A stretch of DNA of 64,000 nt from Phycisphaerae bacterium RAS2 (lineage in GTDB: Bacteria; Planctomycetota; Phycisphaerae; UBA1845; UTPLA1). The notes under the pieces are model-generated. The model searched no databases, had not been told where the DNA came from, and saw nothing but the letters and a program-made list of their open reading frames with translations. The translations under genes were made by a program, and so were the position numbers. The stretch lies in the NCBI GenBank assembly GCA_007753915.1, contig CP036352.1, positions 1,736,001-1,800,000 of the forward strand, in the 5' to 3' direction. The stretch's first letter is position 1. Every line of letters begins with the position of its first letter. Shown here piece after piece: positions 1 to 64,000 of the stretch.

Positions 1-134
1 ACATCGTGCAGGCACTCGGCGGCCTCTGCATCCGCAACGATGGAGGCCGCGCAAGTCGTTTCAATTGGGCTCTTCTCGTCGCGCTGCCGACCAGACGAAG
101 GGAGTTCTTCAGACGTGCGCAACGGCGTGGACAT
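1..134 (-). CDS. possible 5' end of an unrecognised gene leaving the window
   Basis: Reading leftward from an ATG at 134 the frame stays open to the window edge, giving about 44 residues starting MSTPLRTSEELP. It is rich in Glu, Ala and Ser. No convincing ribosome binding site precedes the ATG and nothing in the peptide is recognisable. It lies on the same strand as, and 75 bases downstream of, the secreted protein ending at 210. It could equally be non-coding; only sequence beyond the window can decide. Confidence 0.25.
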   Translation of the reverse strand, partial: MSTPLRTSEELPSSGRQRDEKSPIETTCAASIVADAEAAECLHD

Positions 135-209
135 TCTGGGGATTGAAGGTTCTCTGCGCGGAACTCGCCGCCGCATACGGTCTGCCGCGAGCGCCTGGAT
201 TCCAACGAC

Positions 210-1697
210 TCATGATCGATCCGACGAGGTTGCTTTGCGGCCGGCAGGACGGGTCGTCGGGACCGAGCGGCTTGTGGGCTGATGCCGCGGCTGCGGCGTC
301 GAGGGTCGTTTCGTTTTGACCACGGCGGGCGTTTCGCTGCCGCCGGTGATGACCCCGGGGCCGGAGCGCGAGCTGCGCAGATCGCGCGCACCCGGCGGCG
401 CACGGCTCGCGGGGGATTGCACGGGCTGCGTAGCGGGGGGAGGGGCTTTCTTAAGCTGTTCCAGGATTTGCTTCTCGGTATCGGTCAGCTTCGGATGAAC
501 CCTGCCGCCGACGAGCGCCGGGCGTGACGGCGGATTCTCCAGCATTCGAATCTTCAGCAGATGCGTGATCGCCTGGCGAATTTGCATTTTTCCCGTCGTG
601 GGAGATTCGACGTCGGCCGCAACGCTGATTTCCTTCCGCAGCGTGACTTGGATGGGGCGGTTGCGAGTGAGGTCATATTCGACCGTTCCGGTGAACGCGC
701 CCTTTTCCAGTTTGAAGTCCTTGGTCTGCTTGCGAGGCGGGCGCGGGTAAGCGATCGGGCGCGTCGTCGCGGACTGGGTCGAAGCCGGGTTTGTTTGCCC
801 GGGCTGCGAAGTCGCTGGAGGCATCACCTGGGCTCGTTGGGTTGTCGGTTGGGTCGCGGGATTGATGAGCACGGGCGATTTGGGCTGCTCGGGTTCGGGG
901 ATCAGTTCAAGCTTGAGGTCGGAGGCCAGGTCGATCAGCGCGATGTCGCGGCCTTCGACCTGTCGCACTGATCGGAGCGTGCAGCGGGTTGTGATGTGAA
1001 TTGCGCCGATGTTGGTCTGCGACTCGCTGGTGGAAACCGTCCATGTCTCGCCGACGCGTCGCGGCTCCTTCGGGAACCACGATGCGCCCAGCGCCTCCAG
1101 CATGGTTTTCATGTTCGGCGCGGTCAGGGTGCAGCGTTCGATGGTCTTTCCCATCGATCCTCGCCGCGGAATCGGGCAGGTCAGCGGCGCGGGCGTAAGC
1201 GTAATGTTGTGAATGTCGCCGGTCTCCGGCAAGAGCAGGAACGCGGTTTGAGAGCCGGCAATGGCTTCCAGCTCACGCATCGACGCCGGCGGAAAGAGGT
1301 GCCGGTGTGAATCGTAGACCTCTTCCTCCTTCATGCTTTGCTCGCGTGCTTCGTACCGGTCGCATTCCCAGACGAGGCTAAGCATGCCGCTGCCCGGCAT
1401 CGCCATGGGCTGCGAAGTCGGCGAATTCGCGCGCTGCGTGATGGATCGCCTGTCTTTGATGGTGGCGGTGTACGTGAGCAGCGGCGCGACGCCGCCGCTT
1501 TCTCGAAACTCCGATTCGATTTCGTAATAAACCGTCTCGGCCGGGTCGAATCGCAACAGGAACTTGTGAGCGGGAGCTTCGTTTTGCGGCGAATCCGCGC
1601 CGGCGGATTCAGGCGACAGGATCGGGGCGATGCCGCTGAACAAGATCAGCGCGGTCATCGCCGCGGGAACCCATCGGCGAATCAGCGCGAACGGCAT
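210..1697 (-). CDS. secreted hypothetical protein with Pro/Thr-rich linker
   Basis: A 495-residue protein. The N-terminus has two Args and then a hydrophobic run (about residues 9-27) ending near SAGADS, consistent with a cleaved signal peptide and export. The body (about 40-285) looks like a beta-rich globular domain. A Pro/Thr/Gln-rich stretch follows (about 285-330), then a second short beta-rich part, and a basic Ser/Pro/Arg tail from about 410 that is probably disordered. The ATG at 1697 is preferred over the GTG at 1700 because a GAGGT motif lies eight bases upstream of it. The gene is downstream of the L21 gene on the same strand, about 120 bases away. I do not recognise the family; resemblance to planctomycete DUF6263-like proteins is only an impression. 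Confidence 0.75.
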   Translation of the reverse strand: MPFALIRRWVPAAMTALILFSGIAPILSPESAGADSPQNEAPAHKFLLRFDPAETVYYEIESEFRESGGVAPLLTYTATIKDRRSITQRANSPTSQPMAMPGSGMLSLVWECDRYEAREQSMKEEEVYDSHRHLFPPASMRELEAIAGSQTAFLLLPETGDIHNITLTPAPLTCPIPRRGSMGKTIERCTLTAPNMKTMLEALGASWFPKEPRRVGETWTVSTSESQTNIGAIHITTRCTLRSVRQVEGRDIALIDLASDLKLELIPEPEQPKSPVLINPATQPTTQRAQVMPPATSQPGQTNPASTQSATTRPIAYPRPPRKQTKDFKLEKGAFTGTVEYDLTRNRPIQVTLRKEISVAADVESPTTGKMQIRQAITHLLKIRMLENPPSRPALVGGRVHPKLTDTEKQILEQLKKAPPPATQPVQSPASRAPPGARDLRSSRSGPGVITGGSETPAVVKTKRPSTPQPRHQPTSRSVPTTRPAGRKATSSDRS

Positions 1698-1725
1698 CAC
1701 ATAGGACCTCGGTGGCGTGTTTGGC

Positions 1726-1754
1726 GTTGCAACAACCCCGTGCTTCGTTGCAAC
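1726..1754. repeat. paired GTTGCAAC palindromes / hairpin
   Basis: Two copies of the self-complementary octamer GTTGCAAC lie at 1726-1733 and 1747-1754, separated by 13 bases. They can pair as an 8-bp stem between the L21 gene and the downstream secreted-protein gene. There is no T-run on either side, so it is not a standard intrinsic terminator. It may be a processing or protein-binding site; function is unknown. Confidence 0.4.
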
Positions 1755-1820
1755 GATTGCATCACGAACGGCGCGGCAAATCGTCCGCCGGTCATGAATC
1801 GGCGGAATCGTGCCGGGCGC

Positions 1821-2135
1821 TTATTCGGAGATCTTTTCGATCTTGACCTGCAGCAAGTTCTGCCGGTGACCCTTGTGAAGCTTGTAGCCCTTGCGGCGGC
1901 GGAATTTCACGATTTCCAGCTTCGGACCGCGAACCTCTTTGGTCAGCGTGGCGGACACCTTCGCGCCGGCAACCCACGGCGTGCCGATCTTGCTCTTGGC
2001 GCCGTCGCCGAGCATCAGCACGCGGTCAAATTCGAAGGACTTCGCGCCGGCCGGCAGCTCGCGCGTTTCGACATACAGCGTGTCGCCTTTTTCAACTCGA
2101 TACTGCTTGCCGCCGTCTTCAATGATGGCATACAT
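1821..2135 (-). CDS. rplU: 50S ribosomal protein bL21
   Basis: The 104-residue protein matches bL21 in length and order of motifs: MYAIIEDGGKQY at the N-terminus, the beta-strand region, and the basic C-terminal FRRRKGYKLHKGHRQ segment that binds 23S rRNA. In most bacteria rplU is followed by rpmA (bL27). Here the next gene downstream is an unrelated secreted protein, so L27 must be encoded elsewhere. The gene is divergent from the rhomboid gene, with a 193-base intergenic region between them. Confidence 0.97.
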   Translation of the reverse strand: MYAIIEDGGKQYRVEKGDTLYVETRELPAGAKSFEFDRVLMLGDGAKSKIGTPWVAGAKVSATLTKEVRGPKLEIVKFRRRKGYKLHKGHRQNLLQVKIEKISE

Positions 2136-2328
2136 GGTGTTCTTCGGCTCCCGTCTGCAAAGGCTGATGGTTCGCTTCGCTCAATCTGATCGAAGCCCCG
2201 TAGTATCGACGATCGGCCCGTGTTCGGCAAGGGGTCAGCCGGCGTGCCGGGATGGCCATGCGGACCTGCCCGATTTTGCAATCGCGATTAAAATCATGTA
2301 ATAAAGCGGGTTACGAAAGGGGTCGCCT

Positions 2329-3552
2329 TTGCTTCTGCTCCTGCCGATCAAAACCCACTCCGAAGTTCGGCGATGGCCGTGGGCCAACCATGCGCTGATC
2401 ATTGCCAACATCGCCATGTATGTCGTCGTGCTGGCGTTGGGTTCAACCGCTCGAGTGGGGCTGGGAGCCGGCGAAGACCTGCGCGACAGTTGGATGCTGG
2501 TCCCGAGTGATCTGCGGCTCTTTTCATTCTTCTCTTATCAATTCATCCACGGCGATATCTGGCATCTGGGGGGCAACCTGCTGTTTCTTTGGCTTTTTGG
2601 AAACAGCGTGAACGACAAGATGGGAAACGTCGCATACTTACTGTTTTACCTTGCGTGCGGCGTGTTTGCCGGCGTGGGGTTTGTTCTCACGAGCGACAAT
2701 CCGTGCCTCGGCTCCAGTGGCGCGATCGCCGGCGTGACCACGGCCTACCTCGTCCTGTTTCCCCGGGCCGTTGTGACGGTCTTTTACTGGCTTTTCTTCA
2801 CGATCGGCGCGATGCACGTTCAAGCCATGTTGCTGATCGGGTTCAAGATCATTCTGTGGGACAACATCCTGTCACCCCAGCTTCAGCACGGGGGCGAAGC
2901 GGTTCAGGTGGCTTATTCCGCGCACCTTGCAGGCTACTTCTTCGGGTTCGTGGTGACGTTGGCCATGTTGCTGGTGCGCGCCTTGCCGCGCGATCAATAC
3001 GACATCCTGGCGCTGATCCGGCGGTATTACCAGCGCAAGCAATTCAAGACCGCCATGGCCAATCCGACGGCACAGGCCCGGGCGCAGTTCGGTCGCGTCG
3101 CCCGGCCGATCAGCGCCGACAGCGACGATTGGGCTGCACCCGCCCCGTTGAGCGAGGCGGCTCGCCTGCGGGCTGATATTGCGGACCTGCTGGCGCAGCG
3201 CAATTACGTCGGCGCAGCCGATCGGTACGAGCAACTGGTCGTTCACGAGCCGGAGTCGTGTTTGCCGCGTCGCCAGATGCTGGAAGTGGCCAACCAGCTC
3301 ATGACGTTGCAGCGTCACCCGCAGGCGGCGCGGGCCTACGAGCGATTTCTCAAGACGTATCCTTCGGATTCCGAAACGACGCAGATCAAGCTCCTGCTCG
3401 GAATCATTTACGCCAAATACCTGGAACAGCACGAGGCGGCGGTGCAGTATCTTCGGGATTGTCTGGATCGACTGACCAACAACGACCAGGTTGAACAGGC
3501 ACGGCATTGGTTGAGCGCCAGCAGCGCGGCGCTGGGTCGACCGGCGGAATAA
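2329..3552 (+). CDS. rhomboid-family intramembrane serine protease with TPR tail
   Basis: A 407-residue membrane protein starting at TTG after an AAAGGGG ribosome binding site. About six hydrophobic segments lie between residues 20 and 220. The rhomboid catalytic pair is visible: GSSG at 128-131 (nucleophile Ser130) and His199 in SAHLAGYFFG. The HGDIWHLGGNLLFL segment at 74-87 matches the family's L1/TM2 region with its conserved His and Asn. A hydrophilic C-terminal region (about 280-405) has TPR-like helical repeats, likely cytoplasmic and used for protein contacts. Rhomboids cleave substrate transmembrane helices within the membrane; the substrate here is unknown. It is followed by a small membrane-protein gene on the same strand. 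Confidence 0.9.
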   Translation: MLLLLPIKTHSEVRRWPWANHALIIANIAMYVVVLALGSTARVGLGAGEDLRDSWMLVPSDLRLFSFFSYQFIHGDIWHLGGNLLFLWLFGNSVNDKMGNVAYLLFYLACGVFAGVGFVLTSDNPCLGSSGAIAGVTTAYLVLFPRAVVTVFYWLFFTIGAMHVQAMLLIGFKIILWDNILSPQLQHGGEAVQVAYSAHLAGYFFGFVVTLAMLLVRALPRDQYDILALIRRYYQRKQFKTAMANPTAQARAQFGRVARPISADSDDWAAPAPLSEAARLRADIADLLAQRNYVGAADRYEQLVVHEPESCLPRRQMLEVANQLMTLQRHPQAARAYERFLKTYPSDSETTQIKLLLGIIYAKYLEQHEAAVQYLRDCLDRLTNNDQVEQARHWLSASSAALGRPAE

Positions 3553-3646
3553 GCGTCGCATTGGCGCATGGGCGGGGGTACAATCGTCCTGCCTGCGGTG
3601 TACGCCGCATCGCAGGCAATCCGAGGGGCGCGATTCAGGAGCCGCC

Positions 3647-4216
3647 ATGAGCGATTCGCTTCGATCGAACGGCCCGTATTCCCTCATCCCCGCCGGCTTG
3701 ATGCTGTACTTCGGTTGGTTCGTGCTGACACCGTGGGAGCAGCCGGATTCGTTTCTGCAGACCACGGGGAACATCCTCTGCTGGACCCTTCGCTACGGCG
3801 GGATCGGCATGGGATTGGTCGCGTTGCTTTACTTTGCCGGGCAACCGGCGGCAAGACCGTTGGAGACGGTTGTATCAGGCTTGTCCGGGCTGCTGATGAT
3901 CTTTTGCGGCGGCTACGGCGTGGTGCGCTCCGGTGTCGGCAACTTCCAGGCGGTCTTGTACGTTGTGTTCGGGCTGATGTTCCTGCGCGAAGCGCGACAG
4001 GCGTGGCGCGTGCACGCGGCCATTCGCATGAATAGTGGTCCGGAGAACGTCGTCGCTGCGGCGCGGCCGGTTTCATCGCTCTCGGAGGAGGCCCCGCACC
4101 CGGCCAGCATTCGTCCCGCCTCGCTGGCCGACGCTGATCGAAATCCGCCGCCCGAGGGCTACCTCGACGCATTGGCCAAGGAAGACGACAAACCTCCGAC
4201 GGCGTCATACGAATGA
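3647..4216 (+). CDS. four-helix integral membrane protein, hypothetical
   Basis: A 189-residue protein with four hydrophobic segments (about residues 13-27, 40-64, 73-92 and 98-113) and a hydrophilic, Pro/Ala-rich C-terminal tail of about 70 residues. No catalytic motif is visible and I do not recognise the family. Its stop overlaps the start of the E1-like adenylyltransferase gene by four bases (ATGA), so the two are very probably translationally coupled. That gives the only hint of function: a membrane partner for the sulfur-carrier activating enzyme or its pathway. Confidence 0.75.
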   Translation: MSDSLRSNGPYSLIPAGLMLYFGWFVLTPWEQPDSFLQTTGNILCWTLRYGGIGMGLVALLYFAGQPAARPLETVVSGLSGLLMIFCGGYGVVRSGVGNFQAVLYVVFGLMFLREARQAWRVHAAIRMNSGPENVVAAARPVSSLSEEAPHPASIRPASLADADRNPPPEGYLDALAKEDDKPPTASYE

Positions 4217-5274
4217 GTGACAAGTCGCCCCAGCACGCCGCGGATTGGCGGATGAGCCGCTATTCGCGTCAGGTCCTGCTGCCGCAGATCGGCCCGGCCG
4301 GCCAGAATCAACTCCGTGCCTCAAATGTGACACTAATTGGCTGCGGCGCGCTGGGTACGGTGCTGGCCGACCAGTTGGTGCGCGCGGGCGTGGGGCGATT
4401 GCGAATCGTCGATCGCGATTACGTCGAGCTGAACAACCTCCAGCGGCAGGTGCTGTTTGACGAGACCGACGTGTCGGCCGGCGCGCCCAAGGCCGTCGCC
4501 GCGGCGCAGCGCCTCGCTGCGGTCAATTCCGACGTGACCATTGAACCGATCATCGCCGATGCCTGCGCGACGAACATCGAACGATTCATCGAAGGCGCGA
4601 ACGTCTTGTTGGACGGCACAGACAATTTCGAGACGCGCTTTCTCATCAACGATGTCGCGGTCAAGCATGGGATTCCGTGGGTGTATGGCGCATGCGTCGG
4701 CATCGAGGGGATGGTCTTGCCGATTCTCCCGAGGCAGACGCCGTGTCTTCGCTGCATTTGGGATCAGCCGCCGCCGCCGGGAATGAACCCGACATGCGAC
4801 ACGGCGGGAGTGCTTGGTCCGCTGGTGCAGCTTGTCGCGTCGCGCCAGGCGATTGAGGCGATCAAGATCTTGACGGGGGCGACGGGCGACGTGGCGCGCC
4901 ACCTGGTTCAAATCAATGCATGGACCGGAGCGATTGATTCGTTTGACATGCAGGGTGCTTACGAACCAGGGCGATGCACCTGTTGCGGCCGGGGTCAGTT
5001 CGAGTACCTCGCCGCGGGCGGGGCGCGCACGGCGACGTTGTGCGGCCGGGATGCGGTGCAGATCCCGGGGAACGCGACCGGGGTTGATCTGGACGCGGTG
5101 GCGCGGCGAATAACCGCGGCGGCAAAGTCCGCCCCGTGTTTGAACCGATATTTATTACGCTTCGACGTGGATCGCTTCACGGTGACGCTGTTCCGCGACG
5201 GTCGCGCGATCATCAAGGGGACCAGCGATCCCAATGAAGCCAGGACGGTCTATGCGAAATACATCGGGCAATAG
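4213..5274 (+). CDS. ThiF/MoeB/HesA-type E1-like adenylyltransferase
   Basis: A 353-residue cytoplasmic enzyme of the family that adenylates the C-terminal Gly-Gly of ubiquitin-like sulfur carriers (ThiS, MoaD). It shows the opening RYSRQVLLPQIG (16-27), the nucleotide-binding GCGALGT (43-49), the acidic DRD after strand 2 (67-69), NLQRQ (75-79), and two zinc Cys pairs, CLRC (178-181) and CTCC (255-258). The last 90 residues form an extra alpha/beta domain ending in DGRAIIKGTSDPNEAR. This domain is seen in some stand-alone ThiF-like proteins and is not rhodanese. No ThiS or MoaD gene is nearby, so thiamine versus molybdopterin (or another) pathway cannot be decided. It overlaps the preceding membrane-protein gene and sits four bases from the following lipoprotein. 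Confidence 0.92.
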   Translation: MSDKSPQHAADWRMSRYSRQVLLPQIGPAGQNQLRASNVTLIGCGALGTVLADQLVRAGVGRLRIVDRDYVELNNLQRQVLFDETDVSAGAPKAVAAAQRLAAVNSDVTIEPIIADACATNIERFIEGANVLLDGTDNFETRFLINDVAVKHGIPWVYGACVGIEGMVLPILPRQTPCLRCIWDQPPPPGMNPTCDTAGVLGPLVQLVASRQAIEAIKILTGATGDVARHLVQINAWTGAIDSFDMQGAYEPGRCTCCGRGQFEYLAAGGARTATLCGRDAVQIPGNATGVDLDAVARRITAAAKSAPCLNRYLLRFDVDRFTVTLFRDGRAIIKGTSDPNEARTVYAKYIGQ

Positions 5275-5278
5275 TCAG

Positions 5279-5644
5279 ATGAGACGCCGTGCGTGGGTCG
5301 GCGCGGCGATGTTTCTGGGGTGTCTCATTTGTGGCACTGGCTGCCAGGAACTGGTCCACATGGGGCAGATCAGCGACCGGCAATCGGCCTGGTCGGTCAA
5401 CGATGTTCTGATTGAACAGATGCAGGGCGATGGATCTTGGAAGAGTCTGGGGCGCACCGACGGCAACGGCCGCTGGTGGATCATAAAGGACAAGTTCTCC
5501 GGCGGGGGGAAAGTCCGACTGACCAAGCCGGGCTATTACAGCATCACCATGCCTGAGGCGGAGTTCCTGCAGCAGAACAACCTGCTGATGATTCCGTCGG
5601 GCGAGGCGGAAATGGGCGATGACTACGGAACCGGCAACCGATAA
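5279..5644 (+). CDS. small lipoprotein with carboxypeptidase-regulatory-like fold
   Basis: A 121-residue protein starting at the ATG at 5279, four bases after the previous stop. The alternative upstream ATG at 5234 would add 15 residues overlapping that gene and bury the signal peptide. The N-terminus is MRRR followed by a hydrophobic core ending GTGC, a lipoprotein-like signal with Cys22 as the likely lipidated residue, although the lipobox is imperfect. The remainder contains DGNGRWW and KVRLTKPGYYSI, which resembles the small beta-sandwich repeats of the carboxypeptidase-regulatory-like type. It is probably anchored in the cell envelope. Specific function is unknown. Confidence 0.75.
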   Translation: MRRRAWVGAAMFLGCLICGTGCQELVHMGQISDRQSAWSVNDVLIEQMQGDGSWKSLGRTDGNGRWWIIKDKFSGGGKVRLTKPGYYSITMPEAEFLQQNNLLMIPSGEAEMGDDYGTGNR

Positions 5645-5695
5645 TAAGAATGTGGCGCCTTCGTCGCAGCGCCGGCCCGGCCGTCGGATTCACGC

Positions 5696-5875
5696 ATGAT
5701 GGATGCACCACTTTTTGGAGCGACGATCGTCATGTGCCTCGGGGGGGTTGTGTTTCTTCGCATCCTCGCGCGCGGCCGGGAACTGGCGCGGCGCGAACTG
5801 GAGCTCAAGAAGATGCAGGAAGAAATGCAAGGCGTGTTTCAACCGGGCGGGGCCGATCTCCCGCCGGTGGTTTGA
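5696..5875 (+). CDS. 59-residue single-pass membrane microprotein
   Basis: A short frame begins with two consecutive ATGs (5696 and 5699). It encodes a hydrophobic segment (about residues 5-23, GATIVMCLGGVVFLRIL) followed by a charged amphipathic helix RELARRELELKKMQEEMQ and a short Pro/Gly end. The pattern of one membrane helix plus a basic/acidic cytoplasmic coil is typical of small envelope proteins. The ribosome binding site is weak. It lies 51 bases after the lipoprotein gene, on the same strand. No family is recognised. Confidence 0.55.
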   Translation: MMDAPLFGATIVMCLGGVVFLRILARGRELARRELELKKMQEEMQGVFQPGGADLPPVV

Positions 5876-6120
5876 TCCAAGCGCGGGTGCAGACCGATAC
5901 GCGACAAGTTCGGCCGCTCCGATCCAGGATTCGCCTGACTGATCCCATTTCTTGTCTTGCCTTCTGGCCGGAATCGGCTCAACGTTTGGTTTCTAAAGTT
6001 ATGCTTTCCCTGTATTTAGCGACCGCCCTCACCACCGCGCCATTGGCGTTCATTCGTTGGGAGCATAAGATTAAGTAGGCTGCCAGTCTTGAGGGGGGCG
6101 GCCGCCTATGCGAGGTCGGC

Positions 6121-7176
6121 ATGTCTGAAGCACCCAAGCGTCTGGACAGCATTCGGCGTACTGCACGATTCGGGCGATGGCTGGCGGTCGTCGGGCTGGC
6201 ATCCGCGGCGATCGGTGGATTCTACCTTGCCTCGTGGGCCGAAGTGGACAGCTTTCTGCGCACGCTTTTGATGATCGGCGTGGCGGCGGTCGTGTTTCTC
6301 GTTGCGGCGGCGTTCATCTTCGCCTGGGACCTGATCGATCTGCTGCTCAAGGTCGAGGCCAACAGCTTCCGTTCGTACGACATCCTGCGCGACATGCACG
6401 CCACAATGGCGTCACACGATCGCCAGCTTCAATCCATCGCCGAGAACGCGCCGCTGTCGGACGTCGCGCGTTCGATTAAGCACCGCGAATACGAGCGAAA
6501 CGCCCTGCGGCTGGCCATCAACGAGGAGATCATCCGCGGCGACCATGAAGCGGCCTACGCGCTGCTGGAGCAGCTTGAGCAGCGGCACGGCTACCGCAAT
6601 GAGGCCGACCGATTGCGCCGCGACGTGGACCAATCGCGCGATCGTGAGCGCAACGAGAAACTTCAAGAGGCTGTGCAGCATGTAGAGGATTTGATCGGTC
6701 ACCTGCAATGGGATCGCGCCCGGCGCGAGATGGACCGGCTGCTGGCCGAGCATCGAAATGACTCCGCCGTGGCCGAGTTGCCCAGGCTCTTCGCGCGGCG
6801 ACGCAATGAGCACAAGCGCCGGTTGCTGAAAGAGTGGGACGAGTCGGTCCAACGAAACGAAGTGGATCGCGGGCTGGCGATCCTCAAGGAGCTGGACCAG
6901 TTTCTGACGGCCAACGAGGCGGCGGCGCTGGAAGAGAGCGCCCGCGGCGTCTTCCGGGCGCGGTTGCACAACCTCGGCGTGCAATTTTCGCTTGCGGTCA
7001 CCGAACAGAATTGGAAGGGCGCGCTCGAAGCGGGGCAGCAGATCATCGACGAGTTCCCCAATACCCGGATGGCCCGGGAGGTGCGGGAGCACATGGTTGT
7101 CCTGTCGCGACGGGCTTCGGAGAACGGCGGAATGGAGCCGTCCGGCATCCCGTTGGAGGCTGCTTCGCAAGGATAG
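6121..7176 (+). CDS. membrane protein with long helical (coiled-coil/TPR-like) domain
   Basis: A 351-residue protein with two adjacent membrane helices (about residues 19-38 and 47-70) and then a roughly 270-residue hydrophilic, strongly helical region. That region is rich in Arg, Glu and Leu and includes segments such as RLRRDVDQSRDRERNEKLQEA that look like a coiled coil. The C-terminal third (about 255-330) has the periodicity of TPR-type helices (GALEAGQQIIDEFPNT). It is likely an inner-membrane scaffold with a cytoplasmic domain. No enzymatic motif is seen and the family is not recognised. The 245 bases upstream contain no supportable gene. Confidence 0.8.
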   Translation: MSEAPKRLDSIRRTARFGRWLAVVGLASAAIGGFYLASWAEVDSFLRTLLMIGVAAVVFLVAAAFIFAWDLIDLLLKVEANSFRSYDILRDMHATMASHDRQLQSIAENAPLSDVARSIKHREYERNALRLAINEEIIRGDHEAAYALLEQLEQRHGYRNEADRLRRDVDQSRDRERNEKLQEAVQHVEDLIGHLQWDRARREMDRLLAEHRNDSAVAELPRLFARRRNEHKRRLLKEWDESVQRNEVDRGLAILKELDQFLTANEAAALEESARGVFRARLHNLGVQFSLAVTEQNWKGALEAGQQIIDEFPNTRMAREVREHMVVLSRRASENGGMEPSGIPLEAASQG

Positions 7177-7305
7177 TCGTGCTGAAAGACGATATACGGT
7201 AAGCTCCGTACGGAACTTACAACGCGAGCCGTGGCCCCTTGCGTGCTTCGACCACCCGGTCGGGCGCGAGCGGGCGATCCAGGGATCGGCTCGAGGAGAT
7301 CAGGG

Positions 7306-8634
7306 ATGATGACGGTCAACCGAATCACCACGCGTCGTGGAATTCAGGCAACAGTCGTATTCGCTTCGTTGAGCCTGGCCTCACTGGGCCTGGGCATGTC
7401 GGGTTGCACCTCCGACGGCTACCCGCTGGACAACACGTACCATTACCAGGGCAAGGCGCCCTCGACCGCGCCGCCCCCGTCGACGTTTCGCTACCGCTAT
7501 CCCGACGTGCCGCCAGTGCTCGATGTCGAGGGCCTCAAGCGGCTGGTGTCGCAATACCGTCACCACGTCGTGCTGATCGACTTCTGGGCCTCGTGGAACC
7601 AGCGCAACCGCGAAGAGATGCAGATGCTCTCGCGCTTGCAGGAGGACCTTGCTGACGAAGGGTTCCAGGTGATTGCGTGCAGCTTTGACCCGCCGGAGAA
7701 GTGGGGCAACGTGATCGTGCCGATGTTGCACGGCGGCAATGCGAACTTCCCGTGCGTTGTGATTCCCGAGTCGAATCGCGCCGCGGTTCGAGAATGGCTG
7801 CAACCGCAATGGACGTACGACGTTCCCGCGCGATTCGTGGTCAGCCGAACCGGCAAGGTCGTGAGCTTCGGCTTCTCTGAAACGCCGCTGGCCTCCATCG
7901 AGCAGCAGACGCGCGATCTCGTGCGGCATGGATTGATGGCATCGCCCAATGGCGTGACCGATGGCCGCATTGCTCGCGTGGCAAAGGCTCCGGACAGCGG
8001 CCTGCGGACCAAAGTCATCAACGTCAACACGGGGTCGTTTGAGTCCATCGCCGAAGTGACAGCCGGACCGGGCGACTCGCGCAAGCTGGCGGACGAAATG
8101 GCCGCGCAGATCGCGCAACGGATTGATCGCGGTGAGAACCCGCGGATCGGCGTGCTGCCGTTTCCGACGGGCATGGGACGGCGCGAGGCGGATGCCCTCG
8201 GCGTTCTCACGGCGGATTACCTGATCGAGGCGCTGCAGAAGCAGGGGTTTTTTGATTTCGTCAAGCCGCAGCAGACGCAGCGACTGATTCAACAGGCGAA
8301 CCTGACACCAACCTCGATAGAGTACGATCCCGCCAGTGTGAAGGGCGCAGTCCAGTGCGACTATCTGGTCGTGGGTTGGTTACGCGAGACGGGTTCGGCA
8401 GCTGGTGATGTGCCGGCGCAGCGTGCGAACGGAACCGAAGCGACGGATGATGCAGAGGATTCGCCCGTGCGGCCGGCATCCGCGGGGCTGGAGCGCGAGC
8501 CAAACAAGGACGAGTTTGATCAATCGGATGATGGCGCGGAGCTGGACACGATGGAATCCATCCCGACCAAGAAAGCGGCCAGCGCCCGCAGGCCTTCGCG
8601 GGACGAGTCGGAGTTTGAAGAAGACTTGCCCTGA
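7306..8634 (+). CDS. lipoprotein: thioredoxin-like domain without cysteines plus TolB/CsgG-like domain
   Basis: A 442-residue envelope protein. The start is the ATG at 7306, preceded by GAGGAG; an upstream in-frame ATG at 7231 lacks this and would bury the signal peptide. A hydrophobic signal ends in MSGC (Cys34), so it is a probable lipoprotein. Residues 70-205 follow a thioredoxin/TlpA-like pattern (VVLIDFWASW near 88-97, then PARFVVSRTGKVV near 174-186). The catalytic CxxC is replaced by N98-Q-R-N101, so it cannot perform dithiol exchange at that site. Residues 278-362 (RIGVLPFPTGMG, ADYLIEALQKQG, CDYLVVGWL) resemble the fold shared by CsgG, FlgO and TolB N-terminal domains. An acidic, disordered tail follows. 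Role unknown; an envelope scaffold or sensor is plausible. Confidence 0.8.
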   Translation: MMTVNRITTRRGIQATVVFASLSLASLGLGMSGCTSDGYPLDNTYHYQGKAPSTAPPPSTFRYRYPDVPPVLDVEGLKRLVSQYRHHVVLIDFWASWNQRNREEMQMLSRLQEDLADEGFQVIACSFDPPEKWGNVIVPMLHGGNANFPCVVIPESNRAAVREWLQPQWTYDVPARFVVSRTGKVVSFGFSETPLASIEQQTRDLVRHGLMASPNGVTDGRIARVAKAPDSGLRTKVINVNTGSFESIAEVTAGPGDSRKLADEMAAQIAQRIDRGENPRIGVLPFPTGMGRREADALGVLTADYLIEALQKQGFFDFVKPQQTQRLIQQANLTPTSIEYDPASVKGAVQCDYLVVGWLRETGSAAGDVPAQRANGTEATDDAEDSPVRPASAGLEREPNKDEFDQSDDGAELDTMESIPTKKAASARRPSRDESEFEEDLP

Positions 8635-8646
8635 AGCAGGGTCGCG

Positions 8647-9039
8647 TCAGCCGATCTTCAGCAGTTCCACATCGAAGACAAGGGTGGCGTTCGGCGGAAT
8701 AACGCCGCCGGCTCCGGCCGCGCCGTACCCCAGGTCAGGCGGGATGATGAGCATCCGCCGGCCGCCGACCTTCATCGAGCCGACGCCTTCGGTCCATCCG
8801 GAAATGACCTGGTTCAAACCGAAGGCAGCGGGCTGACCGCGATCGCGCGACGAGTCGAACTTCTTCCCATCGGGCAGCCACCCGGTGTAGTGCACCGTGA
8901 CCTTATCGGTTGGTTTGGGGGAGGGGCCGGCGCCTTCGGTCACGTCGATGTGACAAAGGCCCGTTCGGCTTGTCAACGCCTTGGAAAGATCAGCGCCTTT
9001 CGATTCGGCGAATGTCTTGGCTTGTTCCAGCGTGCTCAT
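8647..9039 (-). CDS. FKBP-type peptidyl-prolyl cis-trans isomerase
   Basis: A 130-residue protein with no signal peptide, so probably cytoplasmic. The complete FKBP12-like core is present: [40 protein letters not shown] and [12 protein letters not shown]. The aromatic pocket residues equivalent to FKBP12 Tyr26, Phe36, Asp37, Trp59, Tyr82 and Phe99 are all conserved, so it should be an active prolyl isomerase. It lies 123 bases downstream of, and on the same strand as, a cyclophilin-FKBP fusion whose FKBP half is clearly its paralogue. The pair looks like a tandem duplication. Confidence 0.95.
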
Positions 9040-9162
9040 GGCGTCGTCCTTTCAGGGGTTCAAGGTGCAAATTCGTGGGGTTGGCCTCGCGGCCGCATGG
9101 CAACGTTGCGACCGTTTGGAGCGGCCGCAGCGCTTGGTGGCCATGCTCGAAATCCGTCCCGC

Positions 9163-10272
9163 CTACTTGACGATGTCCAGCAGTTCCATCTCGAAGACGA
9201 GTGTCGCATTCGCCGGAATGGCCGGCGGCATGCCCCGCGCGCCGTAGCCCAGCTCCGGCGGAATCAAGAACATCCGCTTGCCGCCGACTTTCATGGTTAA
9301 TAGCCCCTCGGTCCAGCCCTTGATGAATTGGTTTACGGGGTGGATCAACGGCTCGCCCTGATCGCGCGTCGAGTAGAACTTTTTGCCATCCACCAGCCAA
9401 CCGGTGCAATGAACCTTGACGCGATCGCTGATGGCCGGCGTTGCGCCCGTGCCGACTTGTACGTCGTACTGCCACAAGCCCGACGCGGACTTGGTTCCCT
9501 TGGCCGGATCGCAGCCTTGCTTTCGCATGATGTTCATGCCGTCGTCCCAGGCCTTTTGCGCTGCGTCAGCCAGGTGCTTGGCCTCCTGCTCTTCGGCCAG
9601 CCGTTCTTTGGCGATCTCCGCCCTGATTTCGTCGTCCTTGGGGTTGAGTCGTGTGGCCTTGGTGATGACGACCGGCTCGAGCGGCACGGCCTGATGCCCG
9701 CCCATGTCCTGTACGGGGACCGCCTTGATGCGATCAACGACGTCCATTCCCTTGATGACTTTACCGAAGACGGCATAGGCGGCGCCGTCGCGCGGTATGT
9801 TCAAGGCGTCGTTGTCGACGACGTTGATGAAGAACTGTGACGTGCCGGAATCGGCCTGTCCGCCGATTCTCGCCATGGCGATGGAACCTCGCTTGTTGGT
9901 GAGACCGTTCTTCCACTCGTTCTTGATGCCGGCGCGAACGGGCTTCTGTTTCATGTCCTTGTCGAAGCCGCCGCCCTGGATCATGAATCCGCTCATGACG
10001 CGGTGGAAGATCGTGCCGTTGTAGTGCTCGCTCTCGACGTAATCGAGGAAGTTCTGCGTCGAGATGGGCGCGTGAAAGCGGTCCAGCTCGATGTAGATGT
10101 CGCCCATCGTCGTGGCGAGTTTCACGTAGTCGCGATCGGCGATTTTCACTTTATCGTCTCCGGCGGGGGTGGCAGCGGCGTCCGCGGGCTTCTTGTCGTC
10201 GGCCATGGCGCAGGCGCTGGAAATCACAATGAGGGAAAGGCCCAGAAAGCGTACGAGCGGTGCAACGGTCAT
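9163..10272 (-). CDS. exported dual prolyl isomerase: cyclophilin fused to FKBP
   Basis: A 369-residue protein with an N-terminal signal peptide (about 1-24, ending CAMADD), so periplasmic or lipid-anchored. A bacterial-type cyclophilin domain spans about 48-207, with FHRVMSGFMIQGGG (catalytic Arg91) and SGTSQFFI. A charged helical linker (211-250, KERLAEEQEAKHLADAAQK) leads to an FKBP domain at about 262-369. In the FKBP half, the residues equivalent to FKBP12 Tyr26 and Asp37 are Cys289 (VHCTG) and Tyr300 (KKFYST), while the Phe36, Trp59, Tyr82 and Phe99 equivalents remain. Its isomerase activity may therefore be altered, with the domain acting mainly in substrate binding. Cyclophilin-FKBP fusions are known but uncommon. 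It lies upstream of a stand-alone FKBP. Confidence 0.93.
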   Translation of the reverse strand: MTVAPLVRFLGLSLIVISSACAMADDKKPADAAATPAGDDKVKIADRDYVKLATTMGDIYIELDRFHAPISTQNFLDYVESEHYNGTIFHRVMSGFMIQGGGFDKDMKQKPVRAGIKNEWKNGLTNKRGSIAMARIGGQADSGTSQFFINVVDNDALNIPRDGAAYAVFGKVIKGMDVVDRIKAVPVQDMGGHQAVPLEPVVITKATRLNPKDDEIRAEIAKERLAEEQEAKHLADAAQKAWDDGMNIMRKQGCDPAKGTKSASGLWQYDVQVGTGATPAISDRVKVHCTGWLVDGKKFYSTRDQGEPLIHPVNQFIKGWTEGLLTMKVGGKRMFLIPPELGYGARGMPPAIPANATLVFEMELLDIVK

Positions 10273-10398
10273 TCGAATGACTCACGTGGGGATTTGCCGT
10301 GCCGACTTGCCAAGAACGCCTCGACGCTGCAGCGCGGCTGATGCGGAAGGATAAGGGCGCTCGCGGCAGGGGTCAAGAATCGGGCGCGCGAGGCGGCC

Positions 10399-11670
10399 CT
10401 ACACCGCGCCCGCGCAAAGCGGATTGCGGACGGCGGCAGCGGGAGCATCGCCGGCTCGCGCGATGGCGATGCGCGGTGCAACGTAGACGGGGCCGCCGGA
10501 AATGGAATCTCCGTCGATGACGATACGCGCCGCGTGCGTTTCGTACGCGGCGTAATGAGAGCCCGTCGCCTCGCGCACATGCAGGCCGATGGCGTAGGCG
10601 CCGGGCACAACGTTCGCGAGGAACTCATAGCAAACGTGATGCGCCTCGCCGGGGCGGGCCGATGGTGCGTCGGCGTTCATGCGTGCGCTGCTCGTCTCAA
10701 ACACAACGACCTGATCGTCGAGCCGAATCAGCGAAAGTCCGTAGGAGGGCCTGGCCATTTCGACCGAATACACGACATCGAATTCGAACCGCAATGCTTC
10801 TCCGGGATGGAAGACGTTCGTCTCGCTCGGCTCGGAACCGTTCAGACGCAGATTGCGAAACCGCACACCGGCGCCGGGTACCGCGGCACAAGGCGAGGTT
10901 TCACCGGAGACGTCCCAGTAATGACCGACCGCGCGAACGGCCGGGCCGATGAAGGTCGAGCGGCCATGAGACATGACCATGGCACGATCGCAGAATCGCT
11001 GCACCGCGCCGAGATCGTGCGAGACAAAGACAATCGCGACGCCGTTGCGCAGAAACTCGCGCATCTTGTCCATGCACCGCGCCCGAAACGCGCGATCGCC
11101 GACCGACAACACTTCGTCCACCAGCAGCACCTGCGGCTCGACGTGCGCCGCGACCGCGAACCCCAGCCGCGCGTGCATTCCGCTGCTGTAGCGCTTGACG
11201 GGCGTATCCAGAAACTCGCCGATCCCCGCGAAGGCGACGATGTCGTCGAACCGCGCCGCCGTCTCGCGGCGCGACAGGCCGAGGATGCTTGCGTTCAGGT
11301 AGATGTTTTCGCGGCCGGTCAGATCACCATGAAACCCCGCGCCGAGTTCGATCAGGGCCGACACGCGCCCGGCGATGTCGATCTCACCGCGCGTCGGCGG
11401 CATGATGCCGGCGAGCAGCTTGAGCAGCGTGCTCTTGCCCGCGCCGTTCGGGCCGATGACGCCGAAGGCCTCGCCGGGGCTCACCTCAAACGTGACGTCG
11501 TCCACAGCCCAGAAATCATGCCGGGATTCAGCGGCCGCGCGGCCCGGTGCGTCGGCCGGTCGGCGACGAAAGCGCCGAAGTGATTTTGCAACAACGTCGC
11601 GCAGGGAATCCATCGCCTCGCCACGGCGAAATCGCTTGTTGACGTGATGGACGCGGATGGCGGCGGTCAT
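10399..11670 (-). CDS. Wzt-like ABC transporter ATP-binding protein (polysaccharide export)
   Basis: A 423-residue ATPase of the polysaccharide/teichoic-acid exporter subfamily. Visible motifs are Walker A GPNGAGKST (73-81), signature YSSGM (161-165; the SSGM form is typical of Wzt/TagH rather than LSGGQ), Walker B VLLVDE (181-186) and H-loop His218. Residues 270-423 form a beta-rich C-terminal domain like the Wzt glycan-binding domain (FRNLRLNG, FHPGEALRFEFDV, YAIGLHVREATG), which in Wzt recognises the modified end of the O-antigen chain. The cognate membrane protein (Wzm type) and glycosyltransferases are not adjacent, so it is an orphan here. Energy coupling at the inner membrane is the expected role. 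Confidence 0.9.
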   Translation of the reverse strand: MTAAIRVHHVNKRFRRGEAMDSLRDVVAKSLRRFRRRPADAPGRAAAESRHDFWAVDDVTFEVSPGEAFGVIGPNGAGKSTLLKLLAGIMPPTRGEIDIAGRVSALIELGAGFHGDLTGRENIYLNASILGLSRRETAARFDDIVAFAGIGEFLDTPVKRYSSGMHARLGFAVAAHVEPQVLLVDEVLSVGDRAFRARCMDKMREFLRNGVAIVFVSHDLGAVQRFCDRAMVMSHGRSTFIGPAVRAVGHYWDVSGETSPCAAVPGAGVRFRNLRLNGSEPSETNVFHPGEALRFEFDVVYSVEMARPSYGLSLIRLDDQVVVFETSSARMNADAPSARPGEAHHVCYEFLANVVPGAYAIGLHVREATGSHYAAYETHAARIVIDGDSISGGPVYVAPRIAIARAGDAPAAAVRNPLCAGAV

Positions 11671-11879
11671 GCGGGCGCGGAACTCTCCCTGTTGTACTTC
11701 GCTATGTTGTTATCGGCCGGGTTGACGCAGCAGGTCCATCGAACGCACCCGCCAGCGCCATTGGGCAGTATCGCCAACGGACGAGAGGAATGACAGAAAT
11801 TGGGTGGCATGGCAAGGGGCTCCGGCGGCCACGGTGAATCGTTAGCTTGCGCAATCGGCTCTCGTGGGGCAGGGCGTGG

Positions 11880-11908
11880 TTGCGCCGCGCGATGCGAACG
11901 AGTATATT
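11880..11908 (+). promoter_or_regulatory. sigma-70-type promoter for the EF-G gene
   Basis: TTGCGC (11880-11885) and TATATT (11903-11908) are separated by exactly 17 bases. Transcription would begin near 11915, downstream of the GTG codon at 11864. This supports the TTG at 11939 as the true EF-G start and gives a leader of about 25 bases. Confidence 0.55.
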
Positions 11909-11938
11909 GCCCCGTTTGATCGAAACGGATGGTGCCCC

Positions 11939-14053
11939 TTGAGCGGTAAGTCATCGGAGGAAGGCCGTACCAGCGACCCGCGCCTGGCAACGGTGCGGAA
12001 CATCGGAATCGCCGCGCACATCGACGCGGGAAAAACCACCACGACCGAGCGCGTGCTGTACTACGCGGGCCGGACGCACAAGATCGGCGAGGTGGATGAC
12101 GGCACGACGACGACCGACTTCGACGAGCAGGAACAGCAGCGGGGCATTACGATTTTCAGCGCGGCGGTGACGCTCTCGTGGCGCGACCACGCGATCAATC
12201 TCATCGACACACCGGGCCACGTCGATTTCACCGCGGAGGTGGAGCGCAGCCTGCGCGTGCTGGACGGCGCGGTCGTCGTCTTCGACTCGAAGGAGGGCGT
12301 CGAGGCGCAGTCCGAGACCGTCTGGCGACAGGCGTCGAAATACAGGGTCCCGCGCATCTGCTTCCTGAACAAGATGGACAAGATCGGGGCCGATTTCTTT
12401 GCGTCGGTGTCATCCATTTCCGAGCGGCTCGATTCGCACCCCATTCCCGTGCAGATTCCCATCGGGGCCGAGGGGACGTTCAGCGGTCTGATCGACCTGG
12501 TGGAGATGAAGGCCTATCGCTTCACGGGGCAGCAGGGGGCGACGGTCGAGGCATTTGAGATTCCCGTCGAGCTGCTGGACGAAGCGAAGCAATGGCGGCA
12601 CAACCTCGAAGAAAAGGCCGCCGAGCTGGACGACGACCTGATGCACAAGTATCTCGAGAGCCAGCCGCTTGAGCCGGCCGAGATTCGCGCGGCGCTGCGA
12701 AAGGGCACGCTGTCGCTGACCGCCAATCCGATTTTTTGCGGTTCTTCGCTCAAGAACATGGGTGTTCAGAAGATGCTCGACGGCGTGGTGGACTACCTGC
12801 CGTCGCCGCTGGATCGCCCGCCGGTCGAGGGTTTCCCCTCGTTGAAAGAGCAGACGCCGATTCACCGCGCCCCGCGGCGCGACGAGCCGATGAGCGCGCT
12901 GGTGTTCAAGATCGTCGCCGAGAAACCGATGGACCTGCACTACGTGCGCGTCTATTCCGGCGTCTTCAAGGGCGGCTCGCGCGTCCTGAACGCCAACACC
13001 GGCGAGAAGGAAAACGTCAGCCGAATGTTCCGCATGTTCGCCAAGCGCCGCGAGCAGATCGACGAGGCCGGCCCGGGCGATATCGTCGCTGTCGTTGGGT
13101 TGAAGAGCGCGCTGACGGGCCACACGCTCTGCGAGACGCGCGATCCGATCGTGCTGGAGCGCATTGAATTTCCTACTCCGGTCATCAGCGTGTCGGTCGA
13201 GCCGAAGAACACCAAGGACAAGGAGCTGCTGCTCGAAACGCTCGGCAAGATGGCGCGGCAGGACCCGACGTTCAAACATTTTTACAACCCGGAGACGGGC
13301 CAGACGTTGATCTCGGGCATGGGCGAGCTGCACCTCGAAGTGCTGACCTACAAGCTGGAGAAGGATTTCAAGGTGCCGGTGCGCGTCGGGCAGCCGCTCG
13401 TGGCCTATCGCGAGGCGATCACGAAGCGCGCCGAGGCCGAAGGGCGGTTCATCCGCCAGACCGGCGGCCACGGGCAGTACGCCGTGGTGAAACTGCGCGT
13501 GGAGCCGTTCACGCCCGACAAGGGCGGCGAGCAATTTGAGTTCTTCAACGAAGTCGGCGGGGGCAAGATCAAGTACGAATACGTGCAGGCCGTCGAGCGC
13601 GGCGTGCGCGACTGCCTGCCGATGGGTGTGCTGGCGGGGTACGAGATTCTCAACGTGCGGGCGCGGCTGATCGACGCGCAGGAGCACGAGGTCGACAGCT
13701 CGGACCTGGCGTTTGAAAGCGCCGGGCGGCTGGCCTTTGAAGAAGCCTGTCGAAATGCCGGCCCGGTCATGCTCGAGCCGATCATGAAGCTGATCGTGAC
13801 CGTGCCGGATGATTACTTCGGCCCGGTCAGCGGCGATCTGTCGGCCCGGCGCGGCATGATTGAGGACACCGAGATTCGCGGGCGCGACCGCGTGATCCAC
13901 GCGCGCGTGCCGCTGGCGGAAATGTTCCAGTATTCAACGCGCGTGCGCACGCTGACGCAGGGCCGGGCAAGCTGGTCGATGGAGCCGCTGACGTATGAAG
14001 CCATGCCGGAGAATTTGCAGACGGAATTGCTCCGCAAGCACGGCTACGTCTAA
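11939..14053 (+). CDS. fusA: elongation factor G, mitochondrial EFG2-like type
   Basis: A translational GTPase of 704 residues from the TTG at 11939. An in-frame GTG at 11864 lies upstream of the likely promoter, and the extra 25 residues do not look like EF-G. G-motifs are intact: [13 protein letters not shown], the switch-[19 protein letters not shown] and GSSLK. Domains II-V follow, with the typical [11 protein letters not shown] and RRGMIEDTE segments. The switch region ([21 protein letters not shown]) and the stretch [17 protein letters not shown] resemble the mtEFG2/spdEFG2 branch known from planctomycetes more than E. coli EF-G. That branch acts mainly in ribosome recycling rather than translocation. 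Branch assignment by eye is tentative. It is not in a str operon: rpsL, rpsG and tuf are absent. Confidence 0.95.
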
Positions 14054-14059
14054 TCCGAG

Positions 14060-14079
14060 CCGCCGCAGCCAAGCGGCGG
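14060..14079 (+). terminator. 7-bp hairpin just after the EF-G gene
   Basis: CCGCCGC and GCGGCGG pair perfectly around a 6-base loop, starting seven bases after the EF-G stop codon. There is no following T-run. It may be a Rho-assisted or weak terminator, or a 3'-end stabiliser, separating fusA from the S10 operon. Confidence 0.4.
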
Positions 14080-14131
14080 AATCCAATGACCACGCTAATG
14101 CGGGTCGGAGCATAGCTCGGGACTGATTCGG

Positions 14132-14162
14132 CTGTAAGCCATTGTGAATCATTGGCTTACGG
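14132..14162. other. inverted repeat upstream of the S10 operon
   Basis: GTAAGCCA (14134-14141) and TGGCTTAC (14153-14160) form an 8-bp stem. It extends outward by a wobble pair and a C-G pair, with an 11-base loop. It lies about 50 bases upstream of the S10 promoter. Without a T-run it could be an operator or a transcript-end structure from fusA. Function unknown. Confidence 0.4.
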
Positions 14163-14212
14163 TTAGTTGCCGATGTCGGGAGTCTATGTTGGTCCCTGGC
14201 GAATCTTTCCTG

Positions 14213-14240
14213 TTGACAACGCGGCGAAGTTCACTACCAT
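14213..14240 (+). promoter_or_regulatory. promoter of the S10-type ribosomal operon
   Basis: A perfect -35 TTGACA (14213-14218) lies 16 bases before TACCAT (14235-14240; 4 of 6 match to the -10 consensus). Transcription should begin near 14247, giving a leader of about 59 bases before the GTG start of S10. It is the strongest promoter-like sequence in the translation cluster. Confidence 0.6.
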
Positions 14241-14305
14241 TGCTGGGCTACGGTCCGCGCAAAAAGCGTAACCGAGGCTGGTATCAGTACTAAGAAGGAC
14301 AAGCG

Positions 14306-14614
14306 GTGGCGTTAGACAAGATTCGAATTCGGATGGAAGCGTACGATCACAGCGCGCTGGATATCTCGGCGCGCGAGATTGTGGACCACGCCAAGCGGAC
14401 CAACGCACGCGTGCGCGGGCCGATTCCTCTGCCGACCCGGATCGAGCGCTACACGGTGCTGCGAAGTCCGCACGTAGACAAGAAGTCCCGCGAGCAGTTC
14501 GAGATGCGCACGCACAAGCGCGTGATCGACATCTTCGAGCCGACCGCGCGGACGGTAGAAGCTTTGAACCGGCTTGTGGTGCCGGCGGGCGTTTTTGTGA
14601 AGATCAAAGCTTAG
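14306..14614 (+). CDS. rpsJ: 30S ribosomal protein uS10
   Basis: The 102 residues cover the complete uS10 fold. [14 protein letters not shown] begins the protein, [30 protein letters not shown] is the long loop that reaches into the head of the 30S subunit, and PAGVFVKIK ends it. The start is GTG, preceded by GAAGGAC. It opens the S10-spc-alpha cluster, directly after a good promoter. uS10 also acts as NusE in antitermination in other bacteria. Confidence 0.97.
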
Positions 14615-14768
14615 ACATGAACCGGCGATGTCGTCTGTCGCCCGTTCCTCTGTTTTGATCCATTCAAAGACCCTTTTTTGACTAGCGTACGCGTGAGCTT
14701 TCATCGCGCGTGAAGAAGTCGTATGGACCGCCGGACCGGTGAGGTCTCGGCGCAGGTGGAAGTGCCCT

Positions 14769-15419
14769 ATGAGAGCCGCCATCCTTGGCAAAAAAATCGG
14801 CATGACCCGCATCTTCGACGAGGCGGGGGCATCGGTCCCCGTCACGATCGTGCAGGCCGGGCCTTGTCCCATTCTCCAGATCAAGAAGAAAGAGACCGAC
14901 GGCTACGAAGCCGTGCAGCTCGGCTACGACCAGGTCAAGCCCAGCCGCGCGACGCTCCCGCAGATCGGTCACGCGAGCAAGGCCGCCGCGAAGCCGCAGC
15001 GCTTCGTGAAGGAGATTCGCCTGACCGAGGCCACCGACAAGAACCCCGGCGACCTGGTGACGGTCGAACTGTTCGCCGAGCAGGAAATCAAGTTCGTGGA
15101 CGTCGTCGGCACGTCGATCGGCAAGGGATTCCAGGGTGTCATGAAGCGGCACCACTTCGCCGGTCAGGAAGCCTCGCACGGTGTCGAGCGAAAGCACCGA
15201 TCGGCCGGCGGTATCGGCGCCCAGGGCAACCGCGGATTCGGCCGTTGCGTGAAGAAGGGCAAGAAGATGGCCGGCCACATGGGCCACGAACGATGCACGA
15301 TTCGCAATCAGCGCCTCGTTTCGATCGACAAGGATCGAAACCTGCTGTTGATCAAAGGCGCGGTTCCGGGTCCGAAGGGTGGATACGTACTGGTTTGTAA
15401 GGCGAAGACAAAAGGGTAA
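14769..15419 (+). CDS. rplC: 50S ribosomal protein uL3
   Basis: 216 residues from the ATG at 14769. The upstream in-frame ATG at 14739 would add ten basic residues not seen in the family. ILGKKIGMTRIFDEAG is the diagnostic N-terminus, GTSIGKGFQGVMKRHHF is the long loop that approaches the peptidyl-transferase centre, and IKGAVPGPKGGYV is the C-terminal signature. It sits 154 bases after S10, an unusually wide gap for this operon. Confidence 0.97.
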   Translation: MRAAILGKKIGMTRIFDEAGASVPVTIVQAGPCPILQIKKKETDGYEAVQLGYDQVKPSRATLPQIGHASKAAAKPQRFVKEIRLTEATDKNPGDLVTVELFAEQEIKFVDVVGTSIGKGFQGVMKRHHFAGQEASHGVERKHRSAGGIGAQGNRGFGRCVKKGKKMAGHMGHERCTIRNQRLVSIDKDRNLLLIKGAVPGPKGGYVLVCKAKTKG

Positions 15420-15435
15420 GCGCGATGGGTCGCAG

Positions 15436-15463
15436 GCGGCACTTGGCCGCGGCGGCCCTTTTT
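15436..15463 (+). terminator. terminator-like / attenuator-like hairpins between L3 and L4 genes
   Basis: Two mutually exclusive stems can form. GCGGC (15436-15440) can pair with GCCGC (15446-15450). Alternatively, GGCCG (15445-15449) can pair with CGGCC (15453-15457), followed closely by five Ts (15459-15463). The second has the shape of a weak intrinsic terminator. Because L4 is the autoregulator of the S10 operon in E. coli, an attenuation role is conceivable, but this is inference from a short stem. Confidence 0.35.
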
Positions 15464-15518
15464 GTTTGACGGATCACGCGGCCGAGCGGTCGTGATTGAG
15501 AATTGAGACGGTAGAGCC

Positions 15519-16166
15519 ATGATTGAAATACCAGTCTTCAACATGAAGGGCGAGAAGGTCGGCAGCGAGAAGCTGGACCCGGCGGTGCTGGGCGGCCGCG
15601 TTCGCACCGCGCTGCTCAAGCAGGCGGTCGTGGCGTATCGCAACAACCAGCGCCAAGGCACGGTTCAGACGCGCAGCCGCGGCATGGTCGACGGCTCGAC
15701 GCGCAAGCTGTACCGCCAGAAGGGCACGGGCAACGCCCGCGCCGGCAACGTTCGCACGCCGGTCCGCGTCGGCGGCGGTCACGCCTTCGCGAAAATCAAT
15801 CGCGACTTCTCGCAGAAGCTGCCGCAGCAGATGCGACAGCTCGCGCGGAACAGCGCAGTGCTGGCCAAGGCCAAGACGGGCACGGCGGTCATCCTGAAGG
15901 ATTTGAAGCTGGCCGGGCCCAAGACCAAGCAGATGGCCGGCATGTTGAAGGCGATCAAAGCGGAGCGCGGCGCGCTGCTGACTGTGACGACGGAAGACCC
16001 GAATGTGCGGCTCTCGTCGCGGAACATTCCGAATTTCGGCGTGAAGCTCGTGTGGGATGCGAATGCGTATGACATTCTCCGGGCACGCGTGCTGATCTTC
16101 ACGCCCGAGGCGTTTGGCGCGATCACGAAGGACCCGCGGACGGCGGGCCGACCGGCGAAGGCATAG
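15519..16166 (+). CDS. rplD: 50S ribosomal protein uL4
   Basis: 215 residues, the usual length. The conserved loop that lines the exit tunnel is present (RSRGMVDGSTRKLYRQKGTG and the GNVRTPVRVGGGHAF stretch). The C-terminal globular part contains SSRNIPNFGVKLVWDANAYDI. The gene lies 99 bases after the L3 gene and seven before L23. In E. coli this protein represses its own operon; whether it does so here is unknown. Confidence 0.97.
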   Translation: MIEIPVFNMKGEKVGSEKLDPAVLGGRVRTALLKQAVVAYRNNQRQGTVQTRSRGMVDGSTRKLYRQKGTGNARAGNVRTPVRVGGGHAFAKINRDFSQKLPQQMRQLARNSAVLAKAKTGTAVILKDLKLAGPKTKQMAGMLKAIKAERGALLTVTTEDPNVRLSSRNIPNFGVKLVWDANAYDILRARVLIFTPEAFGAITKDPRTAGRPAKA

Positions 16167-16173
16167 GTGAGGC

Positions 16174-16485
16174 ATGGATATCTATCAGATCATCAAGCGA
16201 CCGCTGGTCACCGAGAAGGGCATGCACCAGACGAAACTGTCGCACGCGGCGACGCGATCGCGGCCCGGCCGCGGCGGCTCGTACACGTTTGAGGTGCATC
16301 CCGAGGCGAACAAGCAGGAGATCCGCACGGCCGTGGAGAAGATCTACAACGTGAAGGTCTCGACGGTTCGCACGAGCAACCATCCCGGCAAGCGCCGGCG
16401 GTACAAGTTCAAGATGGGTCTGACGCGGCATTGGAAGAAGGCGGTCGTCGTGCTGGATGCGAATTCGCACATCGACCTGTTCTAA
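16174..16485 (+). CDS. rplW: 50S ribosomal protein uL23
   Basis: 103 residues, with IIKRPLVTEKG at the start and YTFEVHPEANKQEIRTAVEKIYNV as the central signature. The region between them (SHAATRSRPGRGGS) is a basic insertion relative to the E. coli protein, lying in the loop near the tunnel exit. uL23 is the docking site for trigger factor and SRP. It sits seven bases after L4. Confidence 0.96.
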   Translation: MDIYQIIKRPLVTEKGMHQTKLSHAATRSRPGRGGSYTFEVHPEANKQEIRTAVEKIYNVKVSTVRTSNHPGKRRRYKFKMGLTRHWKKAVVVLDANSHIDLF

Positions 16486-16518
16486 ACACGGCGACGAGAG
16501 AACGAAGGCGAACAAGCC

Positions 16519-17388
16519 ATGGGCGTGAGAATCTACAAGAAGACGACGGCCGGTCGACGGCAGAGCAGCGTCAACGACTTCGCGGAGTTGACGGACAAGC
16601 GCCTGCGCCCGGTGAAGTCGCTGCTTCGTCCGCTGGTCAAGACCGGCGGACGGAACAACCAAGGCTACACGACCTCGCGGTTCCGCGGCGGCGGCGCGAA
16701 GCGCATGTACCGCGTGATCGACTTCAAGCGCAACAAGGACGGCGTTGCGGCGTCGGTCCAGGCGATTGAGTACGACCCGAATCGCAATTGTTTCATCGCC
16801 CGGCTGAAGTATCCCGACGGCGAATTGCGTTACATCCTCGCGCCGAACGGCCTGAAGGCGGGCGACTCGGTCATGAGCGGGATGGAGGCCGAGCCGAAGC
16901 TGGGCAACTGCCTGCCGCTGAAGATCATGCCCGTCGGCATGGACATTCACAACATCGAACTCGTGGCGGGCCAGGGCGGCAAGCTGATTCGCACGGCCGG
17001 CGCGGTGGGACGGCTCGCGGCACGCGAGGGCGGTTGGGCGACGATTATTTTGCCAAGCGGCGAAATGCGCCAGGTTCGCGCGGAGTGTCGCGCGACGGTC
17101 GGCCAACTCGGCAATCTCGATTTCAAGAACATCATTCTCGGCAAGGCCGGGCGCAAGCGGCATTTGGGCCGTCGCCCGCACAATCGCGGCACGTCGATGA
17201 ACCCGGTGGCGCACCCGCTGGGCGGTGGCGAGGGTCGCAGCGGCGGCGGTCGCCATCCGTGCAGCCCGACGGGCAAGCTCGCCAAGGGCGGTCGGACGCG
17301 CAATCCGCGCAAGAATTCGAACCGGCGCATTCTGCGACGGCGCAAGAGTCGTCGGTATGGTCAGGTGTCGTTGAAGCGGCGCAAGTGA
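16519..17388 (+). CDS. rplB: 50S ribosomal protein uL2
   Basis: 289 residues, slightly longer than the usual 275. The family signature [19 protein letters not shown] is near the N-terminus. The C-terminal active-centre loop [19 protein letters not shown] contains the conserved His needed at the peptidyl-transferase region in uL2 ([10 protein letters not shown]; the equivalent of E. coli His229). It ends in a very basic tail. Confidence 0.97.
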
Positions 17389-17417
17389 GTCGCGGTTGAA
17401 GGAGTGACGAGGACAGC

Positions 17418-17705
17418 ATGGGACGCAGCCTGAAAAAAGGACCGTTTGTCGATCCCCGCCTCTTCGAGAAGGTGGAGCGGGCGATCCGCGAGAACAGCCA
17501 CGAGCCGATCAAGACGTGGGCGCGGCGCTGCACGATTCCGCCGGAGTTTGTCGGGCGGACGTTCGACGTGCACAACGGCAAGCAGTTCAAAAAGGTATTC
17601 GTGACGGAGGACATGGTCGGCCACAAGCTGGGCGAGTTCTCCCCGACGCGGACGTGGCGTGGCCACTCGAAGAAGGCAGCGGGCGAAGCGGCCCCGGCGA
17701 AGTAA
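17418..17705 (+). CDS. rpsS: 30S ribosomal protein uS19
   Basis: 95 residues: [12 protein letters not shown] at the N-terminus, [25 protein letters not shown] in the centre and [14 protein letters not shown] near the end. These are all invariant uS19 elements that contact the A-site finger and uS13 in the head of the small subunit. The Ala-rich end after RGHSKK is normal. Confidence 0.97.
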
Positions 17706-17724
17706 TCGCGCGGAGTAGCAAGAA

Positions 17725-18066
17725 ATGGCGACATACACTTCCAAGCATCGATTCGCTCGAATCAGCCCGCGCAAGGCGCGGCTGGTGACAGAGCTGATCG
17801 CCGGGCGTCACGTTAACGACGCGCTGGATCTGTTGAAGTTCACCAACAAGCGCGCGAGCGTCCTGGTGGACAAGGTGCTCCGCGCGGCGATGGCCGATGC
17901 CGACGAGCGGGAAGCCGACGTACGACGGTTGTTTGTTCACGAGGCGCGGGTCGACGGCGGGCCGATCATCAAGCGTTTCCAGCCGAAGGATCGCGGCCGG
18001 GCGCATTCGATTCACAAGCGAACCAGCCACATCGTGGTGACGGTCGGCGAAGGACCGAGAGGCTAA
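17725..18066 (+). CDS. rplV: 50S ribosomal protein uL22
   Basis: 113 residues. RISPRKARLVTELIAGR identifies the family. The beta-hairpin that reaches into the exit tunnel is at DGGPIIKRFQPKDRGRAHSIHKRTSHI. The start ATG follows AGCAAGAA, and the gene is tightly spaced between uS19 and uS3. Confidence 0.97.
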   Translation: MATYTSKHRFARISPRKARLVTELIAGRHVNDALDLLKFTNKRASVLVDKVLRAAMADADEREADVRRLFVHEARVDGGPIIKRFQPKDRGRAHSIHKRTSHIVVTVGEGPRG

Positions 18067-18073
18067 AGGCAAC

Positions 18074-18874
18074 ATGGGACAGAAAACGCATCCAATCGGA
18101 TTCCGAGTCGGCGTCACCGAAGATTGGCGCTCGCGCTGGTACGCGCCGAAGGCGGCCTACGCCGAGTTCCTCATTGAGGACCAGAAGATTCGAAAGCTGA
18201 TCGAACTCAAGCTCAACCGTACGCCGCCTTTCGCGGGCTGCGCGAAGGTTGAGATCGAGCGCACGCGCAACGAGGTAAAGGTCGTCCTGCACACAGCGCG
18301 ACCGGGCATGGTCATCGGTCCGAAGGGGGCCGAGGTCGACAAGCTTCGCGAAGCCGTGGAAGACCTGATCGACCGCAAGGTCAGCGTCAACATCATCGAG
18401 ATCAAGAATCCTGATTTGAATGCCCAGTTGATCGCCCAGGACATCTGCGAGCAGCTCAAGCGCCGCGCATCGTTCCGCCGGGCCATGAAGCAGCGCTGCG
18501 AGCAGGCGATGGGTGCCGGTGCCCTCGGCGTGAAGGTCATCTGCAAGGGCCGGCTCGGCGGTGCGGAAATGTCGCGCATGGAGACGCAGAAGGTCGGCTC
18601 GATTCCGCTCCAGACGCTCGACGCCCACGTGGACTACGGCTTCGCGACGGCGTTCACGACGTACGGCGCGATCGGCGTGCGGGTCTGGCTTTACAAAGGT
18701 CAATATGGCGAGGAAGTCGACGCCGCGGCAGCCGCCGAGGGTGGATCGGCATCGGCGCCGCGCGGTCGACGGGCTCGCGCGTTGCGTCAACACGGTGGAG
18801 CCCCCGGCGGGACGTCGGCGCCGGTTTCGGCCCCCGCGGGCGGTGACGGCGCGAATGCGGGCCAGGGAAGTTAA
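18074..18874 (+). CDS. rpsC: 30S ribosomal protein uS3
   Basis: 266 residues. GQKTHPIGFRVGV starts the protein. The KH domain with the GPKGAEVDKLR loop lies near residues 80-95, and GVKVICKGRLGGAEMSR marks the C-terminal domain at the mRNA entry tunnel. After about residue 215 there is a 50-residue Ala/Gly/Ser/Arg-rich tail (APRGRRARA onward) that is absent from E. coli and likely disordered. Confidence 0.97.
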   Translation: MGQKTHPIGFRVGVTEDWRSRWYAPKAAYAEFLIEDQKIRKLIELKLNRTPPFAGCAKVEIERTRNEVKVVLHTARPGMVIGPKGAEVDKLREAVEDLIDRKVSVNIIEIKNPDLNAQLIAQDICEQLKRRASFRRAMKQRCEQAMGAGALGVKVICKGRLGGAEMSRMETQKVGSIPLQTLDAHVDYGFATAFTTYGAIGVRVWLYKGQYGEEVDAAAAAEGGSASAPRGRRARALRQHGGAPGGTSAPVSAPAGGDGANAGQGS

Positions 18875-18893
18875 TACGAGGGAGTGAGCAGTC

Positions 18894-19313
18894 ATGGCGT
18901 TGATGCCATCGAGAGTGAAGTATCGCAAGCACCAGCGCGGCAAGCTGCGCGGCAATGCCACGCGCGGCAACACCGTCTCGTACGGCGAGTTCGGGTTGCA
19001 GACGCTTGAGGGCGGCTGGATCAGCGGCCGTCAGATCGAGGCGGGCCGCATGTGTGCGTCGCACTTCCTTCAGCGGCAGGGACGTGTGTTCATCCGAATT
19101 TTTCCGCACAAGAGCGTGTCCTCCAAGCCGCTGGAAACGCGCATGGGCAAGGGCAAGGGCGAGCCGGATTACTGGGTCGCCGTGGTGAAGCCCGGCACGG
19201 TTTTGTTTGAGATCGGCGGCGTCGATGAGACGGTGGCGCGTCAGGCGCTGGGCGGCGTGGCCCACAAGATGCCGATGCGGTGCCGGTTTGTGAAGCGGCG
19301 ACACGGGATTTGA
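18894..19313 (+). CDS. rplP: 50S ribosomal protein uL16
   Basis: 139 residues, the normal length. MPSRVKYRKHQRGK, ITGRQIEAGR-type text (here ISGRQIEAGRMC), FIRIFPHKSVSSKP and MGKGKGEPDYWVAVVKPG are family signatures. uL16 positions the acceptor arm of A-site tRNA. Confidence 0.97.
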   Translation: MALMPSRVKYRKHQRGKLRGNATRGNTVSYGEFGLQTLEGGWISGRQIEAGRMCASHFLQRQGRVFIRIFPHKSVSSKPLETRMGKGKGEPDYWVAVVKPGTVLFEIGGVDETVARQALGGVAHKMPMRCRFVKRRHGI

Positions 19314-19353
19314 CGGGAGCGAGTCCGGCGTTTCGCGCCGGGGAGCAAGGGCG

Positions 19354-19626
19354 ATGAAGGTAACGGATATTCGCGAGCTGAAGACCGACGAGCTTCACAA
19401 CGAGCTGGACCGAATGCGCCGGCATTTGTTTGACTTGCGCAGCCAGCGCGTCACGGAGAAGCTTGAGGATCCGACGCAACTGGCCAAGACCAAAAAGGGC
19501 ATCGCGCGCCTGCTGACGGTGTTGAGCGAGCGCGGCGAGAAGGACGTTGAGCAGAAGCAGATGAAGCTGGAGTCGGCCGGCGGAAGCCGGGCCGCGAAGG
19601 CGACGACGAAGGCGAAAAAGGCATAG
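19354..19626 (+). CDS. rpmC: 50S ribosomal protein uL29
   Basis: 90 residues, longer than the usual 63-70. The core is VTDIRELKTDELHNELDRMRRHLFDLRSQRVT with the expected basic AKTKKGIARLLTVL helix. The final 25 residues are a Lys/Ala-rich extension (SRAAKATTKAKKA). The gene lies near the tunnel-exit protein genes in the standard order L16-L29-S17. Confidence 0.95.
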   Translation: MKVTDIRELKTDELHNELDRMRRHLFDLRSQRVTEKLEDPTQLAKTKKGIARLLTVLSERGEKDVEQKQMKLESAGGSRAAKATTKAKKA

Positions 19627-19650
19627 CGAACAAACGGGCACGGACGAGTC

Positions 19651-19968
19651 GTGCCAATGGGTAGAACGATGGCAGCGATGGACACGGTGACGACCTCCGA
19701 CGCGACGGCCCGCAAGGGTCGGCGCACCAAGATCGCGGTAGTCGAGAGCGACCGGGGCGACAAGACGCTTCGGGTTCGCATTGACCGCCTCGCGAAGCAC
19801 GCAAAGTACGGCAAGTATCAGCGCCGCCGGAGCGTGCTGCACGTTCACGACGAGAAGAACGAGGCGAAGGCCGGTGATGTGGTCGAGATCATGGAATGCC
19901 GGCCGATCAGCAAGACGAAATCGTGGCGACTGCTGCGCGTGGTGCGCAAGGCGATACAGGTGTCGTAA
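19651..19968 (+). CDS. rpsQ: 30S ribosomal protein uS17
   Basis: 105 residues from GTG. In-frame ATGs at 19657 and 19669 are equally possible starts, because the N-terminal 20 residues are non-conserved and no strong ribosome binding site decides between them. The OB-fold core is clear ([20 protein letters not shown] and [37 protein letters not shown]). The stop codon shares a base with the L14 start. Confidence 0.96.
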
Positions 19969-20381
19969 TGATTCAAGCGGAAAGCGTATTGGACATCGCG
20001 GACAACACCGGCGCGAAGCGCGCGCTGGTCATCCGCGTGCTGGGCGGTTCGACGGCGCGAGGCTCGTTCACGCGGCGGACGGCGTCGGTCGGCGACGTCG
20101 TCGTGTGTGCTGTGAAGAAGGCGCTGCCCAACAGCGATTACCTGATGGGTTCGACGCGCAAGGAGCGCGGCACCCGTCGAAAGGTGAAGGCTGTGATCGT
20201 GCGGACCAAGAAGCAGGTTCGCCGGCCGGACGGCAGCTACGTGAAGTTTGACAGCAACGCGGCGGTGATCATCGACGACGAGCGCAATCCGAAGGGAACG
20301 CGCATCTTCGGCGCGGTGGCCCGCGAGTTGCGCGAAAAGGGTTTCATGAAGATCGTCTCGCTCGCGAGCGAAGTGGTTTGA
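19968..20381 (+). CDS. rplN: 50S ribosomal protein uL14
   Basis: 137 residues from the ATG that overlaps the uS17 stop (TAATG). [35 protein letters not shown] and [20 protein letters not shown] are invariant features. It is about 15 residues longer than the 122-residue norm. The extra residues fall in the first half: after GGS ([10 protein letters not shown]) and in the [17 protein letters not shown] loop. Confidence 0.96.
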
Positions 20382-20427
20382 CAGGCCGGCTCCGCCGACC
20401 GCGGCGCCGACAAGGGACGGAACAGAG

Positions 20428-20781
20428 ATGGCAGCGAAGATTCGCAAGAACGACATGGTCGAAGTGATCGCCGGCGACCACCGCGGTGAGCAGGGACGTG
20501 TGCTCCGCGTGGATCCGAAGAACGACCGCGTCTTCATCGAGGGCGTGAACCTGGTCTATCGCCACCTTCGACCCAGTCGGACGAATCCGCAGGGTGGTCG
20601 CATTCGCAAGGAAGCGGCGATTCATGTGTCGAACGTGATGCCCGTCGATCCGAAGACGGGCCGCGGGTCGCGCGTGCGGTTTGATGTGCAGCGGGATTCA
20701 GCGGGCAAGGTGCTGTCACGCAAGCGCGTGACGCGCAGCGGTACGACGCTGGAAGAGGCGAAGGCAACGGCGACGAAGTAA
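20428..20781 (+). CDS. rplX: 50S ribosomal protein uL24
   Basis: 117 residues. The KOW motif is [57 protein letters not shown] then matches uL24, an assembly initiator at the 5' end of 23S rRNA. The C-terminal [20 protein letters not shown] is a short extension. Confidence 0.96.
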
Positions 20782-20864
20782 CAAGCGGCAACGCGGCGTG
20801 ACGCGAATCGCCGCTCTGGAAGAATGCGGTCGCGGCTGACGCGGCCCGGTTTGGAAGACGAGAC

Positions 20865-21428
20865 ATGGCACGGTTGCAGGAACGGTACAAAAAAGAAGTG
20901 CTCCCGGCGATGCAGAAGGAGCTGGGTCGGACGAATGTCCTGTCGATTCCACGTCTGGAGAAGATCGTGGTGTCGATGGGCGTCGGCAAAGCGACCCTGG
21001 AGAAGAAGCGCCTGGACGCGGCAGCGAAAGAACTCGCGCAGATCACCGGTCAGAAGCCGGTGCTGTGCGTGGCGCGCAAGAGCGTGTCGAACTTCAAGCT
21101 GCGCGAAGGTCTGCTGATCGGCGCGAAGGTGACGCTGCGCGGCAAGCGGATGTTCGAGTTTCTGGATCGCCTGATCTGCGTCGCCATTCCGCGTATCCGC
21201 GACTTTCGCGGGCTGGACCCGCGCAGCTTCGACGGGCGCGGCAATTTCAGCATGGGCCTGACCGAGCAGACGGTCTTCCCCGAAGTCGACGCGGACCGGG
21301 TTGAATTTCAACAGGGAATGAACATCACGTTCGTGACCTCGGCGCGGAATGACAACGAGTGCCGGCGGTTTCTGTCGCTGATGGGCATGCCGTTCCGGAA
21401 GGACGAAAAGGCGGCAACGAATAATTAA
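20865..21428 (+). CDS. rplE: 50S ribosomal protein uL5
   Basis: 187 residues, the family length. [39 protein letters not shown] and [30 protein letters not shown] identify uL5, which binds 5S rRNA and contacts P-site tRNA. It follows L24 by 83 bases, the second largest internal gap before secY. Confidence 0.97.
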
Positions 21429-21439
21429 GGACGGCGGAT

Positions 21440-21625
21440 ATGGCGAGAAAGTGCTGGCGGATCAAGGCAAAGGCGAAGCCCAAGTTCAAAGTTCGGGCGT
21501 ACACGCGCTGCGAAGTGTGCGGCCGATCCCGCGCGGTGTACAAGAAGTTCAAGCTGTGCCGCCTGTGTTTCCGCAACATGGCGTTGGAAGGCAAGATCCC
21601 CGGCGTACGCAAGGCGAGCTGGTAA
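21440..21625 (+). CDS. rpsN: 30S ribosomal protein uS14, zinc-binding type
   Basis: 61 residues, the short zinc-ribbon form of uS14. Two Cys pairs, CEVC (24-27) and CRLC (40-43), are spaced as required to bind one zinc. [17 protein letters not shown] is the family C-terminus. The presence of the zinc form means this gene alone would not cover zinc starvation. Confidence 0.97.
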
Positions 21626-21700
21626 TTCGAGACCGAGATGAACCGGACAGCCGCCTGTTGACGGCCGCCGTGGTGAACGAAACGAGAACGAGGCAGACGC

Positions 21701-22096
21701 ATGTGGAGTGACCCGTTAGCAGACCTGTTGAGCCGGATACGCAACGGCGTTCGGAACCGTACGAAGCAGATCATGGTTCCGTTCAGCAGCGTGAAGCTGG
21801 CCGTTTGCGATGTGCTGAAGCAGGAAGGCTTCATCGAAGGCGCCGAGAAGATCGCCGACGGCAAGCAGGGCGCGCTGCGCATCACGCTGAAGTACGGCCC
21901 GCGCGGCGAGCAGGTGATCAATTTCGTGAAGCGCGAGAGCAAGGCGGGTTGCCGCAAGTACGTCGCCGTGGATGAGATTCCCAAGGTGCTCAACGGCATG
22001 GGCATTGCGATTCTGTCCACGAGTCACGGAATGATGTCGGATCGCCAGTGCCGCGAGAAGAAGGTCGGCGGCGAGCTGGTCTGCACGGTGTATTGA
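21701..22096 (+). CDS. rpsH: 30S ribosomal protein uS8
   Basis: 131 residues. DPLADLLSRIRNGVRNRTKQIMVPFSSVK is the N-terminal signature, and the C-terminus has GMGIAILSTSHGMMSDRQCREKKVGGELVCTVY. In E. coli uS8 represses the spc operon by binding a site around the L5 gene; no such site was sought here. Confidence 0.97.
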   Translation: MWSDPLADLLSRIRNGVRNRTKQIMVPFSSVKLAVCDVLKQEGFIEGAEKIADGKQGALRITLKYGPRGEQVINFVKRESKAGCRKYVAVDEIPKVLNGMGIAILSTSHGMMSDRQCREKKVGGELVCTVY

Positions 22097-22149
22097 TTGA
22101 GCGGTTGAATCGCGCGGCGGCCGGACGCGCCGCGATTGAGGACAGGACG

Positions 22150-22728
22150 ATGTCACGAGTAGGAAAAAAGCCGATTGCTCTGCCCGGCGGTGTGAAGCCG
22201 AACATCCAGGGCGACCAGATCAGCGTGACCGGCCCGAAGGGCACGCTTTCGTTTCGTCATGCGCGCGGCGTGAAGGTCGCGCACGATGCCGGCGCCAATT
22301 CGATCGTGGTCTCGCGCGACGGCGACACCGCCCAGCATCGCGCGTTGCACGGCACAACCCGCGCCCTGCTGCAGAACATGGTGGTCGGGGTCAGCGCTGG
22401 CTACGAGCAGAAAATGGAAATCTACGGCACGGGTTACAGCTGCGCCGTGCAGGGTCAGACGCTCGAGTTGAACGTGGGCTATTCGCACTCGATCAAGGTG
22501 CCGATCCCCGCAGGGGTGAAGGTCACCATTGAGGTCGCCCAGACGAAGGGCGACGAGACGCCGGCCAAGCTGACGATCGCCGGCATCGACAAGCAGGTTG
22601 TCGGAACCGTGGCGCGGGCGGTGAAGGATGCACGGCATCCCGAGCCATACAAGGGCAAGGGCGTTCGATATCTCGGTGAGCAGATTCGGCGCAAGGCCGG
22701 CAAGGCGTTTGCCGGAACGGGCGCCTAA
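22150..22728 (+). CDS. rplF: 50S ribosomal protein uL6
   Basis: 192 residues from the ATG at 22150; upstream in-frame starts overlap the S8 gene and lack homology. [16 protein letters not shown] opens the protein. The C-terminal half has the signature [23 protein letters not shown]. uL6 lies near the sarcin-ricin loop used by elongation factors. Confidence 0.97.
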
Positions 22729-22751
22729 GCAGGCGATGGGTTGGTGAAGCG

Positions 22752-23120
22752 ATGAAGAAACTGAAACTCAAACAGGTGCGTCATGATCGCCGAAAGCGGC
22801 GTGTTCGCGCGAGCGTGATGGGCACGCCGCAGCGCCCGCGGCTGACGGTCTTTCGCAGTTTGGCGAACATCAGCGCGCAGCTCGTGGACGACTTGAGCGG
22901 CAAGACGATTTGCGCGGCTTCGACGGTCGACAAGGCGCTCGCCGAGCAGGTGAAGTACGGCGGGAATTGCAAGGCTGCCGAAATGGTCGGCCAGGTCATT
23001 GCCGAGCGGGCGCGGATGAAGGGAATCAAGCAGGTGGCCTTTGATCGGAACGGCCGCCATTTTCATGGTCGCGTGAAGGCGCTTGCCGAGGCGGCGCGCA
23101 AGAGCGGCCTGGAGTTTTAA
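22752..23120 (+). CDS. rplR: 50S ribosomal protein uL18
   Basis: 122 residues. [34 protein letters not shown] is the basic, 5S rRNA-binding N-terminal region. [28 protein letters not shown] is the invariant C-terminus (FDRxGxxYHGRV type). Confidence 0.97.
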
Positions 23121-23141
23121 CGAAAGACGGAAGAACCAAGC

Positions 23142-23660
23142 ATGGCGATTCGCAGACGACAACAGCAACAATCGCGCGACGAGCAATCCGGCCCGTCGTA
23201 TGACGACAACGTGGTGAAGGTCTACCGCTGCGCGAAGGTGGTCAAGGGCGGCCGGCGGTTCAGCTTCGCCGCGCTGGTCGTCGTCGGTGACCGCAACCGC
23301 CGCGTCGGGTACGGCTATGGCAAGGCCAACGAAGTGCCCAATGCCGTTGAGAAGGGCCGCAAGGCCGCGACGCGCGCGATGCGACCCGTTCCGTTGAGCG
23401 GCTCGACGATTCCGCATGAGGTCATCGGGCGGTTTGGTTCCAGTCGCGTGAAGCTGCTTCCGGCTTCGGAAGGAACGGGCGTCATCGCCGGCGCCAGCGT
23501 TCGTGCGGTGCTGGAGCTGGCCGGTGTAAAGGATTGCCTGACGAAGGCGTACGGTTCGAGCAGCCCGAAGAACTTGGTCAAGGCGACAATGAACGCGCTG
23601 CTGACGCTGCGTGATCGTTCGACGGTGGAGAAGTTGCGCGGCGTGACGCTGTCGGCCTGA
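23142..23660 (+). CDS. rpsE: 30S ribosomal protein uS5
   Basis: 172 residues. The double-stranded RNA-binding-like domain is VKVYRCAKVVKGGRRFSFAALVVVGDRNRRVGYGYGKANEVPNAVEKG. The C-terminal domain has GVIAGASVRAVLELAGVKDCLTKAYGSSSPKNLVKAT. The gene is followed directly (46 bases) by L15; the L30 gene that usually lies between them is missing. Confidence 0.97.
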   Translation: MAIRRRQQQQSRDEQSGPSYDDNVVKVYRCAKVVKGGRRFSFAALVVVGDRNRRVGYGYGKANEVPNAVEKGRKAATRAMRPVPLSGSTIPHEVIGRFGSSRVKLLPASEGTGVIAGASVRAVLELAGVKDCLTKAYGSSSPKNLVKATMNALLTLRDRSTVEKLRGVTLSA

Positions 23661-23706
23661 CCATGCGGTCGAATGAGGACCGCTTAGCAAGACGAGATCG
23701 GCAAAC

Positions 23707-24318
23707 ATGAACATCACAGAAATCACGAAAAAAGCCGGCGCCAAACCGCCTCGACGGCGAGTCGGTCGCGGTGAAGGCAGCGGCTGGGGCAAGACAGCCG
23801 GTTACGGCCACAAGGGCCAGAACGCACGGGCCGGCGGCGGTGCCAAGCGCGGCCTGTTGAGCGAGGGCGGCGTGTTTCCGCTGTTCCGGCGCATTCCCAA
23901 GGTGGGGTTCAACAACAAGAATTTCACCGCCCGGTATCAGGTCGTGAACGTGTCCGACCTGGACAAGCGTTTTGACAACGGCGCGCACGTGACGGCGGCG
24001 ACGCTGTGGGAAGCGGGACTGATTCGCGACGCGAAAGCGCCGGTCAAGGTGCTGGGCGACGGCGCGATCGCGAAGAAGCTGACGGTCGAGGCGGAACGCT
24101 TCAGCGCCGACGCGGCGAAGAAGATTGAGTCCGCAGGCGGCAAGGTGACGCGCCTGGGCCCGCAGCCGAAGAAGAAATTTGTCAAACGTCCGGCGGCGGC
24201 AGCCAAGAAGGCCTCGCCCGAGGGCGAGAGCGGCGATGCCAAGCCGGCCAAGGAAGCAAAGGGCAAAGAGGCCAAGGGCAAGGGCGCGCCGCAAGGTGAA
24301 GGGGGCGAATCGGCCTAG
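23707..24318 (+). CDS. rplO: 50S ribosomal protein uL15 with charged C-terminal extension
   Basis: 203 residues against about 145 in E. coli. The conserved core is present: RRVGRGEGSGWGKTAGYGHKGQNARAGGG, then GGVFPLFRRIPKVGF, and DGAIAKKLTVEAERFSADAAKKIESAGGKV. Residues from about 150 form a Lys/Ala/Glu/Pro/Gly-rich tail of about 50 residues (KEAKGKEAKGKG type), which is probably disordered. Confidence 0.97.
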   Translation: MNITEITKKAGAKPPRRRVGRGEGSGWGKTAGYGHKGQNARAGGGAKRGLLSEGGVFPLFRRIPKVGFNNKNFTARYQVVNVSDLDKRFDNGAHVTAATLWEAGLIRDAKAPVKVLGDGAIAKKLTVEAERFSADAAKKIESAGGKVTRLGPQPKKKFVKRPAAAAKKASPEGESGDAKPAKEAKGKEAKGKGAPQGEGGESA

Positions 24319-24412
24319 GCCGGCCGGGCCGCGTCGGTGTCGGCGCGGCGATCGGTTGGTGACGTGAAGCGGTCACGGCGGAGCGGTGCCCGCGGAAGGA
24401 CGCAAGAGCGCG

Positions 24413-25803
<1,391 letters not shown>

Positions 25804-25807
<4 letters not shown>

Positions 25808-26451
25808 ACCTGATCCTGCTGGGGCCGCCGGGCGCCGGGAAAGGCACCCAGGCGGTGAAGATCGCCGAGGCGTTCAATCTAGTGCATCTGTCCAGCGGAG
25901 ACATCCTGCGGGCCGAGCGCAAGAACCAAACGCCACTCGGCAAGCAGGCCCAGGAGTATATGGACAAAGGCGTGCTCGTTCCGGATGACCTGATCCTGTC
26001 AATGATGATCGGGCAGATCGGGCGGATCGACACTGGACGAGGTTTTTTGTTGGACGGGTTTCCCCGGACGCTGGCGCAGGCAGAGGGGCTTGACCGGCGG
26101 CTGGAAGCTGCGAAGAGGCGAATTGATCGCGTGGTGAACATCGTGTTGTCCGACGAGATCGTGACCAAGCGCCTGACCGGGCGCTGGTCCTGTCCGCAGG
26201 ACGGCCGGGTGTATCACGAAATGTTTTCGCCGCCGCGGACCTCCGGTGCCTGCGATGCCTGCGGGACGGCGTTGACGCGGCGGAAGGACGATGAGCCGTC
26301 GGTGGTGTCGCAACGGCTTCGGACGTATCACGAAGAGACGCGCCCGCTGGAAGCCTATTATTCCAGTCGCGGCCTGATGGCGAATGTGGACGGTTCGGCG
26401 GAAGTGAGCGCGGTGACGGACGCGATCCGGAAGGTTTGTCAGGCGGCATGA
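25804..26451 (+). CDS. adk: adenylate kinase with zinc-type LID
   Basis: 215 residues, starting at a GTG overlapping the secY stop (GTGA). The enzyme converts ATP plus AMP to two ADP. P-loop GPPGAGKGTQ (7-16), NMP-binding SSGDILRAE (30-38), FLLDGFPRT (81-89) and TGRWSC (125-130) are present. The LID has the zinc-site spacing of Gram-positive enzymes, but the four ligand positions are Cys130, Asp133, Cys150 and Cys153. Thus Asp replaces the second Cys. B. subtilis Adk also has one Asp ligand, although at the fourth position. Zinc or iron is expected to stabilise the LID. Confidence 0.97.
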
Positions 26452-26501
26452 GAGACGGACTGGCACAACATCCGGAGCGCGCGGCGCGGGCAGGCTCAAG
26501 C

Positions 26502-27281
26502 ATGGCGGTACTCAAGAGCCCGCGCGAAATTGAATTGATGCGTTCCGCCGGTCGCGTCGTGTATCAGGTCTTGCAGCGGATGCGCGAGATCGTACGGCCG
26601 GGCGTTTGCACGGAGGTGCTGGGTACGGAAGCCGACAAGCTGATCGCGGAAGCCGGCGGCACGGCTTTGTTCCGCGGTGTGAAAACGCCGGCGACAAAGT
26701 TCCCGTTCCCGTCGGCCGTTTGTGTCAGCGTGAACGAAGAAGTGGTCCACGGGATTCCGGGGCCGCGTGTGTTGAAAGATGGCGACGTTGTCAGCATCGA
26801 CTGCGGCGTTCGCATGAAGGGTTACTGCGGCGATTCGGCGACGACGTTGCCGGTCGGTCGCATTCACCCCGACGTGAAGCGTCTGCTGGACGTGACGTCG
26901 GGCGCGTTGGAGCTGGCGATTCGCGAGATGCGGCCGGGCCGCATGTGGAGCGAGGTGGCCGGCGCCATGCAGCAATATGTCGAATCGGCGGGCTTCTCGG
27001 TGGTACGGGAGTTCGTCGGTCACGGCATCGGTCAGGGTATGCACGAGGAGCCGAAGGTTCCGAACTACACCGACCGCAAGCAGCGCAAGACCGACTTCCG
27101 GTTGGAGCCGGGTCTGGTTCTTGCGGTCGAGCCGATGGTGAACATGGGATCGGCCGAAGTGCGAGCGGGCGATTCAACGGGTTGGCCGCAGGTGACGAAG
27201 GACGGTCGCTGGTCGGCACACTTTGAACACACGGTGGCGGTGACGCCAACGGGTGTGGACGTATTGACGGACGGTCGATGA
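26502..27281 (+). CDS. map: methionine aminopeptidase, type I
   Basis: Removes the initiator Met from nascent proteins. From the ATG at 26502 it has 259 residues, the usual length; an ATG at 26448 overlaps the adk stop (ATGA) and is a possible translationally coupled start adding 18 residues. The metal ligands of the pita-bread fold are visible: the Asp in [18 protein letters not shown] (two Asp ligands), His in [12 protein letters not shown], and the Glu residues in LAVEPMVN and [11 protein letters not shown]. The region [11 protein letters not shown] supplies the substrate-pocket His. It follows adk as in many bacterial spc operons. Confidence 0.95.
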
Positions 27282-27318
27282 CGGTCGTCCAGGGCGCGAC
27301 AGCGCCGGAGGAAGTGCG

Positions 27319-27435
27319 ATGAAAGTGCGTAGCAGTGTTCGGCGCATTTGCGAGAATTGCAAGTTGATCAAGCGCAAGGGCGTGATCCGGGTGATCTGTT
27401 CGTCCAATCCGCGCCACAAGCAGCGACAGGGTTGA
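27319..27435 (+). CDS. rpmJ: 50S ribosomal protein bL36
   Basis: A 38-residue protein: [15 protein letters not shown] at the start, [15 protein letters not shown] at the end. The zinc ligands CxxC (Cys11, Cys14), Cys27 and His33 have family spacing, so this is the zinc-binding (C+) form. GAGGAAG sits a few bases before the ATG. It lies between map and S13 as in many bacteria; infA, which often lies here too, is absent. Confidence 0.95.
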
Positions 27436-27472
27436 GACGGCGGGCCGGCGTGCCCCTTGAAGGAGTCATGAT

Positions 27473-27859
27473 ATGCCGCGTATTGCAGGCGTGGACATTC
27501 CGAACGAGAAGCGTGTCGAGATCGCGCTTCAGTACGTCCATGGGATCGGGCCGCACCTGTCCCGTGTGATCCTGAAGGAAGCGGGAATCGCTCCGGATGT
27601 TCGCGCGAAGAACCTGACGGAAGACGAAATCAGCCGCATCGCCGGCATCATCGACCGCAACTACGTGGTCGAGGGCCAGCTCAAGCGCCAGGTGTCGCAG
27701 AACATCGCGCGACTGAAGGACATCCAATGCTATCGCGGCCTGCGCCATCGGCGCGGCCTGCCGGTGCGTGGTCAGCGCACGCGGACCAACGCGCGGACGC
27801 GCAAGGGTCCGAAGAAGACCGTCGCCGGCAAGAAGGGCGTGAAGGAACTGCGCAGCTAA
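27473..27859 (+). CDS. rpsM: 30S ribosomal protein uS13
   Basis: 128 residues. [26 protein letters not shown] is the N-terminal signature. [30 protein letters not shown] is the helix-turn and basic tail that contacts tRNA and uS19. A GAAGGAG ribosome binding site precedes the ATG. Confidence 0.97.
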
Positions 27860-27980
27860 GGCATGAGGAGCCAAACCGGGCCGCGACCGTCAGGGAGCGG
27901 ACTCGATCCGAAAGACAAGGACTTGCAACGAATCCGGGCAGTACAGCCGGGAGCGATGTACGACGAGGAGAGTCAGTAGC

Positions 27981-28367
27981 GTGGCAAAAGCAGCAGGCAC
28001 GAAGAAGAAGACGCGGCGGAACGTGGCGCGAGGCATTGCGCACGTGAAGGCGTCTTTCAACAACACGACGGTGACGATCACCGACACCAACGGCGAAGTG
28101 CTCTGTTGGCAGTCGGCCGGTACCGTGGGATTCAAGGGAACGCGCAAGAGCACGCCCTTCGCCGCGCAGCGAGCGGGCGAGCAGGCGGCATCGGCCGCGC
28201 GCAAGTTCGGCCTTTCGGAAATTGAAGTCCGCGTGAAGGGTCCGGGGAGCGGCCGTGAGTCGGCCATTTCGGGCCTGCAGTCAGGCGGCCTGCGAATCTT
28301 GAGCATCGAAGACGTGACGCCGCTTCCGCACAACGGGTGCCGGCCGGCGCGCAAGCGGCGCGTGTAG
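27981..28367 (+). CDS. rpsK: 30S ribosomal protein uS11
   Basis: 128 residues beginning at [49 protein letters not shown] matches uS11, and the C-terminus [20 protein letters not shown] is invariant. It follows S13 by 121 bases, a wider gap than elsewhere in the alpha operon; no gene is visible in that gap. Confidence 0.97.
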
Positions 28368-28384
28368 CCAGAAGGATTGCTTGA

Positions 28385-29020
28385 ATGGGAAGATACATCG
28401 GACCAGTTTGTCGGCTTTGTCGGCGCGAGGGCATCAAGCTGATGCTCAAAGGGTCACGGTGCGAAAGCGCCAAGTGCCCGATGGAGAAGCAGGGTCGCAA
28501 CATGCCGCCGGGCCAGGCCAAGGCGTTTCGCCGCGGCCAGGGCAGCGAGTACGGCAAGCGCCTGCGCGAGACGCAGAAGGTGAAGCGCTACTACGGCCTG
28601 TTTGACACACAGTTCCGGCGGTACTTCGAGCGCGCGGCGCACACGGCCGAGAACACCGGCACGGCGCTGTTGACCATGCTCGAGCGCCGGCTGGACAACG
28701 TTGTGACCAAGCTGGGCTTCGCGCCGTCGCGTCGCTCGGCGCGCATCTCGATCGGTCACGGTCATTTTTCCGTGAACGGACACTGCGTCAACAAGCCGGG
28801 CTACCTCGTGCGCCCCGGTGACAAAATCACGGTGAACAAGCGCGAAGGCAGCAAGAAGATGGTCAAGCACTGGGTGGACCTGGATCCGAATCGCCCGGTG
28901 CAGGGATGGCTGAAGTTGGACGGCGGCCAATTGGAAGGCCAGGTCGTCGCCATGCCGGGCCGCGAGGACGTGCAGATTCCCGTTGAAGAGCAGTTGATCG
29001 TGGAGTTCTGCAACCGATGA
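28385..29020 (+). CDS. rpsD: 30S ribosomal protein uS4, zinc-binding form
   Basis: 211 residues. The N-terminus (MGRYIGPVCRLCRREGIKLMLKG) carries a zinc site with Cys9 and Cys12, completed by Cys26 and Cys31. The S4 RNA-binding domain has MLERRLDNVVTKLGFAPSRRSARISIGHGHFSVNGHCVNKPGYLVRPGD. In many bacteria uS4 represses the alpha operon. The stop overlaps an in-frame ATG of the rpoA region, but the real rpoA start is further downstream. Confidence 0.97.
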   Translation: MGRYIGPVCRLCRREGIKLMLKGSRCESAKCPMEKQGRNMPPGQAKAFRRGQGSEYGKRLRETQKVKRYYGLFDTQFRRYFERAAHTAENTGTALLTMLERRLDNVVTKLGFAPSRRSARISIGHGHFSVNGHCVNKPGYLVRPGDKITVNKREGSKKMVKHWVDLDPNRPVQGWLKLDGGQLEGQVVAMPGREDVQIPVEEQLIVEFCNR

Positions 29021-29145
29021 TCGCGGCCGACGAAAAGTTGAAAATACCGGCCGAGCCGGGCTTGTCCCTTGGCATCGAGCCGAACGAATACGTGGGCGCT
29101 TCGGCGTCAGAAGGAACGTCACGCCGTTCCCGGGAGGTCAGAGCG

Positions 29146-30318
29146 ATGCGAATTAGGTGGCGAGGTTTGGAATTGCCGACCCGCGTGGTGCGGGATGACG
29201 CGACCAGCACGCCGACGTATGGGCGATTTTTGATTGAGCCGTTTGAGCGTGGTTTTGGAACCACGGTGGGCAATAGTCTGCGCCGCATCCTCTTGAGCAG
29301 CCTGGAAGGCGCCGCGGTGACGCACGTCCGGCTCAAGGGCGCGGACCATGAGTTCATGTCGATTCCGGGCGTTCTGGAAGACGTGACCAACATCATTCTG
29401 AACGTGAAGTCGCTCATCGTCCGCTTGAGCGGCGAGACCCCCAAGGCGATGCGCGTCAGCGTCAAGGGCCAGGCCAAGACGATGACACCGGTTCGCGCCG
29501 AGCAGATCGTTTGCGACCCGGCGATTGAGATCATCAACAAGGGGCAGCTCCTCTGCACCCTGACGGACGCCGCCGAATTCGACATGGAAATGACCGTCGC
29601 GCACGGGCGAAGCTATGCGACGGCCGACGACAACAAGCAGGGCGAGGATCAGGTCATCGGGATCATCCCGGTCGACTCGGTCTTCAGCCCGGTGAATCGC
29701 GTTCGCTACCGCGTCGAGGACACACGCGTCGGCCAGCGCACCAACTACGACCGGCTCGTGCTGGAAATCTGGACCAACGGCACGATCACGCCCGAAATGG
29801 CGCTGGTCGAGGCTGCCAAGATTCTCCGCAAGCATCTCAATCCGTTCGTGCAGTACTTCGAGCTGGGCAGCGGCCTGGCCATCGAGACGGCCGACGGACA
29901 GAGCGATGCGGGGGCGACCGCGCCGGATGAGGGCATCCTTGCGATGCCGATCTCGCGGCTGGAGCTTTCGGTTCGGTCGAGCAACTGCCTCGCCTCGGCG
30001 CAGATCGCGACGATCGGTGAGTTGGTTCAGATGGACGAGGGCAGCCTGCTGAAGCTGCGAAGTTTCGGCAAGACGTCGCTCAATGAGGTAAAGCGCAAGC
30101 TCGCCGAACACGGGCTTTCGCTTAAAGACTCGCTGCCGATCGATGAATCGATTGACGAGAATGACACCGGCGAAGATGAATCCGCTTCGGGCGGGATGCT
30201 CGGCGGTCTGGATTCAGGCTCGATGCCGGCGCCGGGCGCGCTGGATTCAATGAGCGGCCATTACTCGCCGCCGCCGACCGGCGATCCTGCTGCCAGCAAT
30301 CCGGGGTTTAACGGGTAG
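29146..30318 (+). CDS. rpoA: RNA polymerase alpha subunit
   Basis: 390 residues from the ATG at 29146. This start is preceded, at seven bases, by GGGAGGT (29132-29138), the strongest ribosome binding site in the cluster. The in-frame ATG at 29017 would add 43 non-conserved residues. The N-terminal dimerisation domain has PFERGFGTTVGNSLRRILLSS and MSIPGVLEDVTNIILNVK. The C-terminal domain, with the DNA- and activator-binding helices, is at about 270-340 (RSSNCLASAQIATIGELV and KLRSFGKTSLNEVKRKL). A 50-residue acidic then Gly/Pro/Ser-rich tail follows, longer than in E. coli. Confidence 0.97.
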   Translation: MRIRWRGLELPTRVVRDDATSTPTYGRFLIEPFERGFGTTVGNSLRRILLSSLEGAAVTHVRLKGADHEFMSIPGVLEDVTNIILNVKSLIVRLSGETPKAMRVSVKGQAKTMTPVRAEQIVCDPAIEIINKGQLLCTLTDAAEFDMEMTVAHGRSYATADDNKQGEDQVIGIIPVDSVFSPVNRVRYRVEDTRVGQRTNYDRLVLEIWTNGTITPEMALVEAAKILRKHLNPFVQYFELGSGLAIETADGQSDAGATAPDEGILAMPISRLELSVRSSNCLASAQIATIGELVQMDEGSLLKLRSFGKTSLNEVKRKLAEHGLSLKDSLPIDESIDENDTGEDESASGGMLGGLDSGSMPAPGALDSMSGHYSPPPTGDPAASNPGFNG

Positions 30319-30388
30319 GCAGCGTTGCGGTCCAATTCGGGTCGGTTCGTGCGGCAAGCGCCGTTGAAGCAGAAGAAGGTAAGACACC

Positions 30389-31060
30389 ATGCGACATAAG
30401 AAATCCGGACGACACCTGGCCCGCACGACAGCGCACCACCTGGCGATGCGCCGGAACATGGCCCAGAGCCTGTTCCAGTACGGCCAGATCGAAACGACCC
30501 TGATTAAGGCAAAGGAAGTGCGTCCGTTCGTGGAGCGGCTCATCACGCTCGCGCGGCGCAACACGCTCGTGAGTCGCCAGAGAATCATGGCGATGCTGAA
30601 CGATCGCGCGTGCATTCTGCCCGACCAGCAGGAAGCCTATGAAGCCATGAGCTACGCCGATCGCGATCGGGTGCTGCGCGCTCGCACCGGCCGCCGGCAC
30701 CGGACCGGTGCGGTTCCGGCCAGTTACAACAAGAACAAGTTTACGTTTGTCGCCACGTCGGTCGTTCACCGCCTGGTGACCGACATCGCCCCGAAGTTCG
30801 CGGATCGACCCGGTGGTTACACGCGGATCGTGCGACTGGCCAAGCGTCGCATCGGTGACGGCACCGATCTTGCTTTGCTTCAGTTGGTCGGGTTCGACGA
30901 TCAGAAGCCCACCGACCTGAAGAAGATGGTCGGCTCCCGCCGGAAGAAGACCGCCGAGCGGAAGCGTGCGATGGAAGGCAAGCGCACCAAGTCCGGCAAG
31001 GCTGCGGCCAAGGCGGCTCCCGCTCCGGCTGCGAAAGCGGCTGATCCGGCGGCAGAGTGA
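30389..31060 (+). CDS. rplQ: 50S ribosomal protein bL17 with extended C-terminus
   Basis: 223 residues against about 120-130 for most bacteria. MRHKKSGRHLARTTAHHLAMRRNMAQSL and QIETTLIKAKEVRPFVERLITLARR are the diagnostic N-terminal part. A mid-region expansion follows, and GGYTRIVRLAKRRIGDGTDLALLQLVG is the conserved core end. The last 50 residues are a Lys/Ala/Pro-rich extension (KKTAERKRAMEGKRTKSGKAAAKAA type). It closes the translation cluster. Confidence 0.97.
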   Translation: MRHKKSGRHLARTTAHHLAMRRNMAQSLFQYGQIETTLIKAKEVRPFVERLITLARRNTLVSRQRIMAMLNDRACILPDQQEAYEAMSYADRDRVLRARTGRRHRTGAVPASYNKNKFTFVATSVVHRLVTDIAPKFADRPGGYTRIVRLAKRRIGDGTDLALLQLVGFDDQKPTDLKKMVGSRRKKTAERKRAMEGKRTKSGKAAAKAAPAPAAKAADPAAE

Positions 31061-31089
31061 CGCGTAACTGACAATCCCCGGGGCCGCCC

Positions 31090-31509
31090 ATGTCCGGTCC
31101 GTGCATTTTCTGCAAGATCGCCGAGGGGGCCATTCCTTCCCGGCAGGTCTATTCCGATGAGCATTGCGTGGCGTTTCTGGACATTTCCCCGCTCGCGCCG
31201 GGGCACACGCTCGTCGTGCCGCGCCGCCACGTGACGAATCTGCTGGATTGCTCTGCCGACGCACTCGTCGAAGTGACTCGTGCGCTGCCGCGCATCGCGT
31301 CCGCAGTGGTTGCCGCGACCGGCGCAACCGGATTGAACCTCCTTCAGAACAGCGGCACCAGCAGCGGGCAGGTGGTCATGCATCTGCACTTTCATTTGAT
31401 CCCGCGCTGCGAAGGCGACGGACTCGGCTATCGATGGAACGCCGGCTCTTACGCCGCCGGCGAAGCCGAAGCCATTCAGGATCGCATAGCGCGTCAGCTT
31501 CAAAGTTAA
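31090..31509 (+). CDS. HIT-family nucleotide hydrolase/transferase
   Basis: 139 residues of the HINT branch (histidine triad; hydrolyses AMP-linked substrates such as AMP-lysyl conjugates). The active site HLHFHL is at 98-103, and CIFCKIAEG at 5-13 is the usual N-terminal motif with two Cys. FLDISPLAPGHTLVVPRRH covers the alpha-phosphate-binding region. It follows L17 by 29 bases and may be read through from the translation operon. The physiological substrate cannot be told from sequence. Confidence 0.95.
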   Translation: MSGPCIFCKIAEGAIPSRQVYSDEHCVAFLDISPLAPGHTLVVPRRHVTNLLDCSADALVEVTRALPRIASAVVAATGATGLNLLQNSGTSSGQVVMHLHFHLIPRCEGDGLGYRWNAGSYAAGEAEAIQDRIARQLQS

Positions 31510-31556
31510 CCAATCGCCGACGCTCGCTCGCGCTATCGCGCGCTCAAGAGGCAGCG

Positions 31557-31562
31557 TATAAT
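31557..31562 (+). promoter_or_regulatory. -10 element (TATAAT) upstream of the NHL-repeat protein
   Basis: A perfect TATAAT lies 48 bases before the ATG at 31610. No good -35 box is seen at the usual distance. Between them and the gene, GCGGCGCA (31569-31576) and TGCGCCGC (31580-31587) can form an 8-bp hairpin in the 5' leader. Confidence 0.4.
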
Positions 31563-31609
31563 CGCGGCGCGGCGCAGGCTGCGCCGCGGCACGCGGGAGG
31601 GTTTCTCGA

Positions 31610-34555
31610 ATGACTGACGTGCGACGCGAGCGAACAGGAGTTGGGCATGGCGCTGCGGGCGCGAGTCGGGCGTTCCAGGCGACCGTAGCTTTGTGGTTGT
31701 TGGCGTCCGTGGTGATGGCTGGCGACGCGCGACCGGACGTGTCAGCGTTTCATGGAACAGACGATCAGCCGGCGCTGAAGCTGCTTTCCTATCGATTCGA
31801 GCGGTCGGACGCCAACTTCGCGGACATGGTTGATTTTCCAGGTGGGGCATCGCTCCTGGGCAAAGCGGTGGAATGGGGCGACCTTGTCCTGCTGTATCGA
31901 GCTGACGGACGTGCGGATGTGTTCCGTGCGGACGACGTGGACGCGATTCGACTTCGGCGATTCCGCCGCCACTTTGAGAAGCCTTCCAAAGCGGATTTGA
32001 CGGTCGCATACATCGAGCGGCTGCCGCGCGACAGCAGCTTCCACGGGCATGTCACGCTTGCCGACGCTCTGCCGCGCTTGGATATCGATCCGTCGAAGAT
32101 CGCGTCGCATCCGGCTCCCGGTAGCGATGTTACTTTTCGCATCCATGTGCGCAATGCGGGTTTCGCGGCGTCCGCGCCGTGCAAGTGGCGCGCGTTGGTG
32201 GACGGCAAGGAGATCGCAACCGGCGATCTGGCGGAAGTGGCGGCCGGAGCGGAGCAGGTCGTCGAGGCGCGATGGAAGTGGGACGCGGCGGGAGGCATGT
32301 TGCGCGTCGAACTCGACCCGGCCAATGCGACATCGGACTGGCTGAAGTGGAACAACGTTCGAGAGGAGTCGCTTACGGCGCAGGCGGTCGCCGTGGTCGT
32401 GGACAAGACTTATTACGAGCGATTCCGGCAGTATCCCAACATGCTGGATTCGTTCTGCTTTGAGGACTGGCTGGCCGCGCAGATGGGATCGCTCAATGCG
32501 TTGTTTGCCGATTCGGTGCATCCGTCGTCGCCGCAGGGGATCCTCGAGCGCGTGCGGTGCGATCGAATCCTTGTGGTTGAGGAGCCGGATGCGCCGCGGC
32601 ACCGTGATGCCTGGATGCCGACACTCCGTCAGGGCGGAAAGAGCGACGGCTTGGCAGAATACGGCGCGCTCGTTGTTCTCGATGACACCGGGGACGACCG
32701 GTGGGACATGTACCACCCGTTGAAGATCAACTGGGGCCTCCTGGGTGATATTGCCGGGCAAATGGGCTTGGTGGATTGGACGGTGACCGACACCCGATTG
32801 GATCAGTGCCTCGCTGTGAACCGGTTCGAGCGGTATGTGCAGCGGCAGCATTTCTTCCCTTATCCGAACACGTTCATGTATCAGCACGGGCCGTTCCGGT
32901 TCAGCGAAGTGTGCGCGGGCTACCTGAATCGAATGGTCGGCAAGCCGCGAGGAGTGAGCGGAGAATTTCTATACGACGTGCCCGAGACGATCTCGCTTGA
33001 TGTCCGCGCGTGCAACGGCGCGCCGCTCGAGGGCGTGCGCGTGGACGTATACCAGTTGCAGGCCGGCGGCGAACTGAAAGGGTATATCGCCGGCGCCGGC
33101 CCGCGCGATCCATTGTATTCGTCGGTGACCGGGCCGGATGGACGAGTGGACCTGCTCAATCAGGATGCGCCGTCGCACCAATCGCCAGGCGGGTATGCGC
33201 TTCGAGCGAATGCATTCGGCCGCATCGCGACCGATGGGTCCAATGGCCTGCTGTTGCTCAAGATTCAATCCGGCGATGCGGAGGAGTATCACTTTCTCCG
33301 GCTTTTTGATGCAAACGTTGCCTTTCTGCGCGGAAACAAGCAACAATGGACGATTGAGGTTCGCACGAACTTCGGCGTGCCCGATGGGCCCAAGTCCGTG
33401 CTGACGATTCCAATTCTCATGGACGATCGCAAGAGCAAGGCGCCGCCGATGCAGGCGACCTGGACGATGCCGCCGATTCCCGATCCGACGTCGATTGAGG
33501 AGTTTCGCGTTTACAAGCGAACGGGTTTCGGTGGGGACAACGACTACCCGAATACGCTTGTCGGCACGCTGCGCCGCATTCATCGCCGCTGGTCGCTGGT
33601 GCATGAGGGCACGTATTTCGATCCGAAGCACGTGCTGAATGATCGCTACTCACGTGACACGTTCTACACCGTCGCGCCGGTGGATCGGCAGGGGCGGCAG
33701 GGTTCGCTCGCGCCGCCGGGTTACCTCGCGCACGACAAGTATCCGCGCAAGTTTGCGATTGATGTTGACTGCGCGTTCATCACGCTGGGCGGTCCGGGGC
33801 CGATGCAGATGCTTCGCTGGGATGGCGACATCGGCACGCATCCATTCGGCCCGCGCACGCTCATGGCGCCGGGCTATCGACCCGATTTCGCCGGCATCGC
33901 CGTGACGGCCGATCATCAGCTCGTCGTGACCGATCCGACGAATCATGTCCTGGCGTTATACGATCTTCGCGGAGACTTGCAGCAGATTATCCCGCAGCGT
34001 GCGTATTGGCCGGGTTTTTCAAGCGACAAGCCGGGCGAGTTTTTCGAGCCGGTCGACGTGGCGGTCGATGGCGACGGGCGGATGTACGTGGCTGACCGAG
34101 GCAACAACCGCGTGCAGATCCTCGATGCGCAGGGGCATCCCCTCTCCAATCTGGATGAGGGCTTTCGCTTCGACGCGCCGCATGCCGTCGCGTATTCGAA
34201 CGGTCATATCGCGGTGACGGATCATGCGGGGCGGCGCGTTCGGTTGTACGACATCCGCGAAGGCCAAGCCAAGCTGGTCCGCGAACTGACGGATCTCGTC
34301 GAGGCGGATCGAGCCATTGTCAGTCGGAGCGGGCGGCTGTACGTCACGGGATTCAACCCGATTTCCGAGGAATACGGGCTGATGATCTGGGCAAAGGACA
34401 ATGACGTGCAACCCGTCGAAACAAGGACAAGCGTCGATATGGGCCTCGTGCATGAGCCGCGCGGATTGTATCTGTACACGAACACCCTCGACCAGGACTA
34501 CGCATACTTCGTGAACATCTTCCCGTTCGACGTGCGGCGCCTGTTCATGGAGTGA
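31610..34555 (+). CDS. large secreted protein with CARDB-like and NHL-propeller domains
   Basis: 981 residues. A basic N-terminus and a hydrophobic run (about 24-37, ending VMAGDA) indicate export. Residues 170-240 (FRIHVRNAGFAASAPCKWRALVDGKE) resemble a CARDB or Ig-like adhesion module. The central part (about 250-560) is unrecognised. At about 755-900, NHL-type repeats are clear (FFEPVDVAVDGDGRMYVADRGNNRVQIL and similar), forming part of a beta-propeller that usually binds protein or polysaccharide. A GGGAGG ribosome binding site precedes the ATG. No catalytic motif is recognised. It is an isolated gene, convergent with a propeller lipoprotein. Confidence 0.85.
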   Translation: MTDVRRERTGVGHGAAGASRAFQATVALWLLASVVMAGDARPDVSAFHGTDDQPALKLLSYRFERSDANFADMVDFPGGASLLGKAVEWGDLVLLYRADGRADVFRADDVDAIRLRRFRRHFEKPSKADLTVAYIERLPRDSSFHGHVTLADALPRLDIDPSKIASHPAPGSDVTFRIHVRNAGFAASAPCKWRALVDGKEIATGDLAEVAAGAEQVVEARWKWDAAGGMLRVELDPANATSDWLKWNNVREESLTAQAVAVVVDKTYYERFRQYPNMLDSFCFEDWLAAQMGSLNALFADSVHPSSPQGILERVRCDRILVVEEPDAPRHRDAWMPTLRQGGKSDGLAEYGALVVLDDTGDDRWDMYHPLKINWGLLGDIAGQMGLVDWTVTDTRLDQCLAVNRFERYVQRQHFFPYPNTFMYQHGPFRFSEVCAGYLNRMVGKPRGVSGEFLYDVPETISLDVRACNGAPLEGVRVDVYQLQAGGELKGYIAGAGPRDPLYSSVTGPDGRVDLLNQDAPSHQSPGGYALRANAFGRIATDGSNGLLLLKIQSGDAEEYHFLRLFDANVAFLRGNKQQWTIEVRTNFGVPDGPKSVLTIPILMDDRKSKAPPMQATWTMPPIPDPTSIEEFRVYKRTGFGGDNDYPNTLVGTLRRIHRRWSLVHEGTYFDPKHVLNDRYSRDTFYTVAPVDRQGRQGSLAPPGYLAHDKYPRKFAIDVDCAFITLGGPGPMQMLRWDGDIGTHPFGPRTLMAPGYRPDFAGIAVTADHQLVVTDPTNHVLALYDLRGDLQQIIPQRAYWPGFSSDKPGEFFEPVDVAVDGDGRMYVADRGNNRVQILDAQGHPLSNLDEGFRFDAPHAVAYSNGHIAVTDHAGRRVRLYDIREGQAKLVRELTDLVEADRAIVSRSGRLYVTGFNPISEEYGLMIWAKDNDVQPVETRTSVDMGLVHEPRGLYLYTNTLDQDYAYFVNIFPFDVRRLFME

Positions 34556-34585
34556 ATTGGAGGCGCTCTCGTGAGCGCCCCCAAT
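34556..34585. terminator. bidirectional hairpin between convergent genes
   Basis: ATTGG-A-GGCGCTC pairs with GAGCGCC-C-CCAAT around a TCGT loop: a 12-bp stem with one mismatch. It begins immediately after the stop codon of the NHL protein and ends 31 bases before the end of the convergent lipoprotein gene. There is no T-run on either strand, so it is probably a Rho-assisted or bidirectional 3'-end structure. Confidence 0.5.
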
Positions 34586-34616
34586 GCCTCGCCTTCAAAT
34601 GCCGCCGGTCGAAGGG

Positions 34617-35996
34617 TCATTCCGGCGACAACCAGCCGTCGCGCGTCTCTTCGGGCCATGCCTTGCCGAACGGCTGCGCGGTGTCTGACTTCCAATGCGT
34701 CAATTCACCGCCGTCTTTGCCTTCCGGGGACTTGTACGGCCGAACGAACGTGAATTCCGCGTTGTTCCGCCAAGCGGGCACGATCTGGGCGCGATCCACG
34801 ACCTCCTCGGCTTGAACGGCCTTGGATTCGCCACTGGTGAAATCAAAGAGATAGACACGGCCCTTTGAGCCGGGAATCAGTACGCGCTTTTCGTCGGGGG
34901 CAAGCTGAAACAGAGCCGACGTCATTTCAATCGGCTCGCTGAAATCGCGCGGCAGGACGCGCAGAACCGACGCGGGTGTTCGAGGGTCCAGTACAAAGAG
35001 CGTCCATCGCTGCGGCATGTCTCGATTCGTCGCGGGCAGCGAGAACTCCACCGATGAAAACATGAGCCGTCCATCGCGCAGCGCCCGCACGTTGAATAGC
35101 TGGCTGAACAGCACGCCGACGTGGTCTTCCTGTTTGTTAAAGGTCGGCAGGAGCGAGCCATCCTCGGCCGCCACTTGAATCGTGGAGACGCTTCCGAGCG
35201 TCACGTTGGATTCGTTTCCGCCGTCTGCCGGACCGCAAAGGTACACCAGGGTGCGCCCGTCGGCGCTCCAGTCGAATCCCATCGCGACATTTGCGTGAAT
35301 CAAACGGGGCTCGCCCCCATTGGTCGATGCAACAAACAAGCCGACGGCGTCCTTTTGCGCCGCGGCGCTCTTCGCGAGGTACGCGACAGCCTTGCCCGTC
35401 GGCGACACGGCCGGCATCCAAATCTCGTCGAGCGTTCGACGGAGGACCTTTCCGGGCGTCAGCTTTTCGCCTTCGAGGTCGAATACTTGAAGCGTCCAGA
35501 CCGTGGCGTCGGCCTCGCGAAAGTCGATCCATTTGTCGCCGAGTTTTTCGGGCAGCCCGTCCGGCAGCTTGTCTCGCAGATAGAAGAGGATGGCTGCGTC
35601 CATCCCCGGCGTGTGCGATTCCTGTGCGTCGAGCTTGAATTGATTCCAGTCACCGTTGTACGCCAGCACGCGCTCCTTTGCGGTGCGCGCAGCCTTTTCG
35701 ATTTCCTGAATCTGTTGTGGCGAGTAGATCGGCGCGATCTGATCCCATCCGGCCACCTGGCTGGCAAATGCAATGGCCAGCCGACGGTTGTCAGGATACC
35801 AGGCGGGTCGCGCTGAGGAGCAATCCAACCGTGCGCCGAGGAGCTTTCCGTCGCCGTCGACAAAACGCAGCCCCTTGTTGGTTGAAATGGCTGCTGTCTT
35901 CCCGTCGTGCGACCAGGCAACGCGCTTCTCGGGGATGCAGGCTGCGCCGGCGAGCAGGGTGACGCTGACGGTGATGAGTACCAAGTTGCGGGTCAT
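34617..35996 (-). CDS. beta-propeller (WD40/TolB-like) lipoprotein
   Basis: 459 residues. The signal sequence MTRNLVLITVSVTLLAGAAC suggests lipidation at Cys20. Propeller-like repeats include VAWSHDGKTAAI, PAWYPDNRRLAIAF, AVSPTGKAVAYLAK and DWSADGRTLVYLCG, the S/PxDG-type blades typical of TolB/WD40-like PD40 repeats. It is likely an outer- or inner-membrane-anchored protein that binds a partner through its propeller face. Its ATG overlaps the stop of the probable anti-sigma gene, with AGGAG eight bases upstream, so it belongs to the sigma operon and may be the sensor or a target of that system. Confidence 0.85.
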   Translation of the reverse strand: MTRNLVLITVSVTLLAGAACIPEKRVAWSHDGKTAAISTNKGLRFVDGDGKLLGARLDCSSARPAWYPDNRRLAIAFASQVAGWDQIAPIYSPQQIQEIEKAARTAKERVLAYNGDWNQFKLDAQESHTPGMDAAILFYLRDKLPDGLPEKLGDKWIDFREADATVWTLQVFDLEGEKLTPGKVLRRTLDEIWMPAVSPTGKAVAYLAKSAAAQKDAVGLFVASTNGGEPRLIHANVAMGFDWSADGRTLVYLCGPADGGNESNVTLGSVSTIQVAAEDGSLLPTFNKQEDHVGVLFSQLFNVRALRDGRLMFSSVEFSLPATNRDMPQRWTLFVLDPRTPASVLRVLPRDFSEPIEMTSALFQLAPDEKRVLIPGSKGRVYLFDFTSGESKAVQAEEVVDRAQIVPAWRNNAEFTFVRPYKSPEGKDGGELTHWKSDTAQPFGKAWPEETRDGWLSPE

Positions 35997-36478
35997 GATC
36001 CTTCTCCTGTTTGGGGCAGAGTAATCGGGGAAGCCCAGTTCAATGTGCGTGAGTGTCGTGTGTGATTGGTCTGCGTGCGTCGAAGCCGGTCAAGCGACCA
36101 GAAGCCGGAAGCACCCGTTTCGAATTGTCCAGCAGCGACACGGGGCGTTGAGCGCATTTCCGGCGTGGTGATCGACCCGGAGCGCGTTCCGGCAAAAAAG
36201 GCCAGGACGATCGCCGCCGCCGCGGCGAGGCGTTGCAGGCCGCCCACGCGCAACAGTGGAGTCCTCGTGGCGCGAAGCGGCGGAAGAGGGGTCAGGTGCG
36301 GTATAGCCGGTGCGGCCAGCGTCGAGCGTACGCGGTCAATCGTCGAGGCGATTTCGTGTTCGACCAAGGAATCCGGCGATTCGGCTGCAAGGTAGGCATC
36401 GAGCAGGGCGGACGCGTCCGCGTTCAATTCGCCCAGCTCGCGGTCGACGATCAATCGTTTAAGGGTTGCGGGATCCAT
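35993..36478 (-). CDS. probable anti-sigma factor, membrane-anchored
   Basis: 161 residues from the ATG at 36478, which has GGAG eight bases upstream; an upstream GTG at 36502 lacks this spacing. The N-terminal helical part (MDPATLKRLIVDRELGELNADASALLDAYLA) has the size and acidic/helical character of anti-sigma domains. It shows no HxxxCxxC zinc motif, so it would be a non-zinc type. A hydrophobic segment lies at about 78-97 (LQRLAAAAAIVLAFFAG), followed by a short hydrophilic C-terminal part. Position directly after an ECF sigma gene and overlap with a lipoprotein gene support the assignment; sequence alone would not. Confidence 0.65.
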   Translation of the reverse strand: MDPATLKRLIVDRELGELNADASALLDAYLAAESPDSLVEHEIASTIDRVRSTLAAPAIPHLTPLPPLRATRTPLLRVGGLQRLAAAAAIVLAFFAGTRSGSITTPEMRSTPRVAAGQFETGASGFWSLDRLRRTQTNHTRHSRTLNWASPITLPQTGEGS

Positions 36479-36508
36479 TGCTCGACTCCAGATAACAGAC
36501 ACTCCAGG

Positions 36509-37045
36509 TCATGGTCGATTTGACACGGTCGCCTGGGACGGCTCGCCCAACTGCCTTCGCAGGGCTTCAACCGCGTGGTGAATCCTTGACCGCACCGTCC
36601 CGACGGGAATGCGAAGCGCCTCGGCGATTTCGGCATAGGACAACTCGTCGCGCAGGCGTAGCTCCAACACCTCGCGCTGCGCAGCGGGCAGTCCCGCGAT
36701 GGCCATGCGAACTTCCTCCAATCGGTCATCGGCGTTCATCGCGACGACTGGAACGTCCAGATCGTCTCCCGCCATCGTATGCATCCGCCTCCTGCGAATG
36801 TGATCGCGAAGGTGGTTGCGCGCAATTCCAATCAGCCAGGCACCGTGCGAATCAGCCGCAAAGTAACCGCTCGGGTCGGTCGCAATCGTGACAAACGTCT
36901 GTTGCAAGAGCTCCTCGCAGTCGTGGGCGTTCGCCAGCCGGGCGCGCAGATAAGCCATGACCTTTCGGCCGTGTGTTTCGTACGCGTCTTGAAGCCATGC
37001 CTGATTCATGGGATCGGCGGCGTCCGGCCGCAGTGCCGCATTCAT
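36509..37045 (-). CDS. ECF-family RNA polymerase sigma factor
   Basis: 178 residues, with only sigma regions 2 and 4, as in extracytoplasmic-function factors. Region 2 (about 15-90) has MAYLRARLANAHDCEELLQQTFVTIA and GAWLIGIARNHLRDHIRRRRM. Region 4 (about 112-165) has GLPAAQREVLELRLRDELSYAEIAEALRIPVGTVRSRIHHAVEALRR, the helix-turn-helix recognising the -35 element. It is followed after 30 bases by the probable anti-sigma gene. The pseudokinase gene ends 105 bases upstream on the same strand. Such sigma factors usually drive their own operon; no convincing own promoter was recognised. Confidence 0.95.
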   Translation of the reverse strand: MNAALRPDAADPMNQAWLQDAYETHGRKVMAYLRARLANAHDCEELLQQTFVTIATDPSGYFAADSHGAWLIGIARNHLRDHIRRRRMHTMAGDDLDVPVVAMNADDRLEEVRMAIAGLPAAQREVLELRLRDELSYAEIAEALRIPVGTVRSRIHHAVEALRRQLGEPSQATVSNRP

Positions 37046-37150
37046 CCTAAGAGTGGAGGAAGAACGGCCCCAAGTTCACTGGATTTCGCGGAAATCTCGA
37101 CAGTCTATAAGTGCGGGCAGATTATGTGTTTATGGGTGGGTTGCGGGCAA

Positions 37151-39778
37151 TCAGGGGATGAGGGACTGGATCCGGCTGATCTTTTCTTCGACATCCGGCC
37201 CATTCTTGATCCGCTGCGCCTCGCGATACGCGATAAGAGCCGCGGTCATGTCGCCACGAAGGACGGCCTTGTCGCCGCGGTCTATCGCGTTGCCGCGCCG
37301 TGCCTGAAGGATTTTGTCCTGCACGTCCTTTCGCGCCGACTCCGGCAGTTGGGGCAGGGCGCTTCGGAATAACTGCTCGGCCTCTTCGAATTGATTGGCA
37401 GCAAGGGCAGCGTCGCCGCGCTTGGCCAGGCGCGCCGCTTCGAAGGCCGGTGCGTAGCGGTCAACTTGTCGACGGGCCTCATCGGTGTCGGCGTTGTACA
37501 GGGAGTTGCGCAGCAGGTCCTCGCTGGCGAGAACATCGCCAGCGGCGATGGCGCTCTTGGCCTGTTCGAGGAAGAGGTGGGCGCGGGCGGTCTTGAGCTT
37601 GGCTTCTACTTCAGCCGTCGGCGAGGTTTCGCTCGCGCGCTCATAAGAGCTGACGGCGAGATTGTAGTCGCGGGCCAGAAGCGCCTCGTCACCCGTGAGA
37701 ATCCACTCGAATCGATTCTTGGCGTCGATGATTTCCTTTCGCAGGTCGCGTGTTTCGCTCGTAATGCGAATGGCCTCGGCCTGGCCTAGGCTGCCCAGCG
37801 CTGCCGCGAAGTTGTCGCGCAAGAGGTATCGCCGCGACTCCTTGAGCGACTGGCGATATCGGTAGTCGCGCTTGGCCGATTCCAACGCATCGCGCAACGA
37901 CTCGGCGTCGGCTCCACCCTTTCCGACCTGCTCTTCGTACGCAGCGAAGGCACGCTCGGCAGCGGTGAAATCATCGCGGGCCAGGGCTTCCATGCCTTCG
38001 GTGACGAGTCGCTCGTTGTCCTTCTTGTCCCACATTCGCGTCTGGAGTTCCTGAATGCGGAACGACTCGGCGCCTTGCTCGCGCGCAGAAGCCAGTCGCA
38101 ATTGGACGGCTTCATAGTCGCCGCGATCCAGGGCGCGATGTGCTTCAATGAGATCCAACCATCCGCCGGCCGCACGTTGAAGCGCCACATCGGCGGGGTC
38201 CGAGAGTTTCATGGCGGACAGTTCGCGGAATCGCCCGCGGGATTCCTCGAGCTGGCCGGATCGAAATGCGTCCTCGGCAAGCTTGAAGATGATTCGCGCG
38301 GGGCTGCCCGTTGACGCATGGAAGTACGATTGCCACGCCCATTTTCCGCCGTACGTGGCGACCGCAATCATTAGCACAGCCGCGAACGCGCTTCTCAAGA
38401 TGCGCGGATAGCGCTTCTTGTAGCTCTCGTGCGCTTCCGGGGCGGATGGCACGTGCTCGATTCGTGGAATGACGCGCGCGGCGGGCACAGGCGAACGGGC
38501 AGGTCGGCGTGGCTGTCGACGCGAGGCCGCGGGCCGCTGATGAACCGACGGGTCGGCAGAAGCGGCCGTCGTAGTTTGACGTGCGTCGGTTGTTTGGCCC
38601 GGTGAGACGCGTGCAGCCGTTCGGACTGTGAATGGCTGCGTCGCAGGTCGACTCGGAGGAGTAGGTCCTGCCGCGGACGCCGAATCGCGCGGGGGCGACT
38701 GGGCGCTTGGTGGCGCCGAGGTAAATGGCTGCCGGTCTTGCGTTGGTGCCACGAACGGGGCGCGAGCGGCCGCCGGCGCGGTGCGCCGAACGGAAGGCGC
38801 TGCCGGTTGAATGGTCGGCGAGGACTTTCGCTCGGAGGGAGCAGCCGCCAACGTGTCGATCGCTTCGTCGATGGAAGTGAAGCGGTCTTCCAGCCGCTTG
38901 GCAGTCATTCGCTCAATGACATCCGCAAGTGTCCGCGGCACGAGGGAGTTGACCGAGTCGGCGCGGGGCAGGGCTTGATTGAGGTTCGCAACCCAGTCGA
39001 TCCATTGACCGACTCCTGCGGGGCCGGTCCCTGCAACCTGTGCGATGAACTGCTCCATGGCTCGCCGGCCGATGCACACTTCGTAAAGGGTCATGCCGAG
39101 GCTGTAAACGTCGACGCGGTCGTCGTAGCCCAGTTCCATCAGCAGTTCGGGGGCGGCATAGCGTGGCGTAATCACCGGCGGCCGGGTGGCGTCGCTCTCG
39201 TGAGCCGCGCAGGAAAGGTTCGCGACTTTCCCCACGCCGGCGGGCGTGACAAGAATATTCGTCGGGTCGATGCACCGGTGGACAATGCTCAAGCTGTGGA
39301 GCAGTTTCAGTCCGGCGCCAGCGGTACGAAGCAGTCTCGGTGCGTCCTTGGGGCCGACACGTCGCTTGGCGACGAGGGAATCGAGCCAGTGGCCATCGAC
39401 GTATTCCTCGACGATGAACAGCCCGACTTCGTCTTCAATCAGCTCGAAGACATTGACGACAAATCGCGGATCAAAGGAGCATCGCGCCAGGAAATGAGCT
39501 TCGCGCTTGAAGTTGCCGCACGCGATGGGATCGTCGAGCAGGTCGGTCGCCATTTGCTTGAGCGTGACGAGCCGGTCCAGCATGCCGTCGCGCGCTTTGT
39601 ACACGACCGCATGGTGATAGGTTCGGATGCGCTCAAGGATGCGATACTTGCCCAGTCCGGTGCCGGTCGGCAGGCCTGGCTGCAGAGGCTGCGCGCGCGA
39701 GTCCAGCGCGCCGTCGGGCAAGGCTTCGCCTGCGGCGTCCGGTGACTGACCGGGCTGGCGGTGCTGCGAATCTGTCAT
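37151..39778 (-). CDS. membrane-anchored serine/threonine pseudokinase with TPR-like C-terminal domain
   Basis: 875 residues from the ATG at 39778; the frame extends further upstream but overlaps the divergent efflux operon. The kinase-like domain is at about 44-310: Lys74 (VTLK), Glu93 and the APE motif (209-211) are conserved. The catalytic HRD reads H167-R-C169, the next Lys is Asp171 (HRCIDPTN), the DFG motif reads N187-L-S, and the glycine loop has lost its glycines (RIRTYHHAVVY). Loss of both catalytic Asps predicts a pseudokinase. Residues 320-455 are a Pro/Ala/Thr-rich linker, 461-481 a membrane helix, and 490-875 a TPR-like helical domain, probably periplasmic. It precedes an ECF sigma operon. 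Confidence 0.9.
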   Translation of the reverse strand: MTDSQHRQPGQSPDAAGEALPDGALDSRAQPLQPGLPTGTGLGKYRILERIRTYHHAVVYKARDGMLDRLVTLKQMATDLLDDPIACGNFKREAHFLARCSFDPRFVVNVFELIEDEVGLFIVEEYVDGHWLDSLVAKRRVGPKDAPRLLRTAGAGLKLLHSLSIVHRCIDPTNILVTPAGVGKVANLSCAAHESDATRPPVITPRYAAPELLMELGYDDRVDVYSLGMTLYEVCIGRRAMEQFIAQVAGTGPAGVGQWIDWVANLNQALPRADSVNSLVPRTLADVIERMTAKRLEDRFTSIDEAIDTLAAAPSERKSSPTIQPAAPSVRRTAPAAARAPFVAPTQDRQPFTSAPPSAQSPPRDSASAAGPTPPSRPATQPFTVRTAARVSPGQTTDARQTTTAASADPSVHQRPAASRRQPRRPARSPVPAARVIPRIEHVPSAPEAHESYKKRYPRILRSAFAAVLMIAVATYGGKWAWQSYFHASTGSPARIIFKLAEDAFRSGQLEESRGRFRELSAMKLSDPADVALQRAAGGWLDLIEAHRALDRGDYEAVQLRLASAREQGAESFRIQELQTRMWDKKDNERLVTEGMEALARDDFTAAERAFAAYEEQVGKGGADAESLRDALESAKRDYRYRQSLKESRRYLLRDNFAAALGSLGQAEAIRITSETRDLRKEIIDAKNRFEWILTGDEALLARDYNLAVSSYERASETSPTAEVEAKLKTARAHLFLEQAKSAIAAGDVLASEDLLRNSLYNADTDEARRQVDRYAPAFEAARLAKRGDAALAANQFEEAEQLFRSALPQLPESARKDVQDKILQARRGNAIDRGDKAVLRGDMTAALIAYREAQRIKNGPDVEEKISRIQSLIP

Positions 39779-39858
39779 GCATCTGCTCGACTGGGTCGGC
39801 GTGTGGTCGCCGTGAAGACCGCTCCCCTCGCGGCCTGCTCTTGTCGCAGTGATACTCC

Positions 39859-39864
39859 AGTATA
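39859..39864 (-). promoter_or_regulatory. -10-like element for the pseudokinase gene
   Basis: Reading leftward, TATACT occurs at 39864-39859, about 80 bases upstream of the ATG. No convincing -35 box accompanies it. The 270-base region to the divergent efflux gene also has TATATT at 39955-39960 on the plus strand, so both genes may be expressed from here. Confidence 0.3.
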
Positions 39865-40048
39865 CCCGTTCCGGCCGCCCGAATCTGCCCTGGCTTGAGC
39901 GCGGATCGAAGGCGGCATGCGAGCCGCCGACGTTCGATGGCCGATGAACAGGCCTATATTGGACCTTCCGATGAGGTCGCGTTGCCATCCGGCTGATCGG
40001 ACCTAGAATCCGGACATGCTGTGGACTGTTCAGCGAGGGTGGAGGCGG

Positions 40049-41308
40049 ATGCGATTCATTTTCCTGATTGCACTTGGCGGGTTGATGCTGTTGGCTGCGA
40101 CGGAGGCGCGCGGGCAGCCGGGGATGGCGCGCGCGGTGGAAGTGGCGGCAGTGGATCGCGAACCCGTCGCGCCGACGATTCAACTCGTTGGTACGGTCCG
40201 GCCGCGCATTCGCACGGTGGTCGCGACGGAAGTCGCGGGCTTGGTGGCCGAGTTGCCCGTGTCGGAGGGCGACCCGATAAAGAAGGGCGACGTGCTTTGT
40301 CGATTGCGCGAGACGCAAAGGCAGCTTGCGCTGGAGGAGTCCAAGGCGAGACTATCGGAATTGCGGGATGTCATCGCAGAGCGCGAGGCGACGCTTCGCA
40401 AGACCGAGTTCGAGGCGCAGCGGATGGAGGGGTTGTACAAACTTGAGCGCTGCACCGAGAAAGAGTTCCGCGACGCTCGCGAAGAGCACGAAGCGGCCAA
40501 GGGGCGGCACCAGCAATCGGTCCATGCGCACGCAGCCTACCAGGCGACGGTCGACCGCATGGCGGACGATGTGGCGCGGATGACAATTCGTTCGCCGTGC
40601 GATGGGTTCGTCGTCGGCAAGCAAACCGAAATCGGCAGCTGGGTGGACCTGGGCGGGGCGGTCGTGGAGCTGATCGACCTGTCCACCGTCAAGATTCGCG
40701 TTCCATCGCCCGAGTCGGCCGCACCATGGTGTGTGCCGGGCGAGCCGGTGGTCGTTCACATCGACGCGCTAGGACGGAGCTTCGATGGAAGGATTGCGCG
40801 GCGTGTGCCCGATGCCGATCCGCAGGCACGAACGGTACCGATTGAAGTCGGCGTACCCAATGCGAAGTCTGAAATCATGGCGGGAATGTTTGCACGCGTT
40901 GCGGTTCCGAACGGGCCGCGGCGCGTCGCGCCGATCGTACCGAAGGATGCAGTCGTTACACGCGGTGCACAGCAGATGGTATTCTCGATCACCGAAACGG
41001 CCGAGGGCTTCCTGGCGGTTCCTGTCTCGGTGCAAATCGATTCGGAACTCGCTGATCGTGTTTCGATTTCCGGGCCGGGCGTGGAGTCGCTGCGCGCGGT
41101 CGTCATCCGTGGCAACGAATACATGTTCGGGCCGTCGCCGGTCGGATTGTCGCCGGAATCGGCCGCGCTGTTGAAGCCCGTCAAATCGCCGACCAGTCAG
41201 CCTGCGAATGCGACAAGCCAGCCCGCGACGCCGAAGCGCGCGGCGATGATGAACGAAGCTCTGCCTGCCCACCTGATCGGCCGCGAAGGCCGCCCGCGCA
41301 CGAGTTGA
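40049..41308 (+). CDS. RND efflux periplasmic adaptor (HlyD/MFP family)
   Basis: 419 residues from the ATG at 40049, which opens a signal peptide (MRFIFLIALGGLMLLAATEARG) and has purine-rich GAGGG and GGAGG upstream; the ATG at 40016 would add 11 residues before it. The lipoyl-like half (VVATEVAGLVAELPVSEGDPIKKGDVLCRL) is followed by an alpha-helical hairpin (about 85-175), the second lipoyl half (IRSPCDGFVVGKQTEIGSWV) and the beta-barrel domain. A Thr/Ser/Pro-rich tail ends it. It links the inner-membrane pump encoded 13 bases downstream to an outer-membrane channel not found in the window. Confidence 0.93.
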   Translation: MRFIFLIALGGLMLLAATEARGQPGMARAVEVAAVDREPVAPTIQLVGTVRPRIRTVVATEVAGLVAELPVSEGDPIKKGDVLCRLRETQRQLALEESKARLSELRDVIAEREATLRKTEFEAQRMEGLYKLERCTEKEFRDAREEHEAAKGRHQQSVHAHAAYQATVDRMADDVARMTIRSPCDGFVVGKQTEIGSWVDLGGAVVELIDLSTVKIRVPSPESAAPWCVPGEPVVVHIDALGRSFDGRIARRVPDADPQARTVPIEVGVPNAKSEIMAGMFARVAVPNGPRRVAPIVPKDAVVTRGAQQMVFSITETAEGFLAVPVSVQIDSELADRVSISGPGVESLRAVVIRGNEYMFGPSPVGLSPESAALLKPVKSPTSQPANATSQPATPKRAAMMNEALPAHLIGREGRPRTS

Positions 41309-41321
41309 AGGCGGCTGCTCC

Positions 41322-44300
41322 ATGCAACTGATTGAATTCTTCATCAAGAACCCGGTCAAGGTGGCCGTCGGCGTGTTGCTGCTGGTCTTGTTCGGCCTGC
41401 TGACCGTGGTGCCGCCGTCGATTCTCCCGTCGCCGATTCGCGTGCCGGTTCAGTTGACACCGAACATGGACGAGCCGGTCGTGTCGGTGACGACGCTCTG
41501 GGAGGGCGCGAGTCCGGAAGAGGTGGAGCGCGAGATCATCGATCCGCAGGAGGAGGTACTCAAGAGCGTCACGGGGCTGCGGAAACTCACGTCCGCGGCA
41601 TCGCAGGGCAGCGGGGCGATCACGCTGGAATTCGTGGTCGGGACCAATCAGGACGTTGCGAAGCAGGACGTGAGCGATGCGCTGCGTCGCGTGAAGTACC
41701 AGATTCCGCTGAACGAGTTTGAGAATCCGATCGTGATTTCGGGCCGGCCGTTCGGTGAAGAGGCGATTGCCTGGATGATCCTGTCCAGCGACGAGCCGGG
41801 CGTGTCGGTCCCGTCGATGAAGACGTTCGTAGATGACAACGTCAAATCGGCTTTGGAGCGGGTGGAGGGGATCGCGTCGATCGGCGTGTATGGCGGGCGC
41901 GAGCGTGAGGTGCAGGTGGTGGCGGACCCGTGGCGGCTGGCGCAGGCGGGGATCACGTTCAACGAGCTGGCGCAAGCGCTGACGAGTCAGAACACGAACG
42001 TTTCTGCCGGTGCGAGCGCGCAGGGCAAGCGGGACATCGTGTTGCGCACGATGGGGCAGTTTGCGTCGCTGGAGGAGATTCGCCGGACCGTGATCAAGAC
42101 CGGCCCCGGCGGACCGATCCGCGTGGGCGACGTGGCCGAGGCGAAGGACGACTTCAAGAAACAGTACGAGTTCGTGCGCAGCGAAGGGCGAGAGGTCATC
42201 GCGCTCGCGGCCTATCGCGAGACCAACGCGAACGTCATCGAGACCATGGAAGGATTGCGCGAGGCGGTGACGGAGGTGAACCGCGAGGTGCTGTCGCCGC
42301 GGGGCCTCGATCTTGAGTTGACAAACGTCTATGACCAGACGGTGTACATTCATTCGGCCATCGGACTCGTGAAGGACAACATCTATTTCGGCGGGGCGCT
42401 GGCGATTGTCGTGTTGTGGTTGTTTCTTCGGAGTTGGTCGGCAACCGGCATCGTGGCGCTGGCGATCCCGATCTCGGTCATCGGCACGTTCTTGATCATT
42501 CCGCTTGCGGATCGCACGGTGAACGTCGTGATGCTCGCGGGGCTGGCGTTCGCCGTCGGCATGGTCGTCGACAACGCCATCGTCGTCCTGGAAAACATTT
42601 ACCGTCACATGGAGATGGGCAAGCCGCGCGAGAAGGCGGCGCTGGATGGATCAGCCGAGGTCTGGGGCGCGGTTCTGGCGAACTCGCTGACGACGGCGAT
42701 CGTGTTCCTTCCGATTATTTTCGTGAAGGAAGAGGCCGGACAACTGTTCCGCGACATCGCGATTGCGATCTCGGCCGCGGTTCTCCTCTCCTTGGTCGTC
42801 TCGCTGACGGTGATTCCGCCATTGGCAGCACGTTATCTCACATCGAGCCGTGCCAAAGCTCGAGAAGAGGGCGGACGCTTTGCCCACGCGCTGGGCCGAT
42901 TCGTCGGATGGATCAACGGACGAGTTCTAACGCGGCTGGCGGTTGTGCTGATCTCGACGGTCGGTTCGGTCTGGTTGTCGATGCGATTGGCGCCCGAACC
43001 GAGTTACCTGCCGTCGGGCAATCAGAATCTGATTTTCGGATTCCTCATTACGCCGCCGGGCTACAACGCGCACGAGTTCAGGCAGATCGGCATTTCACTG
43101 GAAGAGGGCAACCCCGCAAAGGGGCAAATCGGGATTCGCCCGTTCTGGGAGGCGGAGCCTGGCTCGGAACAATACACGAAACTGCTGGGCGACTGGAGCA
43201 CGATGGTTGAGAAGTTCGTGATCCCCGGCAAGCTGGGCGAGATCGCTTCACAGGAAGCCATCCTCAAAGAAAGCCATCGCACGCGTCGCGAGCGAGCCGA
43301 GGCTCGCGCGCGAATTCGCGAAGTTCGGCGCGACATCGCCCTGTGGCGGACGCCGCCGCCGCCGATTGACAATTTCTTTTACGTGTCATTTGGCGGGCAG
43401 GCCATCATGGGCTGTTCGAGCAAGGACCCCGGCAACGTGCGTCCGCTGCTCAACGTGCTGAACAGCACGGGTTTTTCGGTGCCCGATTCGTTCGCGATCT
43501 TTTTCCAGACATCGATCTTTACCAATCTCGGCGAGAGCAATTCCGTGGAGATCGAGGTGCGCGGTGATGACCTGGACCGCGTAACGGCCGCGGCGGGCAA
43601 CATCGCCATGGCCTGCCGGGAACAGTTCGGAGCCATGCCGGAGTCAACACCGCGAAACTTCCAACTGGGCCGGCGCGAGGATCGGCTCGTACCGGATCGT
43701 GTGCGAGCGGGGGAAGTGGGGCTGAACGTGGCGGACATCGGGTCCATTGTGCGCGCCTGCGGCGACGGCCGCGTGGTCGGGCAGTATCGCGAAGGGGGCG
43801 ACAGCGTCGATCTGACGATCAAGTTCGCCGGGCTGGACGACCCGGACCAGGCGCGGGGGGCGACAAGCCGCATCACGGAGACGCCCGTCTTCACGCCGTC
43901 CGGACGGATCGTGCCGCTTTCGTCGGTGTGCCGGCTGGAACGGACAACCGCCCCCCAGGAAATCAATCACATTGAGACGCAGCGCTCGGTGAAACTGACG
44001 ATTCGGCCGCCGGAAGGCATGGCGCTGCCTGATGTCATCAACACGATTCAGAACGAGATCGTCGCGCCGATGCGAACCGCCGCGGGGTACGGTACAGAGC
44101 AATGGAAGATTGAACCGGGTATTGTCGTCGGTCTCGCGGGCAACGCGGACAAACTTCGTACAACGTGGGACGCACTCAAGTGGCTCCTGTTTCTGTCGTT
44201 CCTGATCTGCTACCTGCTCATGGCCGGTCTGTTCGAGTCCTTTGCCTATCCATTTGTCATCATTTTCACCGTGCCGTTCGCGGTGATCGGCGGGTTCTTC

Positions 44301-44897
44301 GGCCTGGCGCTGGTTCATGAGGCGACATGGGCCGATCCAACCGTGGCCGTGCAGCAACTGGACATGCTGACCATTCTGGGCTTTGTGATTCTGCTGGGGA
44401 TCGTTGTGAACAACGGCATCCTGATCGTTCACCAGACGCTGAACTACATGAGCTACGGACGCACGGCGGAGCAGGCCATCGCGGAATCGGTGCAGTCACG
44501 TTTGCGGCCGATCTTGATGACCGTGATGACGACGTTTTTCGGCCAGTTGCCGCTGGTGATTCGACCGGGGTCCGGCGCGGAACTGTATCGCGGACTGGGC
44601 GCGGTTGTGTTGGGTGGGCTGCTGGTTTCGACCTTGTTCACGTTGATTGTGGTGCCGTCGGTGCTATCGCTCTTTCTTGGCGCACGCATGCATTTGAGCC
44701 GGGCGTTGTTCGGCAGGCGTGCCAGACAGGCAGGTGGTGAGTTTGCCTTGGCAGCCGCACACTCGGCGTCGTTTGCGTCGCTCGAAAACACGTCCGCTGC
44801 CGTCGCCGCCGCGCCGGGCGCTTCGAGTCATGCTGCGTCCGCGATTGGATCGAGCGACGTGTCGCGGGTGCTCGCAGGTTCCCCCGATCAGAGCTAG
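41322..44897 (+). CDS. RND-family multidrug/metabolite efflux permease (AcrB-like)
   Basis: 1191 residues with the AcrB layout: one N-terminal membrane helix, a large periplasmic loop, TM2-6 (about 345-500), TM7, a second periplasmic loop and TM8-12 (about 945-1130). TM4 carries LAGLAFAVGMVVDNAIVVLENIYRHM, with the proton-relay Asp; the second Asp of AcrB is Asn, as in many non-enterobacterial homologues. The second periplasmic loop has an insertion with Arg/Glu-rich helix EVRRDIALWRTPPPP. A poorly conserved Ala/Ser-rich tail follows TM12. The proton-driven pump works with the adaptor encoded upstream; substrate unknown. Confidence 0.94.
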   Translation: MQLIEFFIKNPVKVAVGVLLLVLFGLLTVVPPSILPSPIRVPVQLTPNMDEPVVSVTTLWEGASPEEVEREIIDPQEEVLKSVTGLRKLTSAASQGSGAITLEFVVGTNQDVAKQDVSDALRRVKYQIPLNEFENPIVISGRPFGEEAIAWMILSSDEPGVSVPSMKTFVDDNVKSALERVEGIASIGVYGGREREVQVVADPWRLAQAGITFNELAQALTSQNTNVSAGASAQGKRDIVLRTMGQFASLEEIRRTVIKTGPGGPIRVGDVAEAKDDFKKQYEFVRSEGREVIALAAYRETNANVIETMEGLREAVTEVNREVLSPRGLDLELTNVYDQTVYIHSAIGLVKDNIYFGGALAIVVLWLFLRSWSATGIVALAIPISVIGTFLIIPLADRTVNVVMLAGLAFAVGMVVDNAIVVLENIYRHMEMGKPREKAALDGSAEVWGAVLANSLTTAIVFLPIIFVKEEAGQLFRDIAIAISAAVLLSLVVSLTVIPPLAARYLTSSRAKAREEGGRFAHALGRFVGWINGRVLTRLAVVLISTVGSVWLSMRLAPEPSYLPSGNQNLIFGFLITPPGYNAHEFRQIGISLEEGNPAKGQIGIRPFWEAEPGSEQYTKLLGDWSTMVEKFVIPGKLGEIASQEAILKESHRTRRERAEARARIREVRRDIALWRTPPPPIDNFFYVSFGGQAIMGCSSKDPGNVRPLLNVLNSTGFSVPDSFAIFFQTSIFTNLGESNSVEIEVRGDDLDRVTAAAGNIAMACREQFGAMPESTPRNFQLGRREDRLVPDRVRAGEVGLNVADIGSIVRACGDGRVVGQYREGGDSVDLTIKFAGLDDPDQARGATSRITETPVFTPSGRIVPLSSVCRLERTTAPQEINHIETQRSVKLTIRPPEGMALPDVINTIQNEIVAPMRTAAGYGTEQWKIEPGIVVGLAGNADKLRTTWDALKWLLFLSFLICYLLMAGLFESFAYPFVIIFTVPFAVIGGFFGLALVHEATWADPTVAVQQLDMLTILGFVILLGIVVNNGILIVHQTLNYMSYGRTAEQAIAESVQSRLRPILMTVMTTFFGQLPLVIRPGSGAELYRGLGAVVLGGLLVSTLFTLIVVPSVLSLFLGARMHLSRALFGRRARQAGGEFALAAAHSASFASLENTSAAVAAAPGASSHAASAIGSSDVSRVLAGSPDQS

Positions 44898-44961
44898 AAT
44901 CGGCGAAGGTCTCTCCGCCGCCATGGGGTCGTGATCCGCGCGCCGGGGAGTGGAGCCTGTC

Positions 44962-45777
44962 ATGCGCCTGATTCGATTCCTTGATAGTGATGGGAAGGTT
45001 CGCTACGGGCGGCCTGCCGATTCCGAACACGCCTTTCCGATCGTGGGTGACATTTATACAGAGTACGAAGTTGCCGATCGACCGATTCCGGTCATGGCAC
45101 GGCTGGCGCCCGTGGACCCGCCCAATGTCTTTGCGATCGGGCGGAACTACGGCGAGCATGCCAAAGAGATGAGCGCCGAGGTGGAGAAGGAGCCGCTGAT
45201 TTTTCTCAAGGCGACGACATCGGTGATCGGCCCGGACGAGCCGATCATCCTGCCGGCTTCCGCGCCGGATGAAGTGGATTTCGAGGCCGAGCTGGCGGTC
45301 GTCATCGGCCGCCCGGCTCGGAACGTGCCGGAATCGCGGGCGATGGAGTACGTGCTGGGTTTCACCGCGGCGAACGATGTCTCGGCGCGGGATTGCCAGA
45401 AGCGGCGCGACAAGCAGTGGGCGCGCGGGAAGAGTTTCGATACGTTCTGCCCGCTCGGCCCGGACCTCGTACCAGCCGGCAGCCTCGATCCGGCGCGATT
45501 GTCGGTGCGATCCATATTAAACGGCCGCGAAATGCAATCCGGCAACACGTCCGACATGATTTTCTCTGTACCGTTTCTTGTCAGCTATCTGTCACATCAG
45601 TTTCGCCTGCTGCCGGGCACGGTGATCCTCACCGGAACGCCTCCGGGGGTCGGCGCAGCGCGCACGCCGCCGGTTTTCCTTCGACCGGGCGATGTCATCG
45701 AAGTGGAAGTGGAATCAATCGGGCGCTTGGCCAACCGTGTCGAAGCCGCGTCTGTGGTCGCGTCCCATATCGCATAA
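44962..45777 (+). CDS. fumarylacetoacetate hydrolase (FAH) family protein
   Basis: 271 residues from the ATG at 44962, with GGGGAG-TGGAG upstream. The FAH superfamily includes hydrolases, decarboxylases and isomerases acting on 2-oxo or acylpyruvate compounds. Visible are NVFAIGRNYGEHAKEM, the metal-binding EVDFEAELAVVIG (two Glu and one Asp ligand), YVLGFTAANDVSARDCQ, GKSFDTFCPLGP and the C-terminal TVILTGTPPGVG. The protein is most like acylpyruvate hydrolase or oxaloacetate decarboxylase type (FAHD1) proteins in length. The substrate cannot be assigned. Confidence 0.93.
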   Translation: MRLIRFLDSDGKVRYGRPADSEHAFPIVGDIYTEYEVADRPIPVMARLAPVDPPNVFAIGRNYGEHAKEMSAEVEKEPLIFLKATTSVIGPDEPIILPASAPDEVDFEAELAVVIGRPARNVPESRAMEYVLGFTAANDVSARDCQKRRDKQWARGKSFDTFCPLGPDLVPAGSLDPARLSVRSILNGREMQSGNTSDMIFSVPFLVSYLSHQFRLLPGTVILTGTPPGVGAARTPPVFLRPGDVIEVEVESIGRLANRVEAASVVASHIA

Positions 45778-45830
45778 CCGATTCGCCGTGAATTGAATTG
45801 CTCAATCGCATGAGCCGATAGGCCCATGCC

Positions 45831-46265
45831 ATGAGCCACGACCCCATCAGCGCCGGCGCGCGCCAATTCCAGCGTCATGCGACGCAGTTTCGCGCGAGAA
45901 TCGAGCCGCATCCCGATCAGGCCGAGCAGTTTCGGTTGAGTTACTCCGGATTCTCGGACGATCTGGCCGTCGTCGATGTCAGCGCCGGCGGCATTGCCCT
46001 GCACTCCTGCTTCTTCGTGCCGCGCAACCTGCGCATGGCGGTCACGATTCTCGATCTGAAGACGGCGGACGGCCGGCAATTGGGCGATGTGACGGTGCGC
46101 GTCGTGGTCCGGCGGTGCTTGTTGGTGGATTACAAGCCCACCTACCAGGTCGGCATGCAGTTCATCGATCCGACCGGCACGGACGAGCAGATGTTCGTGC
46201 AGGTGGCAACGGATGCGGGCGCGCTTTCGAAGCCGGTTCAACTGGAGGCCGCCGGTGCTCGCTAA
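45831..46265 (+). CDS. PilZ-domain-like protein
   Basis: 144 residues. The second half of a PilZ domain is visible: DVSAGGIAL (49-57, fitting the D/NxSxxG part of the c-di-GMP site), then strands with RVVVRRCLLVDYKPTYQVGMQFID. An RxxxR arginine pair is not clearly positioned, so c-di-GMP binding is uncertain. The stop lies 11 bases inside the following ATPase gene. Being first in the pilus/secretion operon, it probably modulates or contacts the assembly ATPase. Confidence 0.75.
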   Translation: MSHDPISAGARQFQRHATQFRARIEPHPDQAEQFRLSYSGFSDDLAVVDVSAGGIALHSCFFVPRNLRMAVTILDLKTADGRQLGDVTVRVVVRRCLLVDYKPTYQVGMQFIDPTGTDEQMFVQVATDAGALSKPVQLEAAGAR

Positions 46266-47925
46266 CGCCAACGATGAGCTGCGCGATCAACTCCTTCGTG
46301 AGGGGGTGCTTCCCCCCGCGGACGTGGAGGCTGCCTTCAAACAGGCGGAAGAAGTCGGCGTCGAACTGGAGACCATCCTTCGCAAGTCGCACCGGTTGTC
46401 GGACGCGCATCTGACGGCCCTGCGTGCGCTGCGGCAGAGTGTGACGTATTGCAACGTTGCGGACTTCCTTCCCGCGCTGTCGAACGCGGCGCTGGTCAGC
46501 GAAGAACTGGCGCGACGCCATGTGATGTTTCCGTTGTTTCAGTGCGACGGCGTCATCACGCTCGGCATCAAGGATCCAAACGATCTGACGGCGATCGATC
46601 AGGTTCGCCGACTGACGCGACAGGAAGTCGATGTCGTCCTCGCGGGCGAGACGGAGCTGCTGGGGCTGATCGAGCGGGCGTACGGCACAAGCCGCTACAT
46701 CGAGGAATCGTCGGTTGCCGATTCACTCTCGGAATTGTCGGACGCCTCGGCGCTGGACGACAGCCAGCCGGTCATCCGGCTCGTCGAGAACCTGATCAAC
46801 GAGGCGGTTCGACAGAGCGCGTCGGACATCCACATCGAGCCGGCCGAACACGAGTTGCGAATTCGGGTGCGCGTGGACGGCGTGCTGCGGGAGATTGCCG
46901 CGCCGCCCCTGGCGCTTCACCGGGCGCTGGTCTCGCGCATCAAGGTCATCGCAAAACTGGATATCTCCAAGACGCGTACCCCCCAGGACGGCGCGTTTCA
47001 CCATCGAAACGGTGAACACGAAGTCGTGATCCGTGTGTCGATGCTGCCATCGGTGTTCGGCGAGGCCGTGGTGTTGCGTATCCTGCGAAACGAGTCGGAT
47101 TCGGTGACGTTGAGCGATCTCGGCATGCCGCAGCGGGTGCTCAATCGGTTTCGCGCGGTGGTCTCGAACGCGCACGGAATGATTCTGGTGTCGGGCCCGA
47201 CCGGGTCAGGCAAGTCCACGACGCTGTACGCCGGAATCAAGAGCATCGTCTGCCCGCAGAAAAACATCATCGCCATCGAAGACCCGGTGGAGTACCGAAA
47301 CAGTCGCATCCGACAGGTGCAGGTCAACGCCGAGGCGGACCTCACATTTGCCAACGGCCTGCGCTCCGTACTTCGTCAGGACCCGGACGTGATCATGGTG
47401 GGCGAGATTCGAGATCGCGAAACCGCGCAGATTGCGGTGCAGGCGGCACTGACGGGGCACCTTCTTTTGAGCACGGTCCATACAAACGATTCGGTCAGCG
47501 CGATCGCGCGGCTTCGAGACCTGGGCGTGCCGGAATACCTGATTTCGTCATCGCTGCTCGCCGTGCTGGCGCAGCGGCTGTGTCGGCGCGTTTGCCCGGA
47601 GTGCAAGGCGCCGGAAAGCCCCCCGGAGTTCCTTCTTCGCGCGATCGGCCTGGACTCGGCCGAGAAACTGGATTTCGAGCCGATGCGGGGAAGGGGCTGC
47701 CGCCGCTGCGTTGGAAGCGGATACGTCGGGCGAGTCGGTTTGTACGAGTTGTTCGAATTGAATGAGACGTACGCGGAAATGGTAGTGCATGGCAAGAGCA
47801 GCGAGGCGATTCGCGCGGCCGCACGGGCCGGTGGCATGCAGTTCATGGTACAGGACGGGGTCGAAAAGGTTCGAGCCGGTTTGACGACAGTTGAAGAAGT
47901 CGCTCGCGTAGCGGGTCGGGCGTAA
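46255..47925 (+). CDS. GspE/PilB-type pilus assembly or secretion ATPase
   Basis: 556 residues from GTG at 46255, with GGAGG six bases upstream; longer in-frame starts lack one. The N-terminal MshEN-like region (10-150) can bind c-di-GMP in relatives. The ATPase core has Walker A GPTGSGKST (about 314-322), an Asp box, Walker B and a His box (AALTGHLLLSTVHTNDSVSA). The tetracysteine zinc motif is C447-P-E-C450 and C482-R-R-C485. It overlaps the PilZ-like gene and is 70 bases before the GspF gene. The cytoplasmic hexamer powers polymerisation of the pseudopilin encoded downstream. Confidence 0.96.
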   Translation: MLANANDELRDQLLREGVLPPADVEAAFKQAEEVGVELETILRKSHRLSDAHLTALRALRQSVTYCNVADFLPALSNAALVSEELARRHVMFPLFQCDGVITLGIKDPNDLTAIDQVRRLTRQEVDVVLAGETELLGLIERAYGTSRYIEESSVADSLSELSDASALDDSQPVIRLVENLINEAVRQSASDIHIEPAEHELRIRVRVDGVLREIAAPPLALHRALVSRIKVIAKLDISKTRTPQDGAFHHRNGEHEVVIRVSMLPSVFGEAVVLRILRNESDSVTLSDLGMPQRVLNRFRAVVSNAHGMILVSGPTGSGKSTTLYAGIKSIVCPQKNIIAIEDPVEYRNSRIRQVQVNAEADLTFANGLRSVLRQDPDVIMVGEIRDRETAQIAVQAALTGHLLLSTVHTNDSVSAIARLRDLGVPEYLISSSLLAVLAQRLCRRVCPECKAPESPPEFLLRAIGLDSAEKLDFEPMRGRGCRRCVGSGYVGRVGLYELFELNETYAEMVVHGKSSEAIRAAARAGGMQFMVQDGVEKVRAGLTTVEEVARVAGRA

Positions 47926-47995
47926 TTCAAGTTCTGTGGGCTCTTGAGCGCTTTGGAGCGCTGGCCGTGGCAAAGGATTCGACGGAGTAGCAGCC

Positions 47996-49246
47996 ATGCC
48001 GCAATACGAAGTTCGATTCGCCGATGCGAGCGGGCGGATCGCCACCCAGCGCCTGGAAGCGGCGTCGGAGCGCGCGGTCGTTTCGCAATTGGAGAGCGCC
48101 GGCAAGACGCCGATCAGCGTCACGGCAGCGGCCGCTGGCAAACAGCGGGCTTCGAGCGACAAGTCCGGGCAGGGCAAGGTGCGATTGGGGCGATCGGGAG
48201 GCGGCCGGGGAACACGGCGCGCCGTGCTGGACTTCACGCATCAGCTGGCGGCGGTGGTGGAGAGCGGCATTCCGATCATCAGCGGCCTGAAAGCGGTCGG
48301 CGAACAGACCGGGCACCCTGAGCTTCGGTCGGCGATTGCTCGGATCGCCGGTCGAATCGAAGGCGGACGATCGCTTGCGGATGCGATGGACGTCGAGCCA
48401 GTGCTGTTCCCGCCGATCTATGTCAAAACGGTGGCAGCGGGCGAAGTCGCGGGCAAGGTGCCGGAAGTGCTGCTGGCGCTCGCGCGCTATCAGGAACAGG
48501 AGCAGGAGACGCGCGGACAGATCAAGAGCGCCCTGTTGTATCCCTCGCTGGTCGTCGTGGCGCTCATGCTGGCAACGGCGATGATGCTTGTGTTTGTCGT
48601 TCCGCAATTTGCCGCGATGTTTGAGAAGTTCAACGGGAAGCTCCCCTTGCCCACGCGAATTCTCCTTGCAGCGAGTGGCGCGGTGACGCATCACTACTTC
48701 TGGGTGATGGCCGGTCTGATCGGCTCATATTTCCTGACTCGCCGCCTGGTCAGTCTCTCGTTTGTGCGAGCGTTTCTCGATGAGCGTCTGCTGCGGCTCC
48801 CGGTGTTCGGCAATCTGCTGTTGGGCGTGTACATGGTTCGATTCATCGAGTTGCTCGATCTGCTGATGCGCGCGGCGTTGCCGATCACCCAATCGCTTCG
48901 CGTCACCGCCGACAGCATGACGAATGCGTCGCTGAAGCGCGATGTCCGCGCGATGCTGCGCGACGTGGAGGGCGGACGCTCGCTGACCGAAGCTTTCTCG
49001 CAGACAAAATGGCTGACGCCGCTCGTGAAGCGGATGCTGGCCATCGGAGAACAGGCCGGCCGGACCGATCAGATCTTCTCGTACCTCAAGAAGTATTATG
49101 CGACCCAGACAGCGCGAAGCGTGAAGCTATTATCGACCCTTGTCGAGCCGATCCTGGTGACGGGCCTGGCTTCGGTGGTTCTTTTCTTTGCGCTGGCCAT
49201 CTTTTTGCCGATGTGGAAGTTGCTCAAGATCGTTGGGACGGCCTAG
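47996..49246 (+). CDS. GspF/PilC-type inner-membrane platform protein
   Basis: 416 residues. Two copies of the T2SSF domain are visible. The first begins at LDFTHQLAAVVESGIPIISGLKAV and the second at RFIELLDLLMRAALPITQSLRV, each followed by a GRSLxxA motif. Membrane segments lie at about 178-200, 232-247 and 381-406. A short N-terminal PilC-N-like domain starts YEVRFADASGRIATQRLEA. It forms the membrane platform that couples the ATPase to pseudopilin assembly. Confidence 0.95.
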   Translation: MPQYEVRFADASGRIATQRLEAASERAVVSQLESAGKTPISVTAAAAGKQRASSDKSGQGKVRLGRSGGGRGTRRAVLDFTHQLAAVVESGIPIISGLKAVGEQTGHPELRSAIARIAGRIEGGRSLADAMDVEPVLFPPIYVKTVAAGEVAGKVPEVLLALARYQEQEQETRGQIKSALLYPSLVVVALMLATAMMLVFVVPQFAAMFEKFNGKLPLPTRILLAASGAVTHHYFWVMAGLIGSYFLTRRLVSLSFVRAFLDERLLRLPVFGNLLLGVYMVRFIELLDLLMRAALPITQSLRVTADSMTNASLKRDVRAMLRDVEGGRSLTEAFSQTKWLTPLVKRMLAIGEQAGRTDQIFSYLKKYYATQTARSVKLLSTLVEPILVTGLASVVLFFALAIFLPMWKLLKIVGTA

Positions 49247-49320
49247 GGCCGCCGGCGAACGTGGTGCAGACAAGCGGTCGTGCAAGGCCGCCTCAGAAAA
49301 GCCTGAAAGGAGTTCGTTCG

Positions 49321-49764
49321 ATGTTCCAGAAGTCTCATGCTCGTGGTCGACGCGGTTTCACACTGATCGAATTGGTCACGGTCATTGTCATCCTCGGCAT
49401 TCTGTCCGCCGTTGCGTTGCCCGTGTACCTCGACTATCGCAACGATGCCAAGACCGCAGCCTGCAAAGGCTCGCTCGGCGCGATGCGCGCGGCCGTCGCG
49501 AACTTCTACGCCAAGTCGGCTGTCGGCGGCGGAACGCCGGCTTATCCCACGATCACGCAGTTGGGCACGGTCGGTACGGTGTTGATTGACACGGTTCCCG
49601 ACAATCCGTTTGACAGCGACAGCACGAAGAACAACATCGTCGACGGCACGGGCGTGACCAAGGGAACGGTCACCGGCACGGCCGGCGGCTGGTGCTACAA
49701 CCCGACCAACGGCCAGGTCTGGGCGAACACGAATACGTCGGGCATCGGCGAGAATTCGTACTAA
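49321..49764 (+). CDS. major pseudopilin, GspG/PilA-like
   Basis: 147 residues from the ATG at 49321, preceded by AAAGGAG. A 12-residue basic leader ends in Gly before FTLIELVTVIVILGILSAVALP, with the conserved Glu5 after the cleavage site. The C-terminal part has GspG-like features (ACKGSLGAMRAAVANFYAK, TVPDNPFDSDS, GGWCYNPTNGQVWANT). The last segment resembles the calcium-binding loop of GspG. A terminator follows directly, so this product is likely made in excess over the minor pseudopilins. A prepilin peptidase for processing is not in the window. Confidence 0.94.
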   Translation: MFQKSHARGRRGFTLIELVTVIVILGILSAVALPVYLDYRNDAKTAACKGSLGAMRAAVANFYAKSAVGGGTPAYPTITQLGTVGTVLIDTVPDNPFDSDSTKNNIVDGTGVTKGTVTGTAGGWCYNPTNGQVWANTNTSGIGENSY

Positions 49765-49818
49765 GCAGGCATGCAAGACGGACGCTTTCCGGGGGGAAAG
49801 GTCTCTTGTGAGAAACAG

Positions 49819-49852
49819 GGCCTCGGCCGACTCCCGGCCGGGGCCTTTTTTT
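49819..49852 (+). terminator. intrinsic terminator after the major pseudopilin gene
   Basis: GGCCTCGGCCG (49819-49829) pairs with CGGCCGGGGCC (49835-49845) over 11 bp with one wobble and a 5-base loop. It is followed by seven Ts (49846-49852). It is a classical Rho-independent terminator lying between the major pseudopilin and the minor-pilin genes, and probably lowers read-through into the latter. Confidence 0.85.
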
Positions 49853-49902
49853 GTTCATCATGGATGCCCGCGGTGGAAATGGTTGCGTATCGGAGTGACG
49901 CA

Positions 49903-50421
49903 ATGACGAGGCTACAAAAAGCTAGAGCCTTCACGGTCGTGGAACTGGTCACGGTCGTCGTCATTCTCGGGATTCTTTCGATCGCGTCGGCAGGGCCGGT
50001 GCTGACGTACATGACTTCCGTGCGCGGTGGAGCGGCGGCGTCGCGTCTGTCGTCCGACGTGCGATACATGCAACGGCTGGCGCTAAGCTCCGGGCTTCGC
50101 ACGTGGGTCGTATTTTCCACGTCGTCGCAGACTTATCAGCTCTATATCGAGAATCGCGACAACCCCGGCAAGGCGAACCGTGTCGTCGTCAGTCACCCGG
50201 TGGATCAATCCACGTCGGCGATCGCATTCAACACCGGCCCCTTTGCCGGCGTCACCATGACCTCGGTGAACATCAACAGCGCGGCGGAGTTGGAGTTTGA
50301 CAGTTTCGGCCGACCCTACGACTCGGCAAGCGTCGCCCTGACGGCCGCGGGCCAGGTCGTGTTGTCGAGCGGCGGGACCGTTGTCATTCGTCCGGTGACG
50401 GGATTGGTGGAGATTCAATGA
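49903..50421 (+). CDS. minor pseudopilin, GspH/FimT-like
   Basis: 172 residues from the ATG at 49903 (GGAG upstream). The leader MTRLQKARA precedes FTVVELVTVVVILGIL with Glu5, but the residue before the cleavage site is Ala instead of the usual Gly. The body contains SRLSSDVRYMQRLALSSG and ends GTVVIRPVTGLVEIQ, typical of the GspH/FimT family tip subunits. It overlaps the next gene by four bases (ATGA). Confidence 0.85.
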   Translation: MTRLQKARAFTVVELVTVVVILGILSIASAGPVLTYMTSVRGGAAASRLSSDVRYMQRLALSSGLRTWVVFSTSSQTYQLYIENRDNPGKANRVVVSHPVDQSTSAIAFNTGPFAGVTMTSVNINSAAELEFDSFGRPYDSASVALTAAGQVVLSSGGTVVIRPVTGLVEIQ

Positions 50422-50843
50422 CCAGGCGACTTCTGCGACAGCGCGGCGCGACGGTCATCGAACTGGCCATCTGCATGGTCATTCTGGGCATTGCGCTGCC
50501 GCCGCTGGTGGGGGCGTTCGCGGACGCCTCGCGCCAATCAATGGAGCCGGCCGCGAACACGGTCGCGGGCTTTCTCGCGATTGAACGCATGGAGCAGATG
50601 GTCGCTCGGCGCTATCGAGGCACCGGCGGCTATTCACAGATCACGGAGGCCAATTTTCCGGCGGAGTCGCCGGTGACGGGCTTCGCCGGTTTCTCCCGCA
50701 GCGTGACGGTGTCGCTCGTGAACTCGAGCCTTGCATCGGTGGGGTCGGATCAGGGCTACAAGAAGGTTCGGGTGACCGTAACGTGGCAGGGCGGCGCGCG
50801 ATCGCTCGTGATCGAGCGCGTCTTCGCGGAGTTCGTGCCATGA
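50418..50843 (+). CDS. minor pseudopilin, GspI/PilV-like
   Basis: 141 residues. The leader MTRRLLRQRG is followed by ATVIELAICMVILGIALPPLVG, with Glu5 conserved. The remainder (LAIERMEQMVARRYRGTGG, YKKVRVTVTW) has the GspI/PilV pattern of a short helix plus a beta-sheet domain, which normally forms the pilus-tip complex with GspJ and GspK. It overlaps both neighbours by four bases. Confidence 0.8.
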   Translation: MTRRLLRQRGATVIELAICMVILGIALPPLVGAFADASRQSMEPAANTVAGFLAIERMEQMVARRYRGTGGYSQITEANFPAESPVTGFAGFSRSVTVSLVNSSLASVGSDQGYKKVRVTVTWQGGARSLVIERVFAEFVP

Positions 50844-51454
50844 ACCGGCGTATCCATGCACGGCTGAATGAACGGAGAGGCCGGGGCGCGTGCCGCCCAA
50901 CGGTACGGCGCGGTTACACGCTAATCGAGCTGATTGTGTGCATTGCCGTCGGCGTGGTCATCAGTGGATCGGCCGGCATGATCCTTTGGAATGCATCATC
51001 CCAGCGTGTGGAGCTGTCGGCGCGAGCCGAATTGCACGAAATCGCCGCGGCCGCCCTGGAGAAGATCGTGCGGCATGTGCGCGAAGTGGAGCAGGATGAA
51101 TGCCCCGGCAATCCGACGCCGTGTCTGCTTGGCAACGCGCAAGTATCGACGGCCACCGCCACGGAGCTTCGGTTCGGAAGCAATGGATTGCGGCAAACCG
51201 GCTCCACCCTCGAGATGACGATCGACAACGGCACAAGCTGGCATGTGCTGGTGCGCGACGTTTCGAGCTTCGCCCTCGCGTACGCGAATCGCCTCGGGTC
51301 GGCGATGACTTCGTTTCCACTGTCGCAGGCCAATCGCGAGGACATTCGGCAGGTGCAGATCACGCTGGCTCTGACGCGCGGAACCCAGACGGCCAACGTC
51401 CGCACGGCTGTTTACCTGCGCAACTTCATGAACGAGGTGATGAGTGACCCATAA
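50840..51454 (+). CDS. minor pseudopilin, GspJ/PilW-like
   Basis: 204 residues from the ATG overlapping the previous stop. A long leader of 25 residues, rich in Arg, ends RRG before YTLIELIVCIAVGVVISGSAG with Glu5. Segments such as ALEKIVRHVREVEQDE and ISKxxL-like strands match the GspJ/PilW class. Two cysteine residues (CPGNPTPCL) could form a disulphide. It overlaps the next gene by 11 bases. Confidence 0.8.
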   Translation: MNRRIHARLNERRGRGACRPTVRRGYTLIELIVCIAVGVVISGSAGMILWNASSQRVELSARAELHEIAAAALEKIVRHVREVEQDECPGNPTPCLLGNAQVSTATATELRFGSNGLRQTGSTLEMTIDNGTSWHVLVRDVSSFALAYANRLGSAMTSFPLSQANREDIRQVQITLALTRGTQTANVRTAVYLRNFMNEVMSDP

Positions 51455-51869
51455 CCAATGCAAAAAAATCGGGGCAAAAAGGCGTGGGGTCGCCATTCTT
51501 AGCTTTGTAACGGCCATGCTCGTCCTGGGCAGCCTGACGCTTTGGGTGTTTCAGTTGACCGGCACATCGAATCACGCTTCCACGGGCTATTTTTATAGCA
51601 CCGCCGCGTTCTATGCCGCCGAAGGGGGCGTCGAAATGGCATTAGCGGAACTGAACGCATCGCCTCCCACGGATATCGACAGCGACGGCACGATTGGGAC
51701 GATATCAGACAACGGAAACGATTCGGACGATCCGACATTGGCGACAGGAAAGGTCGTTGTCACGCGGATCGGTTTGAGTCCGGCGACGTATCGTGCCACT
51801 GGCCGGCCTGTTACCAGTCAGGCGCCTTGGAGCAGTTTTCGCCGGGTGTTGGAAGTGCAGACGCAGTGA
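51444..51869 (+). CDS. PilX/GspK-like minor pilin
   Basis: 141 residues from GTG. The leader MTHNQCKKIGAKRRG precedes VAILSFVTAMLVLGSLTLWVFQLTG, a hydrophobic helix lacking Glu5, as in GspK and PilX N-termini. YSTAAFYAAEGGVEMALAELNAS is the characteristic PilX/GspK continuation. The C-terminal half is short for GspK, favouring PilX. It probably caps the pilus tip. Confidence 0.75.
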   Translation: MTHNQCKKIGAKRRGVAILSFVTAMLVLGSLTLWVFQLTGTSNHASTGYFYSTAAFYAAEGGVEMALAELNASPPTDIDSDGTIGTISDNGNDSDDPTLATGKVVVTRIGLSPATYRATGRPVTSQAPWSSFRRVLEVQTQ

Positions 51870-51938
51870 AGCCCAGTGCTTGCCGCGTGTGTGGCAGTCA
51901 GGAATGGAAGCCGACAGTTGCAGGGGGCGACGACAGGG

Positions 51939-53648
51939 ATGTCATCCAGTTCACATCAATTAATCCTTCAGGTCCTGCCTGATGAGCTTCGCCTGGTCGA
52001 GGCGCGGCTCGAAGACGGGCGCGTTCGGCTCTGCGATCCCGCGTGCTTCCTCACGGGGGTGCGAGGCGGCGACACGGCCGCGCTCGCAGACCAAACGGTC
52101 CTCGACAACGTCAAGTCGCATGTCGCGTCGCGCGGTTGGATTGGCCGTAGCACGATGGTGCTGATCGGTGGCGGAAACGTGGCGTGCCAATACTTCGACA
52201 TGCCTCCGCTGGAAGGGGCCGCGCTGCGGCAGGCATCCCAACTAAAGATCGCGCAGCAAGTTCACTTTGATTTGAATCAGGCCGTCGTTTCGGTGCAGCC
52301 GCTCTCGCGAGCGTTCGGCACGGAGGCGATCGCTCGTCGGCAGGCGAAATCAGTCGCAGGCGGCGACACCAAGGGGATCCCGGTGGAGGTCGTTGCGGCG
52401 CAAGGCGATGTCTGCAACGCGGCGCTTGCTGCGATCGAGCGCACGGGTCTGGTGGTTCGCGGAATCACGGCATCACCGGCGGCCTTCGCGTCGATGACGC
52501 GGCGCTGTGTGAATGCCGACAGCGGTTTCCATGCCGCGATGTTCGTCGATGAGCGTGTCAGCTTCCTGTGCGTGCAGGTGGAAGGCGTCGCCTGCGTCTC
52601 CACGGAGCTGCCGTTCGGGGCGGCGGACCTCACCGCGGCCCTGATGCGGCCGATCATCGTTGGCACTGAAGTCCTGCAACTGGACGAAGCCAGGGCGACG
52701 ACGCTTCGCGATGCGTTCGGAATCCCCAAGCCTGATGAAACGATCGACTCACTCGGCGTTACGGGGGAAAAGCTGATTCCCCTGTTGGAGCCGGTGCTGC
52801 AAAAGCTCGGCAAGCAATTGACGCAATGGCTGACGTTTGCAGCGACGCAGGCCGGCGGTCGGAAAGTTGAAACGTTGAGCCTGGTCGGTCCGGGTGCGGG
52901 GATTGCCGGGCTGGCCGAGGCGATCGCGACGCGACTGAAGGTATCGGTTCGGGCCGTGACGTGGGCGCGGCAGGAGTCGGATGTTGAGCCGGCCGATGCG
53001 ATGCAGAGTATCGAGGCATTCGGGCTTGCGCTCGCGGCGGCACTCTCGAGCGACATCCTTCCGGACCTGGTTCCGACCGCGGTGCGGCGCGAGCGGCGCA
53101 TGGTCAGGACGCGGCGGTGGATCACGATCTGTGCTTCGAGCGCGGCGGCGATGCTCGCATTCGCGGCTCTCATGTTGCACCGCCTGGATCAGTCCATCGA
53201 GCCGAAACTGGAACGGCATCGAGGTGAACTGGCGGAAGCAGCCAATCTCCTCGAAGTGAACCGGCGGTGGTCGGATCAGTCGAGCCGAAACGAGCGAATT
53301 CAAAGTCAGATTCGCGATTTCGCCCGGGCGAATCCGACATGGACCGGACTCTTCAAGGAGCTTTCCAATCTGCTTCCGCCCGAATTGATGGCCACGCAGT
53401 ACGACTCGCGCATGGTGAATGGGATGTTAACGCTGTCGATCAGCGCGAATGTGCATTCCTCCAAGAGCGGGCGCAGTTTCGATGAGATCGTTTCCGCGAC
53501 GTTGCAGGTGTTGCAGGGCAGCGCCTTCTTCTCTCGGGTCAACTTGGAGTCGGCCAATCGCGGACCGCAGTCGAACGATCCGGACGCCGATGGAACGCTC
53601 ACGATTGTTCTGGACCTCAACTATCCCCGACCGCGAGCGAGGGCCTGA
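51939..53648 (+). CDS. fused PilM-PilN (GspL-like) assembly protein
   Basis: 569 residues from the ATG at 51939; a GTG at 51876 would add 21 residues. The N-terminal 380 residues are an actin-like/PilM-type cytoplasmic domain (ILQVLPDELRLVEARLEDG, CQYFDMPPLEGAALRQASQLKIAQQVHFDL, LVGPGAGIAGLAEAIATRL). A membrane helix (about 394-412) follows, then a PilN-like region: a coiled coil (ERHRGELAEAANLLEVNRRW) and a ferredoxin-like domain beginning FKELSNLLPPELMATQYDSR. PilM and PilN are separate proteins in type IV pili, while GspL of type II secretion has this fused arrangement. Confidence 0.8.
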   Translation: MSSSSHQLILQVLPDELRLVEARLEDGRVRLCDPACFLTGVRGGDTAALADQTVLDNVKSHVASRGWIGRSTMVLIGGGNVACQYFDMPPLEGAALRQASQLKIAQQVHFDLNQAVVSVQPLSRAFGTEAIARRQAKSVAGGDTKGIPVEVVAAQGDVCNAALAAIERTGLVVRGITASPAAFASMTRRCVNADSGFHAAMFVDERVSFLCVQVEGVACVSTELPFGAADLTAALMRPIIVGTEVLQLDEARATTLRDAFGIPKPDETIDSLGVTGEKLIPLLEPVLQKLGKQLTQWLTFAATQAGGRKVETLSLVGPGAGIAGLAEAIATRLKVSVRAVTWARQESDVEPADAMQSIEAFGLALAAALSSDILPDLVPTAVRRERRMVRTRRWITICASSAAAMLAFAALMLHRLDQSIEPKLERHRGELAEAANLLEVNRRWSDQSSRNERIQSQIRDFARANPTWTGLFKELSNLLPPELMATQYDSRMVNGMLTLSISANVHSSKSGRSFDEIVSATLQVLQGSAFFSRVNLESANRGPQSNDPDADGTLTIVLDLNYPRPRARA

Positions 53649-53651
53649 CCC

Positions 53652-54251
53652 ATGAAGACTCGAATGCAGGTGATTCGCGAGTGGTTCCTCCCCGGCATGG
53701 CCGTCGCGGCGATGTTCGCCACGAGCGCCTTCGCGCTGGTCGCGTATTCCGATGCGGGGACCACGCTCAAGCATTTCAATCGCGTCGGCGTCTTCCTTTC
53801 GGATGTCGCCACGCGCGCCGTCGCGGGAACGATGACGCCGCAGCAGGTCAAGGCGACGGAAGACGAGTCGTTCGATCTTGAGCAGCGCATGCAGGATTCG
53901 CGCAAGCCTGGTCTCTTCCAGGCGCAGCTTGTCGACACCGCCGGAGCGGCGAAGCTGCGTGTGCGGGAGATCCGCCCCATGCCGTCCCAGGGCGCATCGG
54001 CCGGACCGGGCACGGCGACGGATGCGCCGGCTTTGCCCGTGTATCGCGTCTCGGTCGACGGCGGTTACCGGGAGATTGCAGCGTTCATGGACGATATCAA
54101 GCGACAGCGGCTGCCGGCGCGAGTCCTGGGGTTCCGCGTTCTGACGGTCGTGCGCGAGTCCGATTCAGATGTAGCCGGGTTGCCCGCGGAGATCGACATC
54201 GAAGCCTACCAACCGCCGGCCGCTGCGCCCGCACCGGGGGTGAAGTCGTGA
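53652..54251 (+). CDS. PilO/GspM-like inner-membrane assembly protein
   Basis: 199 residues: a short cytoplasmic start, a membrane helix at about 14-32, a helical periplasmic region and a C-terminal ferredoxin-like domain (LPVYRVSVDGGYREIAAFMDDIKRQRLPARVLGFRVLTV) that matches PilO folds. It normally pairs with the PilN-like part of the preceding protein. The stop overlaps the next start codon. Primary sequence is weakly conserved, so the call leans on operon position. Confidence 0.7.
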   Translation: MKTRMQVIREWFLPGMAVAAMFATSAFALVAYSDAGTTLKHFNRVGVFLSDVATRAVAGTMTPQQVKATEDESFDLEQRMQDSRKPGLFQAQLVDTAGAAKLRVREIRPMPSQGASAGPGTATDAPALPVYRVSVDGGYREIAAFMDDIKRQRLPARVLGFRVLTVVRESDSDVAGLPAEIDIEAYQPPAAAPAPGVKS

Positions 54252-54796
54252 TGGACGCGCGGAAGAAAAAAGTTCTGACGGTATTGGTCATCGGCTCGGT
54301 GATTCTGGTGTGGCGCGTCTACGCATTGATCACGACCTATGGGCCTGCGGCCGTGCAGGCGCAGGGGAGCGCTCCCGAGCCAGTGCCTGCGTCCAGCGAG
54401 GCCCTGGCGGCTGCAACGAGCTGGTTCGAACTGCCTACCGAGCAGGCCCAGGCGCAGCGCGTCGTCGAAGATCAGCCGTGGGGGCGCGATCCATTTCTGG
54501 TACTCGTCCGGCGCGTTGAGCCAGGCGAACAGAAGAGCGACGCGGGTCCGCCCGCCGCGGCCCAGCAGCCCGATCCGCCGCAGGTCAACAAGTTTCGCGG
54601 CGTGTCGCGCAGCGGCGATCGCTGGCTGGCGGCGATCGACGGTCGGATTTACCGCATAGGCGATCAATTCGACGGTCGTCTTACGATTTCCGAGATCACG
54701 TCCAATTCCGTCACGATGACCCAGGCGGGATGGGCATTCACGTTTACTTTGGGCAACCCTAGCCCCACGATTCGCCAACCGACGGAGCGGCCATGA
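54248..54796 (+). CDS. PilP/GspC-like periplasmic linker protein
   Basis: 182 residues (GTG at 54248 or ATG at 54251). One membrane helix (about 8-28) is followed by a disordered Pro/Ala-rich segment and a short beta-domain (KFRGVSRSGDRWLAAIDGRIYRIGDQFDGRLTISEITSNSVTM). That domain has the homology-region pattern of PilP and GspC, which bind the secretin. WGRDPFLVL is the typical pre-domain motif. Overlaps of four bases on both sides show tight coupling. Confidence 0.75.
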   Translation: MMDARKKKVLTVLVIGSVILVWRVYALITTYGPAAVQAQGSAPEPVPASSEALAAATSWFELPTEQAQAQRVVEDQPWGRDPFLVLVRRVEPGEQKSDAGPPAAAQQPDPPQVNKFRGVSRSGDRWLAAIDGRIYRIGDQFDGRLTISEITSNSVTMTQAGWAFTFTLGNPSPTIRQPTERP

Positions 54797-56640
54797 AGCG
54801 TAACATTGCCTGGACTCTGATATTCGTTACCGCGACCGGAACCGGGGGCGCCTTGCCCAGCGTCGCGGAGGAACCGAACCCCACGACCCAGGTCGCGTCG
54901 CGTGAATCGGCCGGGACGATCACGCTGAACATCGACAAGGGCGAAATCGGCGATGCGCTTCGCCTGGTCGCGGAACAGGGCGGGTTGAACCTCGTCGTCG
55001 GCCCGGAAGTCAAAGGCGAAGTTTCGGTCTACCTGGCGAATGCGAAGCTGGAAACGGCATTGCGTGCGATCGCGGTCAACAACGGATTCGCCTACAGCGT
55101 GGACGAGGGTGTGATCACGGTTTCCAAGCCGCCGGAGCGCCTGCCGGAGTCGGCGCTTCCGCCGCCGCCGATGGTGACACGCGTGTTCACGCTTCGCTCG
55201 ATGGACGCCGAGCGCGTGCGCGATGCGCTGGAGTATGCCCTGACGAAGTACGGCAAAATGAAAGTGCTGAACGAGAACAGCAACCCCGGTTACGGGTCGC
55301 AGCGCCTGACCAACCTTGCGGGTGATTTTCAGCAGGAGCAGGGCGGCGGCAATGTCTCGGCCGCGGCGCTTGGCGGCAACGGGGCGCAGAACGGCGCGTT
55401 TGGCGGCGCAGGCAATGTCGGCGCGCAAACAGGCTTAAACGGTGCGCCGGGCCAGGGCATGATGGGCGCGGGCTATCCGCGAAACGCCGCCAAGCTCGTC
55501 GTGACGGACGTAGCGGAGAATGTGGATCGAATCGCCGAACTGGTGGCCGATCTGGATCGCCTGCCGCCGCAGGTGCTGATCGAGGCGCGCATCGTTGAAA
55601 TGAGCGTGATCCTCCAGCGACAGCTCGGCATCGACTGGGATGTCAACGTCCTGGCGAATGGACCGATCCTCAATCACGAGTTACCGCTTGATTGGCGCGC
55701 CGGGTTCGCCTCCGGCTCGCAGGTTCGACGCAACGCCAGCGGCACGGCACAGTCCACGGCGGGGCTGGCCCTAGGCAGCGTGGACTTCTCTCGCCTGACG
55801 GCGCTGCTGCGGATTCACCAGAGCGACAACGCCGTTCGCCTGCTCGCCAACCCGCGCCTGCTGGTCTACAACAACCACAGCGCGAGCATCCTCGTCGGCG
55901 AGCGCTACCCGATCCTCCAAGCCAACATCACCGACTTCGGCACTGTCACCGAGGCTTTTGACACGTACATCCCCGTGGGCGTTCAGCTCGAAGTCACACC
56001 GACCATCATGATGGACGGCAGCATCAGCATCCTCGTTCACCCGGCGACCAGTTCGCTGGGCGACGACGTGGTGGGCACGACCGGCCTGCGCGTGGCGCGC
56101 ATCCTGACGCGCGAGATTGATACGCGTGTCATCATGCAGGACGGCGACACGATCGTGCTGGGCGGCCTGATCAGCGATCGAAAGACTCGAAACGTTCAGA
56201 AAATTCCGGGGCTGGGCGACCTGCCCGTGCTGGATGTGTTCTTCCGTCAGGAGAACCCCGGCACGGACCGCGTGGATCTGCTGGTGTTCCTGACGGCGCG
56301 GGTTCAGGGCGCGACGGAGATCAACGAGCGCGATCAGCGCGTGTTCGACATGTACAAACCGCAGTTTAAGCAGATCGATCGCGTCCAGGACGTGCCCGTA
56401 CACTTCGAAGTGCCCACGGAGTTTGAGATGCCCAGGCCGATGTTCGGCGACCCGACGAACGTGGCCGACGACGACGTGCTGGACAAACCCGCGCCGGAAG
56501 CGGCTCCGGGCGCGACGGAGGAATCGCCGGCTCCTACGAAGGAGGGCGAGGAGTCGGTCGAAGAAGAGGCCGAGGCGGCGACGGAGCAGCCCGAAACTTC
56601 GCGCGTCGTGGCCAATCGGCCGATGAAGCTGGATGAGTAG
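54793..56640 (+). CDS. secretin (GspD/PilQ family outer-membrane channel)
   Basis: 615 residues with a signal peptide (about 1-23). STN-like and N-domains lie at about 35-175 (GEIGDALRLVAEQGGLNLVVGPEVKGEV). A Gly/Asn/Gln-rich linker is at 175-225. An N-domain (VVTDVAENVDRIAELVADLDRLPPQVLIEARIVEMS) leads to the secretin channel domain at about 330-505, with SILVGERYPI, GVQLEVTPTI and GDTIVLGGLISDRKTRNVQKIPGLGDLP. The C-terminal 110 residues are Glu/Pro/Ala-rich and may bind a pilotin. It forms the ring through which the pilus or substrate passes. Confidence 0.96.
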   Translation: MKRNIAWTLIFVTATGTGGALPSVAEEPNPTTQVASRESAGTITLNIDKGEIGDALRLVAEQGGLNLVVGPEVKGEVSVYLANAKLETALRAIAVNNGFAYSVDEGVITVSKPPERLPESALPPPPMVTRVFTLRSMDAERVRDALEYALTKYGKMKVLNENSNPGYGSQRLTNLAGDFQQEQGGGNVSAAALGGNGAQNGAFGGAGNVGAQTGLNGAPGQGMMGAGYPRNAAKLVVTDVAENVDRIAELVADLDRLPPQVLIEARIVEMSVILQRQLGIDWDVNVLANGPILNHELPLDWRAGFASGSQVRRNASGTAQSTAGLALGSVDFSRLTALLRIHQSDNAVRLLANPRLLVYNNHSASILVGERYPILQANITDFGTVTEAFDTYIPVGVQLEVTPTIMMDGSISILVHPATSSLGDDVVGTTGLRVARILTREIDTRVIMQDGDTIVLGGLISDRKTRNVQKIPGLGDLPVLDVFFRQENPGTDRVDLLVFLTARVQGATEINERDQRVFDMYKPQFKQIDRVQDVPVHFEVPTEFEMPRPMFGDPTNVADDDVLDKPAPEAAPGATEESPAPTKEGEESVEEEAEAATEQPETSRVVANRPMKLDE

Positions 56641-56667
56641 CACGCGCGAAGTGGGGAGGCAGTAGCC

Positions 56668-57201
56668 ATGAATGGATGGAAGTGCAGGTTGTTGGCGCTG
56701 GTCACGGTTGCAGTGGTTGGCAGCAGCGGTTGTGCCCGTCATGCACAAGGCGACCCGAAGGCGGCGCGCATGGCGGAGGTCGTTCGCGAGGATGAAGACC
56801 TCCTGACGCCGGCGCAGCGCGATCAGCGCTATCGCGAGGCGTTTGATCAGGGTGTGGCGATGGTGCGTCGGACGCAATACGGCCCGGCGCTGGCGGCGTT
56901 TGAAGAAGCGCTTCGACTCAAACCCGATTCCGTGGATGCGCAGTTCAACCTCGCGGCGTGTTACGAAGCCGTGGGGGACCCGCTTCGCGCGATTCACCTG
57001 TACAAGTCACTGATCGCGCAAACGCCGAACGACCCGGACTGTTACGCGAATCTCGGTACGAGTTACATCAAGATGTTCCATCGCGAAAAGACGCCGTCGT
57101 GGCGCGACATGGCCATCGAGTCTTGGCGCCGCTCTCTCGCGATCAATCCCCATCAGCCGCACGTTAAACAGTTCATCGCGACGGCCTCGAAAGGAAGTTG
57201 A
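56668..57201 (+). CDS. TPR lipoprotein, likely secretin accessory
   Basis: 177 residues. A lipoprotein signal ends VVGSSGC (Cys22). Three to four TPR units follow at about 60-165 (YGPALAAFEEALRLKPDSVDAQFNLAACYEAVGDPLRAIHLYKSLIAQTPND and others). Its place right after the secretin gene suggests a PilF/PilW-type pilotin that helps secretin reach the outer membrane, although the sequence only shows a TPR lipoprotein. Confidence 0.85.
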   Translation: MNGWKCRLLALVTVAVVGSSGCARHAQGDPKAARMAEVVREDEDLLTPAQRDQRYREAFDQGVAMVRRTQYGPALAAFEEALRLKPDSVDAQFNLAACYEAVGDPLRAIHLYKSLIAQTPNDPDCYANLGTSYIKMFHREKTPSWRDMAIESWRRSLAINPHQPHVKQFIATASKGS

Positions 57202-57204
57202 CGC

Positions 57205-58161
57205 ATGCCCGCGCCGGCGCAAATCCTCGCCGCGATTCGCGCGCAGCCGAAAATTCCCGCGCCGTCGCAGGCCGTCTCGAAAGTGCTGGAGCTGACGCGC
57301 GACCCCGAGTGCGCGGTACCCAAACTGGCTGATGTGATCAGCAAGGATCCCGGCCTCACGGTGCAACTCCTCCGCCAGGCCAACAGCGCGCTCTACGGCT
57401 GCGCGAATCCGACCAGCTCGGTGAATCATGCGTGCGTTCGACTGGGTATCAAGCGCGTTCGATCGGCCGTCATCAATCAACACATCGTCAACGGACTAAG
57501 CAAAGTTTTTCCGAAGTCGTTCGATCCTTCTCGATTCTGGCAGTCGGCGCTGGCGATCAGCGTCGCCGCGCAGGAACTGGCCAAGCGCGTTGATCCTTCC
57601 TGCGCGGAGGATGCCGGGACGGCTGGGTTGCTCTGCGATCTGGGAATCGGCCTGTTGGCGTCGGCGATTCCCGAAGAATACAAGCCGGTGCTGGCTGAAT
57701 TGCCGCGCGTGGGGCTGGGTGGCGTGCATCGACTCGAGACGCCGCTCATCGGACTGACGCATGCCGAGACGGCTGCAGCCGTGTTGACGGACTGGAAGCT
57801 GGAAGCACCGATCGTCGATGCAGTGAAGAAGCATCACTTCGATCTGGCAACGCGAGCGGGAGGGGAGTCCGGCAACGAAGGACCGTCGCCGCTGGCACGG
57901 ATCGTTCGTTCGGCGGTAATTCTTTCCGAAATCGCGCTGGACGGCTCCGAGATGGAGCGCATCGACGACCTGTTTCGCCACGTTGAGACGCTCGCGCCGC
58001 AGGCCGATGCGCTCGTGGGCGAGCTGCTGGACTCGCTCGTCACGACGATTCAGGCGACGGCGCAGTCGCTTAGCGTGGAACTCGGCGACATCAACGACAT
58101 GGAAGCCAATCTGGCGCGCCTCGTCAGCCAGGCGCTGGAATCAGAAGAAGCGCAGGCGTAA
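57205..58161 (+). CDS. HDOD-domain signalling protein
   Basis: 318 residues, three bases after the TPR lipoprotein. The HDOD domain spans about 15-215: IPAPSQAVSKVLELTRDPECAVPKLADVISKDPGLTVQLLRQANSALYG is the classical opening. VNHACVRLGIKRVRSAVI follows, and the degenerate HD position reads CDLGIGLL. HDOD proteins lack the metal-dependent phosphohydrolase residues and usually act as regulatory scaffolds in motility and c-di-GMP circuits. No output domain is fused. It ends the pilus operon; the bactofilin gene is convergent 15 bases further on. Confidence 0.92.
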   Translation: MPAPAQILAAIRAQPKIPAPSQAVSKVLELTRDPECAVPKLADVISKDPGLTVQLLRQANSALYGCANPTSSVNHACVRLGIKRVRSAVINQHIVNGLSKVFPKSFDPSRFWQSALAISVAAQELAKRVDPSCAEDAGTAGLLCDLGIGLLASAIPEEYKPVLAELPRVGLGGVHRLETPLIGLTHAETAAAVLTDWKLEAPIVDAVKKHHFDLATRAGGESGNEGPSPLARIVRSAVILSEIALDGSEMERIDDLFRHVETLAPQADALVGELLDSLVTTIQATAQSLSVELGDINDMEANLARLVSQALESEEAQA

Positions 58162-58176
58162 AGCCGAGCCCGTGAA

Positions 58177-58638
58177 TCAGCCGGGGACGCGCACTTCGGC
58201 CGGCCGCGGCGTCGGTGCGGGGGCCGGTCGCGGGGTGGGGCGCTGCATGTCGGCGCCGGGTGCCGACTCCTGCGCCATCGGACGACGCATCGGAGCATCA
58301 GCAGCGGCCTGACCCACGACGACGTTCCCGATGAAGATCGCGCCGTCGGCGATCTCAAGCCGATTCGCGCGAAGATCGCCCTCGACCTTTGCCGTTGCGA
58401 GCAGGTGCAGCTTTTCCGAGACGACGAAATTGCCCTTGCACTCGCCTTCGAGGCGCACGTTTGACGCTTCGATGTTCGCCGTGACGCGCGAACCCTCGGC
58501 CACGTGAAGCGTGCCCTTGGATTTGATGTGCCCGTCGAAGCCGCCTTCGATGCGAACGCCTTTTTCAAAACTCAACTCGCCCTTGAAGCGGGCGTCAGGA
58601 CCGATCACCGTTGGAAAGTCGCCGCTCATATCCGCCAT
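58177..58638 (-). CDS. bactofilin cytoskeletal protein
   Basis: 153 residues. A bactofilin domain spans about 10-105 with the characteristic six-residue beta-helix repeats: VIGPDARFKGELSFEKGVRIEGGFDGHIKSKGTLHVAEGSRVTANIEASNVRLEG and so on. A short N-terminal tail and a Pro/Arg-rich C-terminal tail (about 110-153) are probably disordered. Bactofilins polymerise without nucleotide into membrane-associated filaments and organise cell-shape or motility components. A promoter is seen about 110-140 bases upstream. Confidence 0.95.
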   Translation of the reverse strand: MADMSGDFPTVIGPDARFKGELSFEKGVRIEGGFDGHIKSKGTLHVAEGSRVTANIEASNVRLEGECKGNFVVSEKLHLLATAKVEGDLRANRLEIADGAIFIGNVVVGQAAADAPMRRPMAQESAPGADMQRPTPRPAPAPTPRPAEVRVPG

Positions 58639-58747
58639 CGTCTTATCCTCCAGCGCCGCGCGGTGGCCGCGCGAGCAATGCGCAAATCATGCGCAGACCA
58701 AAGCTTACGCATCCAATGCAGCTTGTTCCATCCGTGGAAGGCCCGCC

Positions 58748-58775
58748 AGTATATCGTCTGCCTCGGGGAATACAA
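58748..58775 (-). promoter_or_regulatory. promoter of the bactofilin gene
   Basis: On the minus strand TTGTAT (58775-58770) and TATACT (58753-58748) are separated by 16 bases. The predicted transcript would start near 58741 and have a leader of about 100 bases before the ATG at 58638. Confidence 0.5.
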
Positions 58776-58829
58776 TGGCGGGTCGGGCCGGCCCTGGTGC
58801 AGTGAATCGCATGCTAACAGCCGAGGCCG

Positions 58830-59294
58830 TTACTCCTTCTGGTATCGGCCTTCCATGAACGGCCGCCAGTTCTGGCCATCGGGTGAAATGTCCAGACGAA
58901 ATCCGTAGTGTCCCGGTTCGCGCAGGTCAAACACGGCGCGCGACGGCCCGGCGGGCGTCATGCAAGTGAGGGTCAGAACATCGCCGTCGAAACCGCCCTG
59001 GTACGCATGCGGTCCGGCGACTCCCATGTTGTCCCACCAGTGCATCGTATAAAGATTGCCGATTGCGTTGAAAGTGAAGACACCGTGGCCGGTGAAGCTT
59101 GTCGCGCCGTTTCGCTCCTGGCGATAGTCTTGTATCACGGCGAAGTCGCTTAGCGCGACGCGATTCTCAACGAATCCCATCGCCGTCCCTCCGGCCGGGT
59201 CCCACGGAGAGGGATGGATGCGCTCTTCGCCTTTCCATCGGCCCGCGAGCTTTTGCAGTTTTCGATGGCCGTCGGTGGGTTGGGGCATGTTCAT
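58830..59294 (-). CDS. DUF1579-family protein
   Basis: 154 residues, no signal peptide. The opening PTDGHRKLQKLAGRWKGEERIHPSPWDPAGG is typical of DUF1579, whose members are lipocalin-like beta-barrels of unknown function. VIQDYRQERNGATSFTGHGVFTFNAIGNLYTMHWWDN continues the pattern. It is a single gene between bactofilin and the NYN-CSD gene, all on the same strand. Confidence 0.85.
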   Translation of the reverse strand: MNMPQPTDGHRKLQKLAGRWKGEERIHPSPWDPAGGTAMGFVENRVALSDFAVIQDYRQERNGATSFTGHGVFTFNAIGNLYTMHWWDNMGVAGPHAYQGGFDGDVLTLTCMTPAGPSRAVFDLREPGHYGFRLDISPDGQNWRPFMEGRYQKE

Positions 59295-59339
59295 GGCGGA
59301 CCTCCGTGAAACAGGGCTTCGACAGAACCGAACCGGCGA

Positions 59340-60239
59340 TCAGACCAGCGAGACCCGTTTGGCGCAGGGGCCCTTGTGGTTCTGACCGAGGACGTAGCTT
59401 ACTTCGTCGCCGATTCGCAATTCGTTGAAATCGCCGTTCTCAACATCGGTGTAAAAGAAGAACAGGTTTGCGGCCGCGCCGCCCGTCGGCGTGATGAAGC
59501 CGTACCCGTCGAGAAGATTCTGAATCGTGCCGTTTTGCGACTCGGTGGAGATCGGCATGGACGCGCTGTTCGACATGTCGACCGGCGGTCTCGGCTCGCG
59601 CCGCGAGACAAACAGCCCGCTGACGATCGAGTCGCCCGCGCGGTCTCGATCGTCGATGATTTCATGCATCATGACCGGGTAGGTGGTCTCTTCGAGCAGG
59701 GCCTGGGCGGTGCGTGTTTCGCGCTCCATGCCGTTGTGATCGACGTAGGCAAAGTCCCATGCCAGGACCATGACCCGCGCGCCCAGCGTGTTGATCTTGC
59801 GAACGAGCGGCAGGTAGTCGCCGTCACAGGCGATGAGAACAATCACGTCAAAGTGCTTGTGAATCGATTGCTCGAACGCCTCCAGGGCGAACCAGACCTG
59901 CATGTCCTTCGCCCCGTCGCGCGTGCTGGGCAGGTAGTGCGTCGTGACGCCCTCGCGCATCAGCACCTCGTCGAAGGTGCGTTCCTTGCGAAGCAGGTCG
60001 CGCTCGTCGGCATCGGAGGCGCGCAGCCGCGTGCGGAAGTAGTGCGCGTCCACGATCTGGCAATAGCGGATGTCCACGTCTTCACCGCGCGAGACTTCAT
60101 CGCGGATGAAAGTGTGCAGGCCGGAGATGCTGATGCGCGCTTTGCGCTCGTGGTGGTAGTTGTAGTAATTGCTGACGTGGAAGAAAAAATCCCCGTCATA
60201 GAAAACGCCGATGCGAATCAAGCCGCTGCTCGTGGTCAT
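59340..60239 (-). CDS. NYN-domain (PIN-like nuclease) protein fused to a cold-shock domain
   Basis: 299 residues. The NYN/LabA-type domain (about 6-180) has the PIN-like acidic residues: YDGDFFF (Asp near 14 and 16), a mid-domain KDMQVWFALEAFE, and VLIACDGDYLPLVRKINTLGARVMVLAW. These form the metal-dependent ribonuclease-like centre seen in LabA, MARF1 and similar proteins. The last 65 residues (NGTIQNLLDGYGFITP, LFFFYTDVENGDFNELRIGDEVSYVL) form a cold-shock/OB-fold nucleic-acid-binding domain. The domain order suggests an RNA-binding module directing an RNase. A GGAG motif sits ten bases before the ATG. Substrate unknown. Confidence 0.9.
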   Translation of the reverse strand: MTTSSGLIRIGVFYDGDFFFHVSNYYNYHHERKARISISGLHTFIRDEVSRGEDVDIRYCQIVDAHYFRTRLRASDADERDLLRKERTFDEVLMREGVTTHYLPSTRDGAKDMQVWFALEAFEQSIHKHFDVIVLIACDGDYLPLVRKINTLGARVMVLAWDFAYVDHNGMERETRTAQALLEETTYPVMMHEIIDDRDRAGDSIVSGLFVSRREPRPPVDMSNSASMPISTESQNGTIQNLLDGYGFITPTGGAAANLFFFYTDVENGDFNELRIGDEVSYVLGQNHKGPCAKRVSLV

Positions 60240-60409
60240 GATGAATGGCTCCGTAATTCATGAAACCGTTAAATGCAATTCGTCCATGAAACCTAATGCA
60301 AGGCCATGTCCCGCAGGCCGTTGCGCCGTGCGAAGCGTGTATCTTGCGTCCCGGAGCGGGGCGCTGTCAAACCCCGTCAAATCGGCCTCGGACCCGGCCG
60401 CCGAGACGT

Positions 60410-60415
60410 TATAAT
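60410..60415 (+). promoter_or_regulatory. -10 element upstream of the dockerin-bearing protein
   Basis: A perfect TATAAT lies 54 bases before the ATG at 60469. The -35 region is not recognisable at 16-18 bases. The gene also has GGAAGGGGAG immediately before its ATG, so it is probably well translated. Confidence 0.4.
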
Positions 60416-60468
60416 AGGCTCGATTCATCTGAAAACCGGGGTCGCACCAGCAAGAAGGAAGGGGAGCG

Positions 60469-61317
60469 ATGAAGATCAACCAGTTGTTCGCGGCGGCGGT
60501 GTGTCTGGGGCTGCCGTCGGCGGCGTTGGCGACGCCGGTGCAGTTCACCGTGAACCCCGGTTTGAGCAATGTCAACGTGCAGTTGTGCATTCAGGGGAGC
60601 TGCGATTCCGATCCGTCGAGCGTGTCGGGTTTCATGTCGGCGAAGACGCTGCCGGTGCCCGCGCCGGCCGAGGTGACCCTGTACGACTACCAGTTCACGC
60701 TGAACGATCAGATCGACCTGTTCATCAGCTTCAGCATCTTCGGGAACTTCACCGGGACCGGGCAGAACATCAATCTCCTTTACGCCACGCCGGGCGTGCC
60801 GCAGCCGCCGGCGACGGTGCTAGGCAATGCGTTCTCGATCCCCGGTGTGCCGACGAATCAGACCGGCACGTTCACCTACAACGCGACGGGCATCGTTTGC
60901 ACGCTGCTCCAGGGACAGGTGCCGCCGATTCCGTGCAACGGCGCGGTGAATCTCGCGGATCAGGGGACGCAAAGCGGCGACTTGAGCGGCACGCTCGCGG
61001 TCGTCGGCCGCACGGTCACGCTGACGAGCAATCCGAATGTGTCGGTCCCGCTGGACCCGGCGAATCCGAGCCTCGGCAGCCTGACCGTGACGGGGACGAT
61101 CGTCGCGTCGGCGACGATTCCGCTGCGCGGGGATGTCAACTTGAGCGGCGGCGTGAACGGGCTGGACGTGCAGGAGTTCACGCGCGTGATGCTCAACCCC
61201 GGCGGCTTCACCTGGCAGAAGCGCTTCGCGACGGACATGAACGACGACGACGCGTTTGATGCGACAGATGTCGCGATGTTCGTGGATTGCCTGGTGAATG
61301 CGAACTGCCCGGATTAG
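60469..61317 (+). CDS. secreted protein with C-terminal dockerin-like module
   Basis: 282 residues. The signal peptide MKINQLFAAAVCLGLPSAALA has a clear cleavage site. The body (25-215) is a Thr/Val/Pro/Gln-rich beta-sandwich, probably one domain with a possible disulphide (CIQGSC). The C-terminus (about 222-282) has two calcium-loop repeats, GDVNLSGGVNGLDVQEF and TDMNDDDAFDATDVAMF, the dockerin-type duplication often found on planctomycete secreted proteins, where the cohesin partner is commonly unknown. Exported function is unclear. Confidence 0.88.
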   Translation: MKINQLFAAAVCLGLPSAALATPVQFTVNPGLSNVNVQLCIQGSCDSDPSSVSGFMSAKTLPVPAPAEVTLYDYQFTLNDQIDLFISFSIFGNFTGTGQNINLLYATPGVPQPPATVLGNAFSIPGVPTNQTGTFTYNATGIVCTLLQGQVPPIPCNGAVNLADQGTQSGDLSGTLAVVGRTVTLTSNPNVSVPLDPANPSLGSLTVTGTIVASATIPLRGDVNLSGGVNGLDVQEFTRVMLNPGGFTWQKRFATDMNDDDAFDATDVAMFVDCLVNANCPD

Positions 61318-61572
61318 AGCGGTTCCTGAATCCGTTGCCGATCCGAGCCGCGAGCGTAGGGGAGCGGGTTCTTCTTCGCTGAATGGTGAGACTTCGGATG
61401 CGCTAGAACCTTTACCAAGGGTTAGGTAATAAGCTGCGCTCCCGTTGATTTGCTCTTTGATTTGTCAGTGGGCGCGATTGCTCGTCTCATCCGCTTTCAA
61501 AAGAGACCAAAGATCGATAGCGGGGCGTATGGGAACCGATTACATTAGGTGGCAAGTCTATCGGAGAATTCA

Positions 61573-62007
61573 ATGTCCTGGGCCACAAGCAGAAACTATC
61601 TTCTTCCCAACGACGCTAATGCTTTTGACAACGAGCTCTGGTTCAACCTCTGGATGAAAAGGCTGCAGCCCTACAATGAACTCGAACCGGGGGATACGCT
61701 CTATTGGTACGAATCGCCCAGCAATTGCATTGTCTGGAAGAGTCGTGTCGTTTCGGTTTTGCGGTTTTCCTATCAAACAAGAAAAGAAGTCGAGCAAAAG
61801 CTCAACCTGACCCCCGTTCAAGCGGCGCAGAATTATTTCGTCCATGGGCCGGAGGCGGGCTACTGTCTTTCATACAGGGTTGCGGCAATCGAGCGAGTGA
61901 GTATACCGAGGCCAGACGATTTCAAGTTTCCTCGTCAAGGTTGGTTAAAGGTCAGCCCGGAAGTCGTCGCGGCCTGGCACGGGCTGTCGTCAGATTCCGT
62001 CGGCTAA
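61573..62007 (+). CDS. unrecognised 144-residue protein in a lower-GC segment
   Basis: The ATG at 61573 is preceded by CGGAGAATTCA, a good ribosome binding site; an upstream GTG at 61549 is not. The protein begins MSWATSRNYLLPNDANAF and has LEPGDTLYWYESPSNCIVWKSRVV, which vaguely recalls PUA/EVE-type small domains. No catalytic motif is seen. Base composition is visibly more AT-rich than the neighbouring genes (codons such as TTT, AAA, TAT are frequent), suggesting transfer or a recent insertion. I would not assign a function. Confidence 0.6.
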   Translation: MSWATSRNYLLPNDANAFDNELWFNLWMKRLQPYNELEPGDTLYWYESPSNCIVWKSRVVSVLRFSYQTRKEVEQKLNLTPVQAAQNYFVHGPEAGYCLSYRVAAIERVSIPRPDDFKFPRQGWLKVSPEVVAAWHGLSSDSVG

Positions 62008-62046
62008 AAGCGGTCGCTCCGTGTGTACTGGCTATTTGGCCACAAA

Positions 62047-62202
62047 ATGACTATGACTAAACTTTCGGGTCTTTGGATTGCCGTTGGAGGTGGTTCACTG
62101 GCCGAGGCGTTCAAGAGGAGCATCGAAGAACAAGACCAGTTCTCGACCACGGCTACGACTCGCGATGTCAAGCTGCGAAATTCAGAGCTTGCAGCCGTGT
62201 AG
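62047..62202 (+). CDS. possible 51-residue small protein
   Basis: A short frame begins MTMTKLSGLWIAVGGGSLAEAF and ends LRNSELAAV. It lies in the lower-GC island, 39 bases after the previous gene, with a purine-poor upstream region and no good ribosome binding site. It may be a truncated gene remnant or non-coding. The first 20 residues are mildly hydrophobic. Confidence 0.25.
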   Translation: MTMTKLSGLWIAVGGGSLAEAFKRSIEEQDQFSTTATTRDVKLRNSELAAV

Positions 62203-62232
62203 TTTCTTCTCAATTCTGGCAGGGTAAGTCTC

Positions 62233-64000
62233 TCAAAACCGCCCCGGGTCGTCGTCGAGCGCGAGCAGGAATGCGATCAGGTCGGCCTGTTGGGCATGCG
62301 TGAAGCCGGCGGCCGGGTCCACGAAGAATTCATGCCCGCTGCCTTCGATGTTGGCGCGGGCCAGTTGAGCATTGGCGCGATTGTTGGCTACGAGAATGGC
62401 GCGCAGGTCGCGGTCGAGCAGGGCGCGGAGCGAATTGGCCGCGCTGACGGGCCGGGGGATCAAGGTCGTGCCGGGGACGCCTACCGCAGCGGCATCGGCG
62501 ACTTGGAAACTACCGTCTTCGAGAATGTTCAGGGCGTCGACGCCGACAGCCACGCCGCCGTCATGCAGGTAGGGCGGTTTGAAATACGCGCCGCGCAGCG
62601 AAATGATCTTGTACCCGCCGGGGTCCTGGTCGAGGCCCGGAGGGAGTGACGTGTTGCTGGCACTGTTCGGTTCGGCCGGCAGCGTGAGGTAGTTCGGCAC
62701 CGGCGGCAGGGGCACGGGTTGATCGAAGCTGGGCAAGACGGGCGTCCGCAGGAGGCCGTCGAGTACACGGCGATTGCTGGCGCGGGCGTTGTTTGCCTTC
62801 ACCACCGCGTTGGAGGTGATCCCGCCGGTCGTGAAGAAAGGCGCCGGATGGCACTCGGCGCAGCCTGCCGCAAGAAACACCTCGGCCCCGCGCACGACCG
62901 ACCCGTCGAGCAGGGCGATCAGATTCTCCGGCGACTGATTCGGCGGGATGTTCAGGCTCTGTTGAAAGGCCGACAGCGCCAGCACATCGCGCATGAACGA
63001 CTTGCCCGGCGGGCTGAAGACCAGCCCATTAAGCGAGAAAAGAGACGGGTCCGGGTAGGTCGGCAGCACGACGTGCGACTCGCGCTCCGCCTGCGGCCGG
63101 ACTTGGGCAAGCCATTGCGACGGGATGACCCCATCGGGGATGCGAATGGACGGATCGGAAGCGTTCTGAAGGACGATGCCGAGGTAGACTTCCGAGTCGA
63201 TCCCGCCGGCGCGCTCGCTGAAGTTGGCGGGCGTGAGGAGATTGATTTCAAACGAGTGCACGGCGTTGGAAAAGGCGGCGACGCCTGCGAACGGCCCGAC
63301 GCCGAAGCCGCCGTCCCAGCCCATGCCGCCCTCGCCGAAGGTGAACGCATCGGGAATCTTGGTGACGGATGTGATTCCATCGGGCGCGGCTTCAAATCCG
63401 CCGAAGGGGCTGGCGTCAAAGAGGAAATCGTCGATCGCTCTCTCAAACGCGACCGGATCGGGCAGCGTCACTTCGTTGCCGTGGCTGTCGAGAATGGTAC
63501 GGCCGGTGCGGGGAAAGCCGGGATCGAGTGGGCTGATGTCGTCCTGCGTGAGTCGAAGAAAAACGGACGCCGTGTTCGATGCGAGCGTGATGAACAGGTT
63601 GATGTTCAGGTCGTTGTTGGGCCGGCCGGCGACAGTTCGGCCTGTTTGCGGGTCGACGGAGGCGTGGCACAGCGCGCAGGTGATGGTGCCGGATTCCAGC
63701 CCGACGGGGATCAATTCGCCCTCGGCGACATCGAGACCAGTGTCGAGAATCGTACCGGCGGGTATGATCCGCGAGCCGATGTGCAGGTCGTTGGTGAGTC
63801 GCACGCGCAGATTGGTCACCGGACCTCCGCCGCGCGTCAGCGAAGTAATGAAAACTTCTCGCACGAAGGCGAGGGCGCCGGACGGGTCCTTCGAGGGGTC
63901 GAAGGAATCAAGGGCCAGTTCGAGAATGCCGCGGTCGAAGATTCCCAGAAGGCCGAGGATGTTGTTCAGGGTGAACGGGTCGCCGATTTGTTGTTTGAAG
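62233..64000 (-). CDS. di-haem cytochrome c / MauG-like peroxidase, 5' end beyond window
   Basis: At least 589 residues are visible. The frame is still open at the right edge of the window (reading FKQQIGDPFTLNN at the edge), so the true start lies outside; a GTG at 63864 is internal. Two haem-binding CxxCH motifs are present: CALCH, about 120 residues from the visible start, and CAECH about 250 residues later. LRGAYFKPPYLHDGG near the C-terminus matches the conserved region of the cytochrome c peroxidase/MauG family. The likely location is the periplasm or cell envelope, transferring electrons or oxidising a substrate. No partner gene is visible. Confidence 0.85.
   Translation of the reverse strand, partial: FKQQIGDPFTLNNILGLLGIFDRGILELALDSFDPSKDPSGALAFVREVFITSLTRGGGPVTNLRVRLTNDLHIGSRIIPAGTILDTGLDVAEGELIPVGLESGTITCALCHASVDPQTGRTVAGRPNNDLNINLFITLASNTASVFLRLTQDDISPLDPGFPRTGRTILDSHGNEVTLPDPVAFERAIDDFLFDASPFGGFEAAPDGITSVTKIPDAFTFGEGGMGWDGGFGVGPFAGVAAFSNAVHSFEINLLTPANFSERAGGIDSEVYLGIVLQNASDPSIRIPDGVIPSQWLAQVRPQAERESHVVLPTYPDPSLFSLNGLVFSPPGKSFMRDVLALSAFQQSLNIPPNQSPENLIALLDGSVVRGAEVFLAAGCAECHPAPFFTTGGITSNAVVKANNARASNRRVLDGLLRTPVLPSFDQPVPLPPVPNYLTLPAEPNSASNTSLPPGLDQDPGGYKIISLRGAYFKPPYLHDGGVAVGVDALNILEDGSFQVADAAAVGVPGTTLIPRPVSAANSLRALLDRDLRAILVANNRANAQLARANIEGSGHEFFVDPAAGFTHAQQADLIAFLLALDDDPGRF

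Follow-up and report, generated by a model that had tools for sequence, protein, structure and literature searches.

EssB/YukC, the transmembrane pseudokinase of type VII secretion, acts as a structural scaffold (PMC12599244), and a 2025 review of bacterial pseudokinase families names none for the phylum of the genome studied here (PMC12599244). Active kinases are also connected with ECF sigma factors. The ECF43 sigma factors lack the acidic motif of region 2.2 and an anti-sigma factor, and are activated by an adjoining active kinase; their DAED-type acidic motif is replaced by uncharged or threonine residues (PMC13147305, PMC8999054). In the more usual arrangement, the sigma factor is held by an anti-sigma factor, and the class I domains of such proteins need no zinc motif (PMC7406223). 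Here, we analyzed a locus in which the gene for a membrane pseudokinase adjoins genes for an ECF sigma factor, a candidate anti-sigma factor and a propeller lipoprotein. Our comparison across related genomes suggests that the kinase and the ECF module are probably neighbors rather than one machine.

Gene organization and surroundings of the locus

The window, the whole stretch of 64,000 nucleotides that was analyzed, corresponds to G000:C1:1736001-1800000 in the 4.32-Mb single-contig source genome (G000). An earlier note on this DNA had described four leftward genes that run together, and all four are confirmed on the minus strand, where they span 39778-34617 in the order pseudokinase, ECF sigma factor, anti-sigma candidate and PD40 propeller lipoprotein (the last three are hereafter called the trio):

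37151-39778, minus strand: membrane pseudokinase-TPR protein, 875 aa (Pkinase match, structure model, alignment)
36509-37009, minus strand: ECF sigma factor, 166 aa (revised start ATG 37009)
35993-36478, minus strand: anti-sigma candidate, 161 aa (start ATG 36478; helices, transmembrane segment, weak anti-sigma matches)
34617-35996, minus strand: PD40-type beta-propeller lipoprotein (PD40 match, invariant Cys20)

The locus is flanked by rpoA-rplQ-HIT on one side, and by an FAA hydrolase gene followed by type II secretion genes on the other. S10-spc-alpha-type ribosomal protein genes occupy 14306-31060, with rpoA (29017-30318) and rplQ (30389-31060) in this stretch, and because they lie directly left of the locus, the gene order around it is stable. 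A convergent gene at 31610-34555 encodes a CARDB/NHL-repeat protein of 981 aa, and in 12 of the 16 family genomes this NHL gene has the trio or the kinase as its neighbor. The divergent genes for a membrane-fusion protein and an RND (AcrB-type) efflux protein (40016-44897) adjoin the kinase in 13 of 16, trio-less genomes included. Further along, a type II secretion-like cluster (46213-56640) encodes a T2SSE ATPase, a T2SSF protein and a secretin, with short prepilin-like ORFs in between. Beside these neighbors, a trio that adjoins the kinase in 9 of 16 genomes is not exceptional, and the synteny of kinase and trio is weak functional evidence, because the gene order forms a stable backbone and unrelated neighbors are retained no less often.

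The same surroundings offer another possible role for the pseudokinase, that of an assembly scaffold for the divergent mfp-RND efflux system or for the nearby type II secretion/pilus cluster. The efflux genes stay beside the kinase more widely than the trio does and are kept in the trio-less clade, and the type II secretion genes for the ATPase, the secretin and inner-membrane protein F lie at a distance of 1-17 kb. However, the kinase occurs without adjoining mfp-RND genes in G005, G013 and G012, and the neighborhood may be plain conserved backbone beside ribosomal genes. We consider such a role unlikely, and return to the reading of two adjacent units, for which the separate histories of the kinase and the trio are informative.

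Conservation and dissociation of the kinase and the trio

Full-length kinase orthologues are found in 16 of the 17 genomes of the GTDB family, the copy in G012 being distant. The four-gene synteny, a survey of which the earlier note had proposed as a check, holds in part: the kinase, ECF, anti-sigma and propeller genes are contiguous in 9 of the 17 genomes, whereas five keep the kinase without the trio. At the kinase, no trio adjoins in G009, G006, G010, G003, G002 and G004. The convergent NHL gene comes directly after the kinase in G009, G010, G003, G002 and G004, and elsewhere follows the trio. Whole-genome searches for the propeller and the sigma factor located both at another genome site in G006 and G012; the same searches did not find the trio in G002, G003, G004, G009 and G010, two of which are incomplete (G010, 75%; G003, 85%). 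In the kinase tree, G006, G009, G003, G002 and G004 form one clade with support of 100/99, a topology consistent with a single loss or relocation of the trio.

The trio in turn extends beyond the kinase. Across the order, the propeller profile has matches in 28 of 114 genomes, which belong to families f1, f3, f7 and f8, and ECF and anti-sigma genes adjoin the propeller in most of the f3 and f7 loci that contig ends leave intact. No pseudokinase relative was found beside the f3/f7 trios within the 4-17 kb fetched. In G034 and G046, the two near-complete, trio-bearing f3 genomes that were checked and on which kinase absence in such genomes rests, no full-length kinase orthologue was found, and the best kinase matches cover the kinase domain only (E about 1e-17). 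A close-homologue search of genome contigs with a single sequence returned one weak match only.

Two side observations concern the wider distribution of these genes. The G012 contig that carries the trio also encodes, about 4 kb from the trio, another kinase relative that has an ECF-like gene of its own alongside (L068:1-3776). Propeller relatives that have no detectable ECF or anti-sigma gene alongside in the fetched stretch occur at L128 (G083, f8), L127, L130 and L139; some of the loci L127, L130 and L139 are cut by contig ends, and L128 is uncut.

Promoter elements and proposed transcription units

The kinase and sigma genes had been placed in one operon across the 105-base gap between them, but this gap carries a conserved ECF-type promoter with the pattern TGAACTT…CACTnnTAGG. 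A second, different element lies upstream of the kinase gene:

37046-37077, minus strand: predicted ECF-type promoter (-35 GAACTT, 37077-37072; -10 CACTCTTAGG, 37055-37046)
39859-39864, minus strand: TATACT element resembling a -10, 86 nt ahead of the kinase start

A GAAC-type -35 and a CACTnnTA-type -10 are found in the gap of all nine linked genomes with a constant GAAC-to-CACT spacing of 18 nt, the variants in G013 and G008 being weaker. The trios of f3, f7, G006 and G012 are preceded by the same GAACTT together with a GCGCGACGT-type or related -10. Exact GAACTT precedes 18 of 21 orthologous sigma genes (expected 0.8; maximum 4 in 200 dinucleotide shuffles) and 1 of 16 kinase genes. In addition, exact GAACTT-N16-CACTNNTAGG has one match per genome in G000 (4.3 Mb) and G011, both at this sigma gene. 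Given the conserved GAACTT promoter at the sigma gene, the sigma operon is therefore most likely transcribed on its own and autoregulated from its predicted promoter.

Upstream of the kinase, TATACT/TATAAT-type elements are present in 9 of 16 genomes (expected 1.4; maximum 5 in 200 shuffles), among them all seven genomes of the trio-linked clade to which G000 belongs. ECF promoters upstream of the kinase, NHL and efflux genes are not above chance, nor is any terminator in the kinase-sigma gap, and transcripts may read through from the kinase promoter into the trio. A search for further sigma targets in G000, G011 and G014 with GAACTT-N16-CACTNNTAGG and up to two mismatches yielded, the sigma promoter aside, fewer matches than the backward control, and it assigns no other targets.

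These results bear on the mechanism put forward in the earlier note, in which all four genes form one pathway and a ligand-gated pseudokinase scaffold captures or releases the sigma or anti-sigma factor. The contiguity of kinase and trio in nine genomes spread over two deep branches of the kinase tree would fit such a pathway, as would the strong constraint on the kinase domain. However, the kinase is kept and constrained in genomes with no detectable trio, the trio is kept without an adjoining kinase in f3 and f7 and, in two f3 genomes, without any full-length kinase orthologue, the kinase and sigma genes have separate promoter elements, and the NHL and efflux neighbors are retained no less often than the trio. 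An action of the pseudokinase on the sigma or anti-sigma factor thus appears unsupported, and we regard a common pathway as decidedly unlikely. The pattern favors two units that happen to be adjacent, one of which is built around the pseudokinase.

Lost catalytic residues and constraint in the pseudokinase

The description of the first protein as a membrane pseudokinase with a TPR-like domain agrees with a transmembrane segment, the modeled fold and a match to Pkinase that covers residues 57-304 (E 1.3e-27). The protein comprises a kinase-like domain (44-310), a low-complexity Pro/Ala-rich linker (311-458), a transmembrane segment (about 459-487) and a TPR-like helical domain (493-873). In the AlphaFold model, the C-lobe and the TPR superhelix are confident (pLDDT mostly >90 for residues 493-873) and one transmembrane helix spans 459-487; the N-lobe, modeled from 14 sequences only, is of low confidence, and the shape of the pocket is not judgeable from it. 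The solved kinases StkP and PknE match the kinase-like domain with E values of 1e-23 to 5e-19.

An alignment with 13 family members bears out the absence of both catalytic aspartates, at C169 and N187:

39272-39274, minus strand: codon 169, Cys for the HRD catalytic Asp (alignment; same Cys in the sister species G011)
39218-39220, minus strand: codon 187, Asn for the DFG Asp (alignment; Asn in most family members)

The HRD motif reads HRC and the DFG motif reads NLS, with S189 in place of the DFG glycine, and the glycine loop is lost (RIRTYHHAV). By comparison, the VAIK lysine K74 and the αC glutamate E93 are invariant across the 14 aligned orthologues. The sister species G011 has the same residues, and the substitutions are therefore not sequencing errors. 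By its lost residues, the G000 protein is a real pseudokinase and is predicted to be non-catalytic.

The alignment proposed in the earlier note was meant to reveal whether the clade shares these substitutions. The loss is indeed conserved, and it is graded across the 16 family genomes, consisting mostly of the exchange of the DFG aspartate for asparagine. HRD is lost only in the genus of G000 and G011 and once more in G008 (HRN and DFS), and in the family alignment both aspartates are missing only in G000 and G011. The G013 kinase no longer has the glycine loop, and the remaining orthologues mostly keep HRD and have N for the DFG aspartate. At the other end, the relative in G012, a distant member on a long branch, is intact (VGRGGMA, HRDIKPGN, DFG). 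Between G000 and G011, dN/dS is 0.045 for the kinase domain and 0.040 for the transmembrane and TPR part, below the values for the sigma factor (0.18), the propeller (0.12) and the anti-sigma candidate (0.38). For the kinase domain of the trio-less pair G002 and G004, it is 0.010. The kinase-like domain is under strong purifying selection, and is therefore functional and not decaying.

Another reading is that the domain still has atypical catalysis or nucleotide-dependent switching, since K74 and E93 could bind nucleotide without the DFG aspartate. The invariance of these two residues, the retention of the HRD aspartate in most orthologues and the existence of atypical transferases with a kinase-like fold (SidJ) speak for this idea; the lack of both aspartates and of the glycine loop in the G000 domain, together with the low-confidence N-lobe, speaks against it, and we judge it quite improbable. 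The chance is comparably small that the protein descends from a Hanks kinase which formerly acted on an adjoining ECF/anti-sigma pair, decayed step by step to a pseudokinase and still gates the anti-sigma factor through binding, one subclade having later lost the sigma pathway; in that case, the family would display the intermediate states of the decay. We instead prefer a pseudokinase that is non-catalytic and separate from the ECF module.

The ECF sigma factor, the anti-sigma candidate and the propeller

The products of the trio are as described earlier, namely an ECF sigma factor, a likely anti-sigma factor, here termed a candidate, and a beta-propeller lipoprotein. For the sigma gene, the identity stands and the start at 37045 does not: this ATG abuts the -10 element and ATG 37009 fits the homologues, so the protein probably starts at ATG 37009. 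The sigma factor has regions 2 and 4 only, and its region 2.2 keeps the acidic sequence DCEELLQQ (P0002), with acidic residues in 9 of 9 homologues.

The anti-sigma candidate has three N-terminal helices, one transmembrane segment at about 78-99 in the model, and a short extracytoplasmic tail with a conserved FWS...WTSPL motif. Its model has a pLDDT of 64, and a fourth helix is not clearly resolved. No Pfam family was matched. An NCBIfam anti-sigma model matches 3 of 9 homologues (best E 1.2e-4), single members scoring below the cut-off, and two further NCBIfam anti-sigma-E models match the homologues weakly. In a Foldseek fold search, RsiW takes the first two places among ten matches (E 0.57 and 1.1) and MucA ranks tenth. 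These individually weak lines agree together, and the protein is accordingly named as a candidate. The start of the propeller gene overlaps the anti-sigma stop by 4 nt, and Cys20 of the lipoprotein is invariant.

Discussion

We propose that the locus probably consists of two side-by-side units, a self-regulating ECF/anti-sigma/lipoprotein module and an independently transcribed pseudokinase-TM-TPR protein. The proposal builds on gene order, lost residues, separate promoter elements, two-way dissociation and purifying selection, all of which are read from the sequence. In the ECF module, the membrane anti-sigma protein would tether the sigma factor to the inner membrane. The propeller lipoprotein, whose gene is translationally coupled, would probably read or modulate an envelope signal at the extracytoplasmic tail of the anti-sigma protein. 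Once released, the sigma factor would transcribe its own operon from the GAACTT/CACTnnTA promoter. The pseudokinase gene would be transcribed from its own housekeeping-type promoter, and its product would span the membrane once, placing the kinase-like domain in the cytoplasm and the TPR superhelix on the extracytoplasmic side. Architecture and constraint suggest that this protein most likely serves in the envelope as a scaffold or adaptor that crosses the membrane and is non-catalytic.

The locus thus represents a conserved membrane pseudokinase lineage with graded residue loss, from an intact relative in G012 to the loss of both aspartates in G000. Furthermore, it illustrates that adjacency of a kinase and an ECF sigma gene alone is insufficient to infer a sigma pathway of either the phosphorylation type or the scaffold type, whereas a conserved promoter and two-way dissociation can be recognized in sequence comparisons. 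Through its predicted promoter, the sigma module is open to direct testing.

Our comparison with known systems reveals that the pseudokinase resembles EssB/YukC in its cytoplasmic kinase-like domain without catalytic residues, its degraded glycine loop, its single transmembrane segment and its extracytoplasmic part. It differs in the sequence of its kinase-like domain, which is close to StkP/PknB, and in its extracytoplasmic part, a long TPR superhelix. The best 60 sequence matches of solved structure comprise StkP/PknB/PknA and eukaryotic kinases, with EssB/YukC absent from them. The neighbors examined are ribosomal, RND and type II secretion genes, and type VII genes were not found among them. 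Membership in EssB/YukC was rejected, as the closest sequences and the neighbor genes are both of other kinds. By comparison, the StkP/PknB-type PASTA kinases are the closest sequence relatives of the kinase-like domain and have the same single-pass layout, but the present protein has a TPR-like ectodomain, no PASTA domains, and has lost the catalytic residues.

As in the ECF43 pairs EcfP/PknT and EcfK/PknS, the ECF sigma gene adjoins a Hanks-type kinase gene. Unlike these pairs, the kinase here lacks both catalytic aspartates, the sigma factor keeps the acidic DCEELLQQ, an anti-sigma candidate is encoded, and the kinase-sigma neighborship is dissociable. The suggested likeness to kinase-linked, phosphorylation-controlled sigma factors therefore does not hold, and assignment to the ECF43 type was rejected on all three of its features (active kinase, non-acidic region 2.2, no anti-sigma factor). 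The trio is closer to the class I systems RsiW-SigW and RseA-RpoE (PMC7406223), with which it shares a two-domain ECF, a GAAC-type -35, likely autoregulation and a co-encoded single-TM anti-sigma candidate whose N-terminal three-helix segment has no zinc motif. It differs from them in the additional coupled propeller lipoprotein, and in an anti-sigma candidate that belongs to no Pfam anti-sigma family and has no clearly resolved fourth helix in the model. With a sigma factor of regions 2 and 4 only, and a predicted autoregulatory promoter whose place and spacing are conserved, the ECF module has the traits of canonical ECF systems and is best read as ordinary but cleanly delimited.
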